Shown here: positions 1 through 64,000 of the stretch, piece by piece
Layout: every line of letters starts with the position of its first letter
Numbering within the stretch: the first letter of the stretch is position 1
Assembly: GCF_900111275.1 (NCBI RefSeq)
Contig: NZ_FOGR01000004.1
Coordinates: 248,001 to 312,000, forward strand
Source of the DNA: Rhizobium sp. NFR03
GTDB lineage: Bacteria > Pseudomonadota > Alphaproteobacteria > Rhizobiales > Rhizobiaceae
Direction: 5' to 3'
Length of the DNA: 64,000 bases
Program-made: the position numbers and the translations under genes
Notes under the pieces: model-generated
Seen by the model: only the letters and a program-made list of their open reading frames with translations
What the model was told of the DNA's origin: nothing
Database searches by the model: none

Positions 1-260
1 CGCTCGGTATCCGGCCGGAGGACCTGCACCCGGCGGAAGGCGACACCACGGCGGACGTCTTCCGGGCGGACGTGAAGGTTGCAGCCGTGGAGCTGGTCGG
101 CGCGGAGAGCTATGTCCATGGGCACCTTACGGATGGCCAGCCGATCATCTTCCGCGTCGCCGGCCGGTCCCGCATCCTCATGGATGACATCATACCGGTC
201 GCGGCCAGCCGGCAGGCACTGCACCTGTTCGACGAAGCAGGCCGGCGCATGGATGGCTGA
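1..260 (+). CDS. ABC transporter ATPase, C-terminal TOBE part (5' truncated by window edge)
   Basis: Only the last 85 codons are inside the window, read in frame 3. They begin LGIRPEDL, the strand that opens the TOBE/regulatory domain of MalK/UgpC-type ATPases, and run to a stop at 258-260. The nucleotide-binding domain must lie to the left. The protein would energise a carbohydrate- or glycerol-3-phosphate-type importer, but the substrate cannot be read from this end. It is convergent with the GntR gene, 8 bp away, so it probably closes a separate operon. Confidence 0.85.
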   Translation, partial: LGIRPEDLHPAEGDTTADVFRADVKVAAVELVGAESYVHGHLTDGQPIIFRVAGRSRILMDDIIPVAASRQALHLFDEAGRRMDG

Positions 261-268
261 AGCGCGGT

Positions 269-922
269 TCAGGGGATACGGGAGAACGCAGCGAGGACAG
301 TTCGCTCCGACTGGGTGAGGTAGGCCTCCAGCATGTCGGCGGCCTCCTGTGTTTTGCCGGCCTCCAGCTGTTCCAGAATGGCGGCGTTCAGATCGACATA
401 CGGCGCGTGGAGGAGCTCGGGATCGGCAAGCAGGCCGAAGCTCAAGCGAAGTTCGGCAGCGATCTGGGCGTAGAACGCGTTCAGGCGCTGGCTATCGGCC
501 ATTTCGACGATTGCTGCGTGGAACACCATGTTCTGGCTGCCCACCACGCCCCAGGCCTTCTCGCCACGCGCGATCCGCGCGGCGTCGACAGCGGCTCGCA
601 TTCGAGCGACCGCTGGATGATGCGGATAGGCCTTGGCCAGCGCCTGACATTCGATCATCCGTCGGATCCGGTAGATATCGATGATCGACGCCATGCTGGG
701 CGTCGCGACGAACATGCCGCGATTAGGCTCGTGGCGCAGCAATCCTTCCTTCGTCAGGAGCCGAAAGGCCTCGCGCAGGGAATTCCGCGATACGGAAAAA
801 TCCGCGCTCAGGGCTGCCTCCGACAGCCGTTGTCCCGGCTTGAGTTCGCCAGCGATCAAGCGCCCCCGGATCTCCTCCGCCAGCCTTGGCGCCAACGCCG
901 ATATCGTGTCCTGCTCTGCCAT
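269..922 (-). CDS. GntR-family regulator, FCD (FadR-like) subfamily, of the 5-oxoproline cluster
   Basis: A 217-residue protein. The N-terminal winged helix (about residues 8-75, with SVSRNSLREAFRLLTKEGLL) is followed by an all-helical FCD domain (IDIYRIRRMIECQALAKA onward). FCD domains bind small carboxylic acids and usually repress until the ligand binds. I chose the ATG at 922 because a GAGGGCAGG ribosome site precedes it; longer starts only add sequence unlike the family. It is divergent from the transporter-pxp genes, so it is their likely regulator. Two 11-bp sites matching the FadR-type consensus TNGTNNNACNA lie between them. That it senses 5-oxoproline is inference. Confidence 0.88.
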   Translation of the reverse strand: MAEQDTISALAPRLAEEIRGRLIAGELKPGQRLSEAALSADFSVSRNSLREAFRLLTKEGLLRHEPNRGMFVATPSMASIIDIYRIRRMIECQALAKAYPHHPAVARMRAAVDAARIARGEKAWGVVGSQNMVFHAAIVEMADSQRLNAFYAQIAAELRLSFGLLADPELLHAPYVDLNAAILEQLEAGKTQEAADMLEAYLTQSERTVLAAFSRIP

Positions 923-1164
923 CGAAACCTGCCCTCGACGCGCCTCCCGTTCGGGCACACCACGGTCGAAGCGATATCGCGCTTCGGGCATAAGGGAAAC
1001 CTCCCGGTGATCGATGAGGGACACCGTTCTCTTCGATTTCAACAGTTGCGGACGTGTCCCCTTTGACTGCCGGACCAGGAAGCCGTCGCGAGCGCCCAAA
1101 ATATGAGCGAGCTCCATGATTCAGCGCCTTTTCCCTCGGCACAATGCAAAGCAATTATACAGTC

Positions 1165-1196
1165 TGGTAGAACGATAGAACAAAATCGTTGAACGA
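1165..1196. promoter_or_regulatory. Tandem FadR/FCD-type operator sites
   Basis: Within the 366-bp gap between the divergent regulator and transporter, TGGTAGAACGA (1165-1175) and TCGTTGAACGA (1186-1196) both match the FadR-subfamily consensus TNGTNNNACNA. They are 21 bp apart centre to centre, about two helical turns. AACGAT and ATCGTT also form an inverted repeat across the spacer. This is the probable binding region of the adjacent GntR protein. Nothing else was recognised in the gap. Confidence 0.6.
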
Positions 1197-1288
1197 TATT
1201 GACAGGATCGTGAAACAGCGCGACGCTGCCGTCATAAACAACCGCACACCGCAGGATTTGCGGAGAAGCGGCAAACAAAGAGGGTAAC

Positions 1289-2560
1289 ATGGCAGATACA
1301 TCGGCATCCCCCGCATCGACATCTCAGGGCAGTCCCGCACCTGGAGGCATGTCTGCGAAATCGCGCCGCGCGGCGCTCATCGCGGCTATCTTCCTGATGG
1401 CGACATCCGCCATCGGTCCCGGCTTCATCACGCAGACGGCGACCTTCACGACGAAGCTCGGCTCCGCCTTCGCCTTTGCCATTCTCGCATCGATCCTGAT
1501 CGACTTCGTCGTGCAGCTGAACATCTGGCGGATCGTCACGCTCACGAAGATGCGCGCGTCCGACATTGCCAACGCCGCCATTCCCGGAACCGGTTATCTT
1601 CTCGCCATCCTCGTCATCGTCGGCGGCCTGTTCTTCAATGTCGGTAATATCGGCGGGGCAGGCCTCGGTCTGAACGCCATGCTCGGCGTTGATCCGAAAT
1701 GGGGCGGCGCCATCAGCGCGCTCATCGCCATCGCCATCTTCCTGTCGAAGAAGGCCGGCGTTGCCATCGACCGGCTGATCGTGGTTGCCGGTGTCCTCAT
1801 GATCGTTCTGACGCTCTATGTCGCGATCGTCTCGGCACCGCCCGTCGGCGACGCGCTGTTCCAGACCTTCCTGCCGAGCACGATCGATTTTGCAACGATC
1901 ACCACGATCGTCGGTGGCACGGTCGGCGGCTACATCACCTATTCCGGTGCTCATCGCCTGCTGGACAAGGGCACGGTTGGCATCGAGAATCTCGGCGCGG
2001 TGAACCGTGCAGCCCTGACCGGCATCGCGGTCACCGGTCTGATGCGCTACGTTCTGTTCCTCGCCATCCTCGGCGTGGTCGCCAGCGGCGTCGTGATCGA
2101 CATTTCGGGCAAGGGTGCAAATCCAGCGGCACAGGCGTTCCAGGCAGCGGCCGGTGACGTCGGCTACCGCATCTTCGGCGCGGTCCTCTGGTTTGCCGCC
2201 ATCACCTCCGTCATCGGCGCCGCCTATACGTCGGTCTCCTTCATCACGGTCTTCAAGCAGGACATCACCGAGCGCGCCCGCAACATCGCGACCGTCATCT
2301 TCATCGGCGTCTCGTTGATTGCTTACGTGCTCATCACAACGCCACCTGCCCAGATGCTGGTCTTCGTCGGTGGTCTGAACGGCCTCATCCTGCCCATCGG
2401 TCTGTCGATCTTCATCTATGCGGCATGGGCGCGCTCTGACCTGATGGGCGGCTACCGCTATCCCCGCTGGCTTCTGGTGCTTGGCGTCCTCGTCTGCGCG
2501 CTGACCTGGTACATGGGCTACAAGTCGATTGGACCGATCTTCGCGCTGCTGACGGCGTAA
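1289..2560 (+). CDS. Nramp-fold membrane transporter (YcsG-like), predicted 5-oxoproline/organic acid carrier
   Basis: 423 residues with about 11 hydrophobic helices and an Nramp overall pattern; YcsG is the counterpart in the Bacillus ycsFGI-kip locus. Helix 1 has [16 protein letters not shown] where metal-transporting Nramps carry DPGN. The helix-6 position reads [14 protein letters not shown] where they carry MPH. The residues that bind Mn or Fe are therefore absent and metal transport is unlikely. The gene comes first in the operon, 97 bp before pxpA, which suggests uptake of the pathway substrate. The family call rests on fold pattern and synteny; the substrate is inference. Confidence 0.8.
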
Positions 2561-2657
2561 CACCCTGAACGCTCCGGGCGCAGCACGGTTTGCGTCCGGA
2601 TCGAAACGACAGACCACGGCTCACAAGGAGCTGGCGAGAAGCAAGGGAGAGAGTGAC

Positions 2658-3425
2658 ATGAAAGCCATCGACCTCAACAGCGACCTCGGCGAAAGCTATG
2701 GTGCCTGGGGCATGGGCGACGATACGGCGATGCTCGCCATCGTCTCCAGCGCCAATGTCGCCTGTGGCTTTCATGCCGGCGACCCCGCGGGCATCCTGAA
2801 AACCGTCAAGGCAGCTGCGGAAAAGGGCGTCGCGATCGGTGCGCATGTCTCCTACCCGGACCGCGTCGGTTTCGGCCGGCGAGACATGGATGTCACGACA
2901 GACGAACTCATCGCGGATGTCATCTACCAGATCGGTGCTTTGAAAGGCATCGCGGCCGCGGCAGGCACCACGGTGCGCTACGTCAAGCCGCACGGCGCGC
3001 TGTACAACCGGATCGCCAATGATGCGAAGCAGGGACAGGCCGTCATCGACGCACTCAAGGCGGTCGATGCGTCTTTGGTCCTGATGGGTCTGGCGGGCAC
3101 GCCGATCCTTGATCTGGCAAAGCGCAGCGGCCTTGCCGTCGTCGCGGAAGCCTTCGCCGACCGGGCCTATACGCCGGAAGGCCAGCTCGTCTCCCGTCGC
3201 GAACCGGGCGCCGTGCTCCACGATACGAAAGCCATCGCGCAGCGTATGGTTCAGCTGGCGCGTGACGGCACGCTGACGGCCATCGACGGCTCCACCATCC
3301 GCATCGAGGCCCAGTCGATCTGCGTCCATGGCGACAGCCCCGGAGCGGTCTCGATCGCCCGCGAAATCCGACGTGCCTTCGAGGCGGACGGGTTGGCCGT
3401 GGCGTCCTTCCTCAACAATCACTAA
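2658..3425 (+). CDS. pxpA: 5-oxoprolinase subunit A (LamB/YcsF family)
   Basis: 255 residues, the usual length. It has the family start [18 protein letters not shown], the conserved [11 protein letters not shown] and [15 protein letters not shown] blocks, and VKPHGALYN, which includes a catalytic-site histidine. PxpA works with PxpB and PxpC in ATP-dependent opening of 5-oxo-L-proline to glutamate in the cytoplasm. 5-Oxoproline forms spontaneously from glutamine and is a ubiquitous metabolite-damage product. A GGAGAG ribosome site precedes the ATG. The next gene follows after 18 bp. Confidence 0.95.
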
Positions 3426-3443
3426 ACGCGAAAGGAAAGCGTC

Positions 3444-4250
3444 ATGATCGCCATCGAGCATCTTCGCCATGTTGACGCCACGCCTGCGCGCGCCGCCCGC
3501 GAGGCCTACCGCGCCGGCAGTGTCGCGCCGACATCCGGCGTCGCACCCGGCTTCACGCAGGCCAACATGATCGTTCTGCCGCGCGACTGGGCATTCGACT
3601 TTCTGCTGTACGCCCAGCGCAACCCGAAGGCCTGCCCTGTTCTGGATGTTTCCGATCCCGGTTCGCATGCAACGCTGCTGGCACCCGGCGCCGATCTGCG
3701 CAAGGATTTGCCACTCTACCGGATCTGGCGGGACGGAAAGCTGGCCGAAGAGACCGCTGATGCCAGCGCGGCGTGGGCTGAGCATCCCGATCTCGTCAGC
3801 TTTCTCATCGGGTGCAGCTTCACCTTCGAGACGCCTATGGCCGAGGCCGGCATCGAGATCCGTCATATCACCGACGGCTCCAACGTCCCGATGTACCTGA
3901 CAAACCGCCCCTGCCGCCCGGCGGGGCGCCTGCACGGCAATCTCGTCGTGTCCATGCGTCCAATACCTGCCGGTCGTGTTGCAGATGCTGCAACCATCTC
4001 CGGCCGCTTTCCTGCCGTCCACGGTGCGCCGGTCCACGTCGGGGCGCCCGACGAGATCGGCATCACCGATCTTGGCAAACCCGAATTCGGGGATGCGGTG
4101 CGCATCGAGCCGGGCGAAGTTCCTGTCTTCTGGGCCTGTGGCGTGACGCCGCAAGCAGCCGTCATGGCATCCGGCGTTCCCTTTGCCATAACGCATGCGC
4201 CGGGACACATGTTCATCACCGACATTCCGGATTCGGCCTACCACGCCTGA
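3444..4250 (+). CDS. YcsI-type putative hydro-lyase (DUF1445)
   Basis: 268 residues with the DUF1445 hallmarks [16 protein letters not shown] near the N-terminus, [13 protein letters not shown] in the middle, [20 protein letters not shown] and the C-terminal [11 protein letters not shown]. Relatives include Bacillus YcsI and the mitochondrial D-glutamate cyclase domain, which turns D-glutamate into 5-oxo-D-proline. Its place between pxpA and pxpBC fits a role at the 5-oxoproline/glutamate step, perhaps handling the D-isomer or a side product. The exact reaction here is not known. Confidence 0.88.
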
Positions 4251-4258
4251 GGTTCACG

Positions 4259-5857
4259 ATGCGCTTTCTCCCTGTCAGCCTGACCACACTGCTCGTCGAG
4301 CTTGCCGATCTGCAGGAAACGCTGGCCTTGTTCGCCTCGCTGGAAGCCGACCCCGTCCCTGGCATCGCAGACATGGTGCCGGCCGCGCGCACGCTGATGA
4401 TCCGGTTTCACCCCGGCGCAACGACGCCGGAAGCGCTGGCACGGGAAGTGGCGACACGCGACCTCTCGGCGCGGATCGCGCCTTCCGACAAGCTCGTCGA
4501 GATCCCCGTGCGCTATGATGGCGAGGATCTGGCCGACGTGGCGGAACTCACGGGCCTTTCCGTCGAGGAGGTCGTCCGCAGGCATGTGGAAAGCGAGTTC
4601 ACCGTGGCCTTCTGTGGCTTTGCCCCCGGCTTCGGCTACCTCGTGGGCGGAGATCCCACCTTGCAGGTGCCGCGTCGCCAAAGCCCGCGCACACGCATTC
4701 CAGCCGGTGCGGTGGCGCTCGCCGGCGCCTTCAGCGGCGTCTATCCCCAGGAAAGCCCCGGCGGCTGGCAGATCATCGGTACGACGCCGGAGAAGATGTG
4801 GGATCTCTCCCGTGATCCACCGGCGCTGTTTCAGCCCGGATATCGGGTCAGGTTCACCGATCTGGCAAAGCGCGCGCCTGTTGCAGCCATACCGGTCGCA
4901 AGAGCTGAGGCTGTTGCGGTGGGAGAGACACCGGAGGGCGTCTCTTTCACCGTCCTTGCAGCCCCCATGCCCGCACTTTTTCAGGACGCAGGCCGCTTCG
5001 GACAGACCGGGCAGGGCGTATCGTCCGCCGGTGCGCTCGACCAAAGCGCCTTCCGCGCAGCCAATCGCGTCGTCGGCAATCCGCCAAACGCCACCTGTCT
5101 GGAGATCACGCTCGGCGGCTTCTCCATCGCGGTCACCGGCCGCACGGTCATTGGCATTACCGGTGCCCCCTGCCCTATCGAGATCCGCGATACGGAGGGG
5201 CACGTGCATCGGGCCGAGACGTATCGCCCGATGTCTCTGGAGCCCGGCGACATCGTCACGCTCGGGCAGGCGCCAAAGGGTATGCGCAGCTATCTCGCGG
5301 TGCGCGGCGGCTTCAATGTGGCGCCCGTCCTCGGCAGCACGTCGACGGATACGCTTGCGGTGGTCGGGCCTGATCCCGTGGCGAAGGGCGCCGTCCTCAA
5401 GGTCCATTCGAACACAAGCGGGCTGACCGCGGTGTCGCTGGAGGAAATGCCGGCGTTCATGCATCCCGGTTCGGACGATGTGGTAACGCTCGATGTGGTT
5501 ATGGGCCCGCGCAGCGACTGGTTCACACAGACTGGCATCGACACGTTGACGTCCCAGCTTTTCCGCATGACGCCGCAATCCAACAGGGTCGGCATCCGTC
5601 TGTCCGGCGATATCCCGCTGGAGCGTAAGGACAAGGCGGAGCTGCCGAGCGAAGGCACGGCGACCGGCGCGATACAGGTGCCGCACAGCGGCCAGCCCGT
5701 GCTTTTCCTTGCCGACCATCCGCTGACCGGCGGCTATCCCGTCATCGCGACGGTTGCAGACTATCATCTTGATCTCGCCGGGCAGATCCCGGTCAACGCC
5801 CACATCCGCTTTAGGCCGATTGCGCCATTCGCGGACATCGTGCCGGCCAGAAACTGA
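4259..5857 (+). CDS. pxpBC: 5-oxoprolinase subunits B and C fused in one chain (KipI-KipA type)
   Basis: 532 residues. Residues 1 to about 210 are PxpB-like ([10 protein letters not shown] at 119-128, SPGGWQIIG near 166). From about 230 the PxpC/KipA half begins ([13 protein letters not shown] near 242) and runs to HIRFRPI. The two halves are separate genes in E. coli and Bacillus; here one reading frame covers both. Related fused domains occur in urea carboxylase and allophanate hydrolase. The start at 4259 lies 8 bp after the YcsI stop, which implies translational coupling. With PxpA this should form the ATP-dependent 5-oxoprolinase. Confidence 0.92.
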
Positions 5858-5912
5858 TGCGCAAGCTTGCGCCGGTGGCTCCGTCACGGCTCACCTCAGA
5901 GGGAGGATTGTC

Positions 5913-7643
5913 ATGAAAAAAGTCCTGATCGCCAATCGCGGCGAGATTGCCGTCCGTATCATCCGCGCCTGCCGCGACTACGGGGTCGGCTCCGTTGCGG
6001 TTTATGCCGATTGCGATATCGACGCGCTGCATGTGCGTCTTGCAGACGAGGCTTACGGCCTCGACGGCGACCGTCCGGCAGACAGCTACCTCGACATCGA
6101 AAAGCTGATCGCGATCGCGAAGCGCTCCGGCGCGGACGCTGTGCATCCCGGCTACGGCTTCCTCTCCGAACGCGCGGAGTTCGCGCGCGCGGTGCAACAG
6201 GCAGGCCTTATCTGGATCGGTCCCGATCCGCATGTCATCGAGGCGCTGGGCGACAAGGTCGAGGCGCGGCGCATCGCAACCAGCGTCGGGGCCCCCCTCG
6301 TTGCTGGCAGCGACGGGCCGGTCGAAACAGCAGCCGAGGTCATTGCCTTTGCCGACGCTCACGGGCTTCCTGTCGCGATCAAGGCGGCGCATGGCGGCGG
6401 CGGGCGTGGCCTGAAGGTCGCCTGGAAACGCGAGGAGATCGCCGATCTCTACGAATCCGCCGTGCGCGAAGCCACGGCTGCTTTCGGACGCGGCGAATGT
6501 TTCCTGGAGCGCTTTCTCGACCGCCCGCGTCATATCGAGGCGCAGGTGCTGGCCGACCGCCATGGCCATGTCGTCGTTCTCGGCACCCGCGATTGCTCGC
6601 TCCAGCGCCGCAACCAGAAGCTCGTCGAAGAGGCACCTGCCCCCTTCCTGACCGACGCACAGCGGACTGAAATCCACCAGTCTGCGGCAAAGATCTGCAA
6701 AGCTGCCGGCTATACCGGTGCGGGCACCGTCGAGTTCCTGCTGGGCGTCGACGGAACGATCTCGTTTCTGGAGGTCAACACACGCCTTCAGGTCGAGCAT
6801 CCCGTAACGGAGGAAACGACCGGCATCGATCTCGTCGTCGAGCAGTTGCGGATCGCCGACGGGCTTCCGCTCGGCATAACAGAAACGCCGGAGCCGCGCG
6901 GACATTCGATCGAGTTCCGCATCAATGCGGAAGATCCTGGCCGGGGCTTTTTGCCCACGCCCGGCGTCATCACCGAGTTCAGCCCGCCCTCCGGCCCGGG
7001 CATTCGCCTGGACAGCGGCGTCGTCACCGGCTCGACCATCCCCGGCACTTTCGACTCCCTGACGTCGAAGCTCATCGTCACCGGCGCCAACCGCGAGCAG
7101 GCGCTGGCCCGTGCCCGGCGTGCGCTCGCCGAGTTCCGCATCGAGGGCATCGCGACCGTCCTTCCCTTCCACCGCGCAGCGATCGATACTGCCGATTTCC
7201 GCGGCGACGATGGCTTCAAGGTGCACACCCGCTGGATCGAGACGGACTTCGCCGCCCTGCCGGACGCCGCCCCTCGCCCCCTCCAGCCGACCCCCTCGGG
7301 CATCGTGCGCACCCACATCGAAATCGACGGACGTCTGCATGCCGTCGGCCTGCCGACGATGCTGCTTGCGGGTTTTGGCACGGGCAATGCCTCGGCCGGC
7401 GCAGCGCCTGCAATGGCACCGTCCGAAATTGACCCGGCAATCGTCACAGCACCGATCACCGGGACACTTCAGGTGTGGAAGGCTACGGACGGTGCCGAGG
7501 TTCAGGAAGGCGACCTCATTGCCGTTCTCGAAGCCATGAAGATGGAAACGCAGGTTACCGCGCATCGCGCAGGACGTCTGCATATCCAAGCTGAACAGGG
7601 CGCCTATCTGAACGCCGGCACCGCGATCGCTTCGATCAGTTGA
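5913..7643 (+). CDS. Biotin carboxylase with C-terminal biotin carrier domain
   Basis: 576 residues. The N-terminal biotin carboxylase/ATP-grasp part (about 1-445) has [16 protein letters not shown], the glycine loop [10 protein letters not shown] (160-169) and [14 protein letters not shown]. After a short linker, a biotinyl domain ends the protein with EAMKMET; Lys543 is the expected biotinylation site. A GAGGGAGG ribosome site precedes the ATG. At 576 residues it is shorter than acyl-CoA carboxylase alpha chains (about 650) because the linker region is reduced. It follows pxpBC by 55 bp with no carboxyltransferase nearby, so the acceptor of the carboxyl group is unknown. PxpC itself belongs to the biotin-dependent carboxyltransferase-like family, which makes it a candidate partner. 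Confidence 0.9.
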
Positions 7644-7671
7644 TCGAAGCGCGTTCGGATGGCAACTTTCG

Positions 7672-8055
7672 TTACGGAAACGTCTTGAGATAGGCGATAA
7701 CGTCGCGGATTTCCGCCTCGCTCCACAGGCCCCAGAAGCGCATGCTTGTCCCCGGCACCTTTTTCTTCGGGCTGTAGAGAAAGGCCGCGAGTGCTTCGTC
7801 GTCCCAAACGAGACCCGAGGAACCTGCGTCTGTCATCGCCTGCGAGTATCGGAAGTCCGGCACCGCGCCAGCCTTCCGTCCGAAGACACCTTTCAGATAA
7901 GGTCCGTACTTGTTCGTCTCGGCATCGGGCACGTGACAGGATGCGCAGGTCTGGAAGATCCGCCGCCCATGATCAACGTCTTCTGCATGCGCAGCAGGTG
8001 CCACCGCCACACATATTGCTGATGCCAGACGGATAGCGGCTCGAAAGACACGCAT
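7672..8055 (-). CDS. Small c-type cytochrome (class I, cytochrome c550/c2-like), exported
   Basis: 127 residues from the ATG at 8055. The first 24 form a clear signal peptide (MRVFRAAIRLASAICVAVAPAAHA). The mature protein has one haem motif, CASCH, the downstream GPYLKGVFGRKAG region and a distal methionine in KVPGTSMRFWG. It should be a periplasmic electron carrier. Two starts are possible: ATG 8100 with GAGGTGA, or ATG 8055 with GGAG. I prefer 8055 because it gives a standard signal peptide and because a possible EcfG-type promoter on this strand overlaps the 8100 codon. The electron donor and acceptor are unknown. Confidence 0.85.
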   Translation of the reverse strand: MRVFRAAIRLASAICVAVAPAAHAEDVDHGRRIFQTCASCHVPDAETNKYGPYLKGVFGRKAGAVPDFRYSQAMTDAGSSGLVWDDEALAAFLYSPKKKVPGTSMRFWGLWSEAEIRDVIAYLKTFP

Positions 8056-8100
8056 GCTGTCACTCCAGTCGGCAGGTGTTTCGGTCTGTGCAAGATTCAT

Positions 8101-8125
8101 GACGCTTTCACCTCTTTCTCGTTCC
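8101..8125 (-). promoter_or_regulatory. Possible EcfG-type promoter for the cytochrome gene (weak)
   Basis: Read on the minus strand this is GGAAC, 16 bp, CGTC. The EcfG consensus is GGAAC-N16/17-CGTT, so the -10 element is one base off. Transcription would start just inside the longer open frame, giving a leader of about 35 nt before the ATG at 8055. Confidence 0.3.
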
Positions 8126-8204
8126 AAAGCCGGTGAGAATCGCGGCAACCCGGGCGCTGTTTGTAGCCAAACGCATACCCAACCTTCATGTTTTCCTAAT
8201 GTCT

Positions 8205-8230
8205 GGAACTTGTTGTGAAATCTTGCGTTC
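8205..8230 (+). promoter_or_regulatory. EcfG (general stress response) promoter
   Basis: GGAAC at 8205-8209, a 16-bp spacer, then CGTTC at 8226-8230. This is an exact match to the -35/-10 pair of the alphaproteobacterial general-stress sigma factor EcfG. It lies about 48 bp before the start codon of the membrane protein at 8278. Confidence 0.75.
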
Positions 8231-8277
8231 TTTGACCACTCGCACGTTTGCGATACGCTCCAAAGGACCCGATCATC

Positions 8278-9174
8278 ATGACAATCCCAGCCTCCTCCTA
8301 TCGTCCGACCGAAACAGTCTACGGTGGTGTGCCTTCAGTAACTGCGTCATTGCACAAAGTATCCTGGGGTTCCATCTTCGCTGGCGTAGCACTGGCACTC
8401 GCCGTTCAGTTTCTTCTGAACCTTCTCGGCGTCGGTATCGGCGCAGCCGTTATCGATCCCGCACAGTACGATAACCCGCAGGCAAGCACATTCTCCATCG
8501 CCGGCGGCGCGTGGTTCGTGGTCTCCGGCATTATCGCTTCCTTCGTTGGCGGCTATGTCGCAAGTCGCCTTTCTGGTCGCGCCAGCAAGTCCACCGGTGG
8601 CTACCATGGCGTAACCGCCTGGGCGGTGACAGCGCTCGTCGTTCTTTACCTGCTGACCACATCTGTCGGTGCGATCGTTGGTGGCGCCTTCAATGGCCTG
8701 TCAAGCGTCGTTGGCGGCGTCGGCCGTACGGCTGCGACGGCAGCAACAACTGCAGCACCAGCGCTTTCTGACGTCGCAAACCCGATGGCTGGCATCGAGC
8801 AGCAGATCCGCAACACGACCGGCAACGACCCGCAGGCCCTGCAGAGCGCAGCCGTTTCCGCCATTCAGGCTCTCGTGACCGGCGACGAAGCGACTGCCGA
8901 AGACGCCCGGACGCGTGCGGCCGAAGCTCTGGCCCGCGCCCAGAACATCCCTGTCGATCAGGCTCGCACCCAGGTTCAGCAGTACGAACAGACGTATCGC
9001 CAGAATATGGAAGCTGCCAAGCAGCAGGCTGTCGAGGCCGCTCAGACCGCAACGGCAGCCGTTTCGACCGGCGCCATCCTCGGCTTCATTGCTCTCGTAC
9101 TCGGTGCCGTTGCCGCATGGTTCGGCGGCGTTGCCGGCACCAAGCGCGATCTGGACGATGTTCGCACCGTCTAA
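8278..9174 (+). CDS. Stress-controlled integral membrane protein of unknown function (rhizobial 'PhnA-like')
   Basis: 298 residues. A hydrophobic helix at about 25-55 is followed by two more (about 75-100 and 118-145), a long Ala/Gln-rich helical segment (about 150-260) with coiled-coil character, and a last hydrophobic helix before GVAGTKRDLDD. Similar proteins in rhizobia are labelled PhnA-like, but nothing in the sequence suggests phosphonate chemistry. The start at 8278 fits the EcfG promoter 48 bp upstream. A strong terminator follows. A role in envelope stress is inference from the promoter. Confidence 0.78.
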   Translation: MTIPASSYRPTETVYGGVPSVTASLHKVSWGSIFAGVALALAVQFLLNLLGVGIGAAVIDPAQYDNPQASTFSIAGGAWFVVSGIIASFVGGYVASRLSGRASKSTGGYHGVTAWAVTALVVLYLLTTSVGAIVGGAFNGLSSVVGGVGRTAATAATTAAPALSDVANPMAGIEQQIRNTTGNDPQALQSAAVSAIQALVTGDEATAEDARTRAAEALARAQNIPVDQARTQVQQYEQTYRQNMEAAKQQAVEAAQTATAAVSTGAILGFIALVLGAVAAWFGGVAGTKRDLDDVRTV

Positions 9175-9196
9175 GCCCAGCTAGAGACCAGCACGG

Positions 9197-9230
9197 AAAG
9201 GCCGTCAGTCGAAAGACTGGCGGCCTTTTT
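9197..9230 (+). terminator. Rho-independent terminator
   Basis: A 14-bp stem (9197-9210 with 9215-9228, one G-T pair) closes a GAAA tetraloop and is followed by a short T run. It ends the membrane-protein transcript. It sits just before the 3' end of the convergent kinase gene. Confidence 0.9.
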
Positions 9231-9242
9231 CGTCGCAACCTA

Positions 9243-11111
9243 TCAACCGGCTTCGACGGGAAAGCGTGAAACGAGCGTGCAGACCAGTCCGCCGGGGGTA
9301 TAGTCAAGCTTGACCTGCCCCTTAAAATCCGCAGCCAGGACCCGGGTTATCAGTCGCGAGCCAAATCCTGACCGTGTCGGCGGCGTGACCGGCGGGCCGT
9401 TTCTCTCTTCCCATCGCAACGTGAACGCCTGAGCTTCAGAACCATTGGCGTTCTGTTCCCAGTTGATCGTGATCTGTCCGTTCGGAGACGAAAGCGCGCC
9501 GTATTTGGCGGCATTTGTTGCCAGCTCATGCATGGCAAGCGCGAGTGAGAGCGTTTGCTTCGGCGAAAGCGGGAGGTCGGGACCCGCTATGTCGAACTGC
9601 GCCGCGCCTGCCCGATGCGGCGCCAGGGCCGTTTCGATGACGTCGCGGATGCTGCCCTTCTCCTGCGCCTCCCCCATCAGAAGGTCGTGCGCGTGAGCCA
9701 GCGTGTGCAAGCGTGCGTTGAAGGTGTCGCGCTGCTCCAGGATTGCCTCGCCTTTCAATGTCTGCGAGGCGATGGCACTGACCATGGCCAGCGTGTTCTT
9801 GATCCGATGTTGAAGCTCTCCATTCAGCAGGGCATATTGGCTTTCGGCGTCCTTTATGGCTGTGATATCGCGGACGGTGCCGACGAGCCGCACGGCATCC
9901 CCACCGTCCACCACCCTTGCTCTGGCGTGAATCCAGCGCTCAGGCCGGTTTTCGCCAGAAAGGACGCGGTATTCGACATCGAGATGCCCTTCCCCGAGGG
10001 GATCCATAGCCTTCTCAACGGAGCGGGTGATCGCAGGTCGATCGTCCGGATGCACGCGGTTGACGAAGCTGTCGAAGGACGGCTGCTGGTCGGCGGGCCG
10101 CCCGAGGAGATAGGCTGACCGCTCATCCTCCGACGTCGAAACGACACGTCCATTTACGAGAGCGGCCTCCCAGACACCCATTTCAGCGGAATCGAGCGCC
10201 AGCTGCAGCTGCAGTTCTCTCTGTCGAAGCGCAAGTTCTGCGCGTTTCAGATCGGTGACATCATGCCCCTCGATGAAGAGGCCTGTGACCTGACCATGGA
10301 GATCGCGGATAGGCTGAATGACGAAGTTGAGGAAGATGTCGTCTTCTCCTTCCCCGTCCGGGCGCGTCAATCGGATCAGTTCGCCCCGTCCCGTCATGGC
10401 CTCACCCGTGGCGTAGACGCGGTCGAGGAGCGTGATCACCTGCTGGCTCTCGAGCTCCGGGAGAACAGACCGAAAGGGACGACCGACCATCGCGCGGGGA
10501 CCGATGAGGCGGGAGAAGGCACCGTTGACAATCTTGACGACGTGATGTGGTCCCTCAAGCGTGCAGAGAAAGCTTGGAGCGCTCTCGAAGAGACGGCGCA
10601 TGCTGTCCGCCTCTCGCAACGCGACTTCCTTGAGGTTCGCCGTCAGCTGGCTTGCCTCTTCCCGCGCAAGCTTCGTTTCCGTAATGTCTCGAGAGATCGA
10701 CAGGAGATGTGTTGGCTTCCCGTCAGCTCCGGGAACCGGCAGAACCTGCACGTCCCAATGCCTTGGATTTCCCTTCAAGGTGACCGCAAATCCGGAAAAA
10801 CGCGATGGAATGCCCTGCCTCGCCGACGCTATCGCAGCCTTCGCAACGTCATTGCCTTCCCCCGCCCAGAAATCAGGCCAGGGGCAACCCTTGATCCCGC
10901 TAAAATCATCGACCTCCATGATCCGCTTGCCACCATCGCTCATAAACTGAAGATGGCCATCAAGATCGAGGATCTTGATGCAGTCAGCGCAACCTTCGAA
11001 CACGGCGGCAAGGAGATCGCTGTTTCCGACGAGCGTTGGATCGGCTGCCGCAAGTTCTGTGTTCATGCGGAATACGGCGGGAGAAACAGTCGCGGGGCTC
11101 ATCGGTATCAT
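9243..11111 (-). CDS. Cytoplasmic multi-PAS HWE-family sensor histidine kinase
   Basis: 622 residues from the ATG at 11111. Three PAS domains cover about 25-150, 165-290 and 300-420; each ends in a DIT/DVT turn. The HWE dimerisation segment follows with ELQHRIKNTLAMVSAIASQTL, where His435 is the phospho-acceptor. The ATPase domain has the N-box HELATNAAKYGALS (from 528) and the WEE motif (567) that gives the family its name. No membrane helix is seen, so it senses a cytoplasmic cue such as redox state or light. No response regulator lies next to it. HWE kinases commonly feed the alphaproteobacterial general stress response, which fits the EcfG-type promoter nearby. A TTG start at 11153 (GAGG upstream) is an alternative. 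Confidence 0.88.
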   Translation of the reverse strand: MIPMSPATVSPAVFRMNTELAAADPTLVGNSDLLAAVFEGCADCIKILDLDGHLQFMSDGGKRIMEVDDFSGIKGCPWPDFWAGEGNDVAKAAIASARQGIPSRFSGFAVTLKGNPRHWDVQVLPVPGADGKPTHLLSISRDITETKLAREEASQLTANLKEVALREADSMRRLFESAPSFLCTLEGPHHVVKIVNGAFSRLIGPRAMVGRPFRSVLPELESQQVITLLDRVYATGEAMTGRGELIRLTRPDGEGEDDIFLNFVIQPIRDLHGQVTGLFIEGHDVTDLKRAELALRQRELQLQLALDSAEMGVWEAALVNGRVVSTSEDERSAYLLGRPADQQPSFDSFVNRVHPDDRPAITRSVEKAMDPLGEGHLDVEYRVLSGENRPERWIHARARVVDGGDAVRLVGTVRDITAIKDAESQYALLNGELQHRIKNTLAMVSAIASQTLKGEAILEQRDTFNARLHTLAHAHDLLMGEAQEKGSIRDVIETALAPHRAGAAQFDIAGPDLPLSPKQTLSLALAMHELATNAAKYGALSSPNGQITINWEQNANGSEAQAFTLRWEERNGPPVTPPTRSGFGSRLITRVLAADFKGQVKLDYTPGGLVCTLVSRFPVEAG

Positions 11112-11344
11112 GTCCACTGCATCGGAAGTTCGGCGAGCAAGGCGTTCAGACAAACGCCTCGTCGTTTTATGTTAGCTACCATGAAAAGGATACAGGCGAC
11201 GCCCCGATTCCAGGGAGCAACGATCGGACCGAGGATGAAGACGATTCGATGACGTTGTCTTTTTGCTGGACGCCGTACGAGAATCGTGGCGTAGCATAGC
11301 GACGAATGACCGCTAAAACGCATATTGCCCGACAAGAGGGATAA

Positions 11345-12568
11345 ATGGCGCCAAGAGATGACCTGCGGCGAGACATCTCCGTGCAAGAGGATGCGGCCGC
11401 GAAAATCATGCGGCACGCCGGAATGCTGTCCAACCAGCTTCAGCAATTGCGCGCCCGCATGTATCCGCCGAATTCAGAAAAGCACTTGCGGTTCTTTCTG
11501 ACGAACGAAGTGTCGAAACTGACATCCATTCCCAATTCGACGTTAAAGCTCCTGTCGATTGAAGGCCGCGGCCCGGTGCCAAGTCGTCTCGAAAACAACC
11601 ACCGAGCTTATACGCTGAACCAGATCAATGCGTTACGAAACTTTTTCGCGGAGCAGAAACCGGCAGAAGCCCAGCGCTTCCTGCCGCATCGTCGTGGAGG
11701 CGAGCACCTTCAGGTTCTTGCGATTTCCAACTTCAAGGGCGGAAGCGCCAAGACCACGACCAGCATTCATCTTGCACATTTCCTTGCGCTTCATGGGTAC
11801 CGTGTTCTCGCTATCGATCTCGATCCCCAGGCGTCGCTCTCCGCGATGTTCGGCGCGCAACCCGAAGTGGATGTCGGCCCAAACGAGACGATCTATGCGG
11901 CACTTCGCTACGACGAACAACGCCGCCCGATCCGCGACATCATCCGGAAGACCTATTTTGACGGAATCGACCTGATACCGGGCAATCTCGAGGTCATGGA
12001 GTATGAGCATGATACGCCGCGTGTCATTGCCCAACGCGGTGGCGGTGTGGACGGAATCTTCTTCGAGCGGCTGAAGATGGCGTTGCTGGAAGTGGAGGGC
12101 GATTATGATATCGTCGTTCTCGACACACCCCCTTCGCTCGGTTTTCTAACGCTCAGTGCCATCTATGCGGCAACGGGAATGATCGTGACCGTGCATCCAG
12201 CCATGCTGGATGTCGCGTCGATGAGCCAGTTTCTCCTGATGATGGGAGACCTGATCCAGGTGCTGAACGAGAATGGTGCCGAGCTAAGCCAGGATTTCTT
12301 CCGTTACCTGATCACCCGGCATGATCCGAACGATCAGCCCCAGTCTCAGGTGGTTGCGATGCTGCGCCACCTGTTCGGTTCCGACGTTCTTCTGGCGACA
12401 GCCGTTGAAAGTACGGCCGTGGAGGCGGCAGGGCTTGCAAAGCGGAGCCTTTACGAGCTGGAAATAGGACAGGTCGGCCGCGACACGCTGAGGCGCGCAC
12501 GCGAGGCGATGGATGCCGTCAATGAAAGCATCCTCGACCTCGTCCGAGATAGCTGGGGCAGGACATGA
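11345..12568 (+). CDS. repA: RepA, ParA-type partition ATPase of the repABC family
   Basis: 407 residues, the family's usual length. The N-terminal helix-turn-helix region (about 45-110, with SIPNSTLKLLSIEGRGPVP) precedes a ParA-type ATPase. That domain has a deviant Walker A at 131-138 (KGGSAKTT), the DLDPQASLS block and VVLDTPPSLG. RepA binds RepB-parS complexes, moves replicon copies and represses its own operon. An AGAGGG ribosome site precedes the ATG. It overlaps repB by 4 bp. No parS palindrome matching GTTNNNNGCNNNNAAC was found by eye nearby. Confidence 0.93.
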   Translation: MAPRDDLRRDISVQEDAAAKIMRHAGMLSNQLQQLRARMYPPNSEKHLRFFLTNEVSKLTSIPNSTLKLLSIEGRGPVPSRLENNHRAYTLNQINALRNFFAEQKPAEAQRFLPHRRGGEHLQVLAISNFKGGSAKTTTSIHLAHFLALHGYRVLAIDLDPQASLSAMFGAQPEVDVGPNETIYAALRYDEQRRPIRDIIRKTYFDGIDLIPGNLEVMEYEHDTPRVIAQRGGGVDGIFFERLKMALLEVEGDYDIVVLDTPPSLGFLTLSAIYAATGMIVTVHPAMLDVASMSQFLLMMGDLIQVLNENGAELSQDFFRYLITRHDPNDQPQSQVVAMLRHLFGSDVLLATAVESTAVEAAGLAKRSLYELEIGQVGRDTLRRAREAMDAVNESILDLVRDSWGRT

Positions 12569-13593
12569 GCAAGACAAAAAAATCGATCATCGCCAATTTC
12601 GGGCTTTTGTCCGCTGCGGTCGATGCAGATCCGCAGCCGGCCAACCCGAGCGCGCCCACGACGCCCACCTTGCCGCGCGTCGGTGCGGGTGTCATCGGCG
12701 CCGCGCAACGTTCGATCGGCGAACTGCGGGATGAGCGTGACCGTTTGAAAGCGCTTGTCGAGTCGGGCTCCGGTGCGAGCCTTGAGCTGGACGCGTCTGT
12801 GATCGACCCCTCACCGTTTCCAGATCGCCTAGCCGACGACAATGATGCCGATTTTGCGGCCTTCAAGGCAACCTTCGAAGCGGAAGGTCAGAAGATTCCC
12901 ATACAAGTCCGGCCGCATCCCGAGCATATAGGACGGTACCAGGTAATCTATGGCCATCGCCGTCTTAAGGCGGCTAAGGAACTACGACGTCCGGTGGGTG
13001 CCCTGGTGGTCGAAATGTCGGATCGCGATCTCGTCGTCTCGCAAGGGATCGAGAATGCAGTGCGTCAGGACCTGACGTGGATAGAACGGGCGCTTTTTGC
13101 TGCCCGGATGGACGAGGCCCAGATCAAACCTCGGGACATCAAGGCGGCGCTTGCTATCGATGATGCCGAACTCGCCCGCATGCGCGGCGTTTACCGGACT
13201 GTGCCCCTTGCCGTCATCGAGATGATCGGCAGGGCGCCGAAGGTCGGGCGTCCTCGGTGGGGCGACTTCGCAAAACGCTTTTCAACGATACCCGATGCTT
13301 CCGCCATTCTGGCAAGAACGCTCCAATCCGCTGGGAAGGTCGTCGGGAGCTCGGATGAGCGTTTTCGCCAGGCTCTCGCAGCGCTGAAGGCTCCAGAATC
13401 CGGTCCTGTTCATGCAGAGGCTGACGGTCTGTCGCTTCGTGACACGCGTGGTCAGGACATCGCTCGGGTTAAGGTATCTGCGAAAGAGTTACGTATCGTC
13501 CATGTCGGACCGAAAGGCGCTGCTTTTTCCGCTTTCCTGCAGGCTGAAATGCCTCGATTGGTGGAAAAGTTCGAGCGTGATGCCGAGGAGTAG
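12565..13593 (+). CDS. repB: RepB, ParB-type partition protein of the repABC family
   Basis: 342 residues. A disordered N-terminus is followed by the ParB N-terminal domain with the CTP-binding GHRR box (130-133) and the ENAVRQDLTWIE segment, then a helix-turn-helix region and a C-terminal dimerisation part. ParB proteins load on parS and recruit RepA. It overlaps repA (ATGA). In canonical repABC loci, repC, the replication initiator, and a counter-transcribed RNA follow directly. Here a terminator comes 1 bp after the stop and the next gene is an unrelated lyase on the other strand. Confidence 0.92.
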   Translation: MSKTKKSIIANFGLLSAAVDADPQPANPSAPTTPTLPRVGAGVIGAAQRSIGELRDERDRLKALVESGSGASLELDASVIDPSPFPDRLADDNDADFAAFKATFEAEGQKIPIQVRPHPEHIGRYQVIYGHRRLKAAKELRRPVGALVVEMSDRDLVVSQGIENAVRQDLTWIERALFAARMDEAQIKPRDIKAALAIDDAELARMRGVYRTVPLAVIEMIGRAPKVGRPRWGDFAKRFSTIPDASAILARTLQSAGKVVGSSDERFRQALAALKAPESGPVHAEADGLSLRDTRGQDIARVKVSAKELRIVHVGPKGAAFSAFLQAEMPRLVEKFERDAEE

Positions 13594-13625
13594 CCCTGTC
13601 ATCTGACAGGGTTTCTCCTTTTTGA
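13594..13625 (+). terminator. Rho-independent terminator after repB
   Basis: A perfect 8-bp stem, CCCTGTCA / TGACAGGG, with a 2-nt loop starts one base after the repB stop and is followed by a T-rich tract to 13624. It shows that the repAB transcript ends here. In repABC plasmids transcription continues into repC. Confidence 0.8.
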
Positions 13626-13755
13626 GGGGCTGGTCAAACGATGAACATGTCGCGGCCCAGACCCTTCAAGACGGCAGTTGCTGCAGCGAGACGTCAGCAC
13701 CCATCAAGCCTGTCGTAGATCCATAAGCGCATCATTGCGGACGCACATGCGGATG

Positions 13756-15273
13756 CTACACGGTTGCTACATCGATCTCCATCATCAGGCGGCGTGTGGC
13801 TTCGAGGTCCTGCCCGAGGGGCCGGTCGTCGGCATAGAGAGGTATGGTGCGGCGCAGATGGTGATGAAGGCTTTCGGTGCCGGGCGCGCGGTTGCCGGAG
13901 ACCGCCGTTCCAGCGGCGCCCGCATCGACGATAAGGTCATGCGCCTGGGCGGCTGAGACGTATTCGATGGCGAGGATCTGTTCGGCATTGTCGAGGATGG
14001 CGAGAAGCTTGTTTGCGGCAGCGGTCGGGTGGGCCAGAAAGTCCTCCTGATTGCCGGAGGTCAGGCCGCCATCGAGGCTCGCGGGCGAAGCCAGCCGGCG
14101 GCTCTCGGCGGCGAGCGCCGCGGCGGTGTATTGGGCGATCATGAAGCCTGAACCCGCGCCGGGATCTGTTGCAAGGAAGGGCGGCAGGCCGCTGACGAGC
14201 GGGTTGACGAGGCGGTCGATCCGTCGCTCCGATATTGCGGACACCTGCGCAATCGCGACGGCGAGGCTGTCGAGCGCCTGCGCCAGCGCGGGTGCGACGG
14301 CATGGGCTTGCGAGAACACGAGCGGCGCGTCCGGTGTGCCGGCAACGGCCGGGTTATCGGTAACAGAGGCAAGCTCGCGATCGAGGACGGCGGCAGCGAC
14401 GTCGAAGACATCACGCGCCGCGCCATGGACATGGGGTACAGCGCGCAGGCTGAGCGCATCCTGGGTGCGCTTGCCCCGAGCGGCCGCGATCAGTCCGCTT
14501 CCCGCCAGCAGCCTGCGCAGCGTCGTGCCGACCGCTAAAAGCCCCGGCGACGGACGGAGCGCCAGTACGTCGGCGTCGAAGGCGGTCATCTGCGCACCCA
14601 GCGCTTCCAGCGTCAGGGCGGCGATGGCATCGGCCCAGTCGAGGAGGGCTGCCGCGCGGGAGAGCGCGAGCGCGCCGAGGCCTGTCGAGCAGGCCGTTCC
14701 GTTAACGAGGCTGAGGCCTTCCTTGGCCTCCAGCACCAGAGGCGAAAGACCAAGCATCGCCAGCGCCTCGGCGCCGGTCATGGAAACGCCGCTCACATGC
14801 GCCCTGCCCTCGCCGATGAGGACGAGCGCAATATGAGCGTTGTGCGTAAGGTAGCCCGCGGAACCGCGTGACGGGATGTCGGGAATGCAGTCTTTCTCGA
14901 GAAAGGTGCAGAGCCGGGCGACGACCTCGCCGCGAACACCGGAATGACCATGCGCCATGTTGGCAACCTGCGACGCCATGATGGCCCGCACCGCTTTTTC
15001 CTCGAGCAGCGGGCCGACGCCGCAAGCGTGGCTGAGGACGATATTGCGCGACAGGCGGCTCTGCGACGGACGATCGACCACGGTATCGGCAAGCGCGCCG
15101 ACGCCGGTGGTGATGCCATAGGCGCGCACGCCGCTCTCCACCAGGGCGCCGACGATGCTGTGCGCCGTCTCGATTCGCGCGACGGCCGCTCTCGACAGAA
15201 CCAACGAAGCGCCGTGCGCCACGCGTGCAACCTCGCGCCAGTCTAGCCGCGTTTCCAACACCACCGGATCCAT
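13756..15273 (-). CDS. Histidine/aromatic ammonia-lyase family protein lacking the MIO-forming triad
   Basis: 505 residues with the full HAL/PAL fold: AYGITTGVGAL (Tyr52), SLVNGTA (Asn191) and GNQEDF (409-411) are kept. Active lyases make the MIO electrophile from Ala-Ser-Gly in a GSVGASGDLAP segment. The corresponding stretch here (137-150) reads GSAGYLTHNAHIAL, three residues shorter and with no Ala-Ser-Gly. The usual YSLRCQPQ is ALSLRAVPH (273-281), so a second active-site tyrosine is also gone. The frame is intact, so this is not decay. It lies 2 bp after a polar amino-acid ABC operon, so it probably acts on an imported amino acid or derivative. The reaction is unknown; ordinary histidase activity is doubtful. 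Confidence 0.85.
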   Translation of the reverse strand: MDPVVLETRLDWREVARVAHGASLVLSRAAVARIETAHSIVGALVESGVRAYGITTGVGALADTVVDRPSQSRLSRNIVLSHACGVGPLLEEKAVRAIMASQVANMAHGHSGVRGEVVARLCTFLEKDCIPDIPSRGSAGYLTHNAHIALVLIGEGRAHVSGVSMTGAEALAMLGLSPLVLEAKEGLSLVNGTACSTGLGALALSRAAALLDWADAIAALTLEALGAQMTAFDADVLALRPSPGLLAVGTTLRRLLAGSGLIAAARGKRTQDALSLRAVPHVHGAARDVFDVAAAVLDRELASVTDNPAVAGTPDAPLVFSQAHAVAPALAQALDSLAVAIAQVSAISERRIDRLVNPLVSGLPPFLATDPGAGSGFMIAQYTAAALAAESRRLASPASLDGGLTSGNQEDFLAHPTAAANKLLAILDNAEQILAIEYVSAAQAHDLIVDAGAAGTAVSGNRAPGTESLHHHLRRTIPLYADDRPLGQDLEATRRLMMEIDVATV

Positions 15274-15275
15274 CG

Positions 15276-16082
15276 TCAGCCCCCGAAATTCCCGATGAAC
15301 TGGCGGAAGGCGGGCGAGGCACCATCGGTGAAAACAGTGTCAGGCGCACCGTCGCAATCGATCTCGCCGGATTTCATGAAGATCACCCGGTTCGACACGG
15401 TGCGCGCAAAGCTCATCTCGTGCGTGACGACCAGCATGGTCATGCCTTCCTCGGCAAGCGCCCGCATGACACGCAGCACTTCGCCTACCAGCTCCGGGTC
15501 CAGCGCAGAGGTCGGCTCGTCGAACAGCATCACCTTGGGCTTCATGGCGAGCGACCGGGCGATCGCCGCGCGCTGCTGCTGTCCGCCGGAGAGATGGGCC
15601 GGATAGGCATGGCGCTTGTCGGCGATGCCGACCTTTTCCAGAAGCGCCTCGGCCTCCTCGATACATTCGGCGCGTGGCCGCTTCAGAACATGCACCGGCC
15701 CCTCAATGATATTCTGCAGGATGGTCATGTGGGACCAGAGATTGAACGACTGGAACACCATGCCGAGTTCGGAGCGCATGCGATCCACCTGCCGCCTGTC
15801 CGCCGGCACCGTGCGGCCGCCGCGCTGCGTCATGGCGATCTTTTCGCCATCGACGACGATCTCGCCCGCATCGGCGATTTCCAGCATGTTGATGCAGCGC
15901 AGAAAGGTGGATTTTCCCGATCCGCTCGCCCCGAGCAACGAGATCACGTCGCCGTCCTGGGCGTCGAGCGAGATGCCGCGCAGCACCTGATGGGGGCCGA
16001 AGCTCTTGGTGATATTGCGGACGGAAAGGCGGGGGGCGCCGGCCATGGGCGTTCCGATCTGGCTGGAAGAGGTTGCGGTCAT
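15276..16082 (-). CDS. Polar amino acid ABC transporter ATPase (HisP/GlnQ type)
   Basis: 268 residues: Walker A GASGSGKST, signature LSGGQQQR, Walker B VMLFDEPTSALDPELVGE and a switch histidine in VVTHEMSFA. The segment QVDRMRSELGMVFQSFNLW is typical of the polar amino acid family. It energises the two permeases encoded just upstream, overlaps the first by 4 bp, and is followed after 2 bp by the lyase gene. This ties transport and lyase into one operon. Confidence 0.93.
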   Translation of the reverse strand: MTATSSSQIGTPMAGAPRLSVRNITKSFGPHQVLRGISLDAQDGDVISLLGASGSGKSTFLRCINMLEIADAGEIVVDGEKIAMTQRGGRTVPADRRQVDRMRSELGMVFQSFNLWSHMTILQNIIEGPVHVLKRPRAECIEEAEALLEKVGIADKRHAYPAHLSGGQQQRAAIARSLAMKPKVMLFDEPTSALDPELVGEVLRVMRALAEEGMTMLVVTHEMSFARTVSNRVIFMKSGEIDCDGAPDTVFTDGASPAFRQFIGNFGG

Positions 16083-16789
16083 TGTTGAGCTGCCGGGAAG
16101 AGCGGCGCCGTGCGGCGGTGCGGACTAAGGCGGTATTCGAGAAGCGCCAACAGCTGCAAAATCAGGAAGTTGAGAATGAGATAGATGGCAGCGGCACAGA
16201 GAAAGACCTCCATGGTGCGGTAGGTCTGCGCGATCAGCCGCTGCGCCACGCCCGTCACCTCCCAGACCGTGACGAGGCTGGCGAGCGCGGTCGATTTCAC
16301 CATCATCATCACCTCGGTCGAGTAGGCGGGCAAGGCATTGCGAAAGGCGATGGGCGCGAGAATGCGGCGCGTCAGCAGAAAGCCGGACATGCCGACCGCG
16401 CGTGCCGCCTCGATCTCCCGTGCGGGAATGGAGCGCAGGCCGAACCGGAAGATCTCGGCCGTATAACCGGCCGTGCAGAGCGACAGCGACAGGACGGCGC
16501 AAACGAAGGGCTCGCGCAGGGCCGGCCAGAGAAAGCTGTAGCGGATGAAGCCGAACTGCCCCAGCCCGTAGAAGACGAGGAACATCTGGATGAGCAGCGG
16601 CGAGCCGCGAAAGACGAAGATGTAGCCCTTGGCAAAGCCGCGCGCGACGGGATTGCCCCCGACACGCATCCAAACGACCAGGAGCGCCAGAAGGCCGCCG
16701 AAGATAACCGAGAGCGAGAACAGCGCCAGTGTCATCGGCAGGGCTGCCACCAGCGTTAGCATCGTGGAGGCCATGAAATCGAGGTCCAT
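16079..16789 (-). CDS. Polar amino acid ABC permease (HisM/ArtM type)
   Basis: 236 residues, about five membrane helices. The inner-membrane coupling motif EIEAARAVGMSGFLLTRRI and the N-terminal FVFRGSPLLIQMFLVFYGLGQ are diagnostic of the HisMQ family. It should form a heterodimer with the permease encoded 12 bp upstream. Confidence 0.92.
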   Translation of the reverse strand: MDLDFMASTMLTLVAALPMTLALFSLSVIFGGLLALLVVWMRVGGNPVARGFAKGYIFVFRGSPLLIQMFLVFYGLGQFGFIRYSFLWPALREPFVCAVLSLSLCTAGYTAEIFRFGLRSIPAREIEAARAVGMSGFLLTRRILAPIAFRNALPAYSTEVMMMVKSTALASLVTVWEVTGVAQRLIAQTYRTMEVFLCAAAIYLILNFLILQLLALLEYRLSPHRRTAPLFPAAQQ

Positions 16790-16800
16790 GCGTGTCTCCC

Positions 16801-17523
16801 TCAGGCCTGGCCGATGCCGGCGGGCATGCTGCGATTGGCGCGGCGTTCCGCCCCGTTGAACACCCGGTCGGACAGGCTTGTGAGAACGAGATAGAGGCAG
16901 CCGCCAACGATGAAGAACAGAAAGTGCTGCCGTGTGGAGCCGGCGGCGATCTGGCTGGTGCGCATGAGGTCGGTGAGCCCGGTCACGGAGACGAGGGCGG
17001 AATCCTTCAGGCTCAGCTGCCAGACATTGCCGATGCCGGGAATGGCAAACCGCAGCACCTGCGGCGCGATGATACGGCGGAAGCGCAAGGACCGGTGCAT
17101 GCCGATTGCCTGTGCCGCCTCCAGCTCGCCCTTCGGAATGGCGAGAAAGGCACCGCGATAGACCTCCGCCTGATAGGCGCCCGAGATGATGCCGACGGCC
17201 AGCGAACCCGCCACGAAGGAGGGCATGCCGAGAAAGCCCTGATAGCCAAAGGCGGAGCCGGCGGCGGTCACGAGACTGGAGCCGCCGAAATAGACGAGAT
17301 AGATGATGAGCAGCTCCGGCACGCCGCGAAACACGGTGGTATAGGCGCTACCGACGGTGCGCGCGATGCGACTGCCGGAGAGCTTCGCCCAGGCGATGAG
17401 CGTGCCGAAGACCATGCCGATCACAAGGGCCGTGGCGGTGACGCAGAGCGTCATCAACGTGGCGATGAGGAGAAGCCCGCCCCAGCCTGTGGGGCCGAAG
17501 CCGATGGTCTGCAGGAATGCCAT
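16801..17523 (-). CDS. Polar amino acid ABC permease (HisQ/ArtQ type)
   Basis: 240 residues from the ATG at 17523. It shows the HisMQ family motifs TVFRGVPELLIIYLVYFG and GELEAAQAIGMHRSLRFRRI, with five to six membrane helices. It is the first permease gene after the binding-protein gene and is separated from it by two strong hairpins. Confidence 0.92.
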   Translation of the reverse strand: MAFLQTIGFGPTGWGGLLLIATLMTLCVTATALVIGMVFGTLIAWAKLSGSRIARTVGSAYTTVFRGVPELLIIYLVYFGGSSLVTAAGSAFGYQGFLGMPSFVAGSLAVGIISGAYQAEVYRGAFLAIPKGELEAAQAIGMHRSLRFRRIIAPQVLRFAIPGIGNVWQLSLKDSALVSVTGLTDLMRTSQIAAGSTRQHFLFFIVGGCLYLVLTSLSDRVFNGAERRANRSMPAGIGQA

Positions 17524-17550
17524 ACGCGAAAATGCCCTTCTTCCTCGCTG

Positions 17551-17635
17551 CCGAATGCGCCGGCGGGGGCGCATTCGGATGTCGATGGTTGTTCAACCCT
17601 TCGCCGCAGCGCAAACTTGTGGCTGGCTGCGGCGA
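17551..17635 (-). other. Two tandem intercistronic hairpins between binding-protein and permease genes
   Basis: An 11-bp perfect stem (17551-17561 with 17568-17578) and a 10-bp perfect stem (17601-17610 with 17626-17635) lie in the 123-bp gap. Neither is followed by a T run. Such structures in importer operons stabilise the binding-protein message and lower expression of the downstream permeases; that role is inferred here. Confidence 0.7.
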
Positions 17636-17646
17636 GGAGTGCTGCG

Positions 17647-18498
17647 TCAGGGCGTGACGTCGGTCTTGAACCACTTCATGGAAAGCGTCTTGATGGTGCC
17701 GTCATCGAGCGCCGCCTGAATGGCCTTGTTGAACATATCGCGGAGGTCGGTATCCGCCTGACGCAGGCCGAGGCCCTCGCCGCTGCCGAAGATGGTGCCG
17801 CCGATTTCCGGACCGGTGAAGCCGAGCGTGCCGTTGGCCTTTTCGAAGGCAGAGATCAGGTAGACGGCGTCGTCGAAGACGAGATCGATACGGCCGCTTT
17901 CGAGATCCAGATCCCGCTCGGCGCCGGTCTTGTATTCCCGCACCGTAGCGACGCTGCCGAAGTTGTCATAGATGAACTTGGAGTAGACGGTGGCAGCCTG
18001 AATGCCGATCGTCTTGCCGGCAAAAGCTTCCTTGAGCGCGTCGATCTCCTTGGCAGTCGCGCCGGGATCGAGCTTGATCACCGTGCCGGTACCGGCGGCG
18101 TTCGCCAGAGGGCTGTCCTTCGCGGTCGCGAAGGCCGCGTGGGTATGGGCGTAGGGAATGGTGAAGTCGATGATCTTCTTGCGCTCTTCCGTGATCGACA
18201 GCGCATCCATGATGACGTCGTACTTGCCGGCCGTCAGTGCGGGGATCATGCCGTCCCAGTCGGATGCGACGAGCGTGCACTCGACCTTCATATGGTCGCA
18301 GAGATACTTGGCAAGCTCCGGCTCGAAGCCGCCGAGCGTGCCGTCGGGGTTGGTCAGGTTCCAGGGCGCATAGGCGCCTTCGAGCGTGATGGTGACGGTC
18401 TTCCAGTCCTTGGCGACGGCGGCCGGGGTGGTCAGCGCCATTGTGGACAGAGCCGCGAGCGCCATGGCGCTTCGAGTCAGGATCTTGGTGATGTTCAT
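17647..18498 (-). CDS. Amino acid ABC transporter substrate-binding protein (SBP family 3), exported
   Basis: 283 residues from the ATG at 18498. It has a signal peptide ending TTPAAVA and a family-3 fold: EGAYAPWNLTNPDGTLGGFEPELAKYLC, YDVIMDALSITEERKKIIDF, and a C-terminal RDMFNKAIQAALDDGTI. This class binds lysine, arginine, ornithine or histidine-like amino acids. It should deliver the lyase substrate or a related compound to the transporter. It is divergent from the HutC-type regulator. Confidence 0.92.
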   Translation of the reverse strand: MNITKILTRSAMALAALSTMALTTPAAVAKDWKTVTITLEGAYAPWNLTNPDGTLGGFEPELAKYLCDHMKVECTLVASDWDGMIPALTAGKYDVIMDALSITEERKKIIDFTIPYAHTHAAFATAKDSPLANAAGTGTVIKLDPGATAKEIDALKEAFAGKTIGIQAATVYSKFIYDNFGSVATVREYKTGAERDLDLESGRIDLVFDDAVYLISAFEKANGTLGFTGPEIGGTIFGSGEGLGLRQADTDLRDMFNKAIQAALDDGTIKTLSMKWFKTDVTP

Positions 18499-18595
18499 GG
18501 TCCGGTTCCTCTCGGAGTTTGCACGCATTCCCTTGAGCCGATCTGCGCCGGCTTTTCCGATCCGTGTTTGCCCTGAGACGGGAAAACCACGTTGT

Positions 18596-18609
18596 ATATG
18601 GTACCATAT
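18596..18609. promoter_or_regulatory. 14-bp perfect palindrome, likely operator of the HutC-type regulator
   Basis: ATATGGTACCATAT lies between the divergently transcribed binding-protein gene and the GntR/HutC gene, 74 bp before the regulator start. GntR-HutC proteins bind AT-rich palindromes with GT/AC arms, so this is the best operator candidate in the gap. Confidence 0.55.
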
Positions 18610-18682
18610 GCTTTTTGATGTGCTATGCAAGTGGCAACGCTTCATTAGAAGCAGATTTTTTGTATGCTCAGGGATTAAGCAG

Positions 18683-19453
18683 ATGAAACGCAATGGCGGC
18701 AAGTCCCCCGCTCTCAGCTGGGATGGAACGGAAGGCGATGGTGCGCCGCTCTATGCCGGGGTCAAGCAGATGATCCTCGGGCGCATCCAGAGCGGCGAAT
18801 GGCCGCCGCGCCATCGCGTGCCGTCCGAAAACGAACTGGTCTCCGAACTCGGCGTCAGCAAGATGACCGCAAACCGTGCGCTGCGCGAACTGGCGAGCGA
18901 AGGGGAACTCGTGCGCATTCAGGGCGTCGGTTCGTTCGTTGCGGAGCGCAAAGGCTATTCCGAACTGTTCGAGGTGCGCAACATCGCAGATGAGATCAAG
19001 GCGCGCGGTCATCTGCATGAGGCTGAGGTGATCGTGCTCACGCGCGAGCAGGCTTCGCCGGACGTTGCGGACGGACTTGACCTGCCCATCGGCGCCGAGG
19101 TGTTCCACTCGCTCATCGTGCACAGCGAAAACGGCGTTCCCGTGCAGATCGAGGATCGCTTCGTCAATCCCGAGATGGCCCCGGACTATCTGGCGCAGGA
19201 CTTCACGCTGGAAACTCCGAACTCCTACCTGACGACCGCGGCACCGCTCAGCGGCTCCGAGCATGTGGTCGAAGCAGCCATGCCGCAGGCGTGGGAGTGC
19301 AAGCTGCTCGTCATCCTGCCATCGGAGCCCTGCCTCACCATCCGCCGCCGCACATGGTCTTTCCAGAATACCGTCTCGCTCGCCCGCCTCGTCTACCCCG
19401 CCAGTCGCTATCGGCTGGAGTCTCGCAGCGGCAAGATCGGAGCAGAGAGCTAA
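18683..19453 (+). CDS. GntR-family regulator, HutC/UTRA subfamily
   Basis: 256 residues. The winged helix (about 25-95, with RVPSENELVSELGVSKMTANRALREL) is followed by a UTRA ligand domain ending LTIRRRTWSFQNTVSLARLVYPASRYRLESR, a characteristic HutC-type end. HutC represses histidine-use genes and is released by urocanate. Here it is divergent from an amino-acid transporter plus a non-canonical lyase, so the inducer may be that lyase's product or substrate. The start is the ATG that gives the normal N-terminus; the ribosome site is weak. Confidence 0.88.
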   Translation: MKRNGGKSPALSWDGTEGDGAPLYAGVKQMILGRIQSGEWPPRHRVPSENELVSELGVSKMTANRALRELASEGELVRIQGVGSFVAERKGYSELFEVRNIADEIKARGHLHEAEVIVLTREQASPDVADGLDLPIGAEVFHSLIVHSENGVPVQIEDRFVNPEMAPDYLAQDFTLETPNSYLTTAAPLSGSEHVVEAAMPQAWECKLLVILPSEPCLTIRRRTWSFQNTVSLARLVYPASRYRLESRSGKIGAES

Positions 19454-19571
19454 CACGTATAGGGGAGTTGCGGGAGGGCTTCTGCGGAACCATCGTCCAT
19501 CTTCGCGAATTGCCGAATGGCTACGGAATATAACGGGCGGCGGTAGCGTGGAGAGAGGCGGCGTTTCCAAT

Positions 19572-20321
19572 ATGATACAAGGCAGGGTTCGCGTCATCGA
19601 TCTGGAGACCGGCGGCAATGGCGCGGACGATGTCTGCGAGATCGGTTGGCAGGATGTCGTGCAGGAGAACGACGGGTTCTGGCGTGTCACCGAAGAGCGT
19701 GGCGCGCGGCTGGTCAATCCCGGACGTCCCATGTCGCCGGATACGATCGCCGTTCATCATATCCTCGATGCGCACGTAGCGGACGCACCCTTCTGGAAGG
19801 CGATCGCGCCCGGCGTGCTCAGACCGGAAGGGCGCATTGATGCACTGGCGGCTCATCGCGCATCGTTCGAGCAGCGCTATTGCACGCCGAGACTGAGCGG
19901 CGGCCTGCCCTGGATCTGCACCTGGAAATGCGCGCTGCGTCTCTGGCCGGATCTTCCGCGCTTCTCGAACCAGATGCTGCGCTACCTGCGGATGCCGGAA
20001 GGGCTGGTGCATGAGATCGGCCTGCCGGCTCACCGGGCAATGCCGGATGCCTATGTCACCGCGCATCACCTGCGCGATATGCTGAACGCGGTTTCCCTCG
20101 AACAGTTGCTCGCCTGGAGCGCCCTTCCCGGCCTGCTGCCCCGTGTGCCTGCGGGACCGGAACGGGGACGCAACTGGGACCGTTTGGACGACGAGGTACT
20201 GGACGAGTTTACCCGTAGTCGCGATATCGACATCCGCTTCACCGCGACGACCGAGCGCGCCCGGCGTGGGCGGGAGAAGCAGGAACCAGAATCCGAGCCG
20301 GCGCAGAAGACGCTGCTTTAA
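19572..20321 (+). CDS. DEDDh-type 3'-5' exonuclease (DnaQ-like domain)
   Basis: 249 residues. The exonuclease core occupies about 1-175: Exo I VIDLETGG (residues 6-13), Exo II in LAAHRASFEQRY, and Exo III in LPAHRAMPDAYVTAHHL, giving the DEDDh acidic and histidine residues. The C-terminal 75 residues are charged and family-specific. It probably trims DNA or RNA 3' ends in the cytoplasm. The start is the ATG just before the first strand. It stands alone between the HutC-type gene and the convergent AraC gene, with no obvious link to either. Confidence 0.85.
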   Translation: MIQGRVRVIDLETGGNGADDVCEIGWQDVVQENDGFWRVTEERGARLVNPGRPMSPDTIAVHHILDAHVADAPFWKAIAPGVLRPEGRIDALAAHRASFEQRYCTPRLSGGLPWICTWKCALRLWPDLPRFSNQMLRYLRMPEGLVHEIGLPAHRAMPDAYVTAHHLRDMLNAVSLEQLLAWSALPGLLPRVPAGPERGRNWDRLDDEVLDEFTRSRDIDIRFTATTERARRGREKQEPESEPAQKTLL

Positions 20322-20369
20322 GCGGTCATCTGTCGAAAAGCGTCGGGAACAAAGGCTGCGAAACCTCTC

Positions 20370-21359
20370 TCACGCGATCCCAGAACGCGCTCCCATCCCC
20401 TTGTGCCGGAACGCGCCCGGCGGTTGCCCGAGGATAGCCTTGCAGGCGCGGGAAAAGTGGCTGGCGCTGGAAAAGCCCGTTGCGAAGGCGATACTGGAAA
20501 GGGAGAGCGAGCTCTGTTCCAGCAGGCGCCGCGCATGGGTCAGGCGGATCAGGCGGTAGGTTTCGAGGAAGCCACGGCCGAGCTCTTGCGCAAACAGGCG
20601 ATCGAGGTGGCGCGGACTGACGCCGGCAAGCCGCGCAAGCGTTGCCCGGTCGAGCGGCTGCTCGATGGCTGTTTCCATCGTCTCCAGCACCGTCAGAAGT
20701 GCTGCATGATGTGTCCCGAACCGTTCGGCAGCGGAACCGCGCTGCGAAGCCGTCGGCTCCGCCACGGCCGTGTGGAGGTACCAGTCGCTGACACGGCGGG
20801 CGAAGTCCGCACCCATCCGCTCCGAGATCATCCTGTGCATCATGTCCAGCGGCGCGACGCCGCCCCCGCACGTGACGCGGTCGCCCGTAATGACATATCG
20901 AGCCTGCCGGGGCTGAAGATGCGGAAACGCCTCCCGGAAAATAGCCGCGTGTTCCCAATGCAGAGTGAAATCGCGATTTTCGAGAAGCCCGGCGGCGGCA
21001 AGGACATAGGCGCCGCTGGAAATGCCACCGATGCGGATGCCCTGACGGGCATAGCGACGCAGTGCCGCGTAGAGACCGCCCGGATCCCCCCAGTCGACCA
21101 CATTGCCGCCGGCGCAGACGAAGATCGTGTGGCAGCCGGCACCGCTTTCGCCAAGATCGGCACAATCCACCGATATGCCAGAGGAACTGCGCACCGGCCC
21201 GCCGCCCGGTGAGAGCATCACGGGCTCGTAAAGCGGCAAGCCAGCCAGCATATTGGCCGCGCGCAGGGGTTCGGTCGCCGACGCATAGGACATCAGCGCG
21301 AAGTTCGGCATCAATATGAAGCCCATGCGCTGGAGCGCGCGTGTATCCAAATGTGGCAT
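20370..21359 (-). CDS. GlxA-family regulator: GATase1-like sensor plus AraC DNA-binding domain
   Basis: 329 residues. The first about 195 form a DJ-1/PfpI-like (class I amidotransferase-like) domain, with FVCAGGNVVDW and GGISSGAYVLAAAGLL. The last about 95 are two AraC helix-turn-helix units (LARLAGVSPRHLDRLF and AFATGFSSASHFSRACKA). Pseudomonas GbdR and SouR, which control dimethylglycine and sarcosine breakdown, have the same build. It is divergent from the mgd genes with 96 bp between starts, so it is their likely activator. The ligand (N-methylglutamate, sarcosine or similar) is not known. Confidence 0.9.
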   Translation of the reverse strand: MPHLDTRALQRMGFILMPNFALMSYASATEPLRAANMLAGLPLYEPVMLSPGGGPVRSSSGISVDCADLGESGAGCHTIFVCAGGNVVDWGDPGGLYAALRRYARQGIRIGGISSGAYVLAAAGLLENRDFTLHWEHAAIFREAFPHLQPRQARYVITGDRVTCGGGVAPLDMMHRMISERMGADFARRVSDWYLHTAVAEPTASQRGSAAERFGTHHAALLTVLETMETAIEQPLDRATLARLAGVSPRHLDRLFAQELGRGFLETYRLIRLTHARRLLEQSSLSLSSIAFATGFSSASHFSRACKAILGQPPGAFRHKGMGARSGIA

Positions 21360-21455
21360 GACCGAAAACTACATCAATCTGTCCTATAGATGCAATCGTC
21401 GATGCGGACGCTGATCTATCCTCAGGTCACGATTGACCGGCACAACGGCACCGAC

Positions 21456-22706
21456 ATGCGTTACTCCGCCCTCTCCCTTCTGAAGAACGGTCTTCGCGGC
21501 AACAAGGATTGGACGCCGGCCTGGCGCCAGCCAGAGCCGAAGGCGCACTATGACGTGATCATCGTCGGCGGTGGCGGCCACGGGCTGGCAACCGCCTATT
21601 ATCTCGCGAAGACGTTCGGCATCACGAATGTCGCGGTGCTGGAGAAGGGCTATATCGGATCCGGCAATGTCGGCCGCAACACGACGATCATCCGCTCCAA
21701 CTACCTGCTGCCCGGCAACAATCCGTTCTACGAGCTGTCCATGAAGCTCTGGGAAGGCCTGGAGCAGGATTTCAACTTCAATGCCATGGTCTCGCAGCGC
21801 GGCGTGCTCAATCTGTTTCATTCCGATGCCCAGCGCGATGCCTATACGCGGCGCGGCAACGCGATGTTGCTGCATGGCGTCGATGCGCAACTGCTCGACC
21901 GCGCGGCGGTACGGCAGATGCTGCCTTTCCTCGACTACCACAATGCACGGTTTCCCATTCAGGGCGGCCTTTTGCAGAAGCGCGGCGGCACGGTGCGCCA
22001 CGATGCCGTGGCTTGGGGATATGCGCGCGGTGCCGACCAGCGTGGCGTCGATATCATCCAGAATTGCGAGGTCACCGGCATCCGCCGCGAGAACGGCCTC
22101 GTCACCGGCGTCGAGACCAGCCGTGGCTTCATCGGCTGCGGCAAGCTCGGACTTACGGCCGCTGGCAATTCCTCACGCGTGGCCGAGATGGCGGGCATCA
22201 AGCTGCCGATCGAGAGCCATGTGCTTCAGGCCTTCGTATCGGAAGGCCTCAAACCTTTCATCGACGGCGTCGTGACCTTCGGGGCCGGACATTTCTACGT
22301 GTCGCAGTCCGACAAGGGCGGCTTGGTCTTCGGCGGCGATATCGATGGCTACAACTCCTATGCCCAGCGCGGCAATCTCGCGACCGTCGAGCATGTCGCG
22401 GAAGCCGGCAAGGCGATGATCCCGTCGCTCTCGCGCGTCCGGGTGCTGCGCTCCTGGGGCGGCATCATGGACATGTCGATGGACGGATCGCCGATCATCG
22501 ACCGTACGCATCTCGAAAATCTCTATCTCAATGCCGGCTGGTGCTATGGCGGCTTCAAGGCGACGCCTGCCTCCGGCTTCTGCTTTGCCCATCTTCTGGC
22601 AAAGGGCGTCTCGCACGACACCACGCGACAGATGCGGCTCGACCGGTTCGAGCGCGGATATCTCATCGACGAAAAAGGCCAGGGCGCGCAGCCCAACCTT
22701 CACTGA
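21456..22706 (+). CDS. mgdA: N-methylglutamate dehydrogenase subunit A (SoxB-like FAD subunit)
   Basis: 416 residues, the size of heterotetrameric sarcosine oxidase beta. The FAD-binding start is DVIIVGGGGHGLATAYYLAK. NVGRNTTIIRSNYL, HFYVSQSDKGGLVFGGDIDGY and AGWCYGGFKATPASG are family blocks. It carries the catalytic FAD that oxidises an N-methyl amino acid. By sequence alone sarcosine oxidase is possible. I favour N-methylglutamate because gmaS and mgsABC, which make N-methylglutamate, are encoded just downstream. The start at 21456 gives the family N-terminus (MRYSALSLLKNGL) but lacks a clear ribosome site; an in-frame ATG at 21402 is an alternative. Confidence 0.88.
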   Translation: MRYSALSLLKNGLRGNKDWTPAWRQPEPKAHYDVIIVGGGGHGLATAYYLAKTFGITNVAVLEKGYIGSGNVGRNTTIIRSNYLLPGNNPFYELSMKLWEGLEQDFNFNAMVSQRGVLNLFHSDAQRDAYTRRGNAMLLHGVDAQLLDRAAVRQMLPFLDYHNARFPIQGGLLQKRGGTVRHDAVAWGYARGADQRGVDIIQNCEVTGIRRENGLVTGVETSRGFIGCGKLGLTAAGNSSRVAEMAGIKLPIESHVLQAFVSEGLKPFIDGVVTFGAGHFYVSQSDKGGLVFGGDIDGYNSYAQRGNLATVEHVAEAGKAMIPSLSRVRVLRSWGGIMDMSMDGSPIIDRTHLENLYLNAGWCYGGFKATPASGFCFAHLLAKGVSHDTTRQMRLDRFERGYLIDEKGQGAQPNLH

Positions 22707-22729
22707 ACCTTTGCAAGGAAGCACCTGAC

Positions 22730-23008
22730 ATGGCCAGTCTCGTCCCCTGCCCGCATTGCGGCGCCCGACCGAGGGAAGAATTCACCATCAAGGGCGCGGC
22801 GCTCGTGCGCCCGGCAGCGGATGCAGATCCGGCGGCGTGGATGGATTACGTCTACCTGCGCGACAACCCACGCGGGCGCTACGACGAACACTGGCACCAC
22901 ACGGCGGGCTGCCGCCGCTGGCTGGTGGTGACGCGCGATACAGCGACGCACGAGATCGCTGCAAGCCGCGAAGCCGTGCTTGGTGCAGCCGGAGAGGCAC
23001 GACCATGA
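22730..23008 (+). CDS. mgdB: N-methylglutamate dehydrogenase subunit B (SoxD-like zinc-ribbon subunit)
   Basis: 92 residues. The N-terminal CPHCG and the later HWHHTAGCRRW supply the zinc-binding cysteines and histidine of the sarcosine oxidase delta family. It is a small structural subunit of the heterotetramer. An AAGGAAG ribosome site precedes it and it overlaps the next gene by 4 bp (ATGA). Confidence 0.9.
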   Translation: MASLVPCPHCGARPREEFTIKGAALVRPAADADPAAWMDYVYLRDNPRGRYDEHWHHTAGCRRWLVVTRDTATHEIAASREAVLGAAGEARP

Positions 23009-25968
23009 CGCCCTATCGCCTTCCGGCCGGCGGGCTCATCGACCGGCGGACGCCACTGTCCTTCACCTTCGACGGAAAGCCACTGACGGGTTTCGCGGGC
23101 GACAGCCTCGCCTCCGCCTTGCTCGGCAATGGTCGCCTCCTCCTCGGCCGCAGCTTCAAGTACCACCGGCCGCGCGGCATCCTCACCGCTGGTGCTGCCG
23201 AGCCGAACGCATTGATGACGATCGGTACAGGCGGTCGAACCGAAGCCAATACCCGTGCCACGATGCAGGAACTTTATGCGGGGCTGGAGGCACGCAGCCA
23301 GAGCCGCTGGCCATCGCTTGCTTTCGACATCGGCGCGCTGAACGGCCTTCTCTCGCCCTTTCTTGGCGCGGGCTTCTATTACAAGACCTTCATGTGGCCG
23401 GCGCCCTTGTGGGAGAAACTCTACGAGCCCTTTATCCGCAAGGCTGCCGGACTTGGCACGGCGAGCTACACGGCAGACCCGGATACCTATGAGAAATGCT
23501 GGGCGCATTGCGACCTTCTCGTCATCGGCTCCGGCCCGGCCGGCCTCGCGGCAGCGCTGACGGCCGGGCGCGCGGGCGCCCGGGTCATTCTTGTCGAAGA
23601 GCATGCGGCGGCCGGTGGCATGCTCCTGTCCGAGACGGCGCAGATCGACGGAAAGCCAGCGCAGGATTTCGTCGCGCAGACGATGGCGGAACTGGCGTCG
23701 CTTGCGAATGTGACGATGCTGCTGCGGACAACCGCGTTTGGCTGGTACGACGGCAATGTCTTCGGAGCCATCGAGCGCGTGCAGAAGCATGTGCCGGTGC
23801 CCCTCGCAGCACGAGCAGTGGAACGCCTCTGGCGCATCGTGGCAAAAAAGGCGCTGCTGGCGACCGGTGCGGAGGAGCGACCGCTCGTCTTCGGCGGCAA
23901 CGATATTCCGGGCGTCATGATGGCGGGTGCCATGCGCACCTATCTGAACCGCTATGGCGTTGCGCCCGGCCGGCAGGTTGCCATCTTCACCACCAATGAC
24001 AGTGGCTATGCGCTGGCGACCGATCTGGAAGCGCACGGCATCGTGCCCGAAATCATCGTCGACAGTCGAGCTGACGCGGCGTTTCCCTATCAGGGCAAGG
24101 CACGCGTCGTCACGGGTGCCGTCGTCTCGGATGCCGCGGGCGGCAAGGCACTCTCCTCCATCACGGTGCTTCGGAACGGGGAGACGGAAACCGTGGCGGT
24201 GGATGCGCTCGCCATGGCGGGCGGCTTCAGCCCGATCATCCACCTCGCCTGCCATCGCGGGGCCAAGCCGCTATGGTCGGACGCACAGTCCGCCTTCCTT
24301 GCGCCTGGCAATCTCGTCGGCCTCGATCTTGCCGGTTCCGTCGCCACCACGTCAGGCATCGCCGCCTGTTTTGAGGACGGGGCGCGAAAAGCCATGGCTC
24401 TTCTGGACGAGATATCCGTCCACACCACCCCGGCAGCCCCGATTGCCGTCGAGGGTGACATCGTCTCGCCCCCTGCCCGGCCGCTCTGGACCGTGCCCGG
24501 CGTCAAGGGCAAGGCCTTCGTCGATTTCCAGAACGACGTGCACCGGCGCGATCTCGATCTCGCCGTTCAGGAGGGCTACGGCCATGTGGAGCTGGCCAAG
24601 CGCTATACGACCAACGGCATGGCGACCGATCAGGGCAAGCTGTCGAACGTCAATGCCATCGGCCTTCTGGCGGAGGCGCGTGGCGTTTCTCCGGATGATG
24701 TCGGCACGACGACCTTCCGGCCGTTCTACACGCCGGTGTCCTTCGGTGCGCTGGCGGGTGCCTCTCACGGCCATGACTTCCAGCCCGTTCGCCGCTCGCC
24801 CCTGCATGACTGGGCGCGCAGGCTCGGCGCTACCTTCGTCGAGACCGGGCTTTGGTACCGTTCGTCCTTCTTCCCGCGCCCCGGTGAAACGACATGGCGC
24901 GAGAGCGTGGATCGCGAAGTGCTGAACGTGCGCGCCCATGCAGGGCTGTGCGACGTCTCGATGCTCGGCAAGATCGAGATCTGCGGCAGGGATGCCGCGG
25001 AGTTTCTCAATCGCGTTTATTCGAATGCCTTCCTGAAGCTGCCGGTCGGGAAGGCACGCTATGGTCTGATGCTACGCGAGGACGGGATGATCTATGACGA
25101 TGGCACGACGAGCCGTCTGTCGGAGAACCACTATTTCATGACGACCACGACGGCATACGCCGCCGGGGTGATGAACCATCTTGAGTTCTGCGCGCAGGTT
25201 CTGTGGCCGGATCTCGATGTGCGGCTCGCCTCCTCCACCGACCAGTGGGCGCAGATGGCGATCGCGGGACCGAAGGCGCGTCGCATCCTGCAGACCATCG
25301 TGGACGCGGACCTGTCCAACGATGCCTTCCCCTTCCTTGCCGCCCGCGAGGTCTCGCTCTTCGGCGGCGCTCTGCATGGACGCCTGTTCCGCATCTCGTT
25401 CTCGGGAGAACTGGCCTACGAACTCGCCGTGCCCGCCGGCTATGGCGAGAGCGTCGCCGAAGCGCTGATGGACGCCGGCGCACTGCACGGCATCCAGCCC
25501 TATGGCGTGGAGGCGCTGAGTGTGCTGCGCATCGAGAAGGGACACGTCACCCATAACGAGATCAACGGTACGGCAACGGCGGGCGATCTCGGCTTCGGCA
25601 AGATGGTCTCCGCCACGAAGCCTGACTTCATCGGCAAGGCCATGGTCGGGCGCCCGGGTCTTGTGGATCCCGAGCGCGCCCAACTCGTGGGTGTTCGGCC
25701 GCTCGATCCCGAGACCTCGTTCCGCACCGGGTCCCATATTCTTGCGCTGAACGCCGAAGCCACTCTCGAAAACGACCAGGGCTATGTCACATCGAGCGCA
25801 TATTCACCCCACATCGGATCGACCATCGGTCTTGCGCTCGTCAAGCGTGGCGCATCGCGCCACGGCGAGACGGTGACGATCTGGAATGGCATCCGCAATG
25901 AATTCACGCCCGGCCGCCTGTGCGATCCGGTCTTTTTCGATCCGGAAAACGAGAAGCTTCATGTCTGA
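23005..25968 (+). CDS. mgdC: N-methylglutamate dehydrogenase subunit C (SoxA-like alpha subunit)
   Basis: 987 residues. The N-terminal part resembles a ferredoxin fold (LTGFAGDSLASALLGNG, SFKYHRPRGI). A dinucleotide-binding oxidoreductase core follows (LLVIGSGPAGLAAALTAGRAGA). The C-terminal about 380 residues are a GcvT/folate-binding module (DVSMLGKIEICG, DGMIYDDGTTSRLS, FSGELAYELAVPAGYGE). This module accepts the methylene group on tetrahydrofolate, so the carbon is captured rather than released as formaldehyde. The length is normal for the family. Confidence 0.9.
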   Translation: MTPYRLPAGGLIDRRTPLSFTFDGKPLTGFAGDSLASALLGNGRLLLGRSFKYHRPRGILTAGAAEPNALMTIGTGGRTEANTRATMQELYAGLEARSQSRWPSLAFDIGALNGLLSPFLGAGFYYKTFMWPAPLWEKLYEPFIRKAAGLGTASYTADPDTYEKCWAHCDLLVIGSGPAGLAAALTAGRAGARVILVEEHAAAGGMLLSETAQIDGKPAQDFVAQTMAELASLANVTMLLRTTAFGWYDGNVFGAIERVQKHVPVPLAARAVERLWRIVAKKALLATGAEERPLVFGGNDIPGVMMAGAMRTYLNRYGVAPGRQVAIFTTNDSGYALATDLEAHGIVPEIIVDSRADAAFPYQGKARVVTGAVVSDAAGGKALSSITVLRNGETETVAVDALAMAGGFSPIIHLACHRGAKPLWSDAQSAFLAPGNLVGLDLAGSVATTSGIAACFEDGARKAMALLDEISVHTTPAAPIAVEGDIVSPPARPLWTVPGVKGKAFVDFQNDVHRRDLDLAVQEGYGHVELAKRYTTNGMATDQGKLSNVNAIGLLAEARGVSPDDVGTTTFRPFYTPVSFGALAGASHGHDFQPVRRSPLHDWARRLGATFVETGLWYRSSFFPRPGETTWRESVDREVLNVRAHAGLCDVSMLGKIEICGRDAAEFLNRVYSNAFLKLPVGKARYGLMLREDGMIYDDGTTSRLSENHYFMTTTTAYAAGVMNHLEFCAQVLWPDLDVRLASSTDQWAQMAIAGPKARRILQTIVDADLSNDAFPFLAAREVSLFGGALHGRLFRISFSGELAYELAVPAGYGESVAEALMDAGALHGIQPYGVEALSVLRIEKGHVTHNEINGTATAGDLGFGKMVSATKPDFIGKAMVGRPGLVDPERAQLVGVRPLDPETSFRTGSHILALNAEATLENDQGYVTSSAYSPHIGSTIGLALVKRGASRHGETVTIWNGIRNEFTPGRLCDPVFFDPENEKLHV

Positions 25969-26500
25969 TTTTCGTCTCACTCAGCAGGCCGCACTCAAAG
26001 GCTGCACACGCCTCGTCAGCCGGGCGATCATGCTCGAGGCGCTGCCGGAGGGGCATGTGATCCAGGTGCTGGGTAAGCCCGGCGATCCTCATCTCACGGC
26101 GCGGCTCGAGGCGATGTCGGATGGCTCGCCGCATGCCGTGCGCGCCGCAGGTCCCGGTCAGTGCTTCATCGTCGGCGACCGGACAAAGACGCATGCCGAA
26201 CTTGCAGATCTCTCAGCGAGCCTTCAGCCGGAGGCCTTCGGTGTGGATCAGAGCGCTGGCCGCGTCCGTATTCGCGCCGCCGGCCCGATGGTCGAGCCTA
26301 TGCTGGCCAAGGGTACGGCTGTCGATCTCTCGCTGTCGAACTTTCCTGTAGGACACGCCACGACGGCGCTTATCGGCCACATCGCCGCTCACCTGACCCG
26401 CACGGGGGATGATACATTCGAGATCATGGTCCTGCGCGGCTTTGCCCAGAGCCTGTGGGACGATCTCGCCCGCATGAGCGCGGAGTTTCTGGAAGACTGA
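25961..26500 (+). CDS. mgdD: N-methylglutamate dehydrogenase subunit D (SoxG-like gamma subunit)
   Basis: 179 residues, typical of the sarcosine oxidase gamma family, with the block GPGQCFIVGDR in the middle and VLRGFAQSLWDDLARMSAEF at the end. It overlaps mgdC by 8 bp and completes the B-D-A-G gene order seen both in sox operons and in mgdABCD operons. It is a structural, folate-module-like subunit. Confidence 0.88.
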   Translation: MSDFRLTQQAALKGCTRLVSRAIMLEALPEGHVIQVLGKPGDPHLTARLEAMSDGSPHAVRAAGPGQCFIVGDRTKTHAELADLSASLQPEAFGVDQSAGRVRIRAAGPMVEPMLAKGTAVDLSLSNFPVGHATTALIGHIAAHLTRTGDDTFEIMVLRGFAQSLWDDLARMSAEFLED

Positions 26501-26527
26501 GAGGGGCCGCGCAGGCCGGGGAGACCG

Positions 26528-27403
26528 TTAGGCCGATGCGCGCATCGACGCGGCACGAAGCGTGTTCTGCAAAAGGCATGCGATGGTCATCGGCCCCACT
26601 CCGCCCGGGACCGGCGTGATGGCGCCGGCGACCGTCCGAGCCTCCTCATAGGCGACGTCTCCGACAAGACGGCCTGCCTTGCCATCGGCGCCCGCAGTCA
26701 ACCGGTTGATACCGACATCGATGACCACGGCACCCGGCTTGATCCAGTTGCCGCGAACCATTTCGGGACGGCCGACCGCCGCAATGAGAATGTCGGCACG
26801 CCGGCAGAGGTCCGGCAGGTCGCGGGTCTGGGAATGGGCCATCGTCACCGTGGCATTGGCCGAAAGCAGCATCTGTGCCACGGGCTTGCCGACGAGGACC
26901 GAACGGCCAAGCACGACGGCATTCAGCCCGGAGACCGTTTCGAGCGTGCGCGAGACCAGCAGCATCGCGCCGAGCGGCGTGCACGGTGCAAGGCCCGGCA
27001 GCCCGTTCATCAGCCGACCGGCATTTTCCGGATGCAGCCCATCGACGTCTTTTCCCGGATCGATGGCCGCGATAACGCTGCCGGCATCGAGGTGACCGGG
27101 AAGCGGCAACTGCACGAGAATGCCATCGACAGAGGGGTCGGCGTTCAGCTGCCGCACGAGAGACAGGAGGTCCTCCTGCCGGATGTCGGGGGAAAGGCGA
27201 TGCTCGAAGCTTTCCATGCCGACCTCGCGCGTCAGCCGCACCTTGGAGCCGACATAGACCTCGCTGGCAGGGTCGTTGCCGACAAGCACCACGGCAAGCC
27301 CTGGCTTGCGCCCATACGCGGCGGCAAAGGCCGCCGCACCCAGCGCCACGTCCGCCCGAAGCTTTGCGGCCTCAGCTTTCCCGTCGATGATCGTTGCGGT
27401 CAT
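26528..27403 (-). CDS. folD: Methylenetetrahydrofolate dehydrogenase / methenyltetrahydrofolate cyclohydrolase
   Basis: 291 residues. Catalytic Lys lies in [44 protein letters not shown] and CTPLGAM precede the NADP site [15 protein letters not shown], and the end is [15 protein letters not shown]. It oxidises 5,10-methylene-THF to 10-formyl-THF. Convergent with mgdD and next to purU, it should process the methylene-THF made by MgdABCD. This is probably a pathway-dedicated copy; whether the chromosome carries another cannot be seen. Confidence 0.95.
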
Positions 27404-27447
27404 AGTTACGTCGCTCTCGTTTCGTCGTCAGGTGTCGCGGCGCAGGC

Positions 27448-28332
27448 TCAGCCCATGCGCTCGGAGGCGTAGCCGCCAGGGCTGGCGGGAAAGACGACGG
27501 TGCGGTTGCCGTTGAGGAAAACACGGTGGTGGATGTGCGCGTGGATGGCGCGGGACAGCACCTGCGCCTCCACGTCCCGGCCGATGGACACGTAGTCCGC
27601 CGCACTTTGCGCATGCGTGATGCGGGCGACGTCCTGCTCGATGATCGGGCCTTCGTCGAGTTCCGCCGTCACGTAATGCGCGGTCGCGCCGATCAGCTTC
27701 ACGCCACGCCCGTAGGCCTGCTTGTACGGGTTAGCCCCCTTGAAGCTCGGCAGGAAGGAGTGGTGGATATTGATGATCCGACCCGACATCCGCTCGCACA
27801 TGGCATCCGACAGAACCTGCATGTAACGGGCGAGCACGACGAGCTCGGCACCGGATTGTTCGATGAGCGCGAGGATGCGAGCCTCCGCCTCCGGCTTGTT
27901 GGCCTTGGTTACGGGAATGTGGTGGAACGGGATGTCGTGATTGACCACCACTTTCTGGTAGTCGAAATGGTTGGAAACCACGGCGACGATCTCGATCGGC
28001 AGAGCGCCGATCTTCCAGCGGTAGAGAATGTCGTTGAGGCAGTGCCCGAAGCGCGAGACCATCAGCACGACCTTCATCGGCGTGGCCGGATCGTGAAACC
28101 GGTAGTCCATGGCGAAAGGCTGCGCGACAGCGGCGAAATCCGCCTCGATCACGGAGAGTGACAGGCCATCCTCCGAGCGAAACCCGATGCGCATGAAGAA
28201 GCGACCGGTCTCCAGATCGTCGAACTGGGCGCTGTCGACGATATTGCAGTGCTTGTCAGCAAGATAGGTCGAGATGGCGGCGACGATGCCGCGACGCGAG
28301 GTGCAGGTGACGGTGAGAACGAACGGGTTCAA
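27448..28332 (-). CDS. purU: Formyltetrahydrofolate deformylase
   Basis: 294 residues: an N-terminal ACT domain (LTVTCTSRRGIVAAISTYLA) and a formyltransferase-like hydrolase domain (VLARYMQVLSDAM, IINIHHSFLPSFKGANPYKQAYGRG, LIGATAHYVT). It hydrolyses 10-formyl-THF to formate and free THF. With FolD this returns THF to MgdABCD and lets the methyl carbon leave as formate. The start codon is TTG, supported by AAAGGA 8 bp upstream. No formate dehydrogenase is encoded in the window. Confidence 0.94.
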   Translation of the reverse strand: MNPFVLTVTCTSRRGIVAAISTYLADKHCNIVDSAQFDDLETGRFFMRIGFRSEDGLSLSVIEADFAAVAQPFAMDYRFHDPATPMKVVLMVSRFGHCLNDILYRWKIGALPIEIVAVVSNHFDYQKVVVNHDIPFHHIPVTKANKPEAEARILALIEQSGAELVVLARYMQVLSDAMCERMSGRIINIHHSFLPSFKGANPYKQAYGRGVKLIGATAHYVTAELDEGPIIEQDVARITHAQSAADYVSIGRDVEAQVLSRAIHAHIHHRVFLNGNRTVVFPASPGGYASERMG

Positions 28333-28407
28333 GACGCGTCCTTTCGTGATGCGTGCGACGATGAGGTTGAAAGCGGACTTGCGGGTCGTTGGAAGAGCGT
28401 CCGATAC

Positions 28408-29715
28408 CTAGACATCGAGCGTCGTTTCGCGTTCCCAGGCCGTGAAATGGCTGCAATAGCTCGTCCACTCGCCATGCTTGAGCTTGAGATAGGCGGCGGA
28501 GAAATCCTTGCCCATCGCCGCCTGCAACTCGCCGTCCTTTTCGTAGTCCCGCAGGGCGTCGAGCAGGTTCAGCGGAAGCTTGGGCGCGTTCGTCACCGTG
28601 TGGCCTTCACGGTACATGTCGATATCGTGGTGCGGACCGGGATCGGCCTTCGAGCGTATGCCCGACATGCCGGCCGCAAGGATGATCGCCTGCAGCAGGT
28701 AGGGATTGACGGCGCCATCAGGCAGGCGAAGCTCGAACCGGCCGGGGCCGGGAACGCGCACCATGTGCGTGCGGTTGTTGCCGGTCCATGTCACCGTGTT
28801 CGGAGCCCAGGTGGCACCTGAAACGGTGCGCGGCGCGTTGATGCGCTTGTAGGAATTGACGGTCGGGTTGGTGATGGCGGCAAGTGCGGAGGCATGTTTC
28901 ATGATGCCGCCGAGGAAGGTCTTTCCGGTCGCGGACAGGCCGAACGGCATATCCTTGTCGGCAAAGACATTGGTCTTGCCCGCGAGATCCCAGACCGAGA
29001 TATGGGCGTGGCAGCCATTGCCGGTGAGCCCCTTGAACGGTTTCGGCATGAAGGTGGCGCGCAGTCCGTGCTTCTCGGCGATGGACTTGACCATGAACTT
29101 GAAGAACGAGTGCTTGTCGGCTGTGGCCAGCACATCGTCATATTCCCAGTTCATCTCGAACTGGCCGTTCGCGTCCTCATGATCGTTCTGGTAGGGCTTC
29201 CATCCGAGCTCCAGCATCGCATCGCAGATCTCCGCGATCACGTCGAACCGGCGCATCACCGCCTGCTGGTCGTAGCAGGGCTTTTCCGCCGTGTCGTATG
29301 TGTCAGATATGATCGAGCCGTCGGCCGAGGTGAGGAAGAACTCGGGCTCGACGCCGGTCTTGACCCGCAACCCCATCTCGGCGGCTTCCGCCACCAGCCG
29401 CTTCAAAAGCACACGCGGTGCCTGATCGAGTGGCTTGTCGTCCATCCGGCAATCGGCCGCGACCCAGGCCACGTCTTTTTTCCACGGAAGTTGAATGACC
29501 GAGGACGCATCCGGCAGCGCAAAGAGGTCGGGATGGGCCGGCGACAGGTCGAGCCAGGTCGCAAAGCCCGCAAAGCCCGCGCCATCCGCCTGCATATCGG
29601 CGATGGCCTGCGCCGGTACCAGCTTGGCGCGCTGGGCACCGAAAAGATCGGTGTAACTGATCATGAAATAGCGGATGCCGTGTTCTGCGGCATAGGTCGA
29701 GAGGTCCAGTGTCAC
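28408..29715 (-). CDS. gmaS: Gamma-glutamylmethylamide synthetase (glutamine-synthetase type III-like)
   Basis: 435 residues of the GlnA superfamily, with VEPEFFLTS, DANGQFEMNWEYDD (metal-binding glutamates), NGCHAHISVWD, NSYKRINAP and RFELRLPDGAVNPYL. This branch, often labelled GlnT or type III, includes GmaS, which joins methylamine to the gamma-carboxyl of glutamate using ATP. The position beside mgsABC supports GmaS over ordinary glutamine synthetase. The start is GTG with AGGGGA upstream. gmaS is widely used as the marker gene for the N-methylglutamate pathway. Confidence 0.9.
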   Translation of the reverse strand: MTLDLSTYAAEHGIRYFMISYTDLFGAQRAKLVPAQAIADMQADGAGFAGFATWLDLSPAHPDLFALPDASSVIQLPWKKDVAWVAADCRMDDKPLDQAPRVLLKRLVAEAAEMGLRVKTGVEPEFFLTSADGSIISDTYDTAEKPCYDQQAVMRRFDVIAEICDAMLELGWKPYQNDHEDANGQFEMNWEYDDVLATADKHSFFKFMVKSIAEKHGLRATFMPKPFKGLTGNGCHAHISVWDLAGKTNVFADKDMPFGLSATGKTFLGGIMKHASALAAITNPTVNSYKRINAPRTVSGATWAPNTVTWTGNNRTHMVRVPGPGRFELRLPDGAVNPYLLQAIILAAGMSGIRSKADPGPHHDIDMYREGHTVTNAPKLPLNLLDALRDYEKDGELQAAMGKDFSAAYLKLKHGEWTSYCSHFTAWERETTLDV

Positions 29716-29858
29716 GTCGTTCCCCTTGTGGATTATCAGACACGTCTTGAAGGCGGCCGCACCCTCCCAGATGCGGACCGGCTTTGTCGTCTTGCAGCGG
29801 CCTATCCGGTGAAGTCTGGTTGCTTCATCTCTGGATAGAACGGCGCATCATGCGTATG

Positions 29859-31187
29859 TCAGAAGCCTCCCTTACCGGGATACCAGCTGGTGCCGGCAAG
29901 CGGGATCTGCGCCATGGCGGCAGCTTCCATCGTGAGCGCGCAGAGGTCTTCGGGTTCCAGATTGTGCAGATGGTTCTTGCCGCAGGCGCGCGCGATGGTC
30001 TGTGCCTCCAGCGTCATGACCTTGAGATAGTTGGCAAGGCGGCGCCCGGCCGCAACCGGATCGAGGCGGGCAGCGAGTTCCGGGTCCTGCGTGGTGATGC
30101 CGGCCGGGTCCTTGCCCTCGTGCCAGTCGTCATAGGCACCGGCCGTCGTGCCAAGCTTTTGGTATTCCTCTTCCCACTTAGGATCGTTATCGCCGAGCGC
30201 GACCAGCGCGGCGGTGCCGATGGCCACCGCATCCGCGCCGAGCGCCAGCGCCTTGGCCACATCCGCGCCCGAGCGGATGCCGCCGGACACGATAAGCTGC
30301 ACCTTGCGATGCATGTCCAGATCCTGCAAGGCCTGAACGGCCGGGCGGATGCAGGCGAGGATCGGCATGCCGACATTCTCGATGAAGACGTCCTGCGTCG
30401 CCGCCGTGCCGCCCTGCATGCCGTCGAGCACCACGACGTCGGCTCCGGCCTTCACGGCAAGCGCCGTGTCGTAATAGGGCCTGGAGCCGCCGACCTTGAC
30501 GTAGATCGGCTTTTCCCAGTCGGTGATCTCGCGCAGTTCGAGGATCTTGATCTCCAGATCGTCGGGGCCGGTCCAGTCCGGGTGGCGGCAGGCCGAGCGC
30601 TGATCGATGCCCTTGGGCAGGTTGCGCATCTGGGCGACGCGGTCGGAAATCTTCTGGCCGAGCAGCATGCCGCCGCCGCCGGGCTTGGCGCCCTGCCCGA
30701 TGACGATCTCGATCGCATCGGCGCGGCGCAGGTCGCGCGGGTTCATGCCATAGCGCGACGGGAGATACTGGTAGACCAGCATCTCGCTATGCCCGCGCTC
30801 CTCGTCGGTCATGCCGCCGTCCCCGGTCGTGGTCGAGGTGCCCGCCAGCGTCGCGCCGCGTCCGAGCGCTTCCTTGGCATTGCCGGAAAGTGCGCCGAAC
30901 GACATGCCGGCAATGGTAATCGGCGTCTTCAGGCGGATGGGTTTCTTTGCAAACCGCGTGCCGAGTACGACGGAGGTGTCGCACTTCTCCCGGTAGCCTT
31001 CCAGCGGATAGCGAGAGATCGAGGCACCGAGAAACAGGAGGTCATCGAAATGCGGCAGCTTGCGCTTCGTGCCCGCTCCGCGAATGTCGTAGATGCCGGT
31101 GGCGGCCGCGCGCCGGATCTCGGCCAGCGTCGCATCGTCGAAGGTCGCCGACTTGCGCGGCGGAGTATAGGGGTTGTGATAGCTCAT
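29859..31187 (-). CDS. mgsC: N-methylglutamate synthase subunit C (FMN-binding glutamate-synthase-like)
   Basis: 442 residues, equivalent to the central FMN/synthase domain of glutamate synthase. Blocks seen are MSFGALSGNAKEALGRGA, GGGMLLGQKIS, the phosphate loop region VVLDGMQGGTAATQDVF and GGIRSGADVAKALALGADAVAIGTAAL. In MgsABC this subunit forms N-methylglutamate from methylamine released from gamma-glutamylmethylamide. It lies 143 bp before gmaS on the same strand and 18 bp after mgsB. Confidence 0.92.
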   Translation of the reverse strand: MSYHNPYTPPRKSATFDDATLAEIRRAAATGIYDIRGAGTKRKLPHFDDLLFLGASISRYPLEGYREKCDTSVVLGTRFAKKPIRLKTPITIAGMSFGALSGNAKEALGRGATLAGTSTTTGDGGMTDEERGHSEMLVYQYLPSRYGMNPRDLRRADAIEIVIGQGAKPGGGGMLLGQKISDRVAQMRNLPKGIDQRSACRHPDWTGPDDLEIKILELREITDWEKPIYVKVGGSRPYYDTALAVKAGADVVVLDGMQGGTAATQDVFIENVGMPILACIRPAVQALQDLDMHRKVQLIVSGGIRSGADVAKALALGADAVAIGTAALVALGDNDPKWEEEYQKLGTTAGAYDDWHEGKDPAGITTQDPELAARLDPVAAGRRLANYLKVMTLEAQTIARACGKNHLHNLEPEDLCALTMEAAAMAQIPLAGTSWYPGKGGF

Positions 31188-31205
31188 GGATGTTCCCTCG
31201 GGCCT

Positions 31206-31892
31206 TCAGTATGCGTCGGCATTGTCGATGTTGAACGTGTAGAGCGTGCGCGCCGAACCGTAGCGCTTGAACTCCTCCGGCTTCGCATCGGTGGCCCCGG
31301 CCCGCTCGAGCAGCCCGCGCAACGTCTCCAGATGCTCCGGCCGCATCGGCTTCTCGATGCAGTCGGTGCCGAGGCTCTTCACGGTACCGCGCACAAAGAG
31401 CTTCGCCTCGTAGAGGCTGTCGCCCAGCGCATCGCCCGCATCGCCCAGCACGACGAGATGGCCGGACTGGCCCATGAAGGCCGACATATGCCCGATGCTG
31501 CCATGGACGACGATGTCGATGCCCTTCATGGAAATGCCGCAGCGCGAGGCCGCATTGCCCTTGATGACGAGAAGACCGCCCTGCCCGGTCGCACCGGCAT
31601 ACTGGCTGGCATCGCCCTCGATGACGACCGTGCCGGACATCATGTTCTCGGCCACGCCCGGCCCCGCCGAACCGTGGACGGTGACCGCCCCACCGTCGTT
31701 CATGCCGGCACAGTAATAGCCGACGGAGCCACGCACCTCGACGGTAACGGGCGCATCGATGCCAACGGCTACCGCGTGCGCACCGCGCGGATTGACGACG
31801 TCGAACGCCGTGTCGTTGGCACCTTTCGAAAGGGCGTGGAGAGCACTGTTGAGCTCGCGCAGCGGCGTGGAGGACAGGTCGAATGTCGGCAT
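31206..31892 (-). CDS. mgsB: N-methylglutamate synthase subunit B (GXGXG beta-helix domain)
   Basis: 228 residues from the ATG at 31892. It has repeated glycine-rich turns of the glutamate-synthase C-terminal (GXGXG) beta-helix, such as GSVGYYCAG, GDASQYAGATGQGG, GNAASRCGISMKG and GSIGHMSAFMGQSG. In glutamate synthase this domain is fused to the large chain; separate genes for the three domains are the MgsABC arrangement. It starts 2 bp after the mgsA stop. Confidence 0.92.
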   Translation of the reverse strand: MPTFDLSSTPLRELNSALHALSKGANDTAFDVVNPRGAHAVAVGIDAPVTVEVRGSVGYYCAGMNDGGAVTVHGSAGPGVAENMMSGTVVIEGDASQYAGATGQGGLLVIKGNAASRCGISMKGIDIVVHGSIGHMSAFMGQSGHLVVLGDAGDALGDSLYEAKLFVRGTVKSLGTDCIEKPMRPEHLETLRGLLERAGATDAKPEEFKRYGSARTLYTFNIDNADAY

Positions 31893-31894
31893 TC

Positions 31895-32797
31895 TCAAGC
31901 AGCCTTCTCGTGATCCCAGAAATAGACGGTGGCCGGCTCCGGCTCCCACACGCGGGCAGTCTCGATGCCGGGCAGGTTGACCAGCGCCCGGTATTCCGAG
32001 CCGAAGGCGACATATTGATCGGTTTCGGCCATGACGGCCGGCTTGCAGGCGATGGGGTCGCGCACCACGCCGAAGCCGGACTTCGTGCCGACGACGAAGG
32101 TGAAGAAGCCATCGAGATCGTCCAGAGCGCCGGTCAGCGCCTCGCCGAGATCCTTGCCCTTGGCCATTTCGGCCGTGAGATAGGCCGCAGCGACTTCCGA
32201 GTCGTTCTGCGTCTCGAAGGTCATGCCCTCGCGGATCAGCGTTCGGCGCAGATTGTTGTGGTTGGACAGCGAGCCGTTATGGACGAGGCACTGGTCGGCC
32301 CCCGTGGAAAATGGATGCGCGCCGAGCGTCGTTACAGCGGACTCCGTTGCCATGCGCGTATGGCCGATGCCGTGCGTTCCGCCCATCGAGCGAACGTCGA
32401 AACGGTCGACCACATCTTTCGGCAGGCCCGTTTCCTTGTAGATCTCGACGCTCTCGCCGGTTCCCATGATACGGATCTGCGGACGAGTCTGGCCAAGGAA
32501 CGCGCGGACATCTGCAACGGCGGCCGTCGTCTCGACGACCGCATGCGTATCCTTGAGCGTAACGCGGGCGGAAATGTTTCCGGCTTCAAGCGCTTCGGAA
32601 AGACCTGCGAAATCGACGTCCGGCTGGGCCGACTGCAACGTCAACTTCCAGGTTCCCGCCGAAGGGGCGTTGTAGATCGCGATGCCGGCGGAATCCGGGC
32701 CCCGGTCCGTCATCGTGATCAGCATGTCCGATAACAACCGGCCGAGTTCCGGCCGCAGCGTCTCGTCTTTCAGAAACAATCCCACAATGCCGCACAT
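31895..32797 (-). CDS. mgsA: N-methylglutamate synthase subunit A (class II glutamine amidotransferase)
   Basis: 300 residues. I set the start at 32797 because it gives MCGIVGLF, placing the catalytic Cys at position 2 as this Ntn-hydrolase family requires; longer frames would bury it. GHTRMATESAVTTLGAHPFS and NGSLSNHNNLRR are further family blocks. It hydrolyses the amide of gamma-glutamylmethylamide and channels methylamine to MgsC. It is the first gene of the mgsABC-gmaS-purU-folD row. Confidence 0.92.
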   Translation of the reverse strand: MCGIVGLFLKDETLRPELGRLLSDMLITMTDRGPDSAGIAIYNAPSAGTWKLTLQSAQPDVDFAGLSEALEAGNISARVTLKDTHAVVETTAAVADVRAFLGQTRPQIRIMGTGESVEIYKETGLPKDVVDRFDVRSMGGTHGIGHTRMATESAVTTLGAHPFSTGADQCLVHNGSLSNHNNLRRTLIREGMTFETQNDSEVAAAYLTAEMAKGKDLGEALTGALDDLDGFFTFVVGTKSGFGVVRDPIACKPAVMAETDQYVAFGSEYRALVNLPGIETARVWEPEPATVYFWDHEKAA

Positions 32798-32859
32798 CGC
32801 CACCATCCTGTTCTTCGATGGACAATGGCTAACATGCACGGTTGGAGATATCAATCCTC

Positions 32860-32881
32860 AAGAAACTTTTTTTCTTTTAAG
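32860..32881. promoter_or_regulatory. Candidate regulator-binding element upstream of mgsA
   Basis: The element reads AAGAA, A/T-rich spacer, TTTCTTTTAAG. A closely similar element (AAGAA, spacer, TTTCTCTTTAAG) occurs at 33784-33809 before the permease. Both flank the XRE-cupin regulator gene. On the minus strand it abuts a TTGAGG -35-like box (32861-32856) for mgsA. Confidence 0.45.
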
Positions 32882-32885
32882 GCAA

Positions 32886-33560
32886 TCATGGCCCGTCGCC
32901 TCCATTCCGCTTGGTCGGATAGGAGATGATGGAAAGGTATCGAGCGGGCAGCTTCGTCAGCACGCACGGCCCATGCGGCGCGTCTGCGTCGAAGAACAGG
33001 CTGTCGCCCGCCTCCATATCGAACGTCCGGTCGCCATGGCGGTAGGTGACCGCGCCCTCCAGCATGTAGAGAAACTCCATTCCCTCATGCTGAAAGGTCG
33101 GGAACACGTCCGACTCCGTCGTCAGCGTGATCAGATAGGGCTCCACCGTGACGCCGCTCGAATTGTTGTCGATATGGCCGAGCAGGCTGTACTGGTGCCC
33201 GGCCCGGGTGCCGCGCCGCTCCATGTTGACGCCCTCGCCGGCCTTGACGAAGATCGCGTTGCGCGGTTCCTCGAAACCGCGGAAGAACGCAGTGAGGGGC
33301 ACACCGAGCGCCTTCGACAGGGATTGAAGCGTGGTCAATGAGGGAGAGATGTTGCCGTTCTCGATCTTCGACAGCATGCCGACGGACAGACCGGTCGCAC
33401 CTGCGAGATCCGATACGGTAATCCCGAGGCGCTTGCGATAGGCGCGCACCTCATGGCCGATCGCCATTTCGAGATTGTTTTCCTTCGGCTCGCGCAACGC
33501 GTGCGGGTCTTGGGCAAGGATGACAGGCTTGGATATCGCAGGTTTGGCCGGTTCCGACAC
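32886..33560 (-). CDS. XRE-family regulator with C-terminal cupin sensor domain
   Basis: 224 residues from a GTG at 33560 preceded by GGGAGA. The helix-turn-helix is at about 33-88 (RLGITVSDLAGATGLSVGMLSKIENGNISPSLTTLQSLSKALG). The cupin_2 fold follows at about 140-215 (HEGMEFLYMLEGAVTYRHGDRTFDMEAGDSLFFDADAPHG). PuuR-like proteins of this build regulate polyamine and amino-acid catabolism. Placed between mgsABC-gmaS and the permease-dmm-tmm-tdm row, it is the likely switch for methylated-amine use. The effector is unknown. Confidence 0.88.
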   Translation of the reverse strand: MSEPAKPAISKPVILAQDPHALREPKENNLEMAIGHEVRAYRKRLGITVSDLAGATGLSVGMLSKIENGNISPSLTTLQSLSKALGVPLTAFFRGFEEPRNAIFVKAGEGVNMERRGTRAGHQYSLLGHIDNNSSGVTVEPYLITLTTESDVFPTFQHEGMEFLYMLEGAVTYRHGDRTFDMEAGDSLFFDADAPHGPCVLTKLPARYLSIISYPTKRNGGDGP

Positions 33561-33783
33561 ATCGTCTCCCGTTGATTGAAGAGGGTGCCAGTTCGCAAGG
33601 CCCATGCTGGGACAAGCTTTGCGGCGACACGGGCTGCGTTCCCGAACATGGGGAAACGGCCCATCATTATGAAGGGCGGTCCTCTGTGCTGCAATCTCTA
33701 TTCGGTTTGCAAAGACCTGCGGAATAACCAAGCGTTGCCCGAAAACATGAATTCTGCCTATTAAATTGGCAAGTCTAAAAATT

Positions 33784-33846
33784 AAGAAGAAAATTTGTTT
33801 CTCTTTAAGAATAACCTTTGACAAACCGGAAACTCGGCAGCATGAT
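33784..33846 (+). promoter_or_regulatory. Candidate promoter and operator for the permease-dmm-tmm-tdm row
   Basis: The 494-bp gap between the XRE-cupin gene and the permease holds the second copy of the shared element (33784-33809). A TTGACA box (33818-33823) and CATGAT (33841-33846), 17 bp apart, follow as a possible -35/-10 pair. If so, the leader is about 200 nt. Nothing else was recognised in the gap: no convincing small gene and no clear terminator. Confidence 0.45.
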
Positions 33847-34054
33847 CCCCGCAAGAACCCGATAGCCGGTCCGGTCAAACATCCGGCACCGCGGTAACAG
33901 GGCAAGCGAGCACGGCATACGGGATCGCCCGATCCCGTACGAGGTATGCAGCAAGGATCCGCCATGAACAGGGTCCGCTGCGCATGCAAGCCGATGTTCA
34001 TCGGCTCCAATAGCAGTCCGACTTATACAAAACAGAACGTGGCGGGGAACAGCT

Positions 34055-35767
34055 ATGTCAACCACAGTGATAAGCTCCGAGATTTCGGAGCCAGGAAAAC
34101 TGCATCGTAGCATCAACTGGACAGGGGCCTTCTGGGTCGCGAGCGGCGTGCCGGCGCTGGTCCTCTTCTCGATCGGCGGCATAGCCGGGACGGTGGGCAC
34201 GCTTGCCTTCGCGGTCTGGATCGTCTCCATGATCATGGGCTTCATCCAGTCCTTCACCTATGCCGAAATCGCCGGCCTCTTCCCCAACAAGTCAGGCGGC
34301 GCGTCCATCTACGGCGCCTCTGCCTGGGTTCGCTATGCCAAGCCCATCGCGCCGCTTTCGGTGTGGTGCAACTGGTTTGCCTGGTCGCCTGTGCTCTCGC
34401 TCGGCTGCTCCATCGCCGCCGCCTATATCCTGAACGCGCTTGCGCCGGTCCCGGCCGTCGATAGCGCTTCCGTCATCGACTGGATCGCCGCCAATGGCGC
34501 GACGCTGACGGTGCCAGATGCGGAAAAAGCGGCCGCCGCCGTATCGGCACTGACGCCGTCCATCCGCACCTGGACACTCTTCCAGACGACGCTCGGACCC
34601 GTCTCCCTGTCGCTCAATGCCGCCTTCTTCATCGGCGCCATCCTGATGCTCGTCACCTTCGCCGTGCAGCATCGCGGCATTCTCGGTACCGCCAAGGTGC
34701 AGAAATATATCGGCCTCGTCGTCATCATCCCCATGGTCATCGTCGGGGTCGTGCCGCTCGTCACCGGCGGCGTCAACTGGTCGAACTTTTCCCCGCTCGT
34801 GCCGCTCGCCACGGCCTATGCGCCGGAACCCGGCGCCTGGAACATCGCCGGCTGGACGCTGGTTCTCGGCGGCATGTTCATCGCGGCATGGTCGACCTAC
34901 GGGTTTGAGACCGCGGTCTGCTACACGAGCGAATTCCGCGATCCCGGCAAGGATACGTTCAAGGCCATCTTCTTCTCCGGCCTCCTTTGCCTCGCGCTCT
35001 TCAGCCTCGTTCCCTTCACCTTCCAGGGCGTCCTCGGGCTCGACGGCATGCTCGCCACGCCGATCGTCGATGGCTCCGGCGTGGCTGCGGCAATGGCTCA
35101 CATGGTGGGCGGCGGCGCATTCATCGAGAGCCTGCTGGTCATGCTGATGATCCTCGCGCTCATGCTCTGCCTGATGACGGCGATGGCCGGTTCCTCGCGC
35201 ACGCTCTACCAGGGCTCGGTCGATGGCTGGCTGCCGAAGTACCTCTCCCACGTCAACGAGCACGGCGCGCCGACGCGGGCCATGTGGACCGATCTCATCG
35301 TCAATCTCGTCGTGCTGGCCATCGCCTGCGCCGATGCCACCAGCTTCTTCTTCATCCTCGCGGTGTCGAACTGCGGCTACATCATCTTCAACTTTCTCAA
35401 CCTGAACGCCGGCTGGCTGCACCGGATCGACTCCGGCCACATCGCGCGACCCTACAGGGCGCCGACCGTCCTTCTTGCACTCGGCGGCATCTTCGCCTTC
35501 CTCAATGCCGTCTTCATGGGCGCCGGCGCCAAAGTCTGGAACCCGATGGCGCTCTGGGCGGGCATCATCACGGCGGCGCTGATCATCCCGGTCTTCTTCT
35601 ACCGCCACTACATCCAGGATCGCGGACAATTCCCCGCGCAAATGCTGGAGGACCTCGGCGTGAAGCCCGGCGAGACCATGAACCGCAAGGCCGGCATCCT
35701 CCCCTACCTCACGCTCATCGCCGGTGTGGCCGTCGTGTTCCTGTCCAACTGGTTCTTCAGCGCCTGA
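34055..35767 (+). CDS. APC-superfamily permease, candidate methylated-amine/TMAO transporter
   Basis: 570 residues, about 12-13 hydrophobic helices, with the amino acid-polyamine-organocation pattern: GVPALVLFSIGGIAGTVGT in helix 1, FTYAEIAGLFPNKSGGASIYGA, and helix 6-8 WSTYGFETAVCYTSEFRDPGKDTFKA. The 570-residue length is long for the family because of an extended loop between helices 3 and 5. It comes first in a same-strand row leading to the dimethylamine, trimethylamine and TMAO genes, and no TmoXWV-type importer is present. Uptake of an island substrate is therefore likely; which amine is unknown. Confidence 0.85.
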   Translation: MSTTVISSEISEPGKLHRSINWTGAFWVASGVPALVLFSIGGIAGTVGTLAFAVWIVSMIMGFIQSFTYAEIAGLFPNKSGGASIYGASAWVRYAKPIAPLSVWCNWFAWSPVLSLGCSIAAAYILNALAPVPAVDSASVIDWIAANGATLTVPDAEKAAAAVSALTPSIRTWTLFQTTLGPVSLSLNAAFFIGAILMLVTFAVQHRGILGTAKVQKYIGLVVIIPMVIVGVVPLVTGGVNWSNFSPLVPLATAYAPEPGAWNIAGWTLVLGGMFIAAWSTYGFETAVCYTSEFRDPGKDTFKAIFFSGLLCLALFSLVPFTFQGVLGLDGMLATPIVDGSGVAAAMAHMVGGGAFIESLLVMLMILALMLCLMTAMAGSSRTLYQGSVDGWLPKYLSHVNEHGAPTRAMWTDLIVNLVVLAIACADATSFFFILAVSNCGYIIFNFLNLNAGWLHRIDSGHIARPYRAPTVLLALGGIFAFLNAVFMGAGAKVWNPMALWAGIITAALIIPVFFYRHYIQDRGQFPAQMLEDLGVKPGETMNRKAGILPYLTLIAGVAVVFLSNWFFSA

Positions 35768-35782
35768 CACCCTGCAGCACAA

Positions 35783-35808
35783 AGGACGGCGTCTCACGGC
35801 GCCGTCCT
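35783..35808 (+). other. Intercistronic hairpin between permease and dmmC
   Basis: A 9-bp perfect stem, AGGACGGCG / CGCCGTCCT, encloses an 8-nt loop. No T run follows, so it is more likely an attenuating or mRNA-stabilising hairpin than a full terminator. The 77-bp gap otherwise holds only the region before the dmmC start. Confidence 0.5.
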
Positions 35809-35844
35809 CCCCCGGATAGCCTGACATCCTTTCGAGACACGATC

Positions 35845-36447
35845 ATGCAGCCTTCCCCTATCAAAAGCCGGCCCCTCTACGGCACCCTCGCTCCGGTTGC
35901 CCACGCCATGCGGCACATCGCCATTGCCGAAGGTGAAGGCGCGTCCGCCGTGATCGAAGCCTTCGGCGATCACGAGGCCCTGTCCCGCACAACCATCCTC
36001 TTTTCACCCGCGCCGTACCGCACCGATCGCACGCAGGAGACGTTTCTGGCGTCATTGTCCTGCGAGGCGCTCAGCGTCGCATCAAGTGCCGAGGATTTGC
36101 TCGGCGAACTCGTGACGTTATTATCTACGGCGACCATGGGCACCCGGCTCTATGTCAGCGGCAGCGAGGACTTCATCGGTCGCGTTACCAGCGAGGCCCT
36201 GCATCAGGGCATCGATGCGGACGCCATCCAGACCGAACATCGTGGGGCTCCGACCCGCCGCGTCCAGTGCGTTCACTGCAAGGGCTTCACCGACGGCGTA
36301 TCGGCAAGCCCCGCCACCTGCGCCCATTGCGGTATCCACCTTCTGGTGCGCGATCATTATTCCCGCCGTCTCGGCGCCTTCATGGGCGTTTCCATCGATG
36401 CCGAGGCACCGGGCGACATCCCGCCGGCAGAGGCGTTCGGAGCATGA
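35845..36447 (+). CDS. dmmC: Dimethylamine monooxygenase subunit C
   Basis: 200 residues (about 21 kDa). The C-terminal third carries two cysteine pairs, CVHCKGF and CAHCG, about 20 residues apart: a four-cysteine metal site followed by HLLVRDHYSRRLGAFMGV. The DMA monooxygenase purified from Pseudomonas has three subunits, the smallest about 24 kDa. It overlaps dmmB by 4 bp. Its role in electron transfer or assembly within DmmABC is not settled. Confidence 0.85.
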   Translation: MQPSPIKSRPLYGTLAPVAHAMRHIAIAEGEGASAVIEAFGDHEALSRTTILFSPAPYRTDRTQETFLASLSCEALSVASSAEDLLGELVTLLSTATMGTRLYVSGSEDFIGRVTSEALHQGIDADAIQTEHRGAPTRRVQCVHCKGFTDGVSASPATCAHCGIHLLVRDHYSRRLGAFMGVSIDAEAPGDIPPAEAFGA

Positions 36448-37409
36448 GCGGCGGCGTGCAGTTTCCCGTGCGGGTCATCGAGACAGAAGCGATATCGCCG
36501 ACCGTCAAGCGCCTGCGGCTGGCCCCGCGCGACGGGCAGGCCCTGCCGGCCTATTCGGCCGGTTCCCATACGGTGCTGACGATCGATGGCGGCAGCCGGC
36601 TGATCCGCAACGCATACTCTCTCCTTGGCTCGACGCTTGCCGGCGGCGCGGCCTATGAGGTCGCAGTACAGCGCAGTCCGCAGTCGCGCGGCGGCTCCGC
36701 CTTCATCCATGATCACCTGACCGTGGGAGCAGACCTCAGCCTGTCGGCGCCGATCAACCTCTTCGCCCTGAACCGCACCGCCCGCCGGCATATCCTGGTT
36801 GCCGGTGGCATCGGCATCACGCCCATTGCGGCCATGGCAGCGGAACTCGATGCCCTCGCTCTGCCCTTCGAGCTTCATTATGCAATGCGCGATACAGCAA
36901 GCGGCGCATTCGCCGCCGAGCTTGCGGCGCGACACGGCGACAATCTCCACCTCTATGTCAGCGAGCGGCAGGAGCGGCTTTCGGTCCGCGATATCCTCGC
37001 CCGCCAGCCGCTCGGCACGCATCTCTATGTCTGCGGACCCGAGCGCATGATCGAGGGCGTGATGACGGACGCACGCATGGCGGGATGGCCGGAAAGCGCG
37101 CTGCATGCCGAGCGGTTTCTGGCGCCTGAGGGCGGAGAGCCCTTCGCACTCCGGCTTGCCCGCTCCGGCATTTCCACCGTTGTGGGTGAGCACGAGACAT
37201 TGCTGGAGGCCATCGAGGCGGCCGGTGTGGATGCCCCCTATCTCTGCCGGGGCGGCGCGTGCGGACAGTGCGAGACGCGGGTGCTCGCCGCCGACGGCCA
37301 CCTGCTGCATGCCGACCATTATCTGACGGACGGCCAGAAATCCCGCGGCGAAACCATCATGACCTGCGTCTCGCGGCTGCGCGGCCGCGAGCTCGTGCTC
37401 GACCTGTGA
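36444..37409 (+). CDS. dmmB: Dimethylamine monooxygenase subunit B, flavin/2Fe-2S reductase
   Basis: 321 residues with the phthalate-dioxygenase-reductase layout. A flavin barrel (about 1-105, RNAYSLLG) is followed by an NAD-binding domain (HILVAGGIGITPIAAMA, HLYVCGPERMI). A C-terminal plant-type ferredoxin domain has CRGGACGQCETRV and a fourth cysteine in TIMTCVSR. It passes electrons from NAD(P)H to the haem subunit DmmA. It overlaps dmmC (ATGA) and lies 12 bp before dmmA. Confidence 0.92.
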   Translation: MSGGVQFPVRVIETEAISPTVKRLRLAPRDGQALPAYSAGSHTVLTIDGGSRLIRNAYSLLGSTLAGGAAYEVAVQRSPQSRGGSAFIHDHLTVGADLSLSAPINLFALNRTARRHILVAGGIGITPIAAMAAELDALALPFELHYAMRDTASGAFAAELAARHGDNLHLYVSERQERLSVRDILARQPLGTHLYVCGPERMIEGVMTDARMAGWPESALHAERFLAPEGGEPFALRLARSGISTVVGEHETLLEAIEAAGVDAPYLCRGGACGQCETRVLAADGHLLHADHYLTDGQKSRGETIMTCVSRLRGRELVLDL

Positions 37410-37421
37410 CGGAGTGACACC

Positions 37422-38462
37422 ATGACCCTTTCGTTCAATGCCGAGACCTTTCGCGACGACTACACCTTCGCCAACAGCCCGAAGGCGATCCGGGCGTTTC
37501 CCTTCCCCTTCGAGCGCGACGACTACACCTACACCGTCAACATCGAGCAGCATGTACCCGGACCGGTCCAGTCGGCGACGGAGTTTCCGATCCACATCGA
37601 CGAGCACTATGTCGCCGAGATGCAGGACCGCGCGATCACCCTCTCGCAGGATCCCCTGCGCTGCCAGTCGCTGCCGCACATGATGACGGCGGAATGGGAT
37701 CTGTTGGAACTGCTGATGACGTCGATGGCGACGCATTATCCGGAAACGTTTTCCCTGACGCGCGAGGGCGACCGCTGGCACTGGATCAACCGGCCGCTCG
37801 GTCTCGACCAGCATTTCACGTTCGGCGATGCATCGACCCTGCCGCAGGGGCCGATGGAATACATCACCCGCCAGTGCCAGGGCGATTTCTGCCTGCTCGA
37901 TCAGCGGGACGACAATCTCTGGATGGATGCGGGCATGGTGACGACGCAGGCCGACTGGTCGCTCGATTTCGACCTCGGCATGAACTTCATGGAGTGGCAC
38001 GCGCCCGTGCCGCTGGCGCACGATCTCGGCGTCTTCGAGCGGGCGCTCAAGTTCCTGCTCAACCTCCAGCAGGGCCGCCCGGTGCGGCGTCTGAACTGGA
38101 CGATGACGATCAATCCGCGCCTCGACACCAGCCCGGAGAACTACCACCGCTGGGGCATCGACAAGGCGAGCGTGACGCCGGAAAACGTCGGCGACAAGGT
38201 GCATCTGCGCGTCGAGCTGCAGGCGCTCTGGCGGCTTCCGCGCTCCAACGCCATCGTGTTCTCGATCCGCTGCTACCTCATCAAGATGGACGAGCTGGTG
38301 ACCCAGAAGAAATGGGCGCGGCGGTTCCATCGCGTGCTTGCGAGCCTGCCGCAGCCGATTGCCGACTATAAGGGCCTTGGCCGCTTCCGCGATACGACCG
38401 TCGCATGGCTGTCACGCCATGATGACGGCCTTCCCACATCCCCCGGCTTTGCGCCGGACTGA
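37422..38462 (+). CDS. dmmA: Dimethylamine monooxygenase subunit A (haem-dependent oxidative N-demethylase, DUF3445)
   Basis: 346 residues (about 40 kDa) of the DUF3445/HODM family, with KAIRAFPFPFERDDYTYTV near the start, HWINRPLGLDQHFTFGD in the middle and NYHRWGIDKASV, LRVELQALWRLPRSNAIVFSIR toward the end. Family members bind haem and oxidise dimethylamine to methylamine plus formaldehyde. It is the catalytic subunit of the complex with DmmB and DmmC. The gene order C-B-A followed by a GcvT-like gene differs from the dmmDABC order described in marine bacteria. Confidence 0.9.
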   Translation: MTLSFNAETFRDDYTFANSPKAIRAFPFPFERDDYTYTVNIEQHVPGPVQSATEFPIHIDEHYVAEMQDRAITLSQDPLRCQSLPHMMTAEWDLLELLMTSMATHYPETFSLTREGDRWHWINRPLGLDQHFTFGDASTLPQGPMEYITRQCQGDFCLLDQRDDNLWMDAGMVTTQADWSLDFDLGMNFMEWHAPVPLAHDLGVFERALKFLLNLQQGRPVRRLNWTMTINPRLDTSPENYHRWGIDKASVTPENVGDKVHLRVELQALWRLPRSNAIVFSIRCYLIKMDELVTQKKWARRFHRVLASLPQPIADYKGLGRFRDTTVAWLSRHDDGLPTSPGFAPD

Positions 38463-38519
38463 ACCGTTCACGGCATGGGCGCGAGCCCGCCCATCGATCG
38501 CCTGTTACTGGAGGACGAC

Positions 38520-39653
38520 ATGACTGCATCCTGGAGATTTTCGACCCTGGCGGACCGCCACCGGTCGCTCGGCTCGAAGCTGGAAGACTGGAGCGGGATG
38601 GGCACCGCCTGGTCCTATGATGGCGATGCCGATCTCGAATATCTGGCGATCCGCACGAAAGCGGGCCTGATGGACGTTTCCGGCCTGAAGAAGGTCCACA
38701 TTACCGGCGCCCATGCCGCCCATGTCATCGACCTCGCCACCACGCGCGACGTCGAGAAGATCTATCCCGGCAAGTCGGCCTATGCCTGCATGCTCAACGA
38801 AGCCGGCAAGTTCACCGACGACTGCATCATCTACCGCATCTCCACCAACAGCTGGATGGTGGTGCACGGCTCGGGAACGGGCCACGAGGAACTGCAGAAG
38901 GCCGCCATCGGCCGCGACGTTTCCATCCGCTTCGACGACGACCTTCATGACCTGTCGCTGCAAGGGCCGCTCGCCGTCGATTACCTCGCGCCGCACGTTC
39001 CCGGCATCCGCGATCTCCCCTATTTCCATCATCTCCAGACGCGTCTCTTCGGCCTGCCCGTGATGATCTCCCGCACCGGCTATACCGGCGAGCGCGGCTA
39101 CGAGATCTTCTGCCGTGGACAGGATGCGCCCGTCATCTGGGACCGGATTCTGGAAGAAGGCGCCGGGATGGGCATCATCCCGTGCCGCTTCACCACGCTC
39201 GATATGCTGCGGGTGGAAAGCTACTTGCTGTTCTACCCCTTCGACAATTCGCAAAAATATCCCTTTGCCGACGAAGGTCCGGGCGACACGCTCTGGGAGC
39301 TCGGCCTCGATTTCACCGTCAGCCCCGGCAAGACGGGCTTTCGCGGCGCGGAAGAACATGCGCGCCTCAAGGGACGCGAGCGCTTCCGGATCTTCGGCCT
39401 GCTTCTCGACGGCGCTGTGCCGGCCGACGAAGGCGCTCCGGTTTACCAGGACGGCCGGCAGGTGGGCGTTGCCACGTGCGGCATGGTCTCGCCGCTCACC
39501 GGAGCATCGATGGCGATCGCCCGGCTTGCGGTCGATTGCGCCGTGCCCGGCACGAAGCTCGAGGTGATGAATGCGAGCGGCGCAATGTCTGCCGCCGCCC
39601 ACGCTCTGCCCTTCGACGATCCGAAGAAGCTGAAGCGCACCGCCAAAGGCTGA
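38520..39653 (+). CDS. dmmD: Stand-alone GcvT-like aminomethyltransferase, probably DmmD
   Basis: 377 residues covering a full GcvT fold: LMDVSGLKKVHITGAHAAHVID, GKFTDDCIIYRIS (aspartate near the folate site), DLSLQGPLAVDYL, SRTGYTGERGYEIF and a C-terminal barrel with GMVSPLTGASMAIARL. A GGAGG ribosome site precedes the ATG at 38520. GcvT proteins move one-carbon units to tetrahydrofolate. Between dmmA and tmm, whose pathway steps release formaldehyde, it may load that formaldehyde on THF; this is inference. I use the dmmD name by analogy with known dmm loci, with moderate confidence. Confidence 0.75.
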   Translation: MTASWRFSTLADRHRSLGSKLEDWSGMGTAWSYDGDADLEYLAIRTKAGLMDVSGLKKVHITGAHAAHVIDLATTRDVEKIYPGKSAYACMLNEAGKFTDDCIIYRISTNSWMVVHGSGTGHEELQKAAIGRDVSIRFDDDLHDLSLQGPLAVDYLAPHVPGIRDLPYFHHLQTRLFGLPVMISRTGYTGERGYEIFCRGQDAPVIWDRILEEGAGMGIIPCRFTTLDMLRVESYLLFYPFDNSQKYPFADEGPGDTLWELGLDFTVSPGKTGFRGAEEHARLKGRERFRIFGLLLDGAVPADEGAPVYQDGRQVGVATCGMVSPLTGASMAIARLAVDCAVPGTKLEVMNASGAMSAAAHALPFDDPKKLKRTAKG

Positions 39654-39719
39654 GCCTCATATTCGCCGGCGCCAAAAGACTAGCGTGCTGCCGGTTTCAC
39701 GTCATCATGGAGATCGAAA

Positions 39720-41075
39720 ATGAAGAAACGCGTTGCCGTCATCGGTGCCGGTCCGAGCGGACTGGCCGTTCTCAGAGCCTTCGAGACTGCCAGACGCGCG
39801 GGCGTCGATGTGCCGGAGGTCGTCTGCTTCGAAAAGCAGAGCAACTGGGGTGGCCTCTGGAACTATACCTGGCGCACCGGGCTCGACGAATTCGGGGAGC
39901 CTGTGCACGGCTCCATGTACCGCTATCTCTGGTCGAACGGCCCGAAGGAGTGCCTCGAATTTGCCGATTACTCCTTCAAGGAACATTTCGGCCGGGTCAT
40001 CCCCTCCTACCCCCCGCGCGCCGTGCTGCATCATTACATTGCCGGGCGGGTCGAGAAGAGCGGCGTCCGCGCCTATATCCGTTTCCTGACACCAGTGCGC
40101 AATGTCGTCTGGTCCGAGGAGACGCAGACCTTCTCGGTGACCGTCAAGGATCTTCAGAAGGATGAGCACTATACCGAAGAGTTCGATGACGTGGTCGTCG
40201 CCAACGGCCATTTCTCGGTGCCGAACATGCCGTCCTTCCCCGGCATCGAGGGCTTTCTCGGCCGGGTGATGCATGCGCACGATTTCCGCGCGGCCGACGA
40301 ATTCGCCGGCAAGAACGTGCTGCTCGTCGGCTCTTCCTACTCGGCCGAGGACATCGGCACACAGTGCCACAAGTATGGCGCGGCGTCCGTCACATTCAGC
40401 TATCGCACAAAACCGATGGGCTTCGACTGGCCGGATACGTTCGAGGAAAAGCCGCTGATTGCACGTTTCGTCGGCAAGACCGCCTATTTCATCGACGGCA
40501 CGAGCAAGACGGTGGATGCCGTGGTGCTCTGCACGGGCTACCAGCATTCCTTTCCCTTCCTGCCGGACGAGCTTCGCCTGAAGACGAACAACCGTCTCTA
40601 TCCTCTCGGGCTCTACAAGGGCATCGTCTGGGAACAGAACCCGCATCTCTTCTACATCGGCATGCAGGACCAGTATTACACCTTCAACATGTTCGACGCG
40701 CAGGCGTGGTTTGCCCGCGACGTGATCATCGGCCGGATTGCGTTGCCGGACGCAGCAACGCGGGATGCCGACATCAAGGACTGGCGCGCCCGCGAGGAAG
40801 CGCTGACGAACCCGTTCGAAGCCATCGACTACCAGACGGATTACGTTCGCGATCTGCTGTCGGCGACGGACTACCCCGATTTCGATGTCGAGAGGGTTGC
40901 CGAACTCTTCAAGGAATGGGAGCACCATAAGGTCGAGGGCATTCTGACCTACCGCAACAAATCCTATCCGTCCGTTCTCACAGGCGATATGGCGCCGGTC
41001 CATCATACGCCCTGGATGGATGCGCTCGACGATTCGCTCGAAGCCTTTCTCGGCGTGCAGGAAGCTGCGGAATAA
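39720..41075 (+). CDS. tmm: Trimethylamine monooxygenase (flavin-containing monooxygenase)
   Basis: 451 residues. FAD Rossmann motif [13 protein letters not shown] (8-20), [14 protein letters not shown], the FMO signature [11 protein letters not shown], the NADPH motif [10 protein letters not shown], and [11 protein letters not shown]. Length and motifs match bacterial Tmm, which oxidises trimethylamine to TMAO with NADPH and O2. Other FMOs act on many amines and sulfides. The adjacent tdm gene (37 bp downstream) makes trimethylamine the natural assignment. Confidence 0.92.
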
Positions 41076-41112
41076 TATCGGACCCGGCGAAGACCGGGAC
41101 CATGGAGGGACC

Positions 41113-43509
41113 ATGACACGGATCTGGACAAGCGACACGGCGCAATCCGGCACGCCCATGCCGGCGCTCCGGCCGACATCCGCCATCGTGCGTGGCGGTG
41201 AGGCACGCCTCTTCGCCCTGCGACCGGGCGACCGGGTGACGCTGCGCAACCTCGAAGGCGCGCAGCCGGTCGAGGTTCACGGCTTCGGCCCGCCGGAGAG
41301 CCTGCAGGGCCTTGCCGCCAGCGCATCGCCCAAGCCTGTCATGTCCTCGTCCTCCTACAGGATCCCAACCGCCGTCGCGCAGATCCTTGAGGCGGAAACG
41401 AAGGATCCGCCAGTATCGGCGACACTCTTCGACGCGGAGACGCCCGCCGGCGCTGCGGTGACACTGGAGGCCCGAGCGGATCTTCTCTGCCTCGTGGCAG
41501 TGCCCGGCCAACCCATGGCGCCCGACGCGCAGGACACGCCGACCGACATTCTGGTCGATATCCTGCCGCTCGTGGAGCGCACCGGCGAAGTTCCGCCGCC
41601 GCTGGCTCCCGAGGTCGTGACGGACCTGCGCATCCATGCAGCCACGGCTTCGGCTTTTCGGGTGAAGGCAGGCCAATATATCCAGATCATCGATGTCGAT
41701 GGCCGGCAATGCTCGGACTTTCTGGCCTTTGACGCTGGGGATCTGGCGGAAGGCTCGGAGTTCGGCATCGACCCCACCACCACACGCACCCTGATGGGTT
41801 CCAGCTTCTCAGGGCCCGGCCTGCATTCCAAATATTTCGACGCGCGTATGCGGCCTCTGGTCGAGGTGGTGCAGGATACGGTCGGCCGGCACGATACATT
41901 TTTGCTGGCCTGCACCGCCAAATATTACGAGGACATGGGTTATCCCGGCCACTCCAACTGCACGGAGAACTTCAACCGGGTTCTCGCCCCCTACGGCATT
42001 GCCGAGCGCCGGGGCTGGCCGGCGATCAATTTCTTCTACAACACCTTCGTCGATGCGCAGGACCGGATCTCGATGGACGAGCCGTGGTCGCGGCCGGGCG
42101 ATTACGTGCTCTTGCGGGCGCTGACCGATCTCGTCTGCGCCACGTCCTCCTGTGCCGACGATATCGACCCGGCAAATGGCTGGATGCCGACCGATATCCA
42201 TGTCCGCGTCTATGACGCCGACTGCCCGTTTGAAAAGGGAAGCGCCCACCGCATGACACCCGATGCCGAACCCCGCATGAGCCGCGAAACCGGCTTCCAC
42301 CCCCGGACATCCGCACTGACACGTAAGTTCGAGGACTATCGCGGCTTCTGGCTGGCGAGTTGCTACAACGATGCCGGCCCCATCGCCGAATACTGGGCCT
42401 GCCGCGAGCGCGCGGTCGTGATCGACCTTTCCGCCCTGCGCAAGTTCGAGATCACGGGCCCGGATGCCGAGGACCTGCTGCAACTCGCCGTGCCGCGCAA
42501 TGTGAAGAAGCTGGCCGTCGGGCAGATCGTCTATACGCCGCTGACCTATGAGACCGGCGGCATGATTGATGACGGCACGATCTTCCGGTTGGGACCGCAC
42601 AATTTCCGCTGGGTCTGCGGCGATGAATTCTCCGGCGCCTGGCTGCGGGAACTGGCGGACAAGCACGGCCTGAAGGCCTTCGTGCGCAATTCGAGCGATC
42701 AGCTCCACAATATCGCCGTGCAGGGACCCCGCTCACGCGATATCCTCGCGAAGGTGACGGTGACACCGCCGCATCAGCCGACGCTCTCGGAGCTGAAATG
42801 GTTCCGCTTCACCATCGGCCGGATCGCCGACCGTCCGGTCCTCGTCTCCCGCACGGGCTATACCGGCGAACTCGGCTACGAGGTCTGGTGCCATCCACAG
42901 GATGCGAGCATCGTCTGGGATGCCGTCATGACGGCAGGCGAACCGCAGGGCTTGACGCCCATGGGGCTGGCAGCGCTCGACATGGTGCGCATCGAGGCAG
43001 GCCTCGTCTTTGCCGGCTATGATTTTTCCGACCAGACCGACCCCTTCGAGGCCGGTATCGGCTTCACCATTCCCAAGGACAAGCCGGACGCCTATGTGGG
43101 CGACGCCGCCATCGCGCGCCGCCGGGACCATCCCCATCGCCGCATGGTTGGCCTCGACATCGCCGGCAACGAGCCGATCGGCCATGGCGACTGTGTGCAC
43201 GTCGGGCGTGCGCAGGTGGGTGTGGTGACCAGCGCCGTCAAATCCCCGATCCTCGGGCGGAGCATCGCGCTTGCGCGCCTCGACGTGGCCTTTGCGGAGG
43301 TCGGAACGAACGTCGAGATCGGAAAGCTGGACGGTCACCAGAAGCGTATTCCGGCCACCATCGTCCCCTTCCCGCATTTCGACCCGCAGAAGACCCGCGT
43401 GCGAACCGAAGCGCCCGTGGATCAGGCCGCAAAAGGTCTTGCCCGTGAAGACAGCACGGCTTCGACAGTCGTGGACGACCCGCGCGGCGCGGCAAACAGG
43501 GGAGCGTAG
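41113..43509 (+). CDS. tdm: TMAO demethylase/aldolase (DUF1989 + GcvT fusion)
   Basis: 798 residues. The N-terminal half contains a DUF1989 unit (AGQYIQIIDVDGRQCSDFLAF, GHSNCTENFNRVL, CATSSCADDIDPANGW, whose cysteines and acidic residues are the likely zinc site). The C-terminal about 380 residues are a GcvT domain (VIDLSALRKFEITGPDAEDL, SRTGYTGELGYEVW). Tdm cleaves TMAO to dimethylamine and formaldehyde, and its GcvT half can pass formaldehyde to THF. A GGAGGG site precedes the ATG. It ends the island and is convergent with the MRJP-like gene. Confidence 0.93.
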   Translation: MTRIWTSDTAQSGTPMPALRPTSAIVRGGEARLFALRPGDRVTLRNLEGAQPVEVHGFGPPESLQGLAASASPKPVMSSSSYRIPTAVAQILEAETKDPPVSATLFDAETPAGAAVTLEARADLLCLVAVPGQPMAPDAQDTPTDILVDILPLVERTGEVPPPLAPEVVTDLRIHAATASAFRVKAGQYIQIIDVDGRQCSDFLAFDAGDLAEGSEFGIDPTTTRTLMGSSFSGPGLHSKYFDARMRPLVEVVQDTVGRHDTFLLACTAKYYEDMGYPGHSNCTENFNRVLAPYGIAERRGWPAINFFYNTFVDAQDRISMDEPWSRPGDYVLLRALTDLVCATSSCADDIDPANGWMPTDIHVRVYDADCPFEKGSAHRMTPDAEPRMSRETGFHPRTSALTRKFEDYRGFWLASCYNDAGPIAEYWACRERAVVIDLSALRKFEITGPDAEDLLQLAVPRNVKKLAVGQIVYTPLTYETGGMIDDGTIFRLGPHNFRWVCGDEFSGAWLRELADKHGLKAFVRNSSDQLHNIAVQGPRSRDILAKVTVTPPHQPTLSELKWFRFTIGRIADRPVLVSRTGYTGELGYEVWCHPQDASIVWDAVMTAGEPQGLTPMGLAALDMVRIEAGLVFAGYDFSDQTDPFEAGIGFTIPKDKPDAYVGDAAIARRRDHPHRRMVGLDIAGNEPIGHGDCVHVGRAQVGVVTSAVKSPILGRSIALARLDVAFAEVGTNVEIGKLDGHQKRIPATIVPFPHFDPQKTRVRTEAPVDQAAKGLAREDSTASTVVDDPRGAANRGA

Positions 43510-43551
43510 GTCTCTCCCCCTGTCGGCACGACATCTTGTGGCAAGAACGGC

Positions 43552-44745
43552 TTACTCAGGCCGGAAGCGGAACAGGGTAAAGTCCTTGTTCGCCCAGCCC
43601 GAAGGGTGGAACCAGGGCGAATCCTGGATATGGGACGCGGTCACGTAGATGAAGCCGTCTGGCCCTTGCGAAAATGTGTCGGGCCAGCGCAGGCGACTGT
43701 CGGTGAGAACGGTTTCGATCTTCCCGTCCGGCTTCAGCAGCTTTACGGCATCGGCACCGACGGCGCTGAGGTAGATGCTGTCGTCCTTGCCCGTCCAGAG
43801 ACCGTCCACCGGTTCGGTCGTGGCGAATTTCTCGGCCTTGCCCTTCGCCACGTCGGGATCAGTGCCCGCCTGCTGAAGCAGGGCGGTGTCGATGCGGTAC
43901 ATGGTCTTGGCGGTGACGGCCTGCCAGTAGAGTGTCGCGCCATCGCTCGACAGGGCCAGACCGTCGGCGTTGAACATGGGCTGGCGGCCATCCGGGCGCT
44001 TCAGCGGCTTGCCGTCCGTCATCACGACGGCGTCTTTTTCCATTTGCGTGCTGGCATCGTCGCTTAGCACTCTCCATGCCTTTCCCGCTTTCAAGTCCAC
44101 GACCACGAGCCCGCCGGGCATGCCTGAATCCGTGAGATAGGCGAAACTGCCGTCGGGCGACAGGCGCACATCATTCATGTAGCTCGCAGGGCCGGCGACA
44201 TCCGGCGAAAACGGGTAGACCTTCTTCACGCTGTTGGTCTTCAGGTCGATCTGCACGAGCTTCGGGCCATCCTTCACCGTCTTTTCCGTGTTGGGTGCCG
44301 CGGGATCGACGACCCAGAGCGATCCCTTGCCGTCGGCGACAACGCTTTGCACCGAGACGAAGTGATCGCCGGGCGTAACCTCGCTCATCCGGGCGTTGCG
44401 CCATGCGTTCCACTCGTCGTTCGGATAGGGCTTGATGGTGCCGTCCTTCATCACCTCTGCGACGGAGACGGGTACATCCTCGCTCCAGCGGGGAAAGTTC
44501 ACGAAGATGCGGTTGTCTTCCGACACGGTCACGCCGGTGACCTGATGATCGAACCTCGCCACCTCTTCAAGGCGCTCATCCGTCTTGCCGGTGATCGGCG
44601 CGATCAGCTTGCGCGTCTCGCTCTTGATGGTCTCTACCGTCGAGGATTGCGCCAAGGATGGGCCTGAGCCAAGAAATGTCGCGGCGAAAGCGATTGCCAG
44701 GACGGTCTGCGCGGGCGGGCGGAAGCGGAAAGAGGTCGATGTCAC
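43552..44745 (-). CDS. Exported beta-propeller protein of MRJP/SMP-30 (gluconolactonase-like) type
   Basis: 397 residues from a GTG at 44745 that gives a signal peptide ending in SGPSLA. The mature part has six-bladed propeller features: RIFVNFPRWSEDVP, LWVVDPAAPN, SYMNDVRLSPDGSFAYLTDSGMPGGLVVVDL, MFNADGLALSSDGATLYW and RWPDTFSQGPDGFIYVT. These match major royal jelly/yellow-like proteins, the bacterial members of which are uncharacterised, and related SMP-30 lactonases. A periplasmic lactonase or ligand-binding role is possible. It has no evident link to either neighbour cluster. Confidence 0.82.
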   Translation of the reverse strand: MTSTSFRFRPPAQTVLAIAFAATFLGSGPSLAQSSTVETIKSETRKLIAPITGKTDERLEEVARFDHQVTGVTVSEDNRIFVNFPRWSEDVPVSVAEVMKDGTIKPYPNDEWNAWRNARMSEVTPGDHFVSVQSVVADGKGSLWVVDPAAPNTEKTVKDGPKLVQIDLKTNSVKKVYPFSPDVAGPASYMNDVRLSPDGSFAYLTDSGMPGGLVVVDLKAGKAWRVLSDDASTQMEKDAVVMTDGKPLKRPDGRQPMFNADGLALSSDGATLYWQAVTAKTMYRIDTALLQQAGTDPDVAKGKAEKFATTEPVDGLWTGKDDSIYLSAVGADAVKLLKPDGKIETVLTDSRLRWPDTFSQGPDGFIYVTASHIQDSPWFHPSGWANKDFTLFRFRPE

Positions 44746-44839
44746 GATGAAGATCTCCGGTTTCAGCGCGACGAACCGCGACGGGAAACCTTTGTTCCCG
44801 ACGCGGGGACGCCCATAGCGAAAGGCCGGATGGTGAGGC

Positions 44840-45835
44840 TCATACAGCCGAGAAGGGACGCTGAAGCGCATTCTTCTCGAACAGGCGCCCACCGCCGGGC
44901 TTCAGCGTCTCGTAGGCATTCGATCTCCGGGCGACATGCTCGGCCGTGAGGTGGTGCCGGATAGAGCCGGAAAGGGCGATGAAGCTGCTCTGCCAGACGC
45001 GCGCCGGTCGTTCATGCACGATGCCCTCATAGGAGATCTCACGCCGGTTGAGGCGATATTGCAGGTCCGGGTAGAGATCGGAAAGCCGTCCATCGACCAG
45101 ATTTTCGCGCGGCAGACCGATGGAGACGACGCTTTGCCGCTCGGCAAGCGTGGCCAGACGCGTGAGACTGTCTCCAAGTTCCGGCGAAATGTCCTCGTCC
45201 GCATCCAGCTGGAACATCCACGCAGTCTGACAGAGAGCTTGCAGCGCATTTCGCTGGTCCGCGAAATCTCCGTTCAACGGGCGTGAGAACACCCTGGCAA
45301 AGCTGTCGCCGCTCTCCTGCCGGGGCTCGGATGTCGGCCCGGCGCGATCGATGAGAACGATGATCGAAGCCGCCCAGGAAGAATAAAGCGGCGCCGTCTC
45401 CAGCACGGCACCCGCCTCCCGCTCGCTGCACATGACGCCGACGGAAACAGCTGTCGGTGGGAGCGTTCGCAAGGGTACGAGATCGGCATCGGCCGCGAGC
45501 GTGCCATGCGGTTTGCGCAGTTCCTCCTCCTGCATCGCATCTGCCGGCGTCGCCGCAAGGCCGAAGCGGGTTGCAATCGTTCGCATCGTATAAATATCGC
45601 AGCCGAAGGGGTCACCGGGTTGAGCCATGGGAGGCTTTCGGGCGCAGAGATCGCGAAAGAGCGTATCGAAGTGCTGGGGATCCGGCATGTCGGCGGGCGC
45701 ATCCAGCAGCAGTCCGCAGTGTGAGCAGGCATAGGAGAATGCCCGAACGACATCGCCGCATCGCAAGGTTCGCGACGTTGGCTCGAGGCCACGGGCCTGA
45801 CAAAGCGGGCAGCGGGCGGTGATGGCGTCTGGCAT
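44840..45835 (-). CDS. Glycosyltransferase family 2-like protein with N-terminal zinc ribbon
   Basis: 331 residues from the ATG at 45835. Two cysteine pairs (CPLC near residue 9 and CSHC near 37) form a zinc ribbon not normally found on glycosyltransferases. A GT2-like core follows: VSVGVMCSEREAGAVLETAP, FADQRNALQALCQTAWMFQLDADEDI, with the acidic DADED serving as nucleotide-sugar/metal site, and a C-terminal HERPARVWQSSFIALSGSIRHHLTAEH. It is last in the minus-strand glycosyltransferase row. The ribbon's partner is unknown. Confidence 0.75.
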   Translation of the reverse strand: MPDAITARCPLCQARGLEPTSRTLRCGDVVRAFSYACSHCGLLLDAPADMPDPQHFDTLFRDLCARKPPMAQPGDPFGCDIYTMRTIATRFGLAATPADAMQEEELRKPHGTLAADADLVPLRTLPPTAVSVGVMCSEREAGAVLETAPLYSSWAASIIVLIDRAGPTSEPRQESGDSFARVFSRPLNGDFADQRNALQALCQTAWMFQLDADEDISPELGDSLTRLATLAERQSVVSIGLPRENLVDGRLSDLYPDLQYRLNRREISYEGIVHERPARVWQSSFIALSGSIRHHLTAEHVARRSNAYETLKPGGGRLFEKNALQRPFSAV

Positions 45836-45845
45836 GCTGTCCTCC

Positions 45846-46439
45846 CTACCCGATCCTGCGTCTGTCTTTCGCCAACGGGTGCAGGACCAGCCGGCCGGCA
45901 GCGTGAGCCGCCTCGAACCACGCCCGTTCGGCGCTCCAGGCATGCCCGTCCCAGCCATCGAAACCGAAGCCGAAGATATCGAATGATGAGGATCCGGGCT
46001 CCTCGGCCTCCAGCGTCCTGAAACTGTAGAGAAAACCGGAACTCAGGGCGGAGGTCGGCAGAGCCCCATGGGTCAGAAGTGCTGCGCGAGCCCTGCCTTC
46101 CTTCGCGGCATCGATCCACCCGATCGCCTTACCAAGCGGGCCAAGGCGCCGGCAAAGGCCCTCGGCATGGCACTCGTCTTCCGGCTTTTCCGATGGTGGA
46201 AAAACGAGCGTGATGCGCTTGGCATCCTCTACGGCCTTCCGCCGCGTGAATGCGGGATCGGCAAGCCATTCCGCCGGCTGTCCGCCCCGGCTGACCAGCA
46301 CCAGTTCGGATGTCTTGGTGCCGCTCGTGGAGCCGAGCCCGGCCGTGTTGTTGAACCTGACGACATGATCGTAGCCGTCGATATCGAGATCCCGACCGTC
46401 GAACTCCGGCGCGTTGCCGATGATAGCCGTTCGCTTCAT
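45846..46439 (-). CDS. GT29 (sialyltransferase-like) family protein
   Basis: 197 residues. The start MKRTAIIGNAPEFDGRDLDI, followed by YDHVVRFNNTAGLGSTSGTKTSELVLVS, resembles the L-sialylmotif region of GT29 enzymes (GN near the start, R-x-N, G-T-K-T-S). Later it has SSGFLYSFRTL and FDIFGFGFDG, similar to the S-motif area. Bacterial GT29-like proteins are mostly uncharacterised, so the donor need not be CMP-sialic acid. No sialic-acid synthesis genes are nearby. It overlaps the upstream GT4 gene by 4 bp. Confidence 0.7.
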   Translation of the reverse strand: MKRTAIIGNAPEFDGRDLDIDGYDHVVRFNNTAGLGSTSGTKTSELVLVSRGGQPAEWLADPAFTRRKAVEDAKRITLVFPPSEKPEDECHAEGLCRRLGPLGKAIGWIDAAKEGRARAALLTHGALPTSALSSGFLYSFRTLEAEEPGSSSFDIFGFGFDGWDGHAWSAERAWFEAAHAAGRLVLHPLAKDRRRIG

Positions 46440-47641
46440 GATGCCCTCGCCGCTCCGGTGCCGCGATGGCCTGCAATAGCCTGCTGGTAAACCTCGAGCG
46501 TCTGGCGGCCGAGCGTGGCGCGGGTAAAGGTTCCTGCCGCCCGCAGAGCCTTCATGCGAAGCTCTTCGCGAAGAGTGCCGGACGTCAGGAGTTCACGCAG
46601 GCGTTCCGCGATGGCCCGGCCCTCGGTTGCCGAAGCAAGCAGGCCCGCGCCAGTCTGGCCGACGAATTCGCGCGCGCTCGGGTCTTCCGCCGAGGCAAGG
46701 ATCGGGCGGCCGAAGGCGATTGCTTCCTGATAGACGAGGCCAAAACTCTCGTAACGCGACGGTGCTGCAACGATATGGGCAGCCTCGTAAAGATCGAACA
46801 GAACCCCGTCCGGTTGTCGACCGAGGGCATGGACGCGCCGGCGGGCGCTGGCGGGCAATTTCTCCGGCAGGTCGCTATCGGGTACACCCAGGAGGTCCAC
46901 CTGAAAATCCGGCACGAGACCCGCATCTGCCTCCTCAGCGACACGAGCAATGGCATCCATGAATTCATGAAACCCCTTCCGTGCTTCGGCCCTGCCGACG
47001 AAGAGGAGGCGGAACGGCTCTTCGGCGGGCGGGTATTCCGCCTCGCCCGCCCGCGTCAGAACGGTCTGAGACAGGGAGAGGCCGATCGTGGCGTGCGGGC
47101 GGCGCGCATCCAGACCGTAGAGTTCGGCAATGCGACGGCCATGCTCGGCGGTATTGGAAATCAGCGCCGCGCTGCCGTTCGCCTGCCGGCGCTCCAGCAT
47201 ATCCGCCGCCCAGGCATCCAGACGGTTGCGGGGAGACAGCCGGCTTTCCCGCGACCAGGAGGCGGGCGTGGAGTTGCGCGTGACGAGCGGCAGATCCCGA
47301 CGCCCGCCCAGCAGCACGGCCGGCGCATACCAGTTGGTCGCTTCGACGACGTCGAACGGCACCGCGGCATGGGCGGAAAGCAACGCATCGCGAAACCGCC
47401 GGGGTGCAGCAACATGGCCGATGCCGGCATAGGTTCGCAAACGCCCGAGCCCCGAGCGCTCCGGTATCGCGCAGCCGACGATGCGCACGCCGTCGCTCAT
47501 GCTCGTGCCGCTTCGGTCGCCGGAAAACACCGTGACGTCGCAGCCTTGCGCGACAAGGCTTTCCGCGATCTCTCGCGCCGCTGTTGAAAGCCCGCTCGGC
47601 GATGGCGGATAATCCCATGCAATGAGAGCGGTGCGCATCAT
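46436..47641 (-). CDS. Glycosyltransferase, family 4 (GT-B fold)
   Basis: 401 residues. The N-terminal acceptor half begins TALIAWDYPPSPSGLSTAAREIAESL. The donor half has LLFVGRAEARKGFHEFMDAIARV, VHALGRQPDGVLFDLYEAAHIVAAPSRYESFGLVYQEAIAFGRPILAS with the EX7E-type motif of retaining GT4 enzymes. It overlaps both neighbours by 4 bp, so it is tightly coupled. Donor and acceptor are unknown. Confidence 0.88.
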   Translation of the reverse strand: MMRTALIAWDYPPSPSGLSTAAREIAESLVAQGCDVTVFSGDRSGTSMSDGVRIVGCAIPERSGLGRLRTYAGIGHVAAPRRFRDALLSAHAAVPFDVVEATNWYAPAVLLGGRRDLPLVTRNSTPASWSRESRLSPRNRLDAWAADMLERRQANGSAALISNTAEHGRRIAELYGLDARRPHATIGLSLSQTVLTRAGEAEYPPAEEPFRLLFVGRAEARKGFHEFMDAIARVAEEADAGLVPDFQVDLLGVPDSDLPEKLPASARRRVHALGRQPDGVLFDLYEAAHIVAAPSRYESFGLVYQEAIAFGRPILASAEDPSAREFVGQTGAGLLASATEGRAIAERLRELLTSGTLREELRMKALRAAGTFTRATLGRQTLEVYQQAIAGHRGTGAARAS

Positions 47642-48708
47642 CGCTGGAGCAGCCTTCGATAGATATCCAGATAATCCTGCGCCATGCGCCGTGCGGTGAA
47701 ACGCTGCTCGAAGCGCGCGCGGATCAGGCGCCGGTCGAGCCGGTCGATCTGCCCGATGGCCGCTACCGCTTCCTCTTCGCTGTTCACGATGAAGCCGGTC
47801 ACGCCATGCTCAACGACCTCGGGAACGGAGCCCCGGTTCCAGGCGATGACAGGTGTGCCGCAGGCCATTGCTTCGATCATTACGAGCCCGAACGGCTCCG
47901 GCCAGTCGATCGGAAACAAGAGCGCGCTTGCGCCGCGCAGCAGAACATTCTTGGCCGCATCGTCCACAGGACCGACATATTCCGCAGTCGGGGAGAGAAA
48001 CGGGCGAACATAGGTATCGAAGTAAAGCGGGTTGCCGACATCGACGGTCCCGGCGAGCCGGATCGGCCGACCCGCCGCCTCTGCCACGCGGATCGCGACA
48101 TCCGGCCGCTTCTGGTCGGTCATGCGGCCGATGAAGGCGAGATAGGGTTCCGGCGCGTCGTTCGGCTCGAACCGTTCGGGATCGACGCCATGCAGCACGA
48201 CGCCGGCACGGTTCGATACCGGCAGCGCCTCTTCCTGCGATTGCGAGATGGCCGCGACAGGCAGATCAGGAAAGGCGGAAAAGAACAACTCACGGTCGAG
48301 TTCGTCGACGCGCCAGTGGATTGTCGTCAGCGATGTCTTGCGTTTTTCGCCCAGCGTGACGGCGTGGAAAAACTCTCCGTGGAAGTGCACGATATCGAAC
48401 GATGACAGCGCGCGGCGGACCTCCTCCATCCGCACGGTTTCAAGCACGGACGGGATCGACGGCGGCACGGAACCATGCTTCTTTTCAAGGAATTGCAGGC
48501 TCGGCAAGGCACCGATCCGAGGCACAGGGCATGCACTGTCGGAGGGGGCAAACAGCGTCACCTCGCAGCCGAGCGCCTGCAGCCCGACAGACAGGTCATG
48601 GATCACCCGCTCCGTCCCGCCATGGTTGAGCGGAGGCACGGGGAAAATACTTGGTGCAACCTGTGCAACTTTTATGGGCTCACTCAGTTCACGGTCGCGG
48701 TTCGGCAT
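47638..48708 (-). CDS. Glycosyltransferase, family 4 (GT-B fold)
   Basis: 356 residues from the ATG at 48708, which has CAGGACC upstream; a GTG at 48726 is less likely. It has VAPSIFPVPPLNHGGTERVIHDLSVGLQALG, AFIGRMTDQKRPDVAIRVAEAAG, LLFPIDWPEPFGLVMIEAMACGTPVIAWNRGSVPEVVEHG, the full GT4 donor motif. It is first in the minus-strand row and faces the plus-strand row with only about 30 bp between starts, so promoters must overlap coding sequence. Confidence 0.9.
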   Translation of the reverse strand: MPNRDRELSEPIKVAQVAPSIFPVPPLNHGGTERVIHDLSVGLQALGCEVTLFAPSDSACPVPRIGALPSLQFLEKKHGSVPPSIPSVLETVRMEEVRRALSSFDIVHFHGEFFHAVTLGEKRKTSLTTIHWRVDELDRELFFSAFPDLPVAAISQSQEEALPVSNRAGVVLHGVDPERFEPNDAPEPYLAFIGRMTDQKRPDVAIRVAEAAGRPIRLAGTVDVGNPLYFDTYVRPFLSPTAEYVGPVDDAAKNVLLRGASALLFPIDWPEPFGLVMIEAMACGTPVIAWNRGSVPEVVEHGVTGFIVNSEEEAVAAIGQIDRLDRRLIRARFEQRFTARRMAQDYLDIYRRLLQR

Positions 48709-48738
48709 TTCTGGTCCTGACTGCACGGGAGATCATGT

Positions 48739-50805
48739 ATGTTCGTTCTTCACGTCGCACTTCAAGGGTGCCTTCGCGGAAACAATGTCGAATATGGACT
48801 GACGACGGATACGGGCGGGCACATCCGCTACCTTCTGGATCTCGTCGATGCTTGCAGAAACGAGCGACAAGCCGAACGCATCGTCATCGCCACTCGTGCC
48901 TTCGAAGGCTTCGGTGACGATTACATCAAGCCGGTTGAAATCGTGGACGAGACGACCCGCATCGTCCGCTTCCGCACGACGCATCCGGGCTACCTCGCGA
49001 AAGAGGACCTGCATACCGAACTGGACAGCTTTTCAAACGCGCTGATCGAGCACATCGCGGCAGGCGGCACCCGGCCGGACATCCTCCATGCGCATTATGC
49101 CGATGCAGCAGTGGTGGCTGCACGCGTCGAGGATGCGCTCGGCATTCCCTTCGTCTTCACCGGCCACTCGCTGGGCAAGGTCAAGCAGAAGGCGTTGCCC
49201 TCCTGCGAGGCCGACCGCGGCTTTGCCGAGCGGATTGCAGCGGAAGAACTGGCGCTTGCCAGAGCCTCGCTCGTCATCGCATCCTCCCGCGACGAGGCGG
49301 AACTGCAATACAAGGCCTATCGGAATTACGACCCCGGCAAGATCCGCGTGCTGCCGCCGGGCAGCGACCTGAAAGCGTTTCGCGGTGCAGCGGCCTCGCC
49401 TGTCGTCGAGCGGGAAATGGCGCGATTTCTGGCGGAGCCGGACAAGCCTGTCATCCTCGCCATTGCAAGACCGGTCGCCAAGAAGAACCTCGCAGGCTTG
49501 ATCGAGGCCTACGGCCAGTCGGAAGCCTTGCAGGCTGCGGCCAACCTGGTGATCGTCGCGGGTTCGCGGGACGATATCGACGCGCTGGAGGCAGATATGG
49601 CCGCCAACCTTCGCGAGCTCTTGCGTCTCATCGATCGCTACGACCTCTACGGCAAGGTGGCTTATCCCAAGAGCCATCGTGGCGAGGATATTCCCGGATA
49701 TTATGCCTATGCCCGCGACCGGCGCGGCGTCTTCGTCAACCCGGCCTTCAACGAGCCGTTCGGCCTGACGCTTCTGGAAGCTGCCGCCGTCGGGCTGCCG
49801 CTGGTCGCGACCGACAGCGGTGGGCCGAACGACATTATCGAGACCTGCGGCAACGGACTTCTGGTTGATCCACGCGACGCCGATGGCATTGCCGATGCCC
49901 TGCTGCAGATTTTCCGCAATGGCGAGATGTGGGATTGCTTTTCCGCGTCCGGCGACAGGGCCGTGAAGACCTATGACTGGGAACGGCACGTCACGCGGTA
50001 TCATGGGCTGGTGCACGATCTCGTTCGCCCACCGGAAATGTCCACCCAGCGCGCCATCCAGCTCCTGATCAGCGACATCGACAACACGCTTGTCGGCTCC
50101 GTTCCGCATCTGCACGCTTTCGGCAACTGGCGCCGCGTGCAGGAGAACCTTGCCTTCGGCGTTGCGACCGGGCGCTCCTTCCACAGCGCCATGGCGGTGC
50201 TGGAACAACAGGACGTGCCACGCCCGGAAGTCATGATCACCTCGGTCGGCTCGGAAATCTATACGCTCTCGGAGAACGGCGTTTCCTACGAGCAGGACGA
50301 AGGCTGGCTGAAGGCAATTGCGGCAAACTGGCAGCGCTCGGCTGTCGAGCGCGTCTTGCGTGGCGTATCCGGTCTGACGCCGCAAGCGCCGCTGGAACAG
50401 CGGGATTTCAAGCTCAGCTACTTCAGCGACGGCAACCACGCGACTGTCGAGCGCGTGCGCACGGCACTTCAGGAAGCCGGCGTGCTCGCCTCCGTCATCC
50501 ACAGCCACAGGCGATATCTGGATATCCTGCCGATCAAGGCCTCCAAGGGGACGGCCGTCGATCATGTGCGCCGTCGCTACGGCTTGCCGGAAAGCTCCGT
50601 CTTTGTGGCGGGCGACAGCGGCAACGACATCGAGATGCTGCAGGCCATTCCGCAGTCGATCATCGTTGCCAACTATTCCGACAATCTCGGCAAGTTGCCC
50701 GCACTGAAGCACTCCTACATCGCCTCCAGCACCCACGCCGCCGGCATCATCGAAGGGGTTCTCCACTTCCGCAACAAGGCCAAGGCCGCAGGTCTGGCAC
50801 GATGA
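48739..50805 (+). CDS. Fusion of GT4 glycosyltransferase and HAD-IIB phosphatase (sucrose-phosphate synthase/phosphatase type)
   Basis: 688 residues. Residues 1 to about 430 are a GT4 enzyme of sucrose-phosphate-synthase type (TDTGGHIRYLLDLVDA, HAHYADAAVVA, FTGHSLGKVKQKAL, ARPVAKKNLAGLIEAYG, NEPFGLTLLEAAAVGLPLVAT). From about 435 a HAD-IIB phosphatase begins (LLISDIDNTLVGS, DILPIKASKGTAVDHV, FVAGDSGNDIEML). Such a chain could make a phosphorylated disaccharide and dephosphorylate it. Agrobacterium makes mannosylfructose with separate homologues. The product is undetermined. A GGGAGA site precedes the ATG. Confidence 0.88.
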   Translation: MFVLHVALQGCLRGNNVEYGLTTDTGGHIRYLLDLVDACRNERQAERIVIATRAFEGFGDDYIKPVEIVDETTRIVRFRTTHPGYLAKEDLHTELDSFSNALIEHIAAGGTRPDILHAHYADAAVVAARVEDALGIPFVFTGHSLGKVKQKALPSCEADRGFAERIAAEELALARASLVIASSRDEAELQYKAYRNYDPGKIRVLPPGSDLKAFRGAAASPVVEREMARFLAEPDKPVILAIARPVAKKNLAGLIEAYGQSEALQAAANLVIVAGSRDDIDALEADMAANLRELLRLIDRYDLYGKVAYPKSHRGEDIPGYYAYARDRRGVFVNPAFNEPFGLTLLEAAAVGLPLVATDSGGPNDIIETCGNGLLVDPRDADGIADALLQIFRNGEMWDCFSASGDRAVKTYDWERHVTRYHGLVHDLVRPPEMSTQRAIQLLISDIDNTLVGSVPHLHAFGNWRRVQENLAFGVATGRSFHSAMAVLEQQDVPRPEVMITSVGSEIYTLSENGVSYEQDEGWLKAIAANWQRSAVERVLRGVSGLTPQAPLEQRDFKLSYFSDGNHATVERVRTALQEAGVLASVIHSHRRYLDILPIKASKGTAVDHVRRRYGLPESSVFVAGDSGNDIEMLQAIPQSIIVANYSDNLGKLPALKHSYIASSTHAAGIIEGVLHFRNKAKAAGLAR

Positions 50806-51677
50806 CGGCAGCGGTTTCCGCGAGCGTCCTGACGATCGTCCGCGGACGGGCCGATCATCTGCGGGCGCTGATGACGGGGCTTTCTCAACAAAGCGCGCCG
50901 CCCGGTGAACTCGTGATCGCGTGGATGCAGGCCGAAAAGGCAGAAGCGCTCCCTGCTCTCTCCTTCCCGGTCAACCACGTCTTCGTCGAAGGTGACGACA
51001 TGCCGCTTGCTGCCGCCCGCAACCGCGCGGCGCAGGCCGCATCCGGCACGCACCTCGTCTTCCTCGATGTCGATTGCATCCCCTCGCCGACCACCGTCGA
51101 GGCCTACACCCAAGCGCTGACCCGGCACGACGGCGTTATGCTCGGTGAGGTCCACTATCTCCCCGGTGGCCTGCCAACGTTTGCTGGTGACATCGCCGCG
51201 CTGGAGAGACATGGCGTCGCTCATCCTTCCAAGCCCGCATTCCCTGACATCGGTGTCGTAGAAGAGCCGGATTCGGGACAACTCTGGGGCCTGTCCTTTG
51301 CCTTGCGCAAGGCGACCTGGATGTCGCTTGGCGGCATGGACGAGGACTTCCACGGCTATGGCGGCGAAGAGACGGACCTTGCGCGCAGAGCATCGAAAGC
51401 CGGTATTCCGACCTACCGCGTTGGCGGCGCGCGCGCCTATCACCAGCACCATACCGTCCATATTCCGCCGCTTCAGCACTTCGATCATATCCTGCGCAAT
51501 GCGCGCCTCTACCGCGCGAAGCACGGCGTCTGGTGCATGGATTATTGGCTGGGGCAGTTCGCGGAGCGCGGGCTGATCGACTGGACGAGCGGGGCACGTG
51601 AAATCCGCCTGCTACGCCGCCCGGACGCCCGGGAAACAGACGCCGCACGACAGCCCGACCACGTTCTCTTTTCCTGA
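50802..51677 (+). CDS. Glycosyltransferase family 2 protein with C-terminal galactosyltransferase-like region
   Basis: 291 residues: N-terminal ASVLTIVRGRADHLRALMTGL, ARNRAAQAASGTHLVFLDVDCIPSP (acidic D-x-D site), then WGLSFALRKATWMSLGGMDEDFHGYGGEETDLARRA, the GT2/GT7 C-terminal GGMDE...GEE motif, and a histidine-rich HQHHTVHIPP segment. It overlaps the SPS-type gene by 4 bp (ATGA), so it should act in the same pathway. Confidence 0.87.
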   Translation: MTAAVSASVLTIVRGRADHLRALMTGLSQQSAPPGELVIAWMQAEKAEALPALSFPVNHVFVEGDDMPLAAARNRAAQAASGTHLVFLDVDCIPSPTTVEAYTQALTRHDGVMLGEVHYLPGGLPTFAGDIAALERHGVAHPSKPAFPDIGVVEEPDSGQLWGLSFALRKATWMSLGGMDEDFHGYGGEETDLARRASKAGIPTYRVGGARAYHQHHTVHIPPLQHFDHILRNARLYRAKHGVWCMDYWLGQFAERGLIDWTSGAREIRLLRRPDARETDAARQPDHVLFS

Positions 51678-51690
51678 TGGAACCACATTC

Positions 51691-52821
51691 ATGAAAAAAC
51701 CGATCGCCTTCTTCGTCCACCATCAGGGCCGCGGCCATGCCAATCGTACGATGGCGATGGCCGAGCATTTCAGCAAGGATCGCCCCGTTTCCGTGCTCAC
51801 CGCCGGCCCTGAGCATTTTGCCAAGGCCGATCCCCGCATCGAGGTCATCGCGCTGCCGAACATGATCGGCGAGACCGTGCCGACGCCGCGGCTCTTTGCC
51901 GAGCCTACGCCGTCGGTCATGCATTGCGTGCCGCTCGGCCTGCCCTCCATGCGCCGCACGATGCGGACCATCGTCGATCATCTGGATGACCGCGATGTCG
52001 GTCTCTTCGTGGTCGATGTCTCCGCCGAAATCGGCATGCTTGGCCGCATCGTCAGCACGCCGACGGTGCAGATCCGCATGCATGGCGATCGCAGCGATGT
52101 CGGGCATATCGGCTCTTACGAGGCGTGCGTCGGCATGATTGCGCCATTCGACGCCCGTCTGGAGCAGGACGATTATCCGCAGGCTCTCCGCGCCAAGACG
52201 ATCTATACCGGCGGGCTCTGCACGACGCGGGACGCGGTGCCGACACGAGAGGCAGCGCGGGCAAAGCTCGGCCTTGCCGAAGACCGCAAGGTCATTCTGG
52301 TGCTGACCGGGGGTGGCGGCAGCGGGACGCCGCTTGCACCGCTGACGATTGCCGCGCGTGCCGTGCCGGAGGCCCTCTGGCTGGTTGCCGGACCCGTCCA
52401 CAGGGAAGGCCACGAAACGGATTTCGCCAATCTCAAGGAGCTTGGCTGGGTCGAGAACGTCACTGACTATATCGCGGCGGCCGACATCGTCGTCGCCTCG
52501 GCCGGCGATAACACGGTCCACGAGATAGCCCGCGCAGGCTCAAAATTCGTCGTCATGCCGGAATGGCGCTACTTCGCCGAGCAGCACCGCAAGGCTGAAG
52601 CATTGGTTGCGCTCGGCGCTGCCGTGACAGCACCTGCCTGGCCGGGCGATTATCGTGGATGGCAGCAGCTCCTGAATGCCGCAGAGGCAATCGACCCGGC
52701 CATTCTTCACGCCCTTCACGATCCGGATGCAGCGCGCAAAGCCGCGAACTGGCTCGAGACGCTCTGCGACGACCTCTGGCAGGGCGCCGCCAACGAGCAG
52801 CCGCTGTTGAAAGTGGTGTGA
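51691..52821 (+). CDS. MurG/UGT-like glycosyltransferase (GT28/GT1 type, GT-B fold)
   Basis: 376 residues. The N-terminus FFVHHQGRGHANRTMAMAEHF has the H-x-x-G-x-G-H-x-x-R acceptor loop of MurG-like enzymes. The C-terminal donor half has VLTGGGGSGTP, GWVENVTDYIAAADIVVASAGDNTVHEIARAGSKFVVMPEWRYFAEQHRKAEAL. It lies 13 bp after the GT2 gene. It is not MurG itself, since no cell-wall genes are nearby and it lacks the MurG membrane patch that I would expect near the N-terminus. Confidence 0.82.
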   Translation: MKKPIAFFVHHQGRGHANRTMAMAEHFSKDRPVSVLTAGPEHFAKADPRIEVIALPNMIGETVPTPRLFAEPTPSVMHCVPLGLPSMRRTMRTIVDHLDDRDVGLFVVDVSAEIGMLGRIVSTPTVQIRMHGDRSDVGHIGSYEACVGMIAPFDARLEQDDYPQALRAKTIYTGGLCTTRDAVPTREAARAKLGLAEDRKVILVLTGGGGSGTPLAPLTIAARAVPEALWLVAGPVHREGHETDFANLKELGWVENVTDYIAAADIVVASAGDNTVHEIARAGSKFVVMPEWRYFAEQHRKAEALVALGAAVTAPAWPGDYRGWQQLLNAAEAIDPAILHALHDPDAARKAANWLETLCDDLWQGAANEQPLLKVV

Positions 52822-52826
52822 CCTGC

Positions 52827-53510
52827 ATGGTCACGCTCACGACGGTTCTGAAAAGCGGTGGCCGCTACGACGCAACCTGGGTCGAGAGGTTGAACGCGGG
52901 CGCGCGCCGGTCGATCTCCGGCCTTGATCGCGTCGTCTGCCTCACGGATCTCGACCTTCAGGTCGCGGGGGTCGAGATCGTGCCCCTACGCCACGGTTGG
53001 CCGGCATGGTGGTCGAAATTCGAATCCTTTCGGGCCGATCTCGCCGACGATCTCACGATCCTGTGCGATCTCGATACGGTCTTTACCGGAGACGCGGGCG
53101 CTCTTGTTGACGACAGCATGGTCGCCATGGAGGATTATTTCCTGAAAGGCCACCTCTCCACCGCCATCATGCGCTGGCGCGGAGATGAACTCGACCATCT
53201 CTACGAGACGTTCAAGGCCGAACCCGACCGCTGGATGGAACCCGGCTCCTGCGGCAAAGTGCCCAATTCCGTTCACGGCGATCAGGTCGTGGTCGATCAT
53301 CTGCTGAGACGCGACGGTGGCATGCCGGAGTTCCTGCAGTCCCGCCATCCTGGTCTGCTCGACTTCTACGATCCCGTTCACACGGAGCAGGGCCCGATCA
53401 TCATCTTCATTGGTGATTCCAAGCCGGATACAGCGACTCAGGCGGTTCAGGATGCCTGGCGCAGTGTACGGACAGCCACAGACCGGCTCAGCGCATGGCA
53501 TCTCGTTTAA
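52827..53510 (+). CDS. Putative glycosyltransferase with DxD motif (GT-A-like, unassigned family)
   Basis: 227 residues, starting 5 bp after the previous stop. Visible features are VTLTTVLKSGGRYDATWVERL, RHGWPAWWSKFESFRADLADDLTILCDLDTVFTGD with a DLDT metal site, and VHGDQVVVDHLL. This WWSK...DLDT...GDQ pattern recurs in rhizobial and other proteobacterial proteins labelled glycosyltransferase. It is the last gene of the plus-strand row. Confidence 0.7.
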   Translation: MVTLTTVLKSGGRYDATWVERLNAGARRSISGLDRVVCLTDLDLQVAGVEIVPLRHGWPAWWSKFESFRADLADDLTILCDLDTVFTGDAGALVDDSMVAMEDYFLKGHLSTAIMRWRGDELDHLYETFKAEPDRWMEPGSCGKVPNSVHGDQVVVDHLLRRDGGMPEFLQSRHPGLLDFYDPVHTEQGPIIIFIGDSKPDTATQAVQDAWRSVRTATDRLSAWHLV

Positions 53511-53623
53511 CGCCTGTTGCCTGCAAGATCGCTCAAAGCGGATGCTTAACCTTCGCACAAGGCTGTCTTCCGAAATTGCCGTCTATATCTATGCGGAATC
53601 CCCGCGAAAAACCCGCAACAAAA

Positions 53624-53652
53624 AGGCTGCCAGCCCGGACGGGCGGCAGCCT
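53624..53652 (-). terminator. Rho-independent terminator, minus strand
   Basis: The stem AGGCTGCC / GGCAGCCT (53624-53631 with 53645-53652) is flanked on the plus strand by an A run. On the minus strand it is therefore a hairpin followed by T residues. It lies 111 bp past the stop of the 39-residue gene. Confidence 0.75.
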
Positions 53653-53763
53653 GTAGCAGATATCCGTGCGGCGACCTCACGACGTCAACGCTCACGGCAT
53701 CGATGCCGGAACGCGGAACGAAGGCCACGCTTCGATCCAGGGAGCGCGATGCCCCCTAAATCT

Positions 53764-53883
53764 TCAGCCCTTGTAGCCGTGATTGTTGACGATACGGCGC
53801 GTCTCGTGCGAGCGCGTGACGGCGATCGCCTCCCAGATCTTCTGGCCGAATGCGATACGGTTACGGGGGGCTTCAGTCTTCAT
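53764..53883 (-). CDS. Small basic protein of 39 residues, unknown function
   Basis: The frame starts MKTEAPRNRIAFGQKIWEAI, continues through AVTRSHETRRIVNNHGYKG and stops at 53764-53766. An AGGAC ribosome site lies 8 bp before the ATG and a minus-strand terminator follows, so it has a transcription unit of its own. It is rich in Arg/Lys and His with one amphipathic helix around FGQKIWEAIAVTRSHETRR. I do not recognise the family. A role as a small regulator or membrane-associated peptide is possible but unsupported. Confidence 0.65.
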   Translation of the reverse strand: MKTEAPRNRIAFGQKIWEAIAVTRSHETRRIVNNHGYKG

Positions 53884-54035
53884 GGTCTTTGTCCTGATCA
53901 TTCCTGATCCTTATCTACGCGATGGCGCGAAGTACCGGTAGGCGCGATTTCGCATGGCTGCCGTGCAGGCGTGCGCAGCATCAAGGAACGTCAAGAGGTT
54001 CACGTCTTGCGTGACGTGAAGCTCTGATGTGATGC

Positions 54036-54281
54036 TTATGATCTTGGATCTGAGATATCGTCATCACCGCCCGTTGACCGAGCAAGGTCCAGAATATCGT
54101 CGGAACTGGTCACGCCGAGCGTCTTGGAGATCTGCAGACGATCGACGCCCGACTGGACATCATCGATCTCGGTGATGCCTGTCTTGAAGACGAAGGTGCC
54201 GGATCCGCGACCGCCGCTCAGTTCGTTGAACCCTCCGCCGCCATCGAGGATGTCATTTCCTGCACCTAGACCGCCCCGCAG
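54036..54281 (-). pseudogene. Remnant of an RTX/haemolysin-type calcium-binding repeat protein C-terminus
   Basis: An 81-codon stretch has degenerate nonapeptide repeats (GGLGAGNDILDGGGGFNELSGG), the typical end signature GTFVFKTGITEIDDVQSGVDRLQIS, and a short tail. Intact proteins carry many more repeats and a large N-terminal domain; neither is present, and upstream the frame runs antisense-like through the LacI gene with no fitting start. It overlaps the LacI stop by 16 bp. This looks like the tail of a lost or rearranged gene. Confidence 0.6.
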
Positions 54282-55279
54282 GATTTTCGCACGACGAGGC
54301 TGCATCCGAGGGCCTTGATCCCGAGCGGGACCGGTTTCCCTTGAGTGAGGTCCAGCATCGCCAAACCGGCCCGTCGACCGAGTTCCTTCAAACCCATGTC
54401 GACCGTGGTCAGGGCTGGACGTGTCTGGGCGGCGACCACGTGCCAGTTGTCGAAGCCGACGACCGCGATGTCTGCCGGCACGGAAAGGCCGTGATCTCGC
54501 AACGCGTCTATCACGCCTCGTGCGGTCTCGTCGCTCCCGCAGAAGATCGCATCGGGGCGCGGCTCCGGGCGGGCGAGCATCCGGCGGACCGCTTCGTGCC
54601 CCCAGTCCTCGCCCCACGGCCCGAACATTACCTCGCCTTTGTCCCCTCTGCCGTCGAGGCAGGCACGATAAGCCGCCGCGCGACGGCGCACGGCAACGAA
54701 ATCCTCCGGTCCCGTGATATGCATGATCCTGCGATGCCCCAGGGACAGAAGATGCTCGACCGCCAGACGCGCGCCCTGACTGTCGTCGGGGACAAAAGAT
54801 ACGCTGGTATCCGGCCCTTCCGCGAAGGCATAGACCACCGGCATGGGCAGGCTTGAGAGATCGACCGGAGGGGCAAGATCGAGCCGGGTCGCCGTGAAGA
54901 TGATCCCGTCCACCTGCTTGTCCAGCAGCGCTTCGAGGTGGAGCCGGGCAAGCCGCGGATCGTTGTTGGTGGCGCAGAGAAAGACGGACACGCCGTGATC
55001 GACGAGCGCTTCCGACACCCCGGCCGTCATCGGCAGGGTCAGCCGTCCATAGGTGTCGTTGGTGATGATCCCAATCGAGTGGCTGCGCCGGCTGAGCAAC
55101 CCTCGCGCGAGCGCATTCGGCCGAAATCCGATCTCTTCGGCGACGCGCTTTACCCGGTCGCGGGTCTCGGCGTTTGTACGGCCTTGCCCGTTAAGTGCGT
55201 TGGACGCTGTCGAGATACTGACGCCCGCAGCCAGCGCGACGTCGCGGATTGTCGCCCGCCGCCCGTGCCCAAGCGTCAT
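54266..55279 (-). CDS. LacI-family transcriptional regulator of the GH127/ABC cluster
   Basis: 337 residues. The helix-turn-helix is ATIRDVALAAGVSISTASNALNGQGRTNAETRDRV with the hinge helix FRPNALARGL. The periplasmic-binding-protein-like sensor domain follows (SIGIITNDTYGRLTLPM, FCGSDETARGVIDALRDHG, VVGFDNWHVVAAQTRPALTTVDM). It is divergent from the sugar-importer operon and probably represses it until an arabinose-type ligand is present. The length is normal despite the RTX remnant at its 3' end. Confidence 0.92.
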   Translation of the reverse strand: MTLGHGRRATIRDVALAAGVSISTASNALNGQGRTNAETRDRVKRVAEEIGFRPNALARGLLSRRSHSIGIITNDTYGRLTLPMTAGVSEALVDHGVSVFLCATNNDPRLARLHLEALLDKQVDGIIFTATRLDLAPPVDLSSLPMPVVYAFAEGPDTSVSFVPDDSQGARLAVEHLLSLGHRRIMHITGPEDFVAVRRRAAAYRACLDGRGDKGEVMFGPWGEDWGHEAVRRMLARPEPRPDAIFCGSDETARGVIDALRDHGLSVPADIAVVGFDNWHVVAAQTRPALTTVDMGLKELGRRAGLAMLDLTQGKPVPLGIKALGCSLVVRKSCGAV

Positions 55280-55305
55280 GATTCAACCCTCGTAACTGAC
55301 CTGAT

Positions 55306-55347
55306 AAAACCTTTCATCAAGAAATATTCCAGTAGATAAAAGGTTTT
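55306..55347. promoter_or_regulatory. Inverted repeat in the LacI/importer divergent promoter region
   Basis: AAAACCTTT (55306-55314) and AAAGGTTTT (55339-55347) are perfect arms separated by 24 bp of A/T-rich sequence, 27 bp upstream of the LacI start. It could be an operator or a leader hairpin. It lacks the central CG of typical LacI-family operators, so assignment to this regulator is tentative. Confidence 0.35.
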
Positions 55348-55476
55348 AGCATTTCGTAACCTCAGTTGTGTGTTCACGCTGTCGACAAGATAATTATTCT
55401 CGATTACCGTTTGTGTCACGTCAATGTCCCAGCGTGTTACGGGGAGAGTTGGCGACAACGAAAAAGGGAACGCACC

Positions 55477-56721
55477 ATGCTGAAGATCACACTGGCGCTC
55501 GCCGCGCTTTCGCTTGTTGCCAGCACCACGCTGGCGAATGCAACCGATGTTACCTTGTGGGTTCGCACCTCGTCGGGCGCCGTGCTTCAGGGTCTCGCCG
55601 ATCACTACAATGCCTCCCATTCCGACAAGATCGTCGTCACGCAGATCACGGCCGAGCAAATGGTGCCAAAGCTCGGTGCCGCCATTGCCGGCGGCGCGGC
55701 ACCGGATGGCGCAGTGCTCGACCTGATCTACCTGCCGACCTTTGCGGCAGCCGAAGGCCTGGAAGACATTACCGATTTCGTCAAGAGCCGCCCATACGGC
55801 GGCGCCATGAGCCCGTCCCATATCCGCCTTGCGACCTATGAAGACAAGATCTACGGCGTTCCCGCCCTGCCGGATGCCTCGATCATCGCTTATAACACCG
55901 ACCTTTTCGAGAAAGCAGGCCTCGATCCGAACAAGGCACCGGCCTCTCTGGAGGAGATCGCAGCCGACGCCAAGAAGATCACCGGGCTCGGCAACGAGAC
56001 CTACGGCTTCTACTTCGTCGCCAATTCCGGCAGCTGGCTAATCTACGACTTCCTGCCGCATCTCTGGGCGGCGGGTGCCGACATCCTCAGCGAAGACGGG
56101 CGCACCGCCACCGTGGACACACCGGCTCTGCGCGAGACGATCGCCGCCTATCGCGACATGTGGAAGGCGGGCGCGATCCATCCCACGTCCCGCTCAGGCA
56201 ATGGCAACAATGCGGTCGAAGCCTTTGCCTCCGGCAAGGTCGGCGTTCTCATGACCGGCTCCTATATCGTCAATCTGCTGACGAGCAAGTATCCCGACGT
56301 CAAGTTCGCCGTCGCGCCGATCCCCGGCCCCAAGGGCGGAGCCTCCAGCTTTGCCGGTGGCGACACGCTGGCCGTCATGAAGGGCATCGATGAGGAAAAG
56401 AAGAAGGTCCTGCTCGACTTCGTCGATTTCTACATGACACCGGAGCAGCAGGTCTACATCACGAAGGAATCCGGCATGCCCTCGCGCACCGATCTCGCAG
56501 GCGATGCCTATGCGAACTTCGACAAGCGCAATCTGGTTTCTTACGACATCCTGGCAAAGGCACGCACGCCTTACACCTTCTCCTCGGACGAACTCTTCGT
56601 CAGCCGCACAGGACCCTTCGTCAACCTGATCCAGGGCGCGATCTTCGGGGAAGATGTCGATGGCTCCATCAAGACCGCGCAGGATGCCTTCACCAAGATT
56701 CTTGAGCGAACCAACCCTTAA
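55477..56721 (+). CDS. Carbohydrate ABC transporter substrate-binding protein (family 1), exported
   Basis: 414 residues from the ATG at 55477 (AGGGAA upstream). It has a signal peptide ending STTLANA. The mature domain shows family-1 features: SSGAVLQGLADHYNASHSDKIVV, GVPALPDASIIAYNTDLFEKAGLDPNKAPASLEE, GKVGVLMTGSYIVNLL, and the C-terminal DFYMTPEQQVYITKESGMPSRTD. It should bind an oligosaccharide or glycoside released for the GH127 enzyme. The permeases follow after an intergenic repeat. Confidence 0.92.
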   Translation: MLKITLALAALSLVASTTLANATDVTLWVRTSSGAVLQGLADHYNASHSDKIVVTQITAEQMVPKLGAAIAGGAAPDGAVLDLIYLPTFAAAEGLEDITDFVKSRPYGGAMSPSHIRLATYEDKIYGVPALPDASIIAYNTDLFEKAGLDPNKAPASLEEIAADAKKITGLGNETYGFYFVANSGSWLIYDFLPHLWAAGADILSEDGRTATVDTPALRETIAAYRDMWKAGAIHPTSRSGNGNNAVEAFASGKVGVLMTGSYIVNLLTSKYPDVKFAVAPIPGPKGGASSFAGGDTLAVMKGIDEEKKKVLLDFVDFYMTPEQQVYITKESGMPSRTDLAGDAYANFDKRNLVSYDILAKARTPYTFSSDELFVSRTGPFVNLIQGAIFGEDVDGSIKTAQDAFTKILERTNP

Positions 56722-56779
56722 GGGCTTCACGGATCGCCGTCCGGGATCGTCACGACCAAGCATGTTTGCGGTCTTGGCC

Positions 56780-56892
56780 GCCCCTCACCCTAGCCCTCTC
56801 CCCGCAAGCGGGAGAGGGGACGTGCCCCAAGGTCGCTCCGAGTCCCTTCTCCCCGAACGCGGGGAGAAGGTGCCGGCAGGCGGATGAGGGGC
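56780..56892. repeat. RIME-type intergenic mosaic element (two palindromes with terminal inverted repeats)
   Basis: The 113-bp element is bounded by GCCCCTCA and its complement TGAGGGGC. Inside are two hairpins: CCTCTCCCCGC/GCGGGAGAGG (about 56796-56818) and CTTCTCCCCG/CGGGGAGAAG (about 56847-56871). Sequences of this type are spread through Rhizobiaceae intergenic regions. It sits between the binding-protein and permease genes, where its hairpins could lower downstream expression. Only one copy was seen in this window. Confidence 0.75.
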
Positions 56893-56956
56893 TGCTGCGA
56901 CCGAAACGTTAAAAGTCACGCACCCCGCACGTCCATCATCAACAAGGAGCGAAATC

Positions 56957-57880
56957 TTGGCTTCGACGGCCCAAAGACCGACGCTGGCGGTGACGGCGAG
57001 CAACGACCCCGAACCCAAGGGCTGGCTCGGGCTTGCCTTCATGGCACCGAGCCTCGTCTTCATTCTCGGCCTCTTCGTCGTGCCACTGGTCATGGCGCTC
57101 TGGATGAGCCTGCACAACTGGCCGTTGCTCGGGCGCCGCAAGTTCATCGGTCTCGCCAATTACGCGGAACTGCTCGGAGACATGCAGCTCTGGCATTCCC
57201 TTGGTTTTACGCTGCTTTATACCGTGCTCGTCACGGCTGCCATCATGGCCGTGGCTTTTCCGCTGGCGCTGCTGGTGGACCGGCCGCTGCGGCTCGCCGG
57301 CTTCTTTCGCACGGTCTACTTCATGCCGGTCGTCATTGGCTTCGGCGCAGCCTCCACGCTCTGGATGTGGCTGCTCAATCCCGACAACGGCGTCTTTGCC
57401 CATCTCCTTCGCGGCCTCGGGCTTGTCGATAGCGCGCCGCGGCCGCTGGAAAGCTTCTGGCCGGCGCTTGGCGTCATCATCCTCATGGTCGTCTGGAAGA
57501 CGGCGGGCTTCACCATGGTCATCCTGCTCACCGGCCTTCAGGCCATTCCAGCCGACGTGACGGAAGCCGCAAAGATCGATGGCGCGGGTGTCTTCAGCCG
57601 ATTCCGCCGGATCACGCTGCCGCTGATGCGAAATTCGCTTCTGCTGGCGCTGGTGCTCAATGTTACGTCGTCCATGCTCGCCTTCGATCAGTTTTTCATT
57701 ATCACGCAGGGCGGGCCGTCGAACAGCACCGTTTCCGCCGTGTTCTCGATCTATCTCGCCTCGTTCTCCTCCTATCGCCTCGGCTATGGCTCGGCTATGT
57801 CCTTCGTGCTGCTGGTCGTCCTCGTGGCCATTTCCTCCATCCAGCTCGCCTTCCTGCGCCAGCGGCCGGAGGAAAGCTGA
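56957..57880 (+). CDS. Carbohydrate ABC transporter permease (MalF/UgpA type)
   Basis: 307 residues, six membrane helices. The start region GLAFMAPSLVFILGLFVVPLVMALWMSLHNW and the coupling motif PADVTEAAKIDGAGVFSRFRRITLPLM are typical. It pairs with the permease gene that starts on its last base. Substrate specificity comes from the binding protein. Confidence 0.92.
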   Translation: MASTAQRPTLAVTASNDPEPKGWLGLAFMAPSLVFILGLFVVPLVMALWMSLHNWPLLGRRKFIGLANYAELLGDMQLWHSLGFTLLYTVLVTAAIMAVAFPLALLVDRPLRLAGFFRTVYFMPVVIGFGAASTLWMWLLNPDNGVFAHLLRGLGLVDSAPRPLESFWPALGVIILMVVWKTAGFTMVILLTGLQAIPADVTEAAKIDGAGVFSRFRRITLPLMRNSLLLALVLNVTSSMLAFDQFFIITQGGPSNSTVSAVFSIYLASFSSYRLGYGSAMSFVLLVVLVAISSIQLAFLRQRPEES

Positions 57881-58749
57881 TGAGCCGTACCTTAAGAACA
57901 TCCGCGCCGTTGCCAGCCCGTGAACGACTTGGCTTTGCCGCTTTCATTCTCGTCTCGATCGTCTTTGCCCTCTTCTTCCTGCTGCCGATCGTCTGGTCGT
58001 TCGCCAATTCCTTCAAGCCTGCGGCAGAGGCGCTTGCCCATCCCGTGGCGCTGTTCTCCAAGGCCTTCTCCCTGGAGAACTACCGCCGGCTGGATACGGT
58101 CGGCGCAGGCTGGACCGTCTATGCCGGCAACTCGGTCATGATTGCGTTGGGAACCGTTGTGCTGACGGTGCTCGTCGCCGTTCCCGCAGGCTACGGTTTT
58201 TCCAAGTTCCGCTTTCCCGGGCAGTCGGCGCTGTTCATCGTGGTCATGGCGACGATGATGATCCCGTTCCAGTCGATCTTGACGCCGCTGTTTCTCATCC
58301 TCAAGGTGCTGAAGCTGCAGAACAATCTGTTCGGTCTCGTGTTGATTTACGTCACCTTCCAGCTGCCCTTCTCGATCTTCATGATGCGCAACGCCTTCGA
58401 CGCCGTTCCCCGTGCCTTGATCGAGGCAGCGCGGATCGACGGGGCTTCGCAATGGACGATCCTCAGGCGGATCATGCTGCCGATTGCCCTGCCGGGCGTC
58501 GCAACGGTCGCCATGTTCGCCTTCCTCAACTCCTGGAACGAGTTCCTCGCCGCCCTCATCTTCCTCTCGGATCAGAACAAGTTCACGCTGCCGATCATGC
58601 TGGTCAATGTCTCCTCCGGCATCTACGGCATTATCGACTGGGGTGCGCTGCAAGCCGGCGTCACCGTCACCATGGTCCCCTGCATCATCCTCTTTCTTCT
58701 CCTGCAACGCTATTACGTGCGCGGGCTCACCGCCGGCGCCGTGAAATGA
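57880..58749 (+). CDS. Carbohydrate ABC transporter permease (MalG/UgpE type)
   Basis: 289 residues, six helices. It contains PVALFSKAFSLENYRRL and the EAA coupling motif PRALIEAARIDGASQWTILRRIMLPIALPG. It overlaps the first permease by 1 bp and the GH127 gene by 4 bp, so all are cotranslated. Confidence 0.92.
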   Translation: MSRTLRTSAPLPARERLGFAAFILVSIVFALFFLLPIVWSFANSFKPAAEALAHPVALFSKAFSLENYRRLDTVGAGWTVYAGNSVMIALGTVVLTVLVAVPAGYGFSKFRFPGQSALFIVVMATMMIPFQSILTPLFLILKVLKLQNNLFGLVLIYVTFQLPFSIFMMRNAFDAVPRALIEAARIDGASQWTILRRIMLPIALPGVATVAMFAFLNSWNEFLAALIFLSDQNKFTLPIMLVNVSSGIYGIIDWGALQAGVTVTMVPCIILFLLLQRYYVRGLTAGAVK

Positions 58750-60722
58750 GCATCGTGCATTCCCAAAAGGCTTCTCCCATGTCGTCCAAGCCCGCTTCCT
58801 CGCGTGTACAGCCGCTGACCCCGCCCCGCCGTTTCGTGCCCGTCGATCACGCCAAAGTGGATTTTACCGGGGGTTTCTGGGAAAGCTGGTCGAAGACCGT
58901 GCGCGACGTAACCATCCCCACCCAGCACATGCGGCTGGAGGAGGAAGGCTTTCTCGAGGTCCTCGATTTCGACAAACCACCTTCGCCGCTGGTGCGCCGC
59001 ATCCAGCCGAGCGGGCTATCGATGCAGCATTTCTTCGACAGCGATTTCGGCAAATGGATCGAGGCGGCGAGCTACACGCTGAAAACGCATCCGAATCCCG
59101 ATATCGAGGCGAAGATCGACGCCATTGTCGAGAAGCTCGAACAGGGGCAGATGGCCGACGGCTACCTCAACAGCTGGTTCATCCGCCGCGAGCCGGAAAA
59201 GCGTTGGACGAACCTGCGCGATCTCCACGAAATGTACTCCATGGGGCATCTGCTCGAAGGCGCAGTTGCCTATTTCGAGGCGACGGCCAAGCGCCGCTTC
59301 CTCGATGTGATGATCCGCGCCGTCGATCACATCATCGACACGTTCGGCCCGGAACCCGGCAAGCTACGCGGCTATGATGCCCATGAAGAAATCGAGCTGG
59401 CGTTGGTCAAGCTCTATCGTGTGACGCGCGATCCGCGGCATCTGGCGCTCGCCACCTACTTCGTCGACGAGCGTGGCCAGATGCCGTCCTATTACGATGA
59501 GGAGGCGCGTCGCCGCGGCGAGAACCCGGATGATTACGTCTACCAGACTTACGCCTATAGCCAGGCGCATATGCCGGTGCGCGAGCAGACCCAGGTCGTC
59601 GGCCATGCCGTGCGTGCCATGTACCTCTTCTCGGCCATGGTCGATCTCGCGCATGAAAATGAAGACCCGACCCTGAAGCAAGCCTGCGAGCGGCTGTTCG
59701 ACAACCTGACCGGCCGCCAGCTATACGTAACCGGCGGGCTAGGCCCCTCCGCCTCCAACGAAGGTTTTACGCGGGAATACGATCTGCCCAACGAGACGGC
59801 CTATGCGGAAACCTGCGCTGCCGTTGCGCTCGGTTTCTGGAGCCACCGCATGGCACAGCTCGATCTCGACGCCAAATATACCGACAAGCTGGAAACCGTC
59901 CTTTTCAACGGCGCTCTTTCCGGCATCTCGCGAGACGGCGAGCATTACTTCTACGAGAACGTGCTGGAAAGCCACGGGCAGAACCGCCGCTGGAAATGGC
60001 ACTACTGCCCCTGCTGCCCGACCAATATCGCTCGCCTGATCACCTCGCTCGGCCAATACGTCTATTCCGCGACGGATGCGGATCTCGCGGTTCATCTCTA
60101 CGGTGGAAATGCTGCGGAGATCGCGCTCGGCGGGACAGTCGTCCGGCTTGCGCAGGAGACGCGCTATCCTTGGGACGGCGACATACGGCTCGCGCTCGGG
60201 CTCGACACGCCCTCATCGTTCACGCTGCATCTGCGCATTCCCGGCTGGTGCCGGACGGCCCGCGTGACCGTCAATGGCGAGACCATCGACGTGGAGGCCG
60301 CGACGACCAGAGGCTATCTGGCGATCAGGCGCACATGGGCCGACGGCGACGAGGTGCGGCTCTCCCTCGATATGCCGGTCGATCGGCTCTATGCGCATCC
60401 CGCCGTCGGCGAGGATGCCGGCCGGGTAGCGCTGAAGCGCGGCCCGGTGGTCTATTGCGTCGAGGAGACCGACATCGGCACCGAGCCGCAGCGGCTGCGA
60501 CTGCCGGCAGACGCAAGACTCGACGTCGCCTATGATCCGGATCTGCTCGGCGGCGCCGCCGTTTTGACGGGCGAGGCGCTGGAGGCGGAAGCCGGCGATT
60601 GGGATGGCCTCTACCGCACGACCCCACCGGCGCTGAAACCCCGGACGTTCAAGGCGATCCCCTACCATCTCTGGGCAAACCGTGACCCCGGCGCCATGCT
60701 CGTCTGGCTGAACGAGAAGTAG
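58746..60722 (+). CDS. Glycoside hydrolase family 127 (beta-L-arabinofuranosidase type, DUF1680), cytoplasmic
   Basis: 658 residues, no signal peptide. GH127 landmarks are VDFTGGFWESW near the start, RGYDAHEEIELAL, TGGLGPSASNEGF, ETCAAVALGFWSHRM, and the zinc/cysteine site HYCPCCPTNIARL whose cysteine is the nucleophile in the family. C-terminal beta-sandwich domains follow. In GH127 the enzyme removes beta-L-arabinofuranose from hydroxyproline-linked or other plant arabinosides. In the operon it would act after import. The exact linkage is not shown by sequence. Confidence 0.9.
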   Translation: MSIVHSQKASPMSSKPASSRVQPLTPPRRFVPVDHAKVDFTGGFWESWSKTVRDVTIPTQHMRLEEEGFLEVLDFDKPPSPLVRRIQPSGLSMQHFFDSDFGKWIEAASYTLKTHPNPDIEAKIDAIVEKLEQGQMADGYLNSWFIRREPEKRWTNLRDLHEMYSMGHLLEGAVAYFEATAKRRFLDVMIRAVDHIIDTFGPEPGKLRGYDAHEEIELALVKLYRVTRDPRHLALATYFVDERGQMPSYYDEEARRRGENPDDYVYQTYAYSQAHMPVREQTQVVGHAVRAMYLFSAMVDLAHENEDPTLKQACERLFDNLTGRQLYVTGGLGPSASNEGFTREYDLPNETAYAETCAAVALGFWSHRMAQLDLDAKYTDKLETVLFNGALSGISRDGEHYFYENVLESHGQNRRWKWHYCPCCPTNIARLITSLGQYVYSATDADLAVHLYGGNAAEIALGGTVVRLAQETRYPWDGDIRLALGLDTPSSFTLHLRIPGWCRTARVTVNGETIDVEAATTRGYLAIRRTWADGDEVRLSLDMPVDRLYAHPAVGEDAGRVALKRGPVVYCVEETDIGTEPQRLRLPADARLDVAYDPDLLGGAAVLTGEALEAEAGDWDGLYRTTPPALKPRTFKAIPYHLWANRDPGAMLVWLNEK

Positions 60723-60732
60723 GAGACAAACG

Positions 60733-61836
60733 ATGGCTAGGCTCGAACTGCGAAACGTCGTCAAATCCTACGGCATCTACGAGGCCGTCCGCGGCATCGA
60801 TCTTCAGATCGAGGACAAGGAGTTTGTCGTCTTCGTCGGCCCGTCCGGCTGCGGCAAATCGACGACGCTCCGGATGATTGCCGGCCTCGAACACATCACC
60901 GGCGGCGACATCGTCATCGGTGATCAGGTGGTCAACCGTCTAGGCCCGGGCAAGCGCGACATCGCCATGGTGTTCCAGAACTATGCGCTCTACCCGCACA
61001 TGTCGGTACGCGAAAACATTGCCTTCTGCCTGGAACAGCAGCGTCTGCCGAAGAGCGAGATCGAGAGCCGCATTCAGACTGCCGCGTGCACGCTTCACAT
61101 CGAGGAGCTTCTCGACCGCCGCCCCGGCCAGCTCTCGGGCGGCCAGCGCCAGCGCGTTGCCATGGGTCGGGCGATCGTGCGCAATCCGAAGGTGTTCCTG
61201 TTCGACGAGCCGCTGTCGAACCTCGACGCCAAGCTGCGGGTGCAGATGCGCACGGAAATCAAGCGCCTGCACCAGATCCTGCCGACCACCACGGTTTATG
61301 TGACGCATGACCAGATCGAGGCGATGACCATGGCGGACCGCGTCGTCGTCATGAATGGCGGGCTGATCGAACAATGCGGCCCGCCGCAGCACCTCTACCA
61401 TCACCCGGCCACCCGCTTCGTTGCGGGCTTCATCGGCTCGCCCTCGATGAACTTCCTGGAAGCCCGGCTGGTCGAGGCAGCGGACCAACTCGTCGTTCGT
61501 CTTGAAGATGGCACCGATCTGCCTGTGCCGCGCGAACGTGCTGCCTTCTACAGTGGCACTATCGGCCGCCCGGTCACGTTCGGCATTCGCCCCGAAGCCT
61601 TGAGCGCCGAACAGCAACGTCCGGGATATGCTCCGCTGACCGCCCGGATCGATCTTGTGGAACCCCTTGGCCCCTCGACCATGATCTACTTCGATGTGGG
61701 CGCCACGACCCTCTGCGCAAGCATCGACCCGGAAGCGGGCGCCAAGGCGGGAGAGAAGATCGTTCTGTCCGTCAATATGAACCAGATGCACCTGTTCGAT
61801 GCCGAGACGGGCGTTTCGCTCACCCCGGTCCCATAA
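60733..61836 (+). CDS. Carbohydrate ABC transporter ATPase (MalK/UgpC type)
   Basis: 367 residues: Walker A GPSGCGKST, Q-loop VFQNYALYPHMSVRENI, signature LSGGQRQRV, Walker B VFLFDEPLSNLDAKLR, switch YVTHDQIEAMTMADR. A C-terminal TOBE domain (FGIRPEALS) follows. It begins 10 bp after the GH127 gene and completes the importer. Its TOBE segment resembles the truncated gene at the left edge of the window. Confidence 0.95.
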   Translation: MARLELRNVVKSYGIYEAVRGIDLQIEDKEFVVFVGPSGCGKSTTLRMIAGLEHITGGDIVIGDQVVNRLGPGKRDIAMVFQNYALYPHMSVRENIAFCLEQQRLPKSEIESRIQTAACTLHIEELLDRRPGQLSGGQRQRVAMGRAIVRNPKVFLFDEPLSNLDAKLRVQMRTEIKRLHQILPTTTVYVTHDQIEAMTMADRVVVMNGGLIEQCGPPQHLYHHPATRFVAGFIGSPSMNFLEARLVEAADQLVVRLEDGTDLPVPRERAAFYSGTIGRPVTFGIRPEALSAEQQRPGYAPLTARIDLVEPLGPSTMIYFDVGATTLCASIDPEAGAKAGEKIVLSVNMNQMHLFDAETGVSLTPVP

Positions 61837-61986
61837 GCACATCCAGGGGTCGGCAAGCCGAGGCCTTGCAGCAGCATCGCGCCTCGCGCGCCGTATCACA
61901 ATGGCGCTTGTAATCCTGTGATCTATCGGCGAACGTCTTTCGCCGGGCATCGCGTGAGATGGTCATCGGCTGAGTCTGGAATCCTT

Positions 61987-62190
61987 ATGAACCGTGACCT
62001 GATGGCCGAAGTGAACGATCAAGCCGATCGTGCTGCAAAGAACCCTGAAAAGATGCTTGACCGCACAAGACTTGCTCATGCCCTTCACGATGAGTTTCCC
62101 GAGACGCCCATCATCGACATCATCGACAAGCTCAATATGGCATGGCGCAAGCGTGGGCTTTCCTTCGGTATCTCGCCTCGCCCTCTGTGA
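61987..62190 (+). CDS. Small hypothetical protein, 67 residues
   Basis: From the ATG at 61987 the frame encodes NRDLMAEVNDQADRAAKNPE, then a predicted helical part ending DIIDKLNMAWRKRGLSFGI. Codon use and amino-acid makeup look coding, and the 150 bp upstream hold a short hairpin (CGGCGAA / TTCGCCG near 61927-61945) but no clear promoter. No family recognised. It is convergent with isocitrate lyase. Confidence 0.5.
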   Translation: MNRDLMAEVNDQADRAAKNPEKMLDRTRLAHALHDEFPETPIIDIIDKLNMAWRKRGLSFGISPRPL

Positions 62191-62274
62191 GGACACGCCG
62201 CCGGGTGACGGAAGACGGGGGTGACACTCCGAATGCCGTAGGGCGCGGTCGCCCGCGCTCCTTCGCTGCCCTCC

Positions 62275-63867
62275 TCAGGCCGCGAACTGGTTCATCGTGT
62301 TGTGCGAACCGCCCGCTTTCAGGGCTGCGTCGCCAGCGAAGTATTCCTTGTGGTCGTCGCCGAGGTCGGAGCCGGCCATGTTCTGGTGCTTGACGCAGGC
62401 GATGCCTTCCCGGATTTCCTTGCGCTGGACGCCCTTGACGTAGCCAAGCATGCCGGCGTCGCCGAAGTATTCCTTCGCCAGATTGTCCGTCGACAGGGCC
62501 GCCGTGTGGTAGGTCGGCAGCGTGATCAGGTGGTGGAAGATGCCGGCGCGCTTGGCAGCATCGCGCTGGAACGTCCGGATCCACTCATCCGCTTCCCGGC
62601 CCAGCGGCGTCGCGTCGTAATCGACGCTCATCAGGCGGGCGCGCTCGTAGGCCGAGACATCCTTGCCGTCCTTCGCCCAGGCGTCGAAGACCTGCTGGCG
62701 GAAGTTGAGCGTCCAGTTGAACGATGGCGAGTTGTTGTAGACCAGCTTCGCATTCGGAATGACCTCGCGAACGCGATCGACCATGCCGGCGATCTGCTCG
62801 ATATGCGGTTTTTCCGTTTCGATCCACAGCAGGTCGGCGCCGTTCTGGAGCGAGGTGATGCAGTCGAGAACGCAGCGGTCCGCACCGGTGCCTTCACGGA
62901 ACTGGTAGAGGTTGGACGGCAGGCGCTTCGGGCGCATCAGCTTGCCGCCACGGTTGATGATGACATCGCCGTTGAGCGAGCTGATGTCGGCGACGTCCTC
63001 GCAATCCAGGAAGGAATTGTAGAGGTCGCCGATATCGCCGGCTTGCGTGCTGACGGCGATCTGCTTGGTGAGCCCGGCGCCGAGCGAGTCGGTGCGGGCG
63101 ACGATGATGCCGTTGTCGATGCCCATTTCGAGGAACGCATAGCGGCAGGCGCGGATCTTCGCGATGAAGTCCTCGTGGGGAACGGTGACCTTGCCGTCCT
63201 GATGGCCGCACTGCTTCTCGTCGGAAACCTGGTTTTCGATCTGAAGGGCGCAGGCACCGGCTTCGATCATCTTCTTGGCCAGAAGATAAGTCGCCTCCGC
63301 ATTGCCGAAACCGGCGTCAATATCGGCGATAACGGGGACGACATGCGTCTGGTAGGTCTCGATCGCCTGCTGGAGCTGGCGCTCCCGGGCGAAATTGCCG
63401 GCAGCGCGAGCCGCATCGATGTCGCGGAACAGCATGCCGAGTTCGCGGGCATCGGCCTGACGCAGGAAGGTGTAGAGCTCCTCGATCAGCGCGGGAACGC
63501 TGGTCTTCTCGTGCATGGACTGGTCGGGCAGCGGGCCGAATTCCGAGCGCAGCGCCGCGACCATCCAGCCGGAGAGGTAGAGATAACGACCCTTCGTCGT
63601 GCCGAAATGCTTCTTGATCGAGATCATCTTCTGCTGCGCGATGAATCCGTGCCAGCAGCCGAGCGACTGGGTGTAGCTGGCCGGATCGGCATCGTAGGCT
63701 GCCATGTCGGCGCGCATGATGTCGGCGGTGTAGCGGGCTATGTCGAGACCCGTCTTGAAGCGGTTCTGCAGCCGCATGCGGCTGACGGCTTCAGGCGTGA
63801 CGCCACTCCAGTTCGGATTGACGGCGATCAGGTCTTCGATGCCACGGTAATCTGTCTTGTAAGCCAT
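62275..63867 (-). CDS. aceA: Isocitrate lyase, long form
   Basis: 530 residues. It has SLGCWHGFIAQQ, DIDAGFGNAEATYLLAKKM, the catalytic-loop cysteine in SDEKQCGHQDGKVTVPHEDF, ARTDSLGAGLTKQIAVST, and WTLNFRQQVFDAW. It splits isocitrate to glyoxylate and succinate, the first glyoxylate-shunt step for growth on acetate or fatty acids. The length and the KQCGH form match the long class known from Pseudomonas aeruginosa, rather than the about 430-residue class common in rhizobia. Malate synthase is not in the window. Confidence 0.95.
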   Translation of the reverse strand: MAYKTDYRGIEDLIAVNPNWSGVTPEAVSRMRLQNRFKTGLDIARYTADIMRADMAAYDADPASYTQSLGCWHGFIAQQKMISIKKHFGTTKGRYLYLSGWMVAALRSEFGPLPDQSMHEKTSVPALIEELYTFLRQADARELGMLFRDIDAARAAGNFARERQLQQAIETYQTHVVPVIADIDAGFGNAEATYLLAKKMIEAGACALQIENQVSDEKQCGHQDGKVTVPHEDFIAKIRACRYAFLEMGIDNGIIVARTDSLGAGLTKQIAVSTQAGDIGDLYNSFLDCEDVADISSLNGDVIINRGGKLMRPKRLPSNLYQFREGTGADRCVLDCITSLQNGADLLWIETEKPHIEQIAGMVDRVREVIPNAKLVYNNSPSFNWTLNFRQQVFDAWAKDGKDVSAYERARLMSVDYDATPLGREADEWIRTFQRDAAKRAGIFHHLITLPTYHTAALSTDNLAKEYFGDAGMLGYVKGVQRKEIREGIACVKHQNMAGSDLGDDHKEYFAGDAALKAGGSHNTMNQFAA

Positions 63868-63950
63868 CAGAACACTCCTCAGTTGTGATGACGCTCTGAT
63901 ATCGCCTGTTTTCGAGATGCGTCAGAGGCTTCGGTGTGCACTTGTCAAAC

Positions 63951-63979
63951 CTTACAAACTTTGCTTGTAATGTTGTAAG
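63951..63979. promoter_or_regulatory. Inverted repeats upstream of aceA, candidate operator
   Basis: CTTACAA (63951-63957) and TTGTAAG (63973-63979) are perfect arms. A nested pair, TTACAA / TTGTAA (63952-63957 with 63965-63970), shares the left arm. They lie 84-112 bp before the aceA start, a typical place for the regulator that switches on the glyoxylate shunt. Confidence 0.45.
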
Positions 63980-64000
63980 GGTGGAGAAGCGTCGTGTCGG

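Follow-up and report, generated by a model that had tools for sequence, protein, structure and literature searches.

The 64,000-nucleotide stretch of the Rhizobium sp. NFR03 genome analysed in this work (hereafter the window) carries a gene that probably encodes a trimethylamine lyase independent of the MIO cofactor, the substrate of which would most likely be hercynine (N-alpha-trimethyl-L-histidine) and the product urocanate. Our direct observations are the missing MIO-forming residues and the residue pattern of the protein, the clade to which it belongs, the gene neighbourhoods and the trimethylamine genes of the window; from them we infer the most likely substrate, products and chemistry of the enzyme. 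MIO-free catalysis is already known in this fold; what is new is the connection of a clade, apparently uncharacterised in the literature searched, to histidine catabolism and a concrete prediction of its substrate.

An intact lyase without the MIO-forming residues

The lyase gene (13756..15273, minus strand) starts with ATG and encodes 505 amino acids with no internal stop. Its product belongs to the aromatic amino acid lyases by profile (PF00221, 479.7 bits for a cut-off of 27.3) and by fold (TM 0.91 to 1eb4). Its highest profile scores are those of the histidase families, all of them under the curated NCBIfam cut-offs (TIGR01225, 453.6 of 539.15; NF006871, 467.9 of 524), and its relatives carry the annotation histidine ammonia-lyase. 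Residues 137-150 (codons 14824..14865, minus strand) read GSAGYLTHNAHIAL versus GSVGASGDLAPLAHMA in the histidases, including the second lyase of the same genome (L002), which has Ala-Ser-Gly and lies amid hutU, hutG and hutI. The difference consists of a three-residue deletion, which takes out the MIO-forming Ala-Ser-Gly triad and leaves the loop GSAGYLTHNAH, and of the change of an Asp into a Tyr (Tyr141, 14851-14853). Since the Ser-Gly pair is absent from the loop, a shifted MIO is not expected. The catalytic tyrosine of the histidases, which we take to be numbered Tyr280, is replaced in the alignment by Leu274 (14452..14454, minus strand), and the histidase segment DPYSLRCQPQ has become QDALSLRAVPH. 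Tyr52, Asn191 and GNQED are present, the N of GNQED being unusual for the family (L in 77 of 80 relatives).

The first-pass annotation had described an intact frame that has lost Ala-Ser-Gly by a deletion at 137-150, an altered YSLRCQPQ segment and the conservation of Tyr52, Asn191 and GNQED, and the ORF and the alignment confirm this description. The sequencing error that it had envisaged is excluded by the intact ORF and by the presence of the GS[A/V]GYL loop in 80/80 relatives.

The GYL lyases form a broad clade

The relatives examined are the best 80 of 460 confirmed related loci, in which the loop is GSAGYL (72/80) or GSVGYL (8/80). Tyr52, His82, Tyr141, Asn191, Gln271, Leu274, Arg277, Tyr382 and Glu410 are invariant in all 80, which includes the imidazole- and carboxylate-binding residues of the histidases, presumably His83, Glu414, Arg283 and Tyr53 in the numbering of these enzymes. 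A second, more distant lyase, counted as an additional match of less than 50% identity to the window lyase, is found in 17 of the 80 loci. Together with L002, these second lyases give 18 rows, 16 of which have GSVGASGDL and a Tyr at the place of Leu274; the remaining two end before the loop, yet possess the same Tyr. The combination of the GYL loop and the Leu also occurs in L087 (Agrobacterium plasmid), L089 and L091 (Rhizobium/Agrobacterium), L090 (Klebsiella plasmid), L094 (Priestia), L096 (Sinorhizobium), L160 (Burkholderia) and L164 (Erwinia).

Matches of at least 48% identity were obtained in 23 of the 398 genomes of a phylum sample; the other matches listed (E of 1e-60 or better) are at most 44% identical. 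Besides L001, 29 further phylum loci were compared: among the upper 22 (L098-L119) the Leu goes with GSxGYL, once GSVGYI, and among the lower 7 (L120-L126) the Tyr goes with GSVGASGDL. In the family sample, the loop pattern was matched in 24/151 genomes and its reversed control in 6; the peptide check left 22 genomes, 7 of them classed by the loop peptide alone, the peptides of G057 and G021 not being GS[AV]GYL. The GYL type is a conserved kind of lyase that forms one broad clade, and no accident.

The phylogeny of the homologues, which the first-pass annotation had proposed, was computed without the loop columns, as a quick tree of 60 rows and a careful tree of 59 rows from which the long row L097 was left out. 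All 41 GYL rows, among which is a GYI row, come together in a single group with an SH-aLRT support of 88 in the former and a support of 95/89 in the latter, and the Ala-Ser-Gly rows form a separate one (92 and 100/100, respectively). The ergothionase of Treponema denticola and its relatives (L003, L095 and the L147 second lyase) fall outside both groups, at places that are unsure owing to the length of some rows (T. denticola, L094 and L147). The residue at the place of Tyr280 follows the loop: it is Leu in 41/41 GYL rows, in 3/3 ergothionase-like rows and in the L147 row, and Tyr in 15/15 Ala-Ser-Gly rows. The loss of the MIO residues and the replacement of Tyr280 by Leu thus go together, in one or more events, the tree being unrooted in this respect.

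Comparison with histidase and ergothionase

The AlphaFold model of the window lyase (31-row alignment, single chain) has a mean pLDDT of 87.7 and a pTM of 0.90; it is a monomer and its residues 400-412 have a pLDDT below 50, so that it serves for the fold rather than for the geometry of the active site. The first Foldseek match is the Pseudomonas putida histidase (TM 0.91) and the T. denticola ergothionase ranks ninth (TM 0.88); the list also includes 1gkj, the structure of a histidase Y280F mutant. The sequence scores go the same way (303 and 257 bits for histidases versus 171 for the ergothionase). The model confirms the fold. The greater proximity to histidases than to the ergothionase, in sequence and in fold, counts against a trimethylamine lyase, although the fold does not decide on the substrate. 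The HutH structures of P. putida (1gk*, 1b8f) are indeed the nearest solved relatives, and the window lyase shares with HutH the histidine-binding residues and the hut neighbourhood; it differs from HutH by the absence of Ala-Ser-Gly and of Tyr280, by scores under the HutH cut-offs and by its separate group in the tree.

With the T. denticola ergothionase (6s7j/6s7q), the window lyase has in common the fold, the absence of Ala-Ser-Gly and of the MIO, the Leu at the place of Tyr280 and the conserved Tyr, Arg and Glu. However, the two proteins are only 28% identical in the structure alignment, and the deletion covers one residue in the ergothionase (SSIGE-GD) and three in the window lyase (GSAG---YL). 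Furthermore, a Lys that the T. denticola enzyme shares with its relatives, and the role of which we assume to be catalytic, is present in 3/3 ergothionase-like rows, whereas the same place is occupied by Tyr in 40/41 GYL rows and is Tyr382 in the window lyase, as in 80/80 relatives. The window lyase and the ergothionase are not in the same clade, the enzyme placed in the tree being that of T. denticola only and not that of Burkholderia HME13. On the grounds of loop, Lys and clade, we reject the assignment of the window lyase to the group of the T. denticola ergothionase. According to the accessible part of PMC13405746, the ergothionase is active without MIO, and trimethylamine can leave from a substrate in this fold without this cofactor; ergothionase is reportedly also the subject of work by Maurer in 2019.

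An importer operon under a HutC-type repressor

On the minus strand, the lyase gene follows the four genes of an amino-acid-type ABC importer, with 2 bases between the ATPase ORF and its own start. The importer consists of a substrate-binding protein of the polar amino-acid type (17647..18510, the end at the start codon being approximate; TIGR01096, 224.7 bits for a cut-off of 256.35), a HisQ-like permease (16801..17574) and an ArtM/HisM-like permease (16079..16789), both below the cut-offs, and a HisP-like ATPase (15276..16082; 325 bits, which misses the cut-off of 466). Divergent from this operon, on the plus strand, lies the gene of a HutC-type repressor (18683..19453), which passes TIGR02018 (292 bits, cut-off 220) and does not reach a second HutC model, NF011575 (291 of 424). 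The operon with an ABC importer and a HutC-type regulator announced by the first-pass annotation is thus found, the importer extending from 15276 to about 18510. According to the part of PMC8871633 that was available, HutC responds to urocanate. Further on, the window contains a GbdR-like AraC-type regulator gene (20370..21359, minus strand; 234.8 bits, short of the cut-off of 480), the sarcosine oxidase beta subunit gene soxB (21390..22706, plus strand; TIGR01373, 729 bits, cut-off 529) and a soxG-like gamma subunit gene (25886..26500, plus strand) which, with 134.6 bits, is just under the cut-off of 143.95.

The labels given to the neighbours of the relatives come from the best blastp match within a set of references (at least 33% or at least 30% identity) and are not curated names, and loci that end at contig ends can miss neighbours. 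Under these conditions, a hutC-like gene is present within about 8 kb in 66/80 loci, another hut gene (hutU/I/F/G/D) in 31/80 and the whole four-gene amino-acid-type importer in 51/80. In nine loci, a ProV-like gene is on the same strand, and in seven of them (L031, L032, L046, L050, L054, L055 and L070) the ProV-like ATPase, hutC and the lyase share one strand. The operon of L031 reads ProV-ProW-ProW-OpuAC-HutC, with 291.7 bits for ProV (under the cut-off of 326.6), 165 bits for OpuAC and a regulator annotated as GntR-UTRA. None of the reference neighbours was found within about 8 kb in 13/80 loci, 10 of which are from Mesorhizobium, and this counts against the proposed function; annotation of one of the 13, L058, gave nothing informative. 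In the phylum sample, regions were obtained for 20 of the 23 GYL genomes: 18 have hut-like genes, and the importer is of the ProXWV type in 10, of the amino-acid type in 6 and of neither type in 4. The likeness between the betaine-type binding protein of L087 and that of L031 is no more than 27%, which suggests that importers of this type were recruited repeatedly.

In five Pseudomonas-like genomes (L135, L137, L138, L140 and L142), hutF, hutC, hutD, hutU, a ProXWV-type importer, the GYL lyase, the canonical hutH, hutI and hutG follow one another; in L135, a cytosine/purine-type permease gene (PF02133) lies between hutU and the importer. This gene order fits the five-gene insertion, including HutH1 with HutXWV, that the accessible part of PMC8871633 describes in P. 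fluorescens SBW25. The link between HutH1 and the GYL lyases is one of synteny with the arrangement given in that portion of the article, and not one of SBW25 sequence.

Trimethylamine genes in the window and their co-occurrence with the lyase

The plus strand of the window also carries genes related to dimethylamine and trimethylamine. A DmmA-like dimethylamine monooxygenase subunit gene (35845..36447; PF22290 and PF22289) is followed, in the same gene row, by the genes of a ferredoxin-reductase subunit (36444..37409; Fer2, DmmA-like_N), of a haem-dependent oxidative N-demethylase alpha-like subunit (37422..38462; PF11927, 238 bits), which is the only PF11927 match found in the genome, and of a GcvT-like aminomethyltransferase (38475..39653). 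Then come the trimethylamine monooxygenase gene tmm (39720..41075; NF058570, 832.5 bits, cut-off 675) and the trimethylamine N-oxide demethylase gene tdm (41020..43509; NF053776, 1301.7 bits, cut-off 1100), the true start of the latter being probably somewhat downstream. The distance between tmm and the lyase gene is 24.4 kb, with soxB in between. In L148, from another genus (G117), tmm (826.9 bits), tdm (1275.2 bits), a PF11927-like gene 71% identical to that of the window, solA, the lyase, the importer and hutC are gathered within 18 kb, and in G094, of the same genus as the window, about 24 kb of a single contig separate the lyase from tmm. Across the two samples, G000, its congener G094 and G117 are the only genomes in which both genes lie on the same contig.

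By Fisher tests that ignore ancestry, tmm and the GYL lyase co-occur in 9/151 genomes of the family sample (22 with the GYL lyase, 23 with tmm; p 0.0013, or 0.0028 with G057 and G021 kept) and in 6/398 of the phylum sample (23 and 29, respectively; p 0.0037). Nevertheless, tmm is absent from 13/22 GYL genomes of the former and 17/23 of the latter. In the phylum sample, it is present in 5/6 GYL genomes of the lyase's own order and in 1/17 outside it (G158), so that the association is carried by that order. Among 20 lyase-bearing genomes picked by hand from the 80 and not drawn at random, 12 have tmm.

Discussion

The model we propose starts with the uptake of hercynine, which would be performed by the adjacent ABC importer. 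In the active site, Arg277 would hold the carboxylate while His82 and Glu410 would hold and polarise the imidazole; the beta proton would be removed by Tyr52 or Glu410, and trimethylamine would leave directly, Leu274, Tyr141 and Tyr382 giving the pocket a shape that suits the N(CH3)3 group. Ammonia is a poor leaving group, which is why histidases need the MIO; with trimethylamine, which leaves far more readily, the MIO electrophile would not be needed. The urocanate would enter the normal Hut pathway and relieve the repression by HutC, and the released trimethylamine would be used by Tmm, Tdm and Dmm. With hut genes nearby (which point to urocanate as the product), a HutC repressor and recurring betaine-type importers, hercynine is the simplest common substrate. 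The SolA-type oxidase genes near 34/80 copies also speak for this reading. No report of hercynine breakdown was found in the literature searched, which has most subscription journals outside it. The first-pass annotation had seen in the protein a probably functional MIO-less homologue, a view that we share. It had left the choice between a MIO-independent lyase, an isomerase or hydrolase and a binding protein: the first is the one that we retain, the others fitting less well with the substrate-binding residues, the hut and betaine-importer context and the trimethylamine genes.

The main rival, which we consider unlikely, is a trimethylamine lyase acting on ergothioneine or ergothioneine sulfonate to give thiourocanate or sulfourocanate. 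At least in the accessible text of PMC13405746, the ergothionase (6s7j) is the enzyme of this fold that is known to work without MIO. Next to one GYL lyase, that of L087, lie a betaine importer, a molybdopterin S/N-oxide reductase and a urocanase that has diverged from the canonical type (50.6% identity), and this locus may represent an ergothioneine-type branch. In Agrobacterium radiobacter, a catabolic pathway for ergothioneine sulfonate is said to have been published by Yan in 2022; judging from the title of that work, the pathway possibly uses a lyase like that of L087, and it may cover part of the GYL clade. The window operon has neither the diverged urocanase nor the molybdopterin reductase. 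A urocanase is nearby in 18/80 loci and in 13/20 phylum regions, and these urocanases are closer to canonical hutU than to that of L087. The invariant Tyr at the place of the T. denticola-type Lys in the 80 window-family members and the separation of the GYL rows from the ergothionase-like rows in the tree also argue against this substrate.

An improbable alternative to hercynine would be a different histidine derivative whose N-alpha carries a good leaving group, such as dimethylhistidine, or an opine- or peptide-like derivative of histidine. In R. etli (L163), the importer bears the name of octopine transporter, SolA-type N-methyl amino-acid oxidases, i.e. N-demethylases, are encoded near 34/80 copies (the reference solA passes NF008425), and two of the 13 loci devoid of reference neighbours have peptide-type importers upstream of the lyase, encoded by four genes in L065 and consisting in L069 of a fused ATPase, next to which lies an M24 peptidase. 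These importers fit neither histidine nor betaine uptake and also count against the hercynine reading. Against these points stand the recurrence of glycine-betaine-type importers in the clade and the trimethylamine genes of the window and of L148. A histidase that has lost its catalysis and is maintained for binding or regulation is, in our view, very improbable: two elements that histidases require, the MIO residues and Tyr280, are indeed lost, but dN/dS relative to the nearest relative, L004, is 0.13 (0.083/0.650), Tyr52, His82, Gln271, Arg277 and Glu410 are invariant, and the same double change occurs in the ergothionase, described as active in the available portion of PMC13405746. Finally, a histidase or another ammonia lyase using a MIO formed elsewhere or otherwise supplied is scarcely credible: the best profile scores do belong to histidase families, but they stay under the curated cut-offs, the loop has no Ser-Gly, and the same genome already has the Ala-Ser-Gly lyase L002.

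Extending the hercynine reading from the window enzyme to its relatives is more tentative. The GYL clade could be an undescribed and widespread class of MIO-independent betaine lyases, the founding activity of which would be the conversion of hercynine into urocanate and trimethylamine. It would constitute a second entry into the hut pathway and would account for the orphan HutH1-HutXWV module of pseudomonads, and it would include side branches for other aromatic betaines. The L089 and L091 lyases, beside which beta-oxidation genes are found, with a CoA transferase in L091, may belong to such a branch. The MIO would then have disappeared repeatedly from this fold, always along with the change of Tyr280 into Leu. 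The candidate for an undescribed activity put forward by the first-pass annotation thus turns out to be one member of a broad clade, in a fold where MIO-free catalysis is already known from ergothionase.

In conclusion, our analysis provides a sequence rule that separates two kinds of lyases, the GYL loop plus the Leu at the place of Tyr280. If the proposed function is correct, the name histidine ammonia-lyase given to the GYL proteins would be wrong, these proteins being trimethylamine lyases. The published puzzle of a second pseudomonad histidase that is dispensable for growth on histidine would receive a direct test, and it would become possible to test for an entry into histidine breakdown that has so far been missing. 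The GYL lyases would add a new source of trimethylamine and a recycling route for histidine betaines in the soil and the root zone and, more generally, would illustrate how an enzyme fold drops its built-in cofactor once the leaving group improves.

Genomic contexts of the MIO-less lyases

The lyase of the window, a histidase homologue lacking the MIO-forming Ala-Ser-Gly, is convergent with ParA/RepA-like and RepB-like genes (window 11345-13593), and no repC was seen between position 13593 and the lyase. Its residue 408 is the Asn of GNQED, at a position where the relatives carry Leu in 77 of 80 cases, Asn in 2/80 and Gln in 1/80; this histidase-like Asn is a trait of its own small group.

Two further lyases depart from the GYL type, which combines a GS[A/V]GYL-type loop with Leu at the place of histidase Tyr280. 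A third lyase of the Rhizobium sp. NFR03 genome (L003, G000:C10:24246-25619) is ergothionase-like: its best solved relative is the Treponema denticola ergothionase 6s7j (260 bits), its loop reads GSIGA-GD, the ergothionase Lys is retained, and an ornithine-cyclodeaminase/alanine-dehydrogenase-like gene adjoins it. The lyase on Rhizobium johnstonii 3841 pRL12 (L161, 7216-10487), whose loop reads GSIGA-AD and which has Leu where histidases carry Tyr280, is an additional MIO-less type; it neighbours hutC and a glycine-betaine binding protein gene, with CoA-transferase, SDR and MaoC genes upstream.

Among the GYL lyases, that of Klebsiella plasmid pKP106-1 (L090, 1413-11295) clusters with hutU, an ABC importer, hutD, hutC and hutF, with transposase genes downstream; the window lyase matches 197 Klebsiella plasmid records, the loop having been read in L090 only. 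On an Erwinia plasmid (L164, 4780-10889), the GYL lyase is directly followed by a cytosine-permease-type gene, of the same class as that between hutU and the importer in the Pseudomonas-like L135.

Peptide-type ABC importer genes precede the GYL lyases of L065 (4146-9467) and L069 (4778-9503), the latter locus additionally encoding an M24 (creatinase/prolidase-like) peptidase; these enzymes perhaps act on a different substrate form. In L089 and L091, a UTRA regulator and an ABC importer accompany the lyase and are followed by 3-hydroxyacyl-CoA dehydrogenase and enoyl-CoA hydratase genes, and in L091 also by a CoA transferase; the substrate is perhaps an aromatic betaine. Finally, the L087 row (783-10488), comprising a GYL lyase, a diverged urocanase, a molybdopterin S/N-oxide reductase, an amidohydrolase and a betaine importer, is a candidate ergothioneine or ergothioneine-sulfonate cluster.
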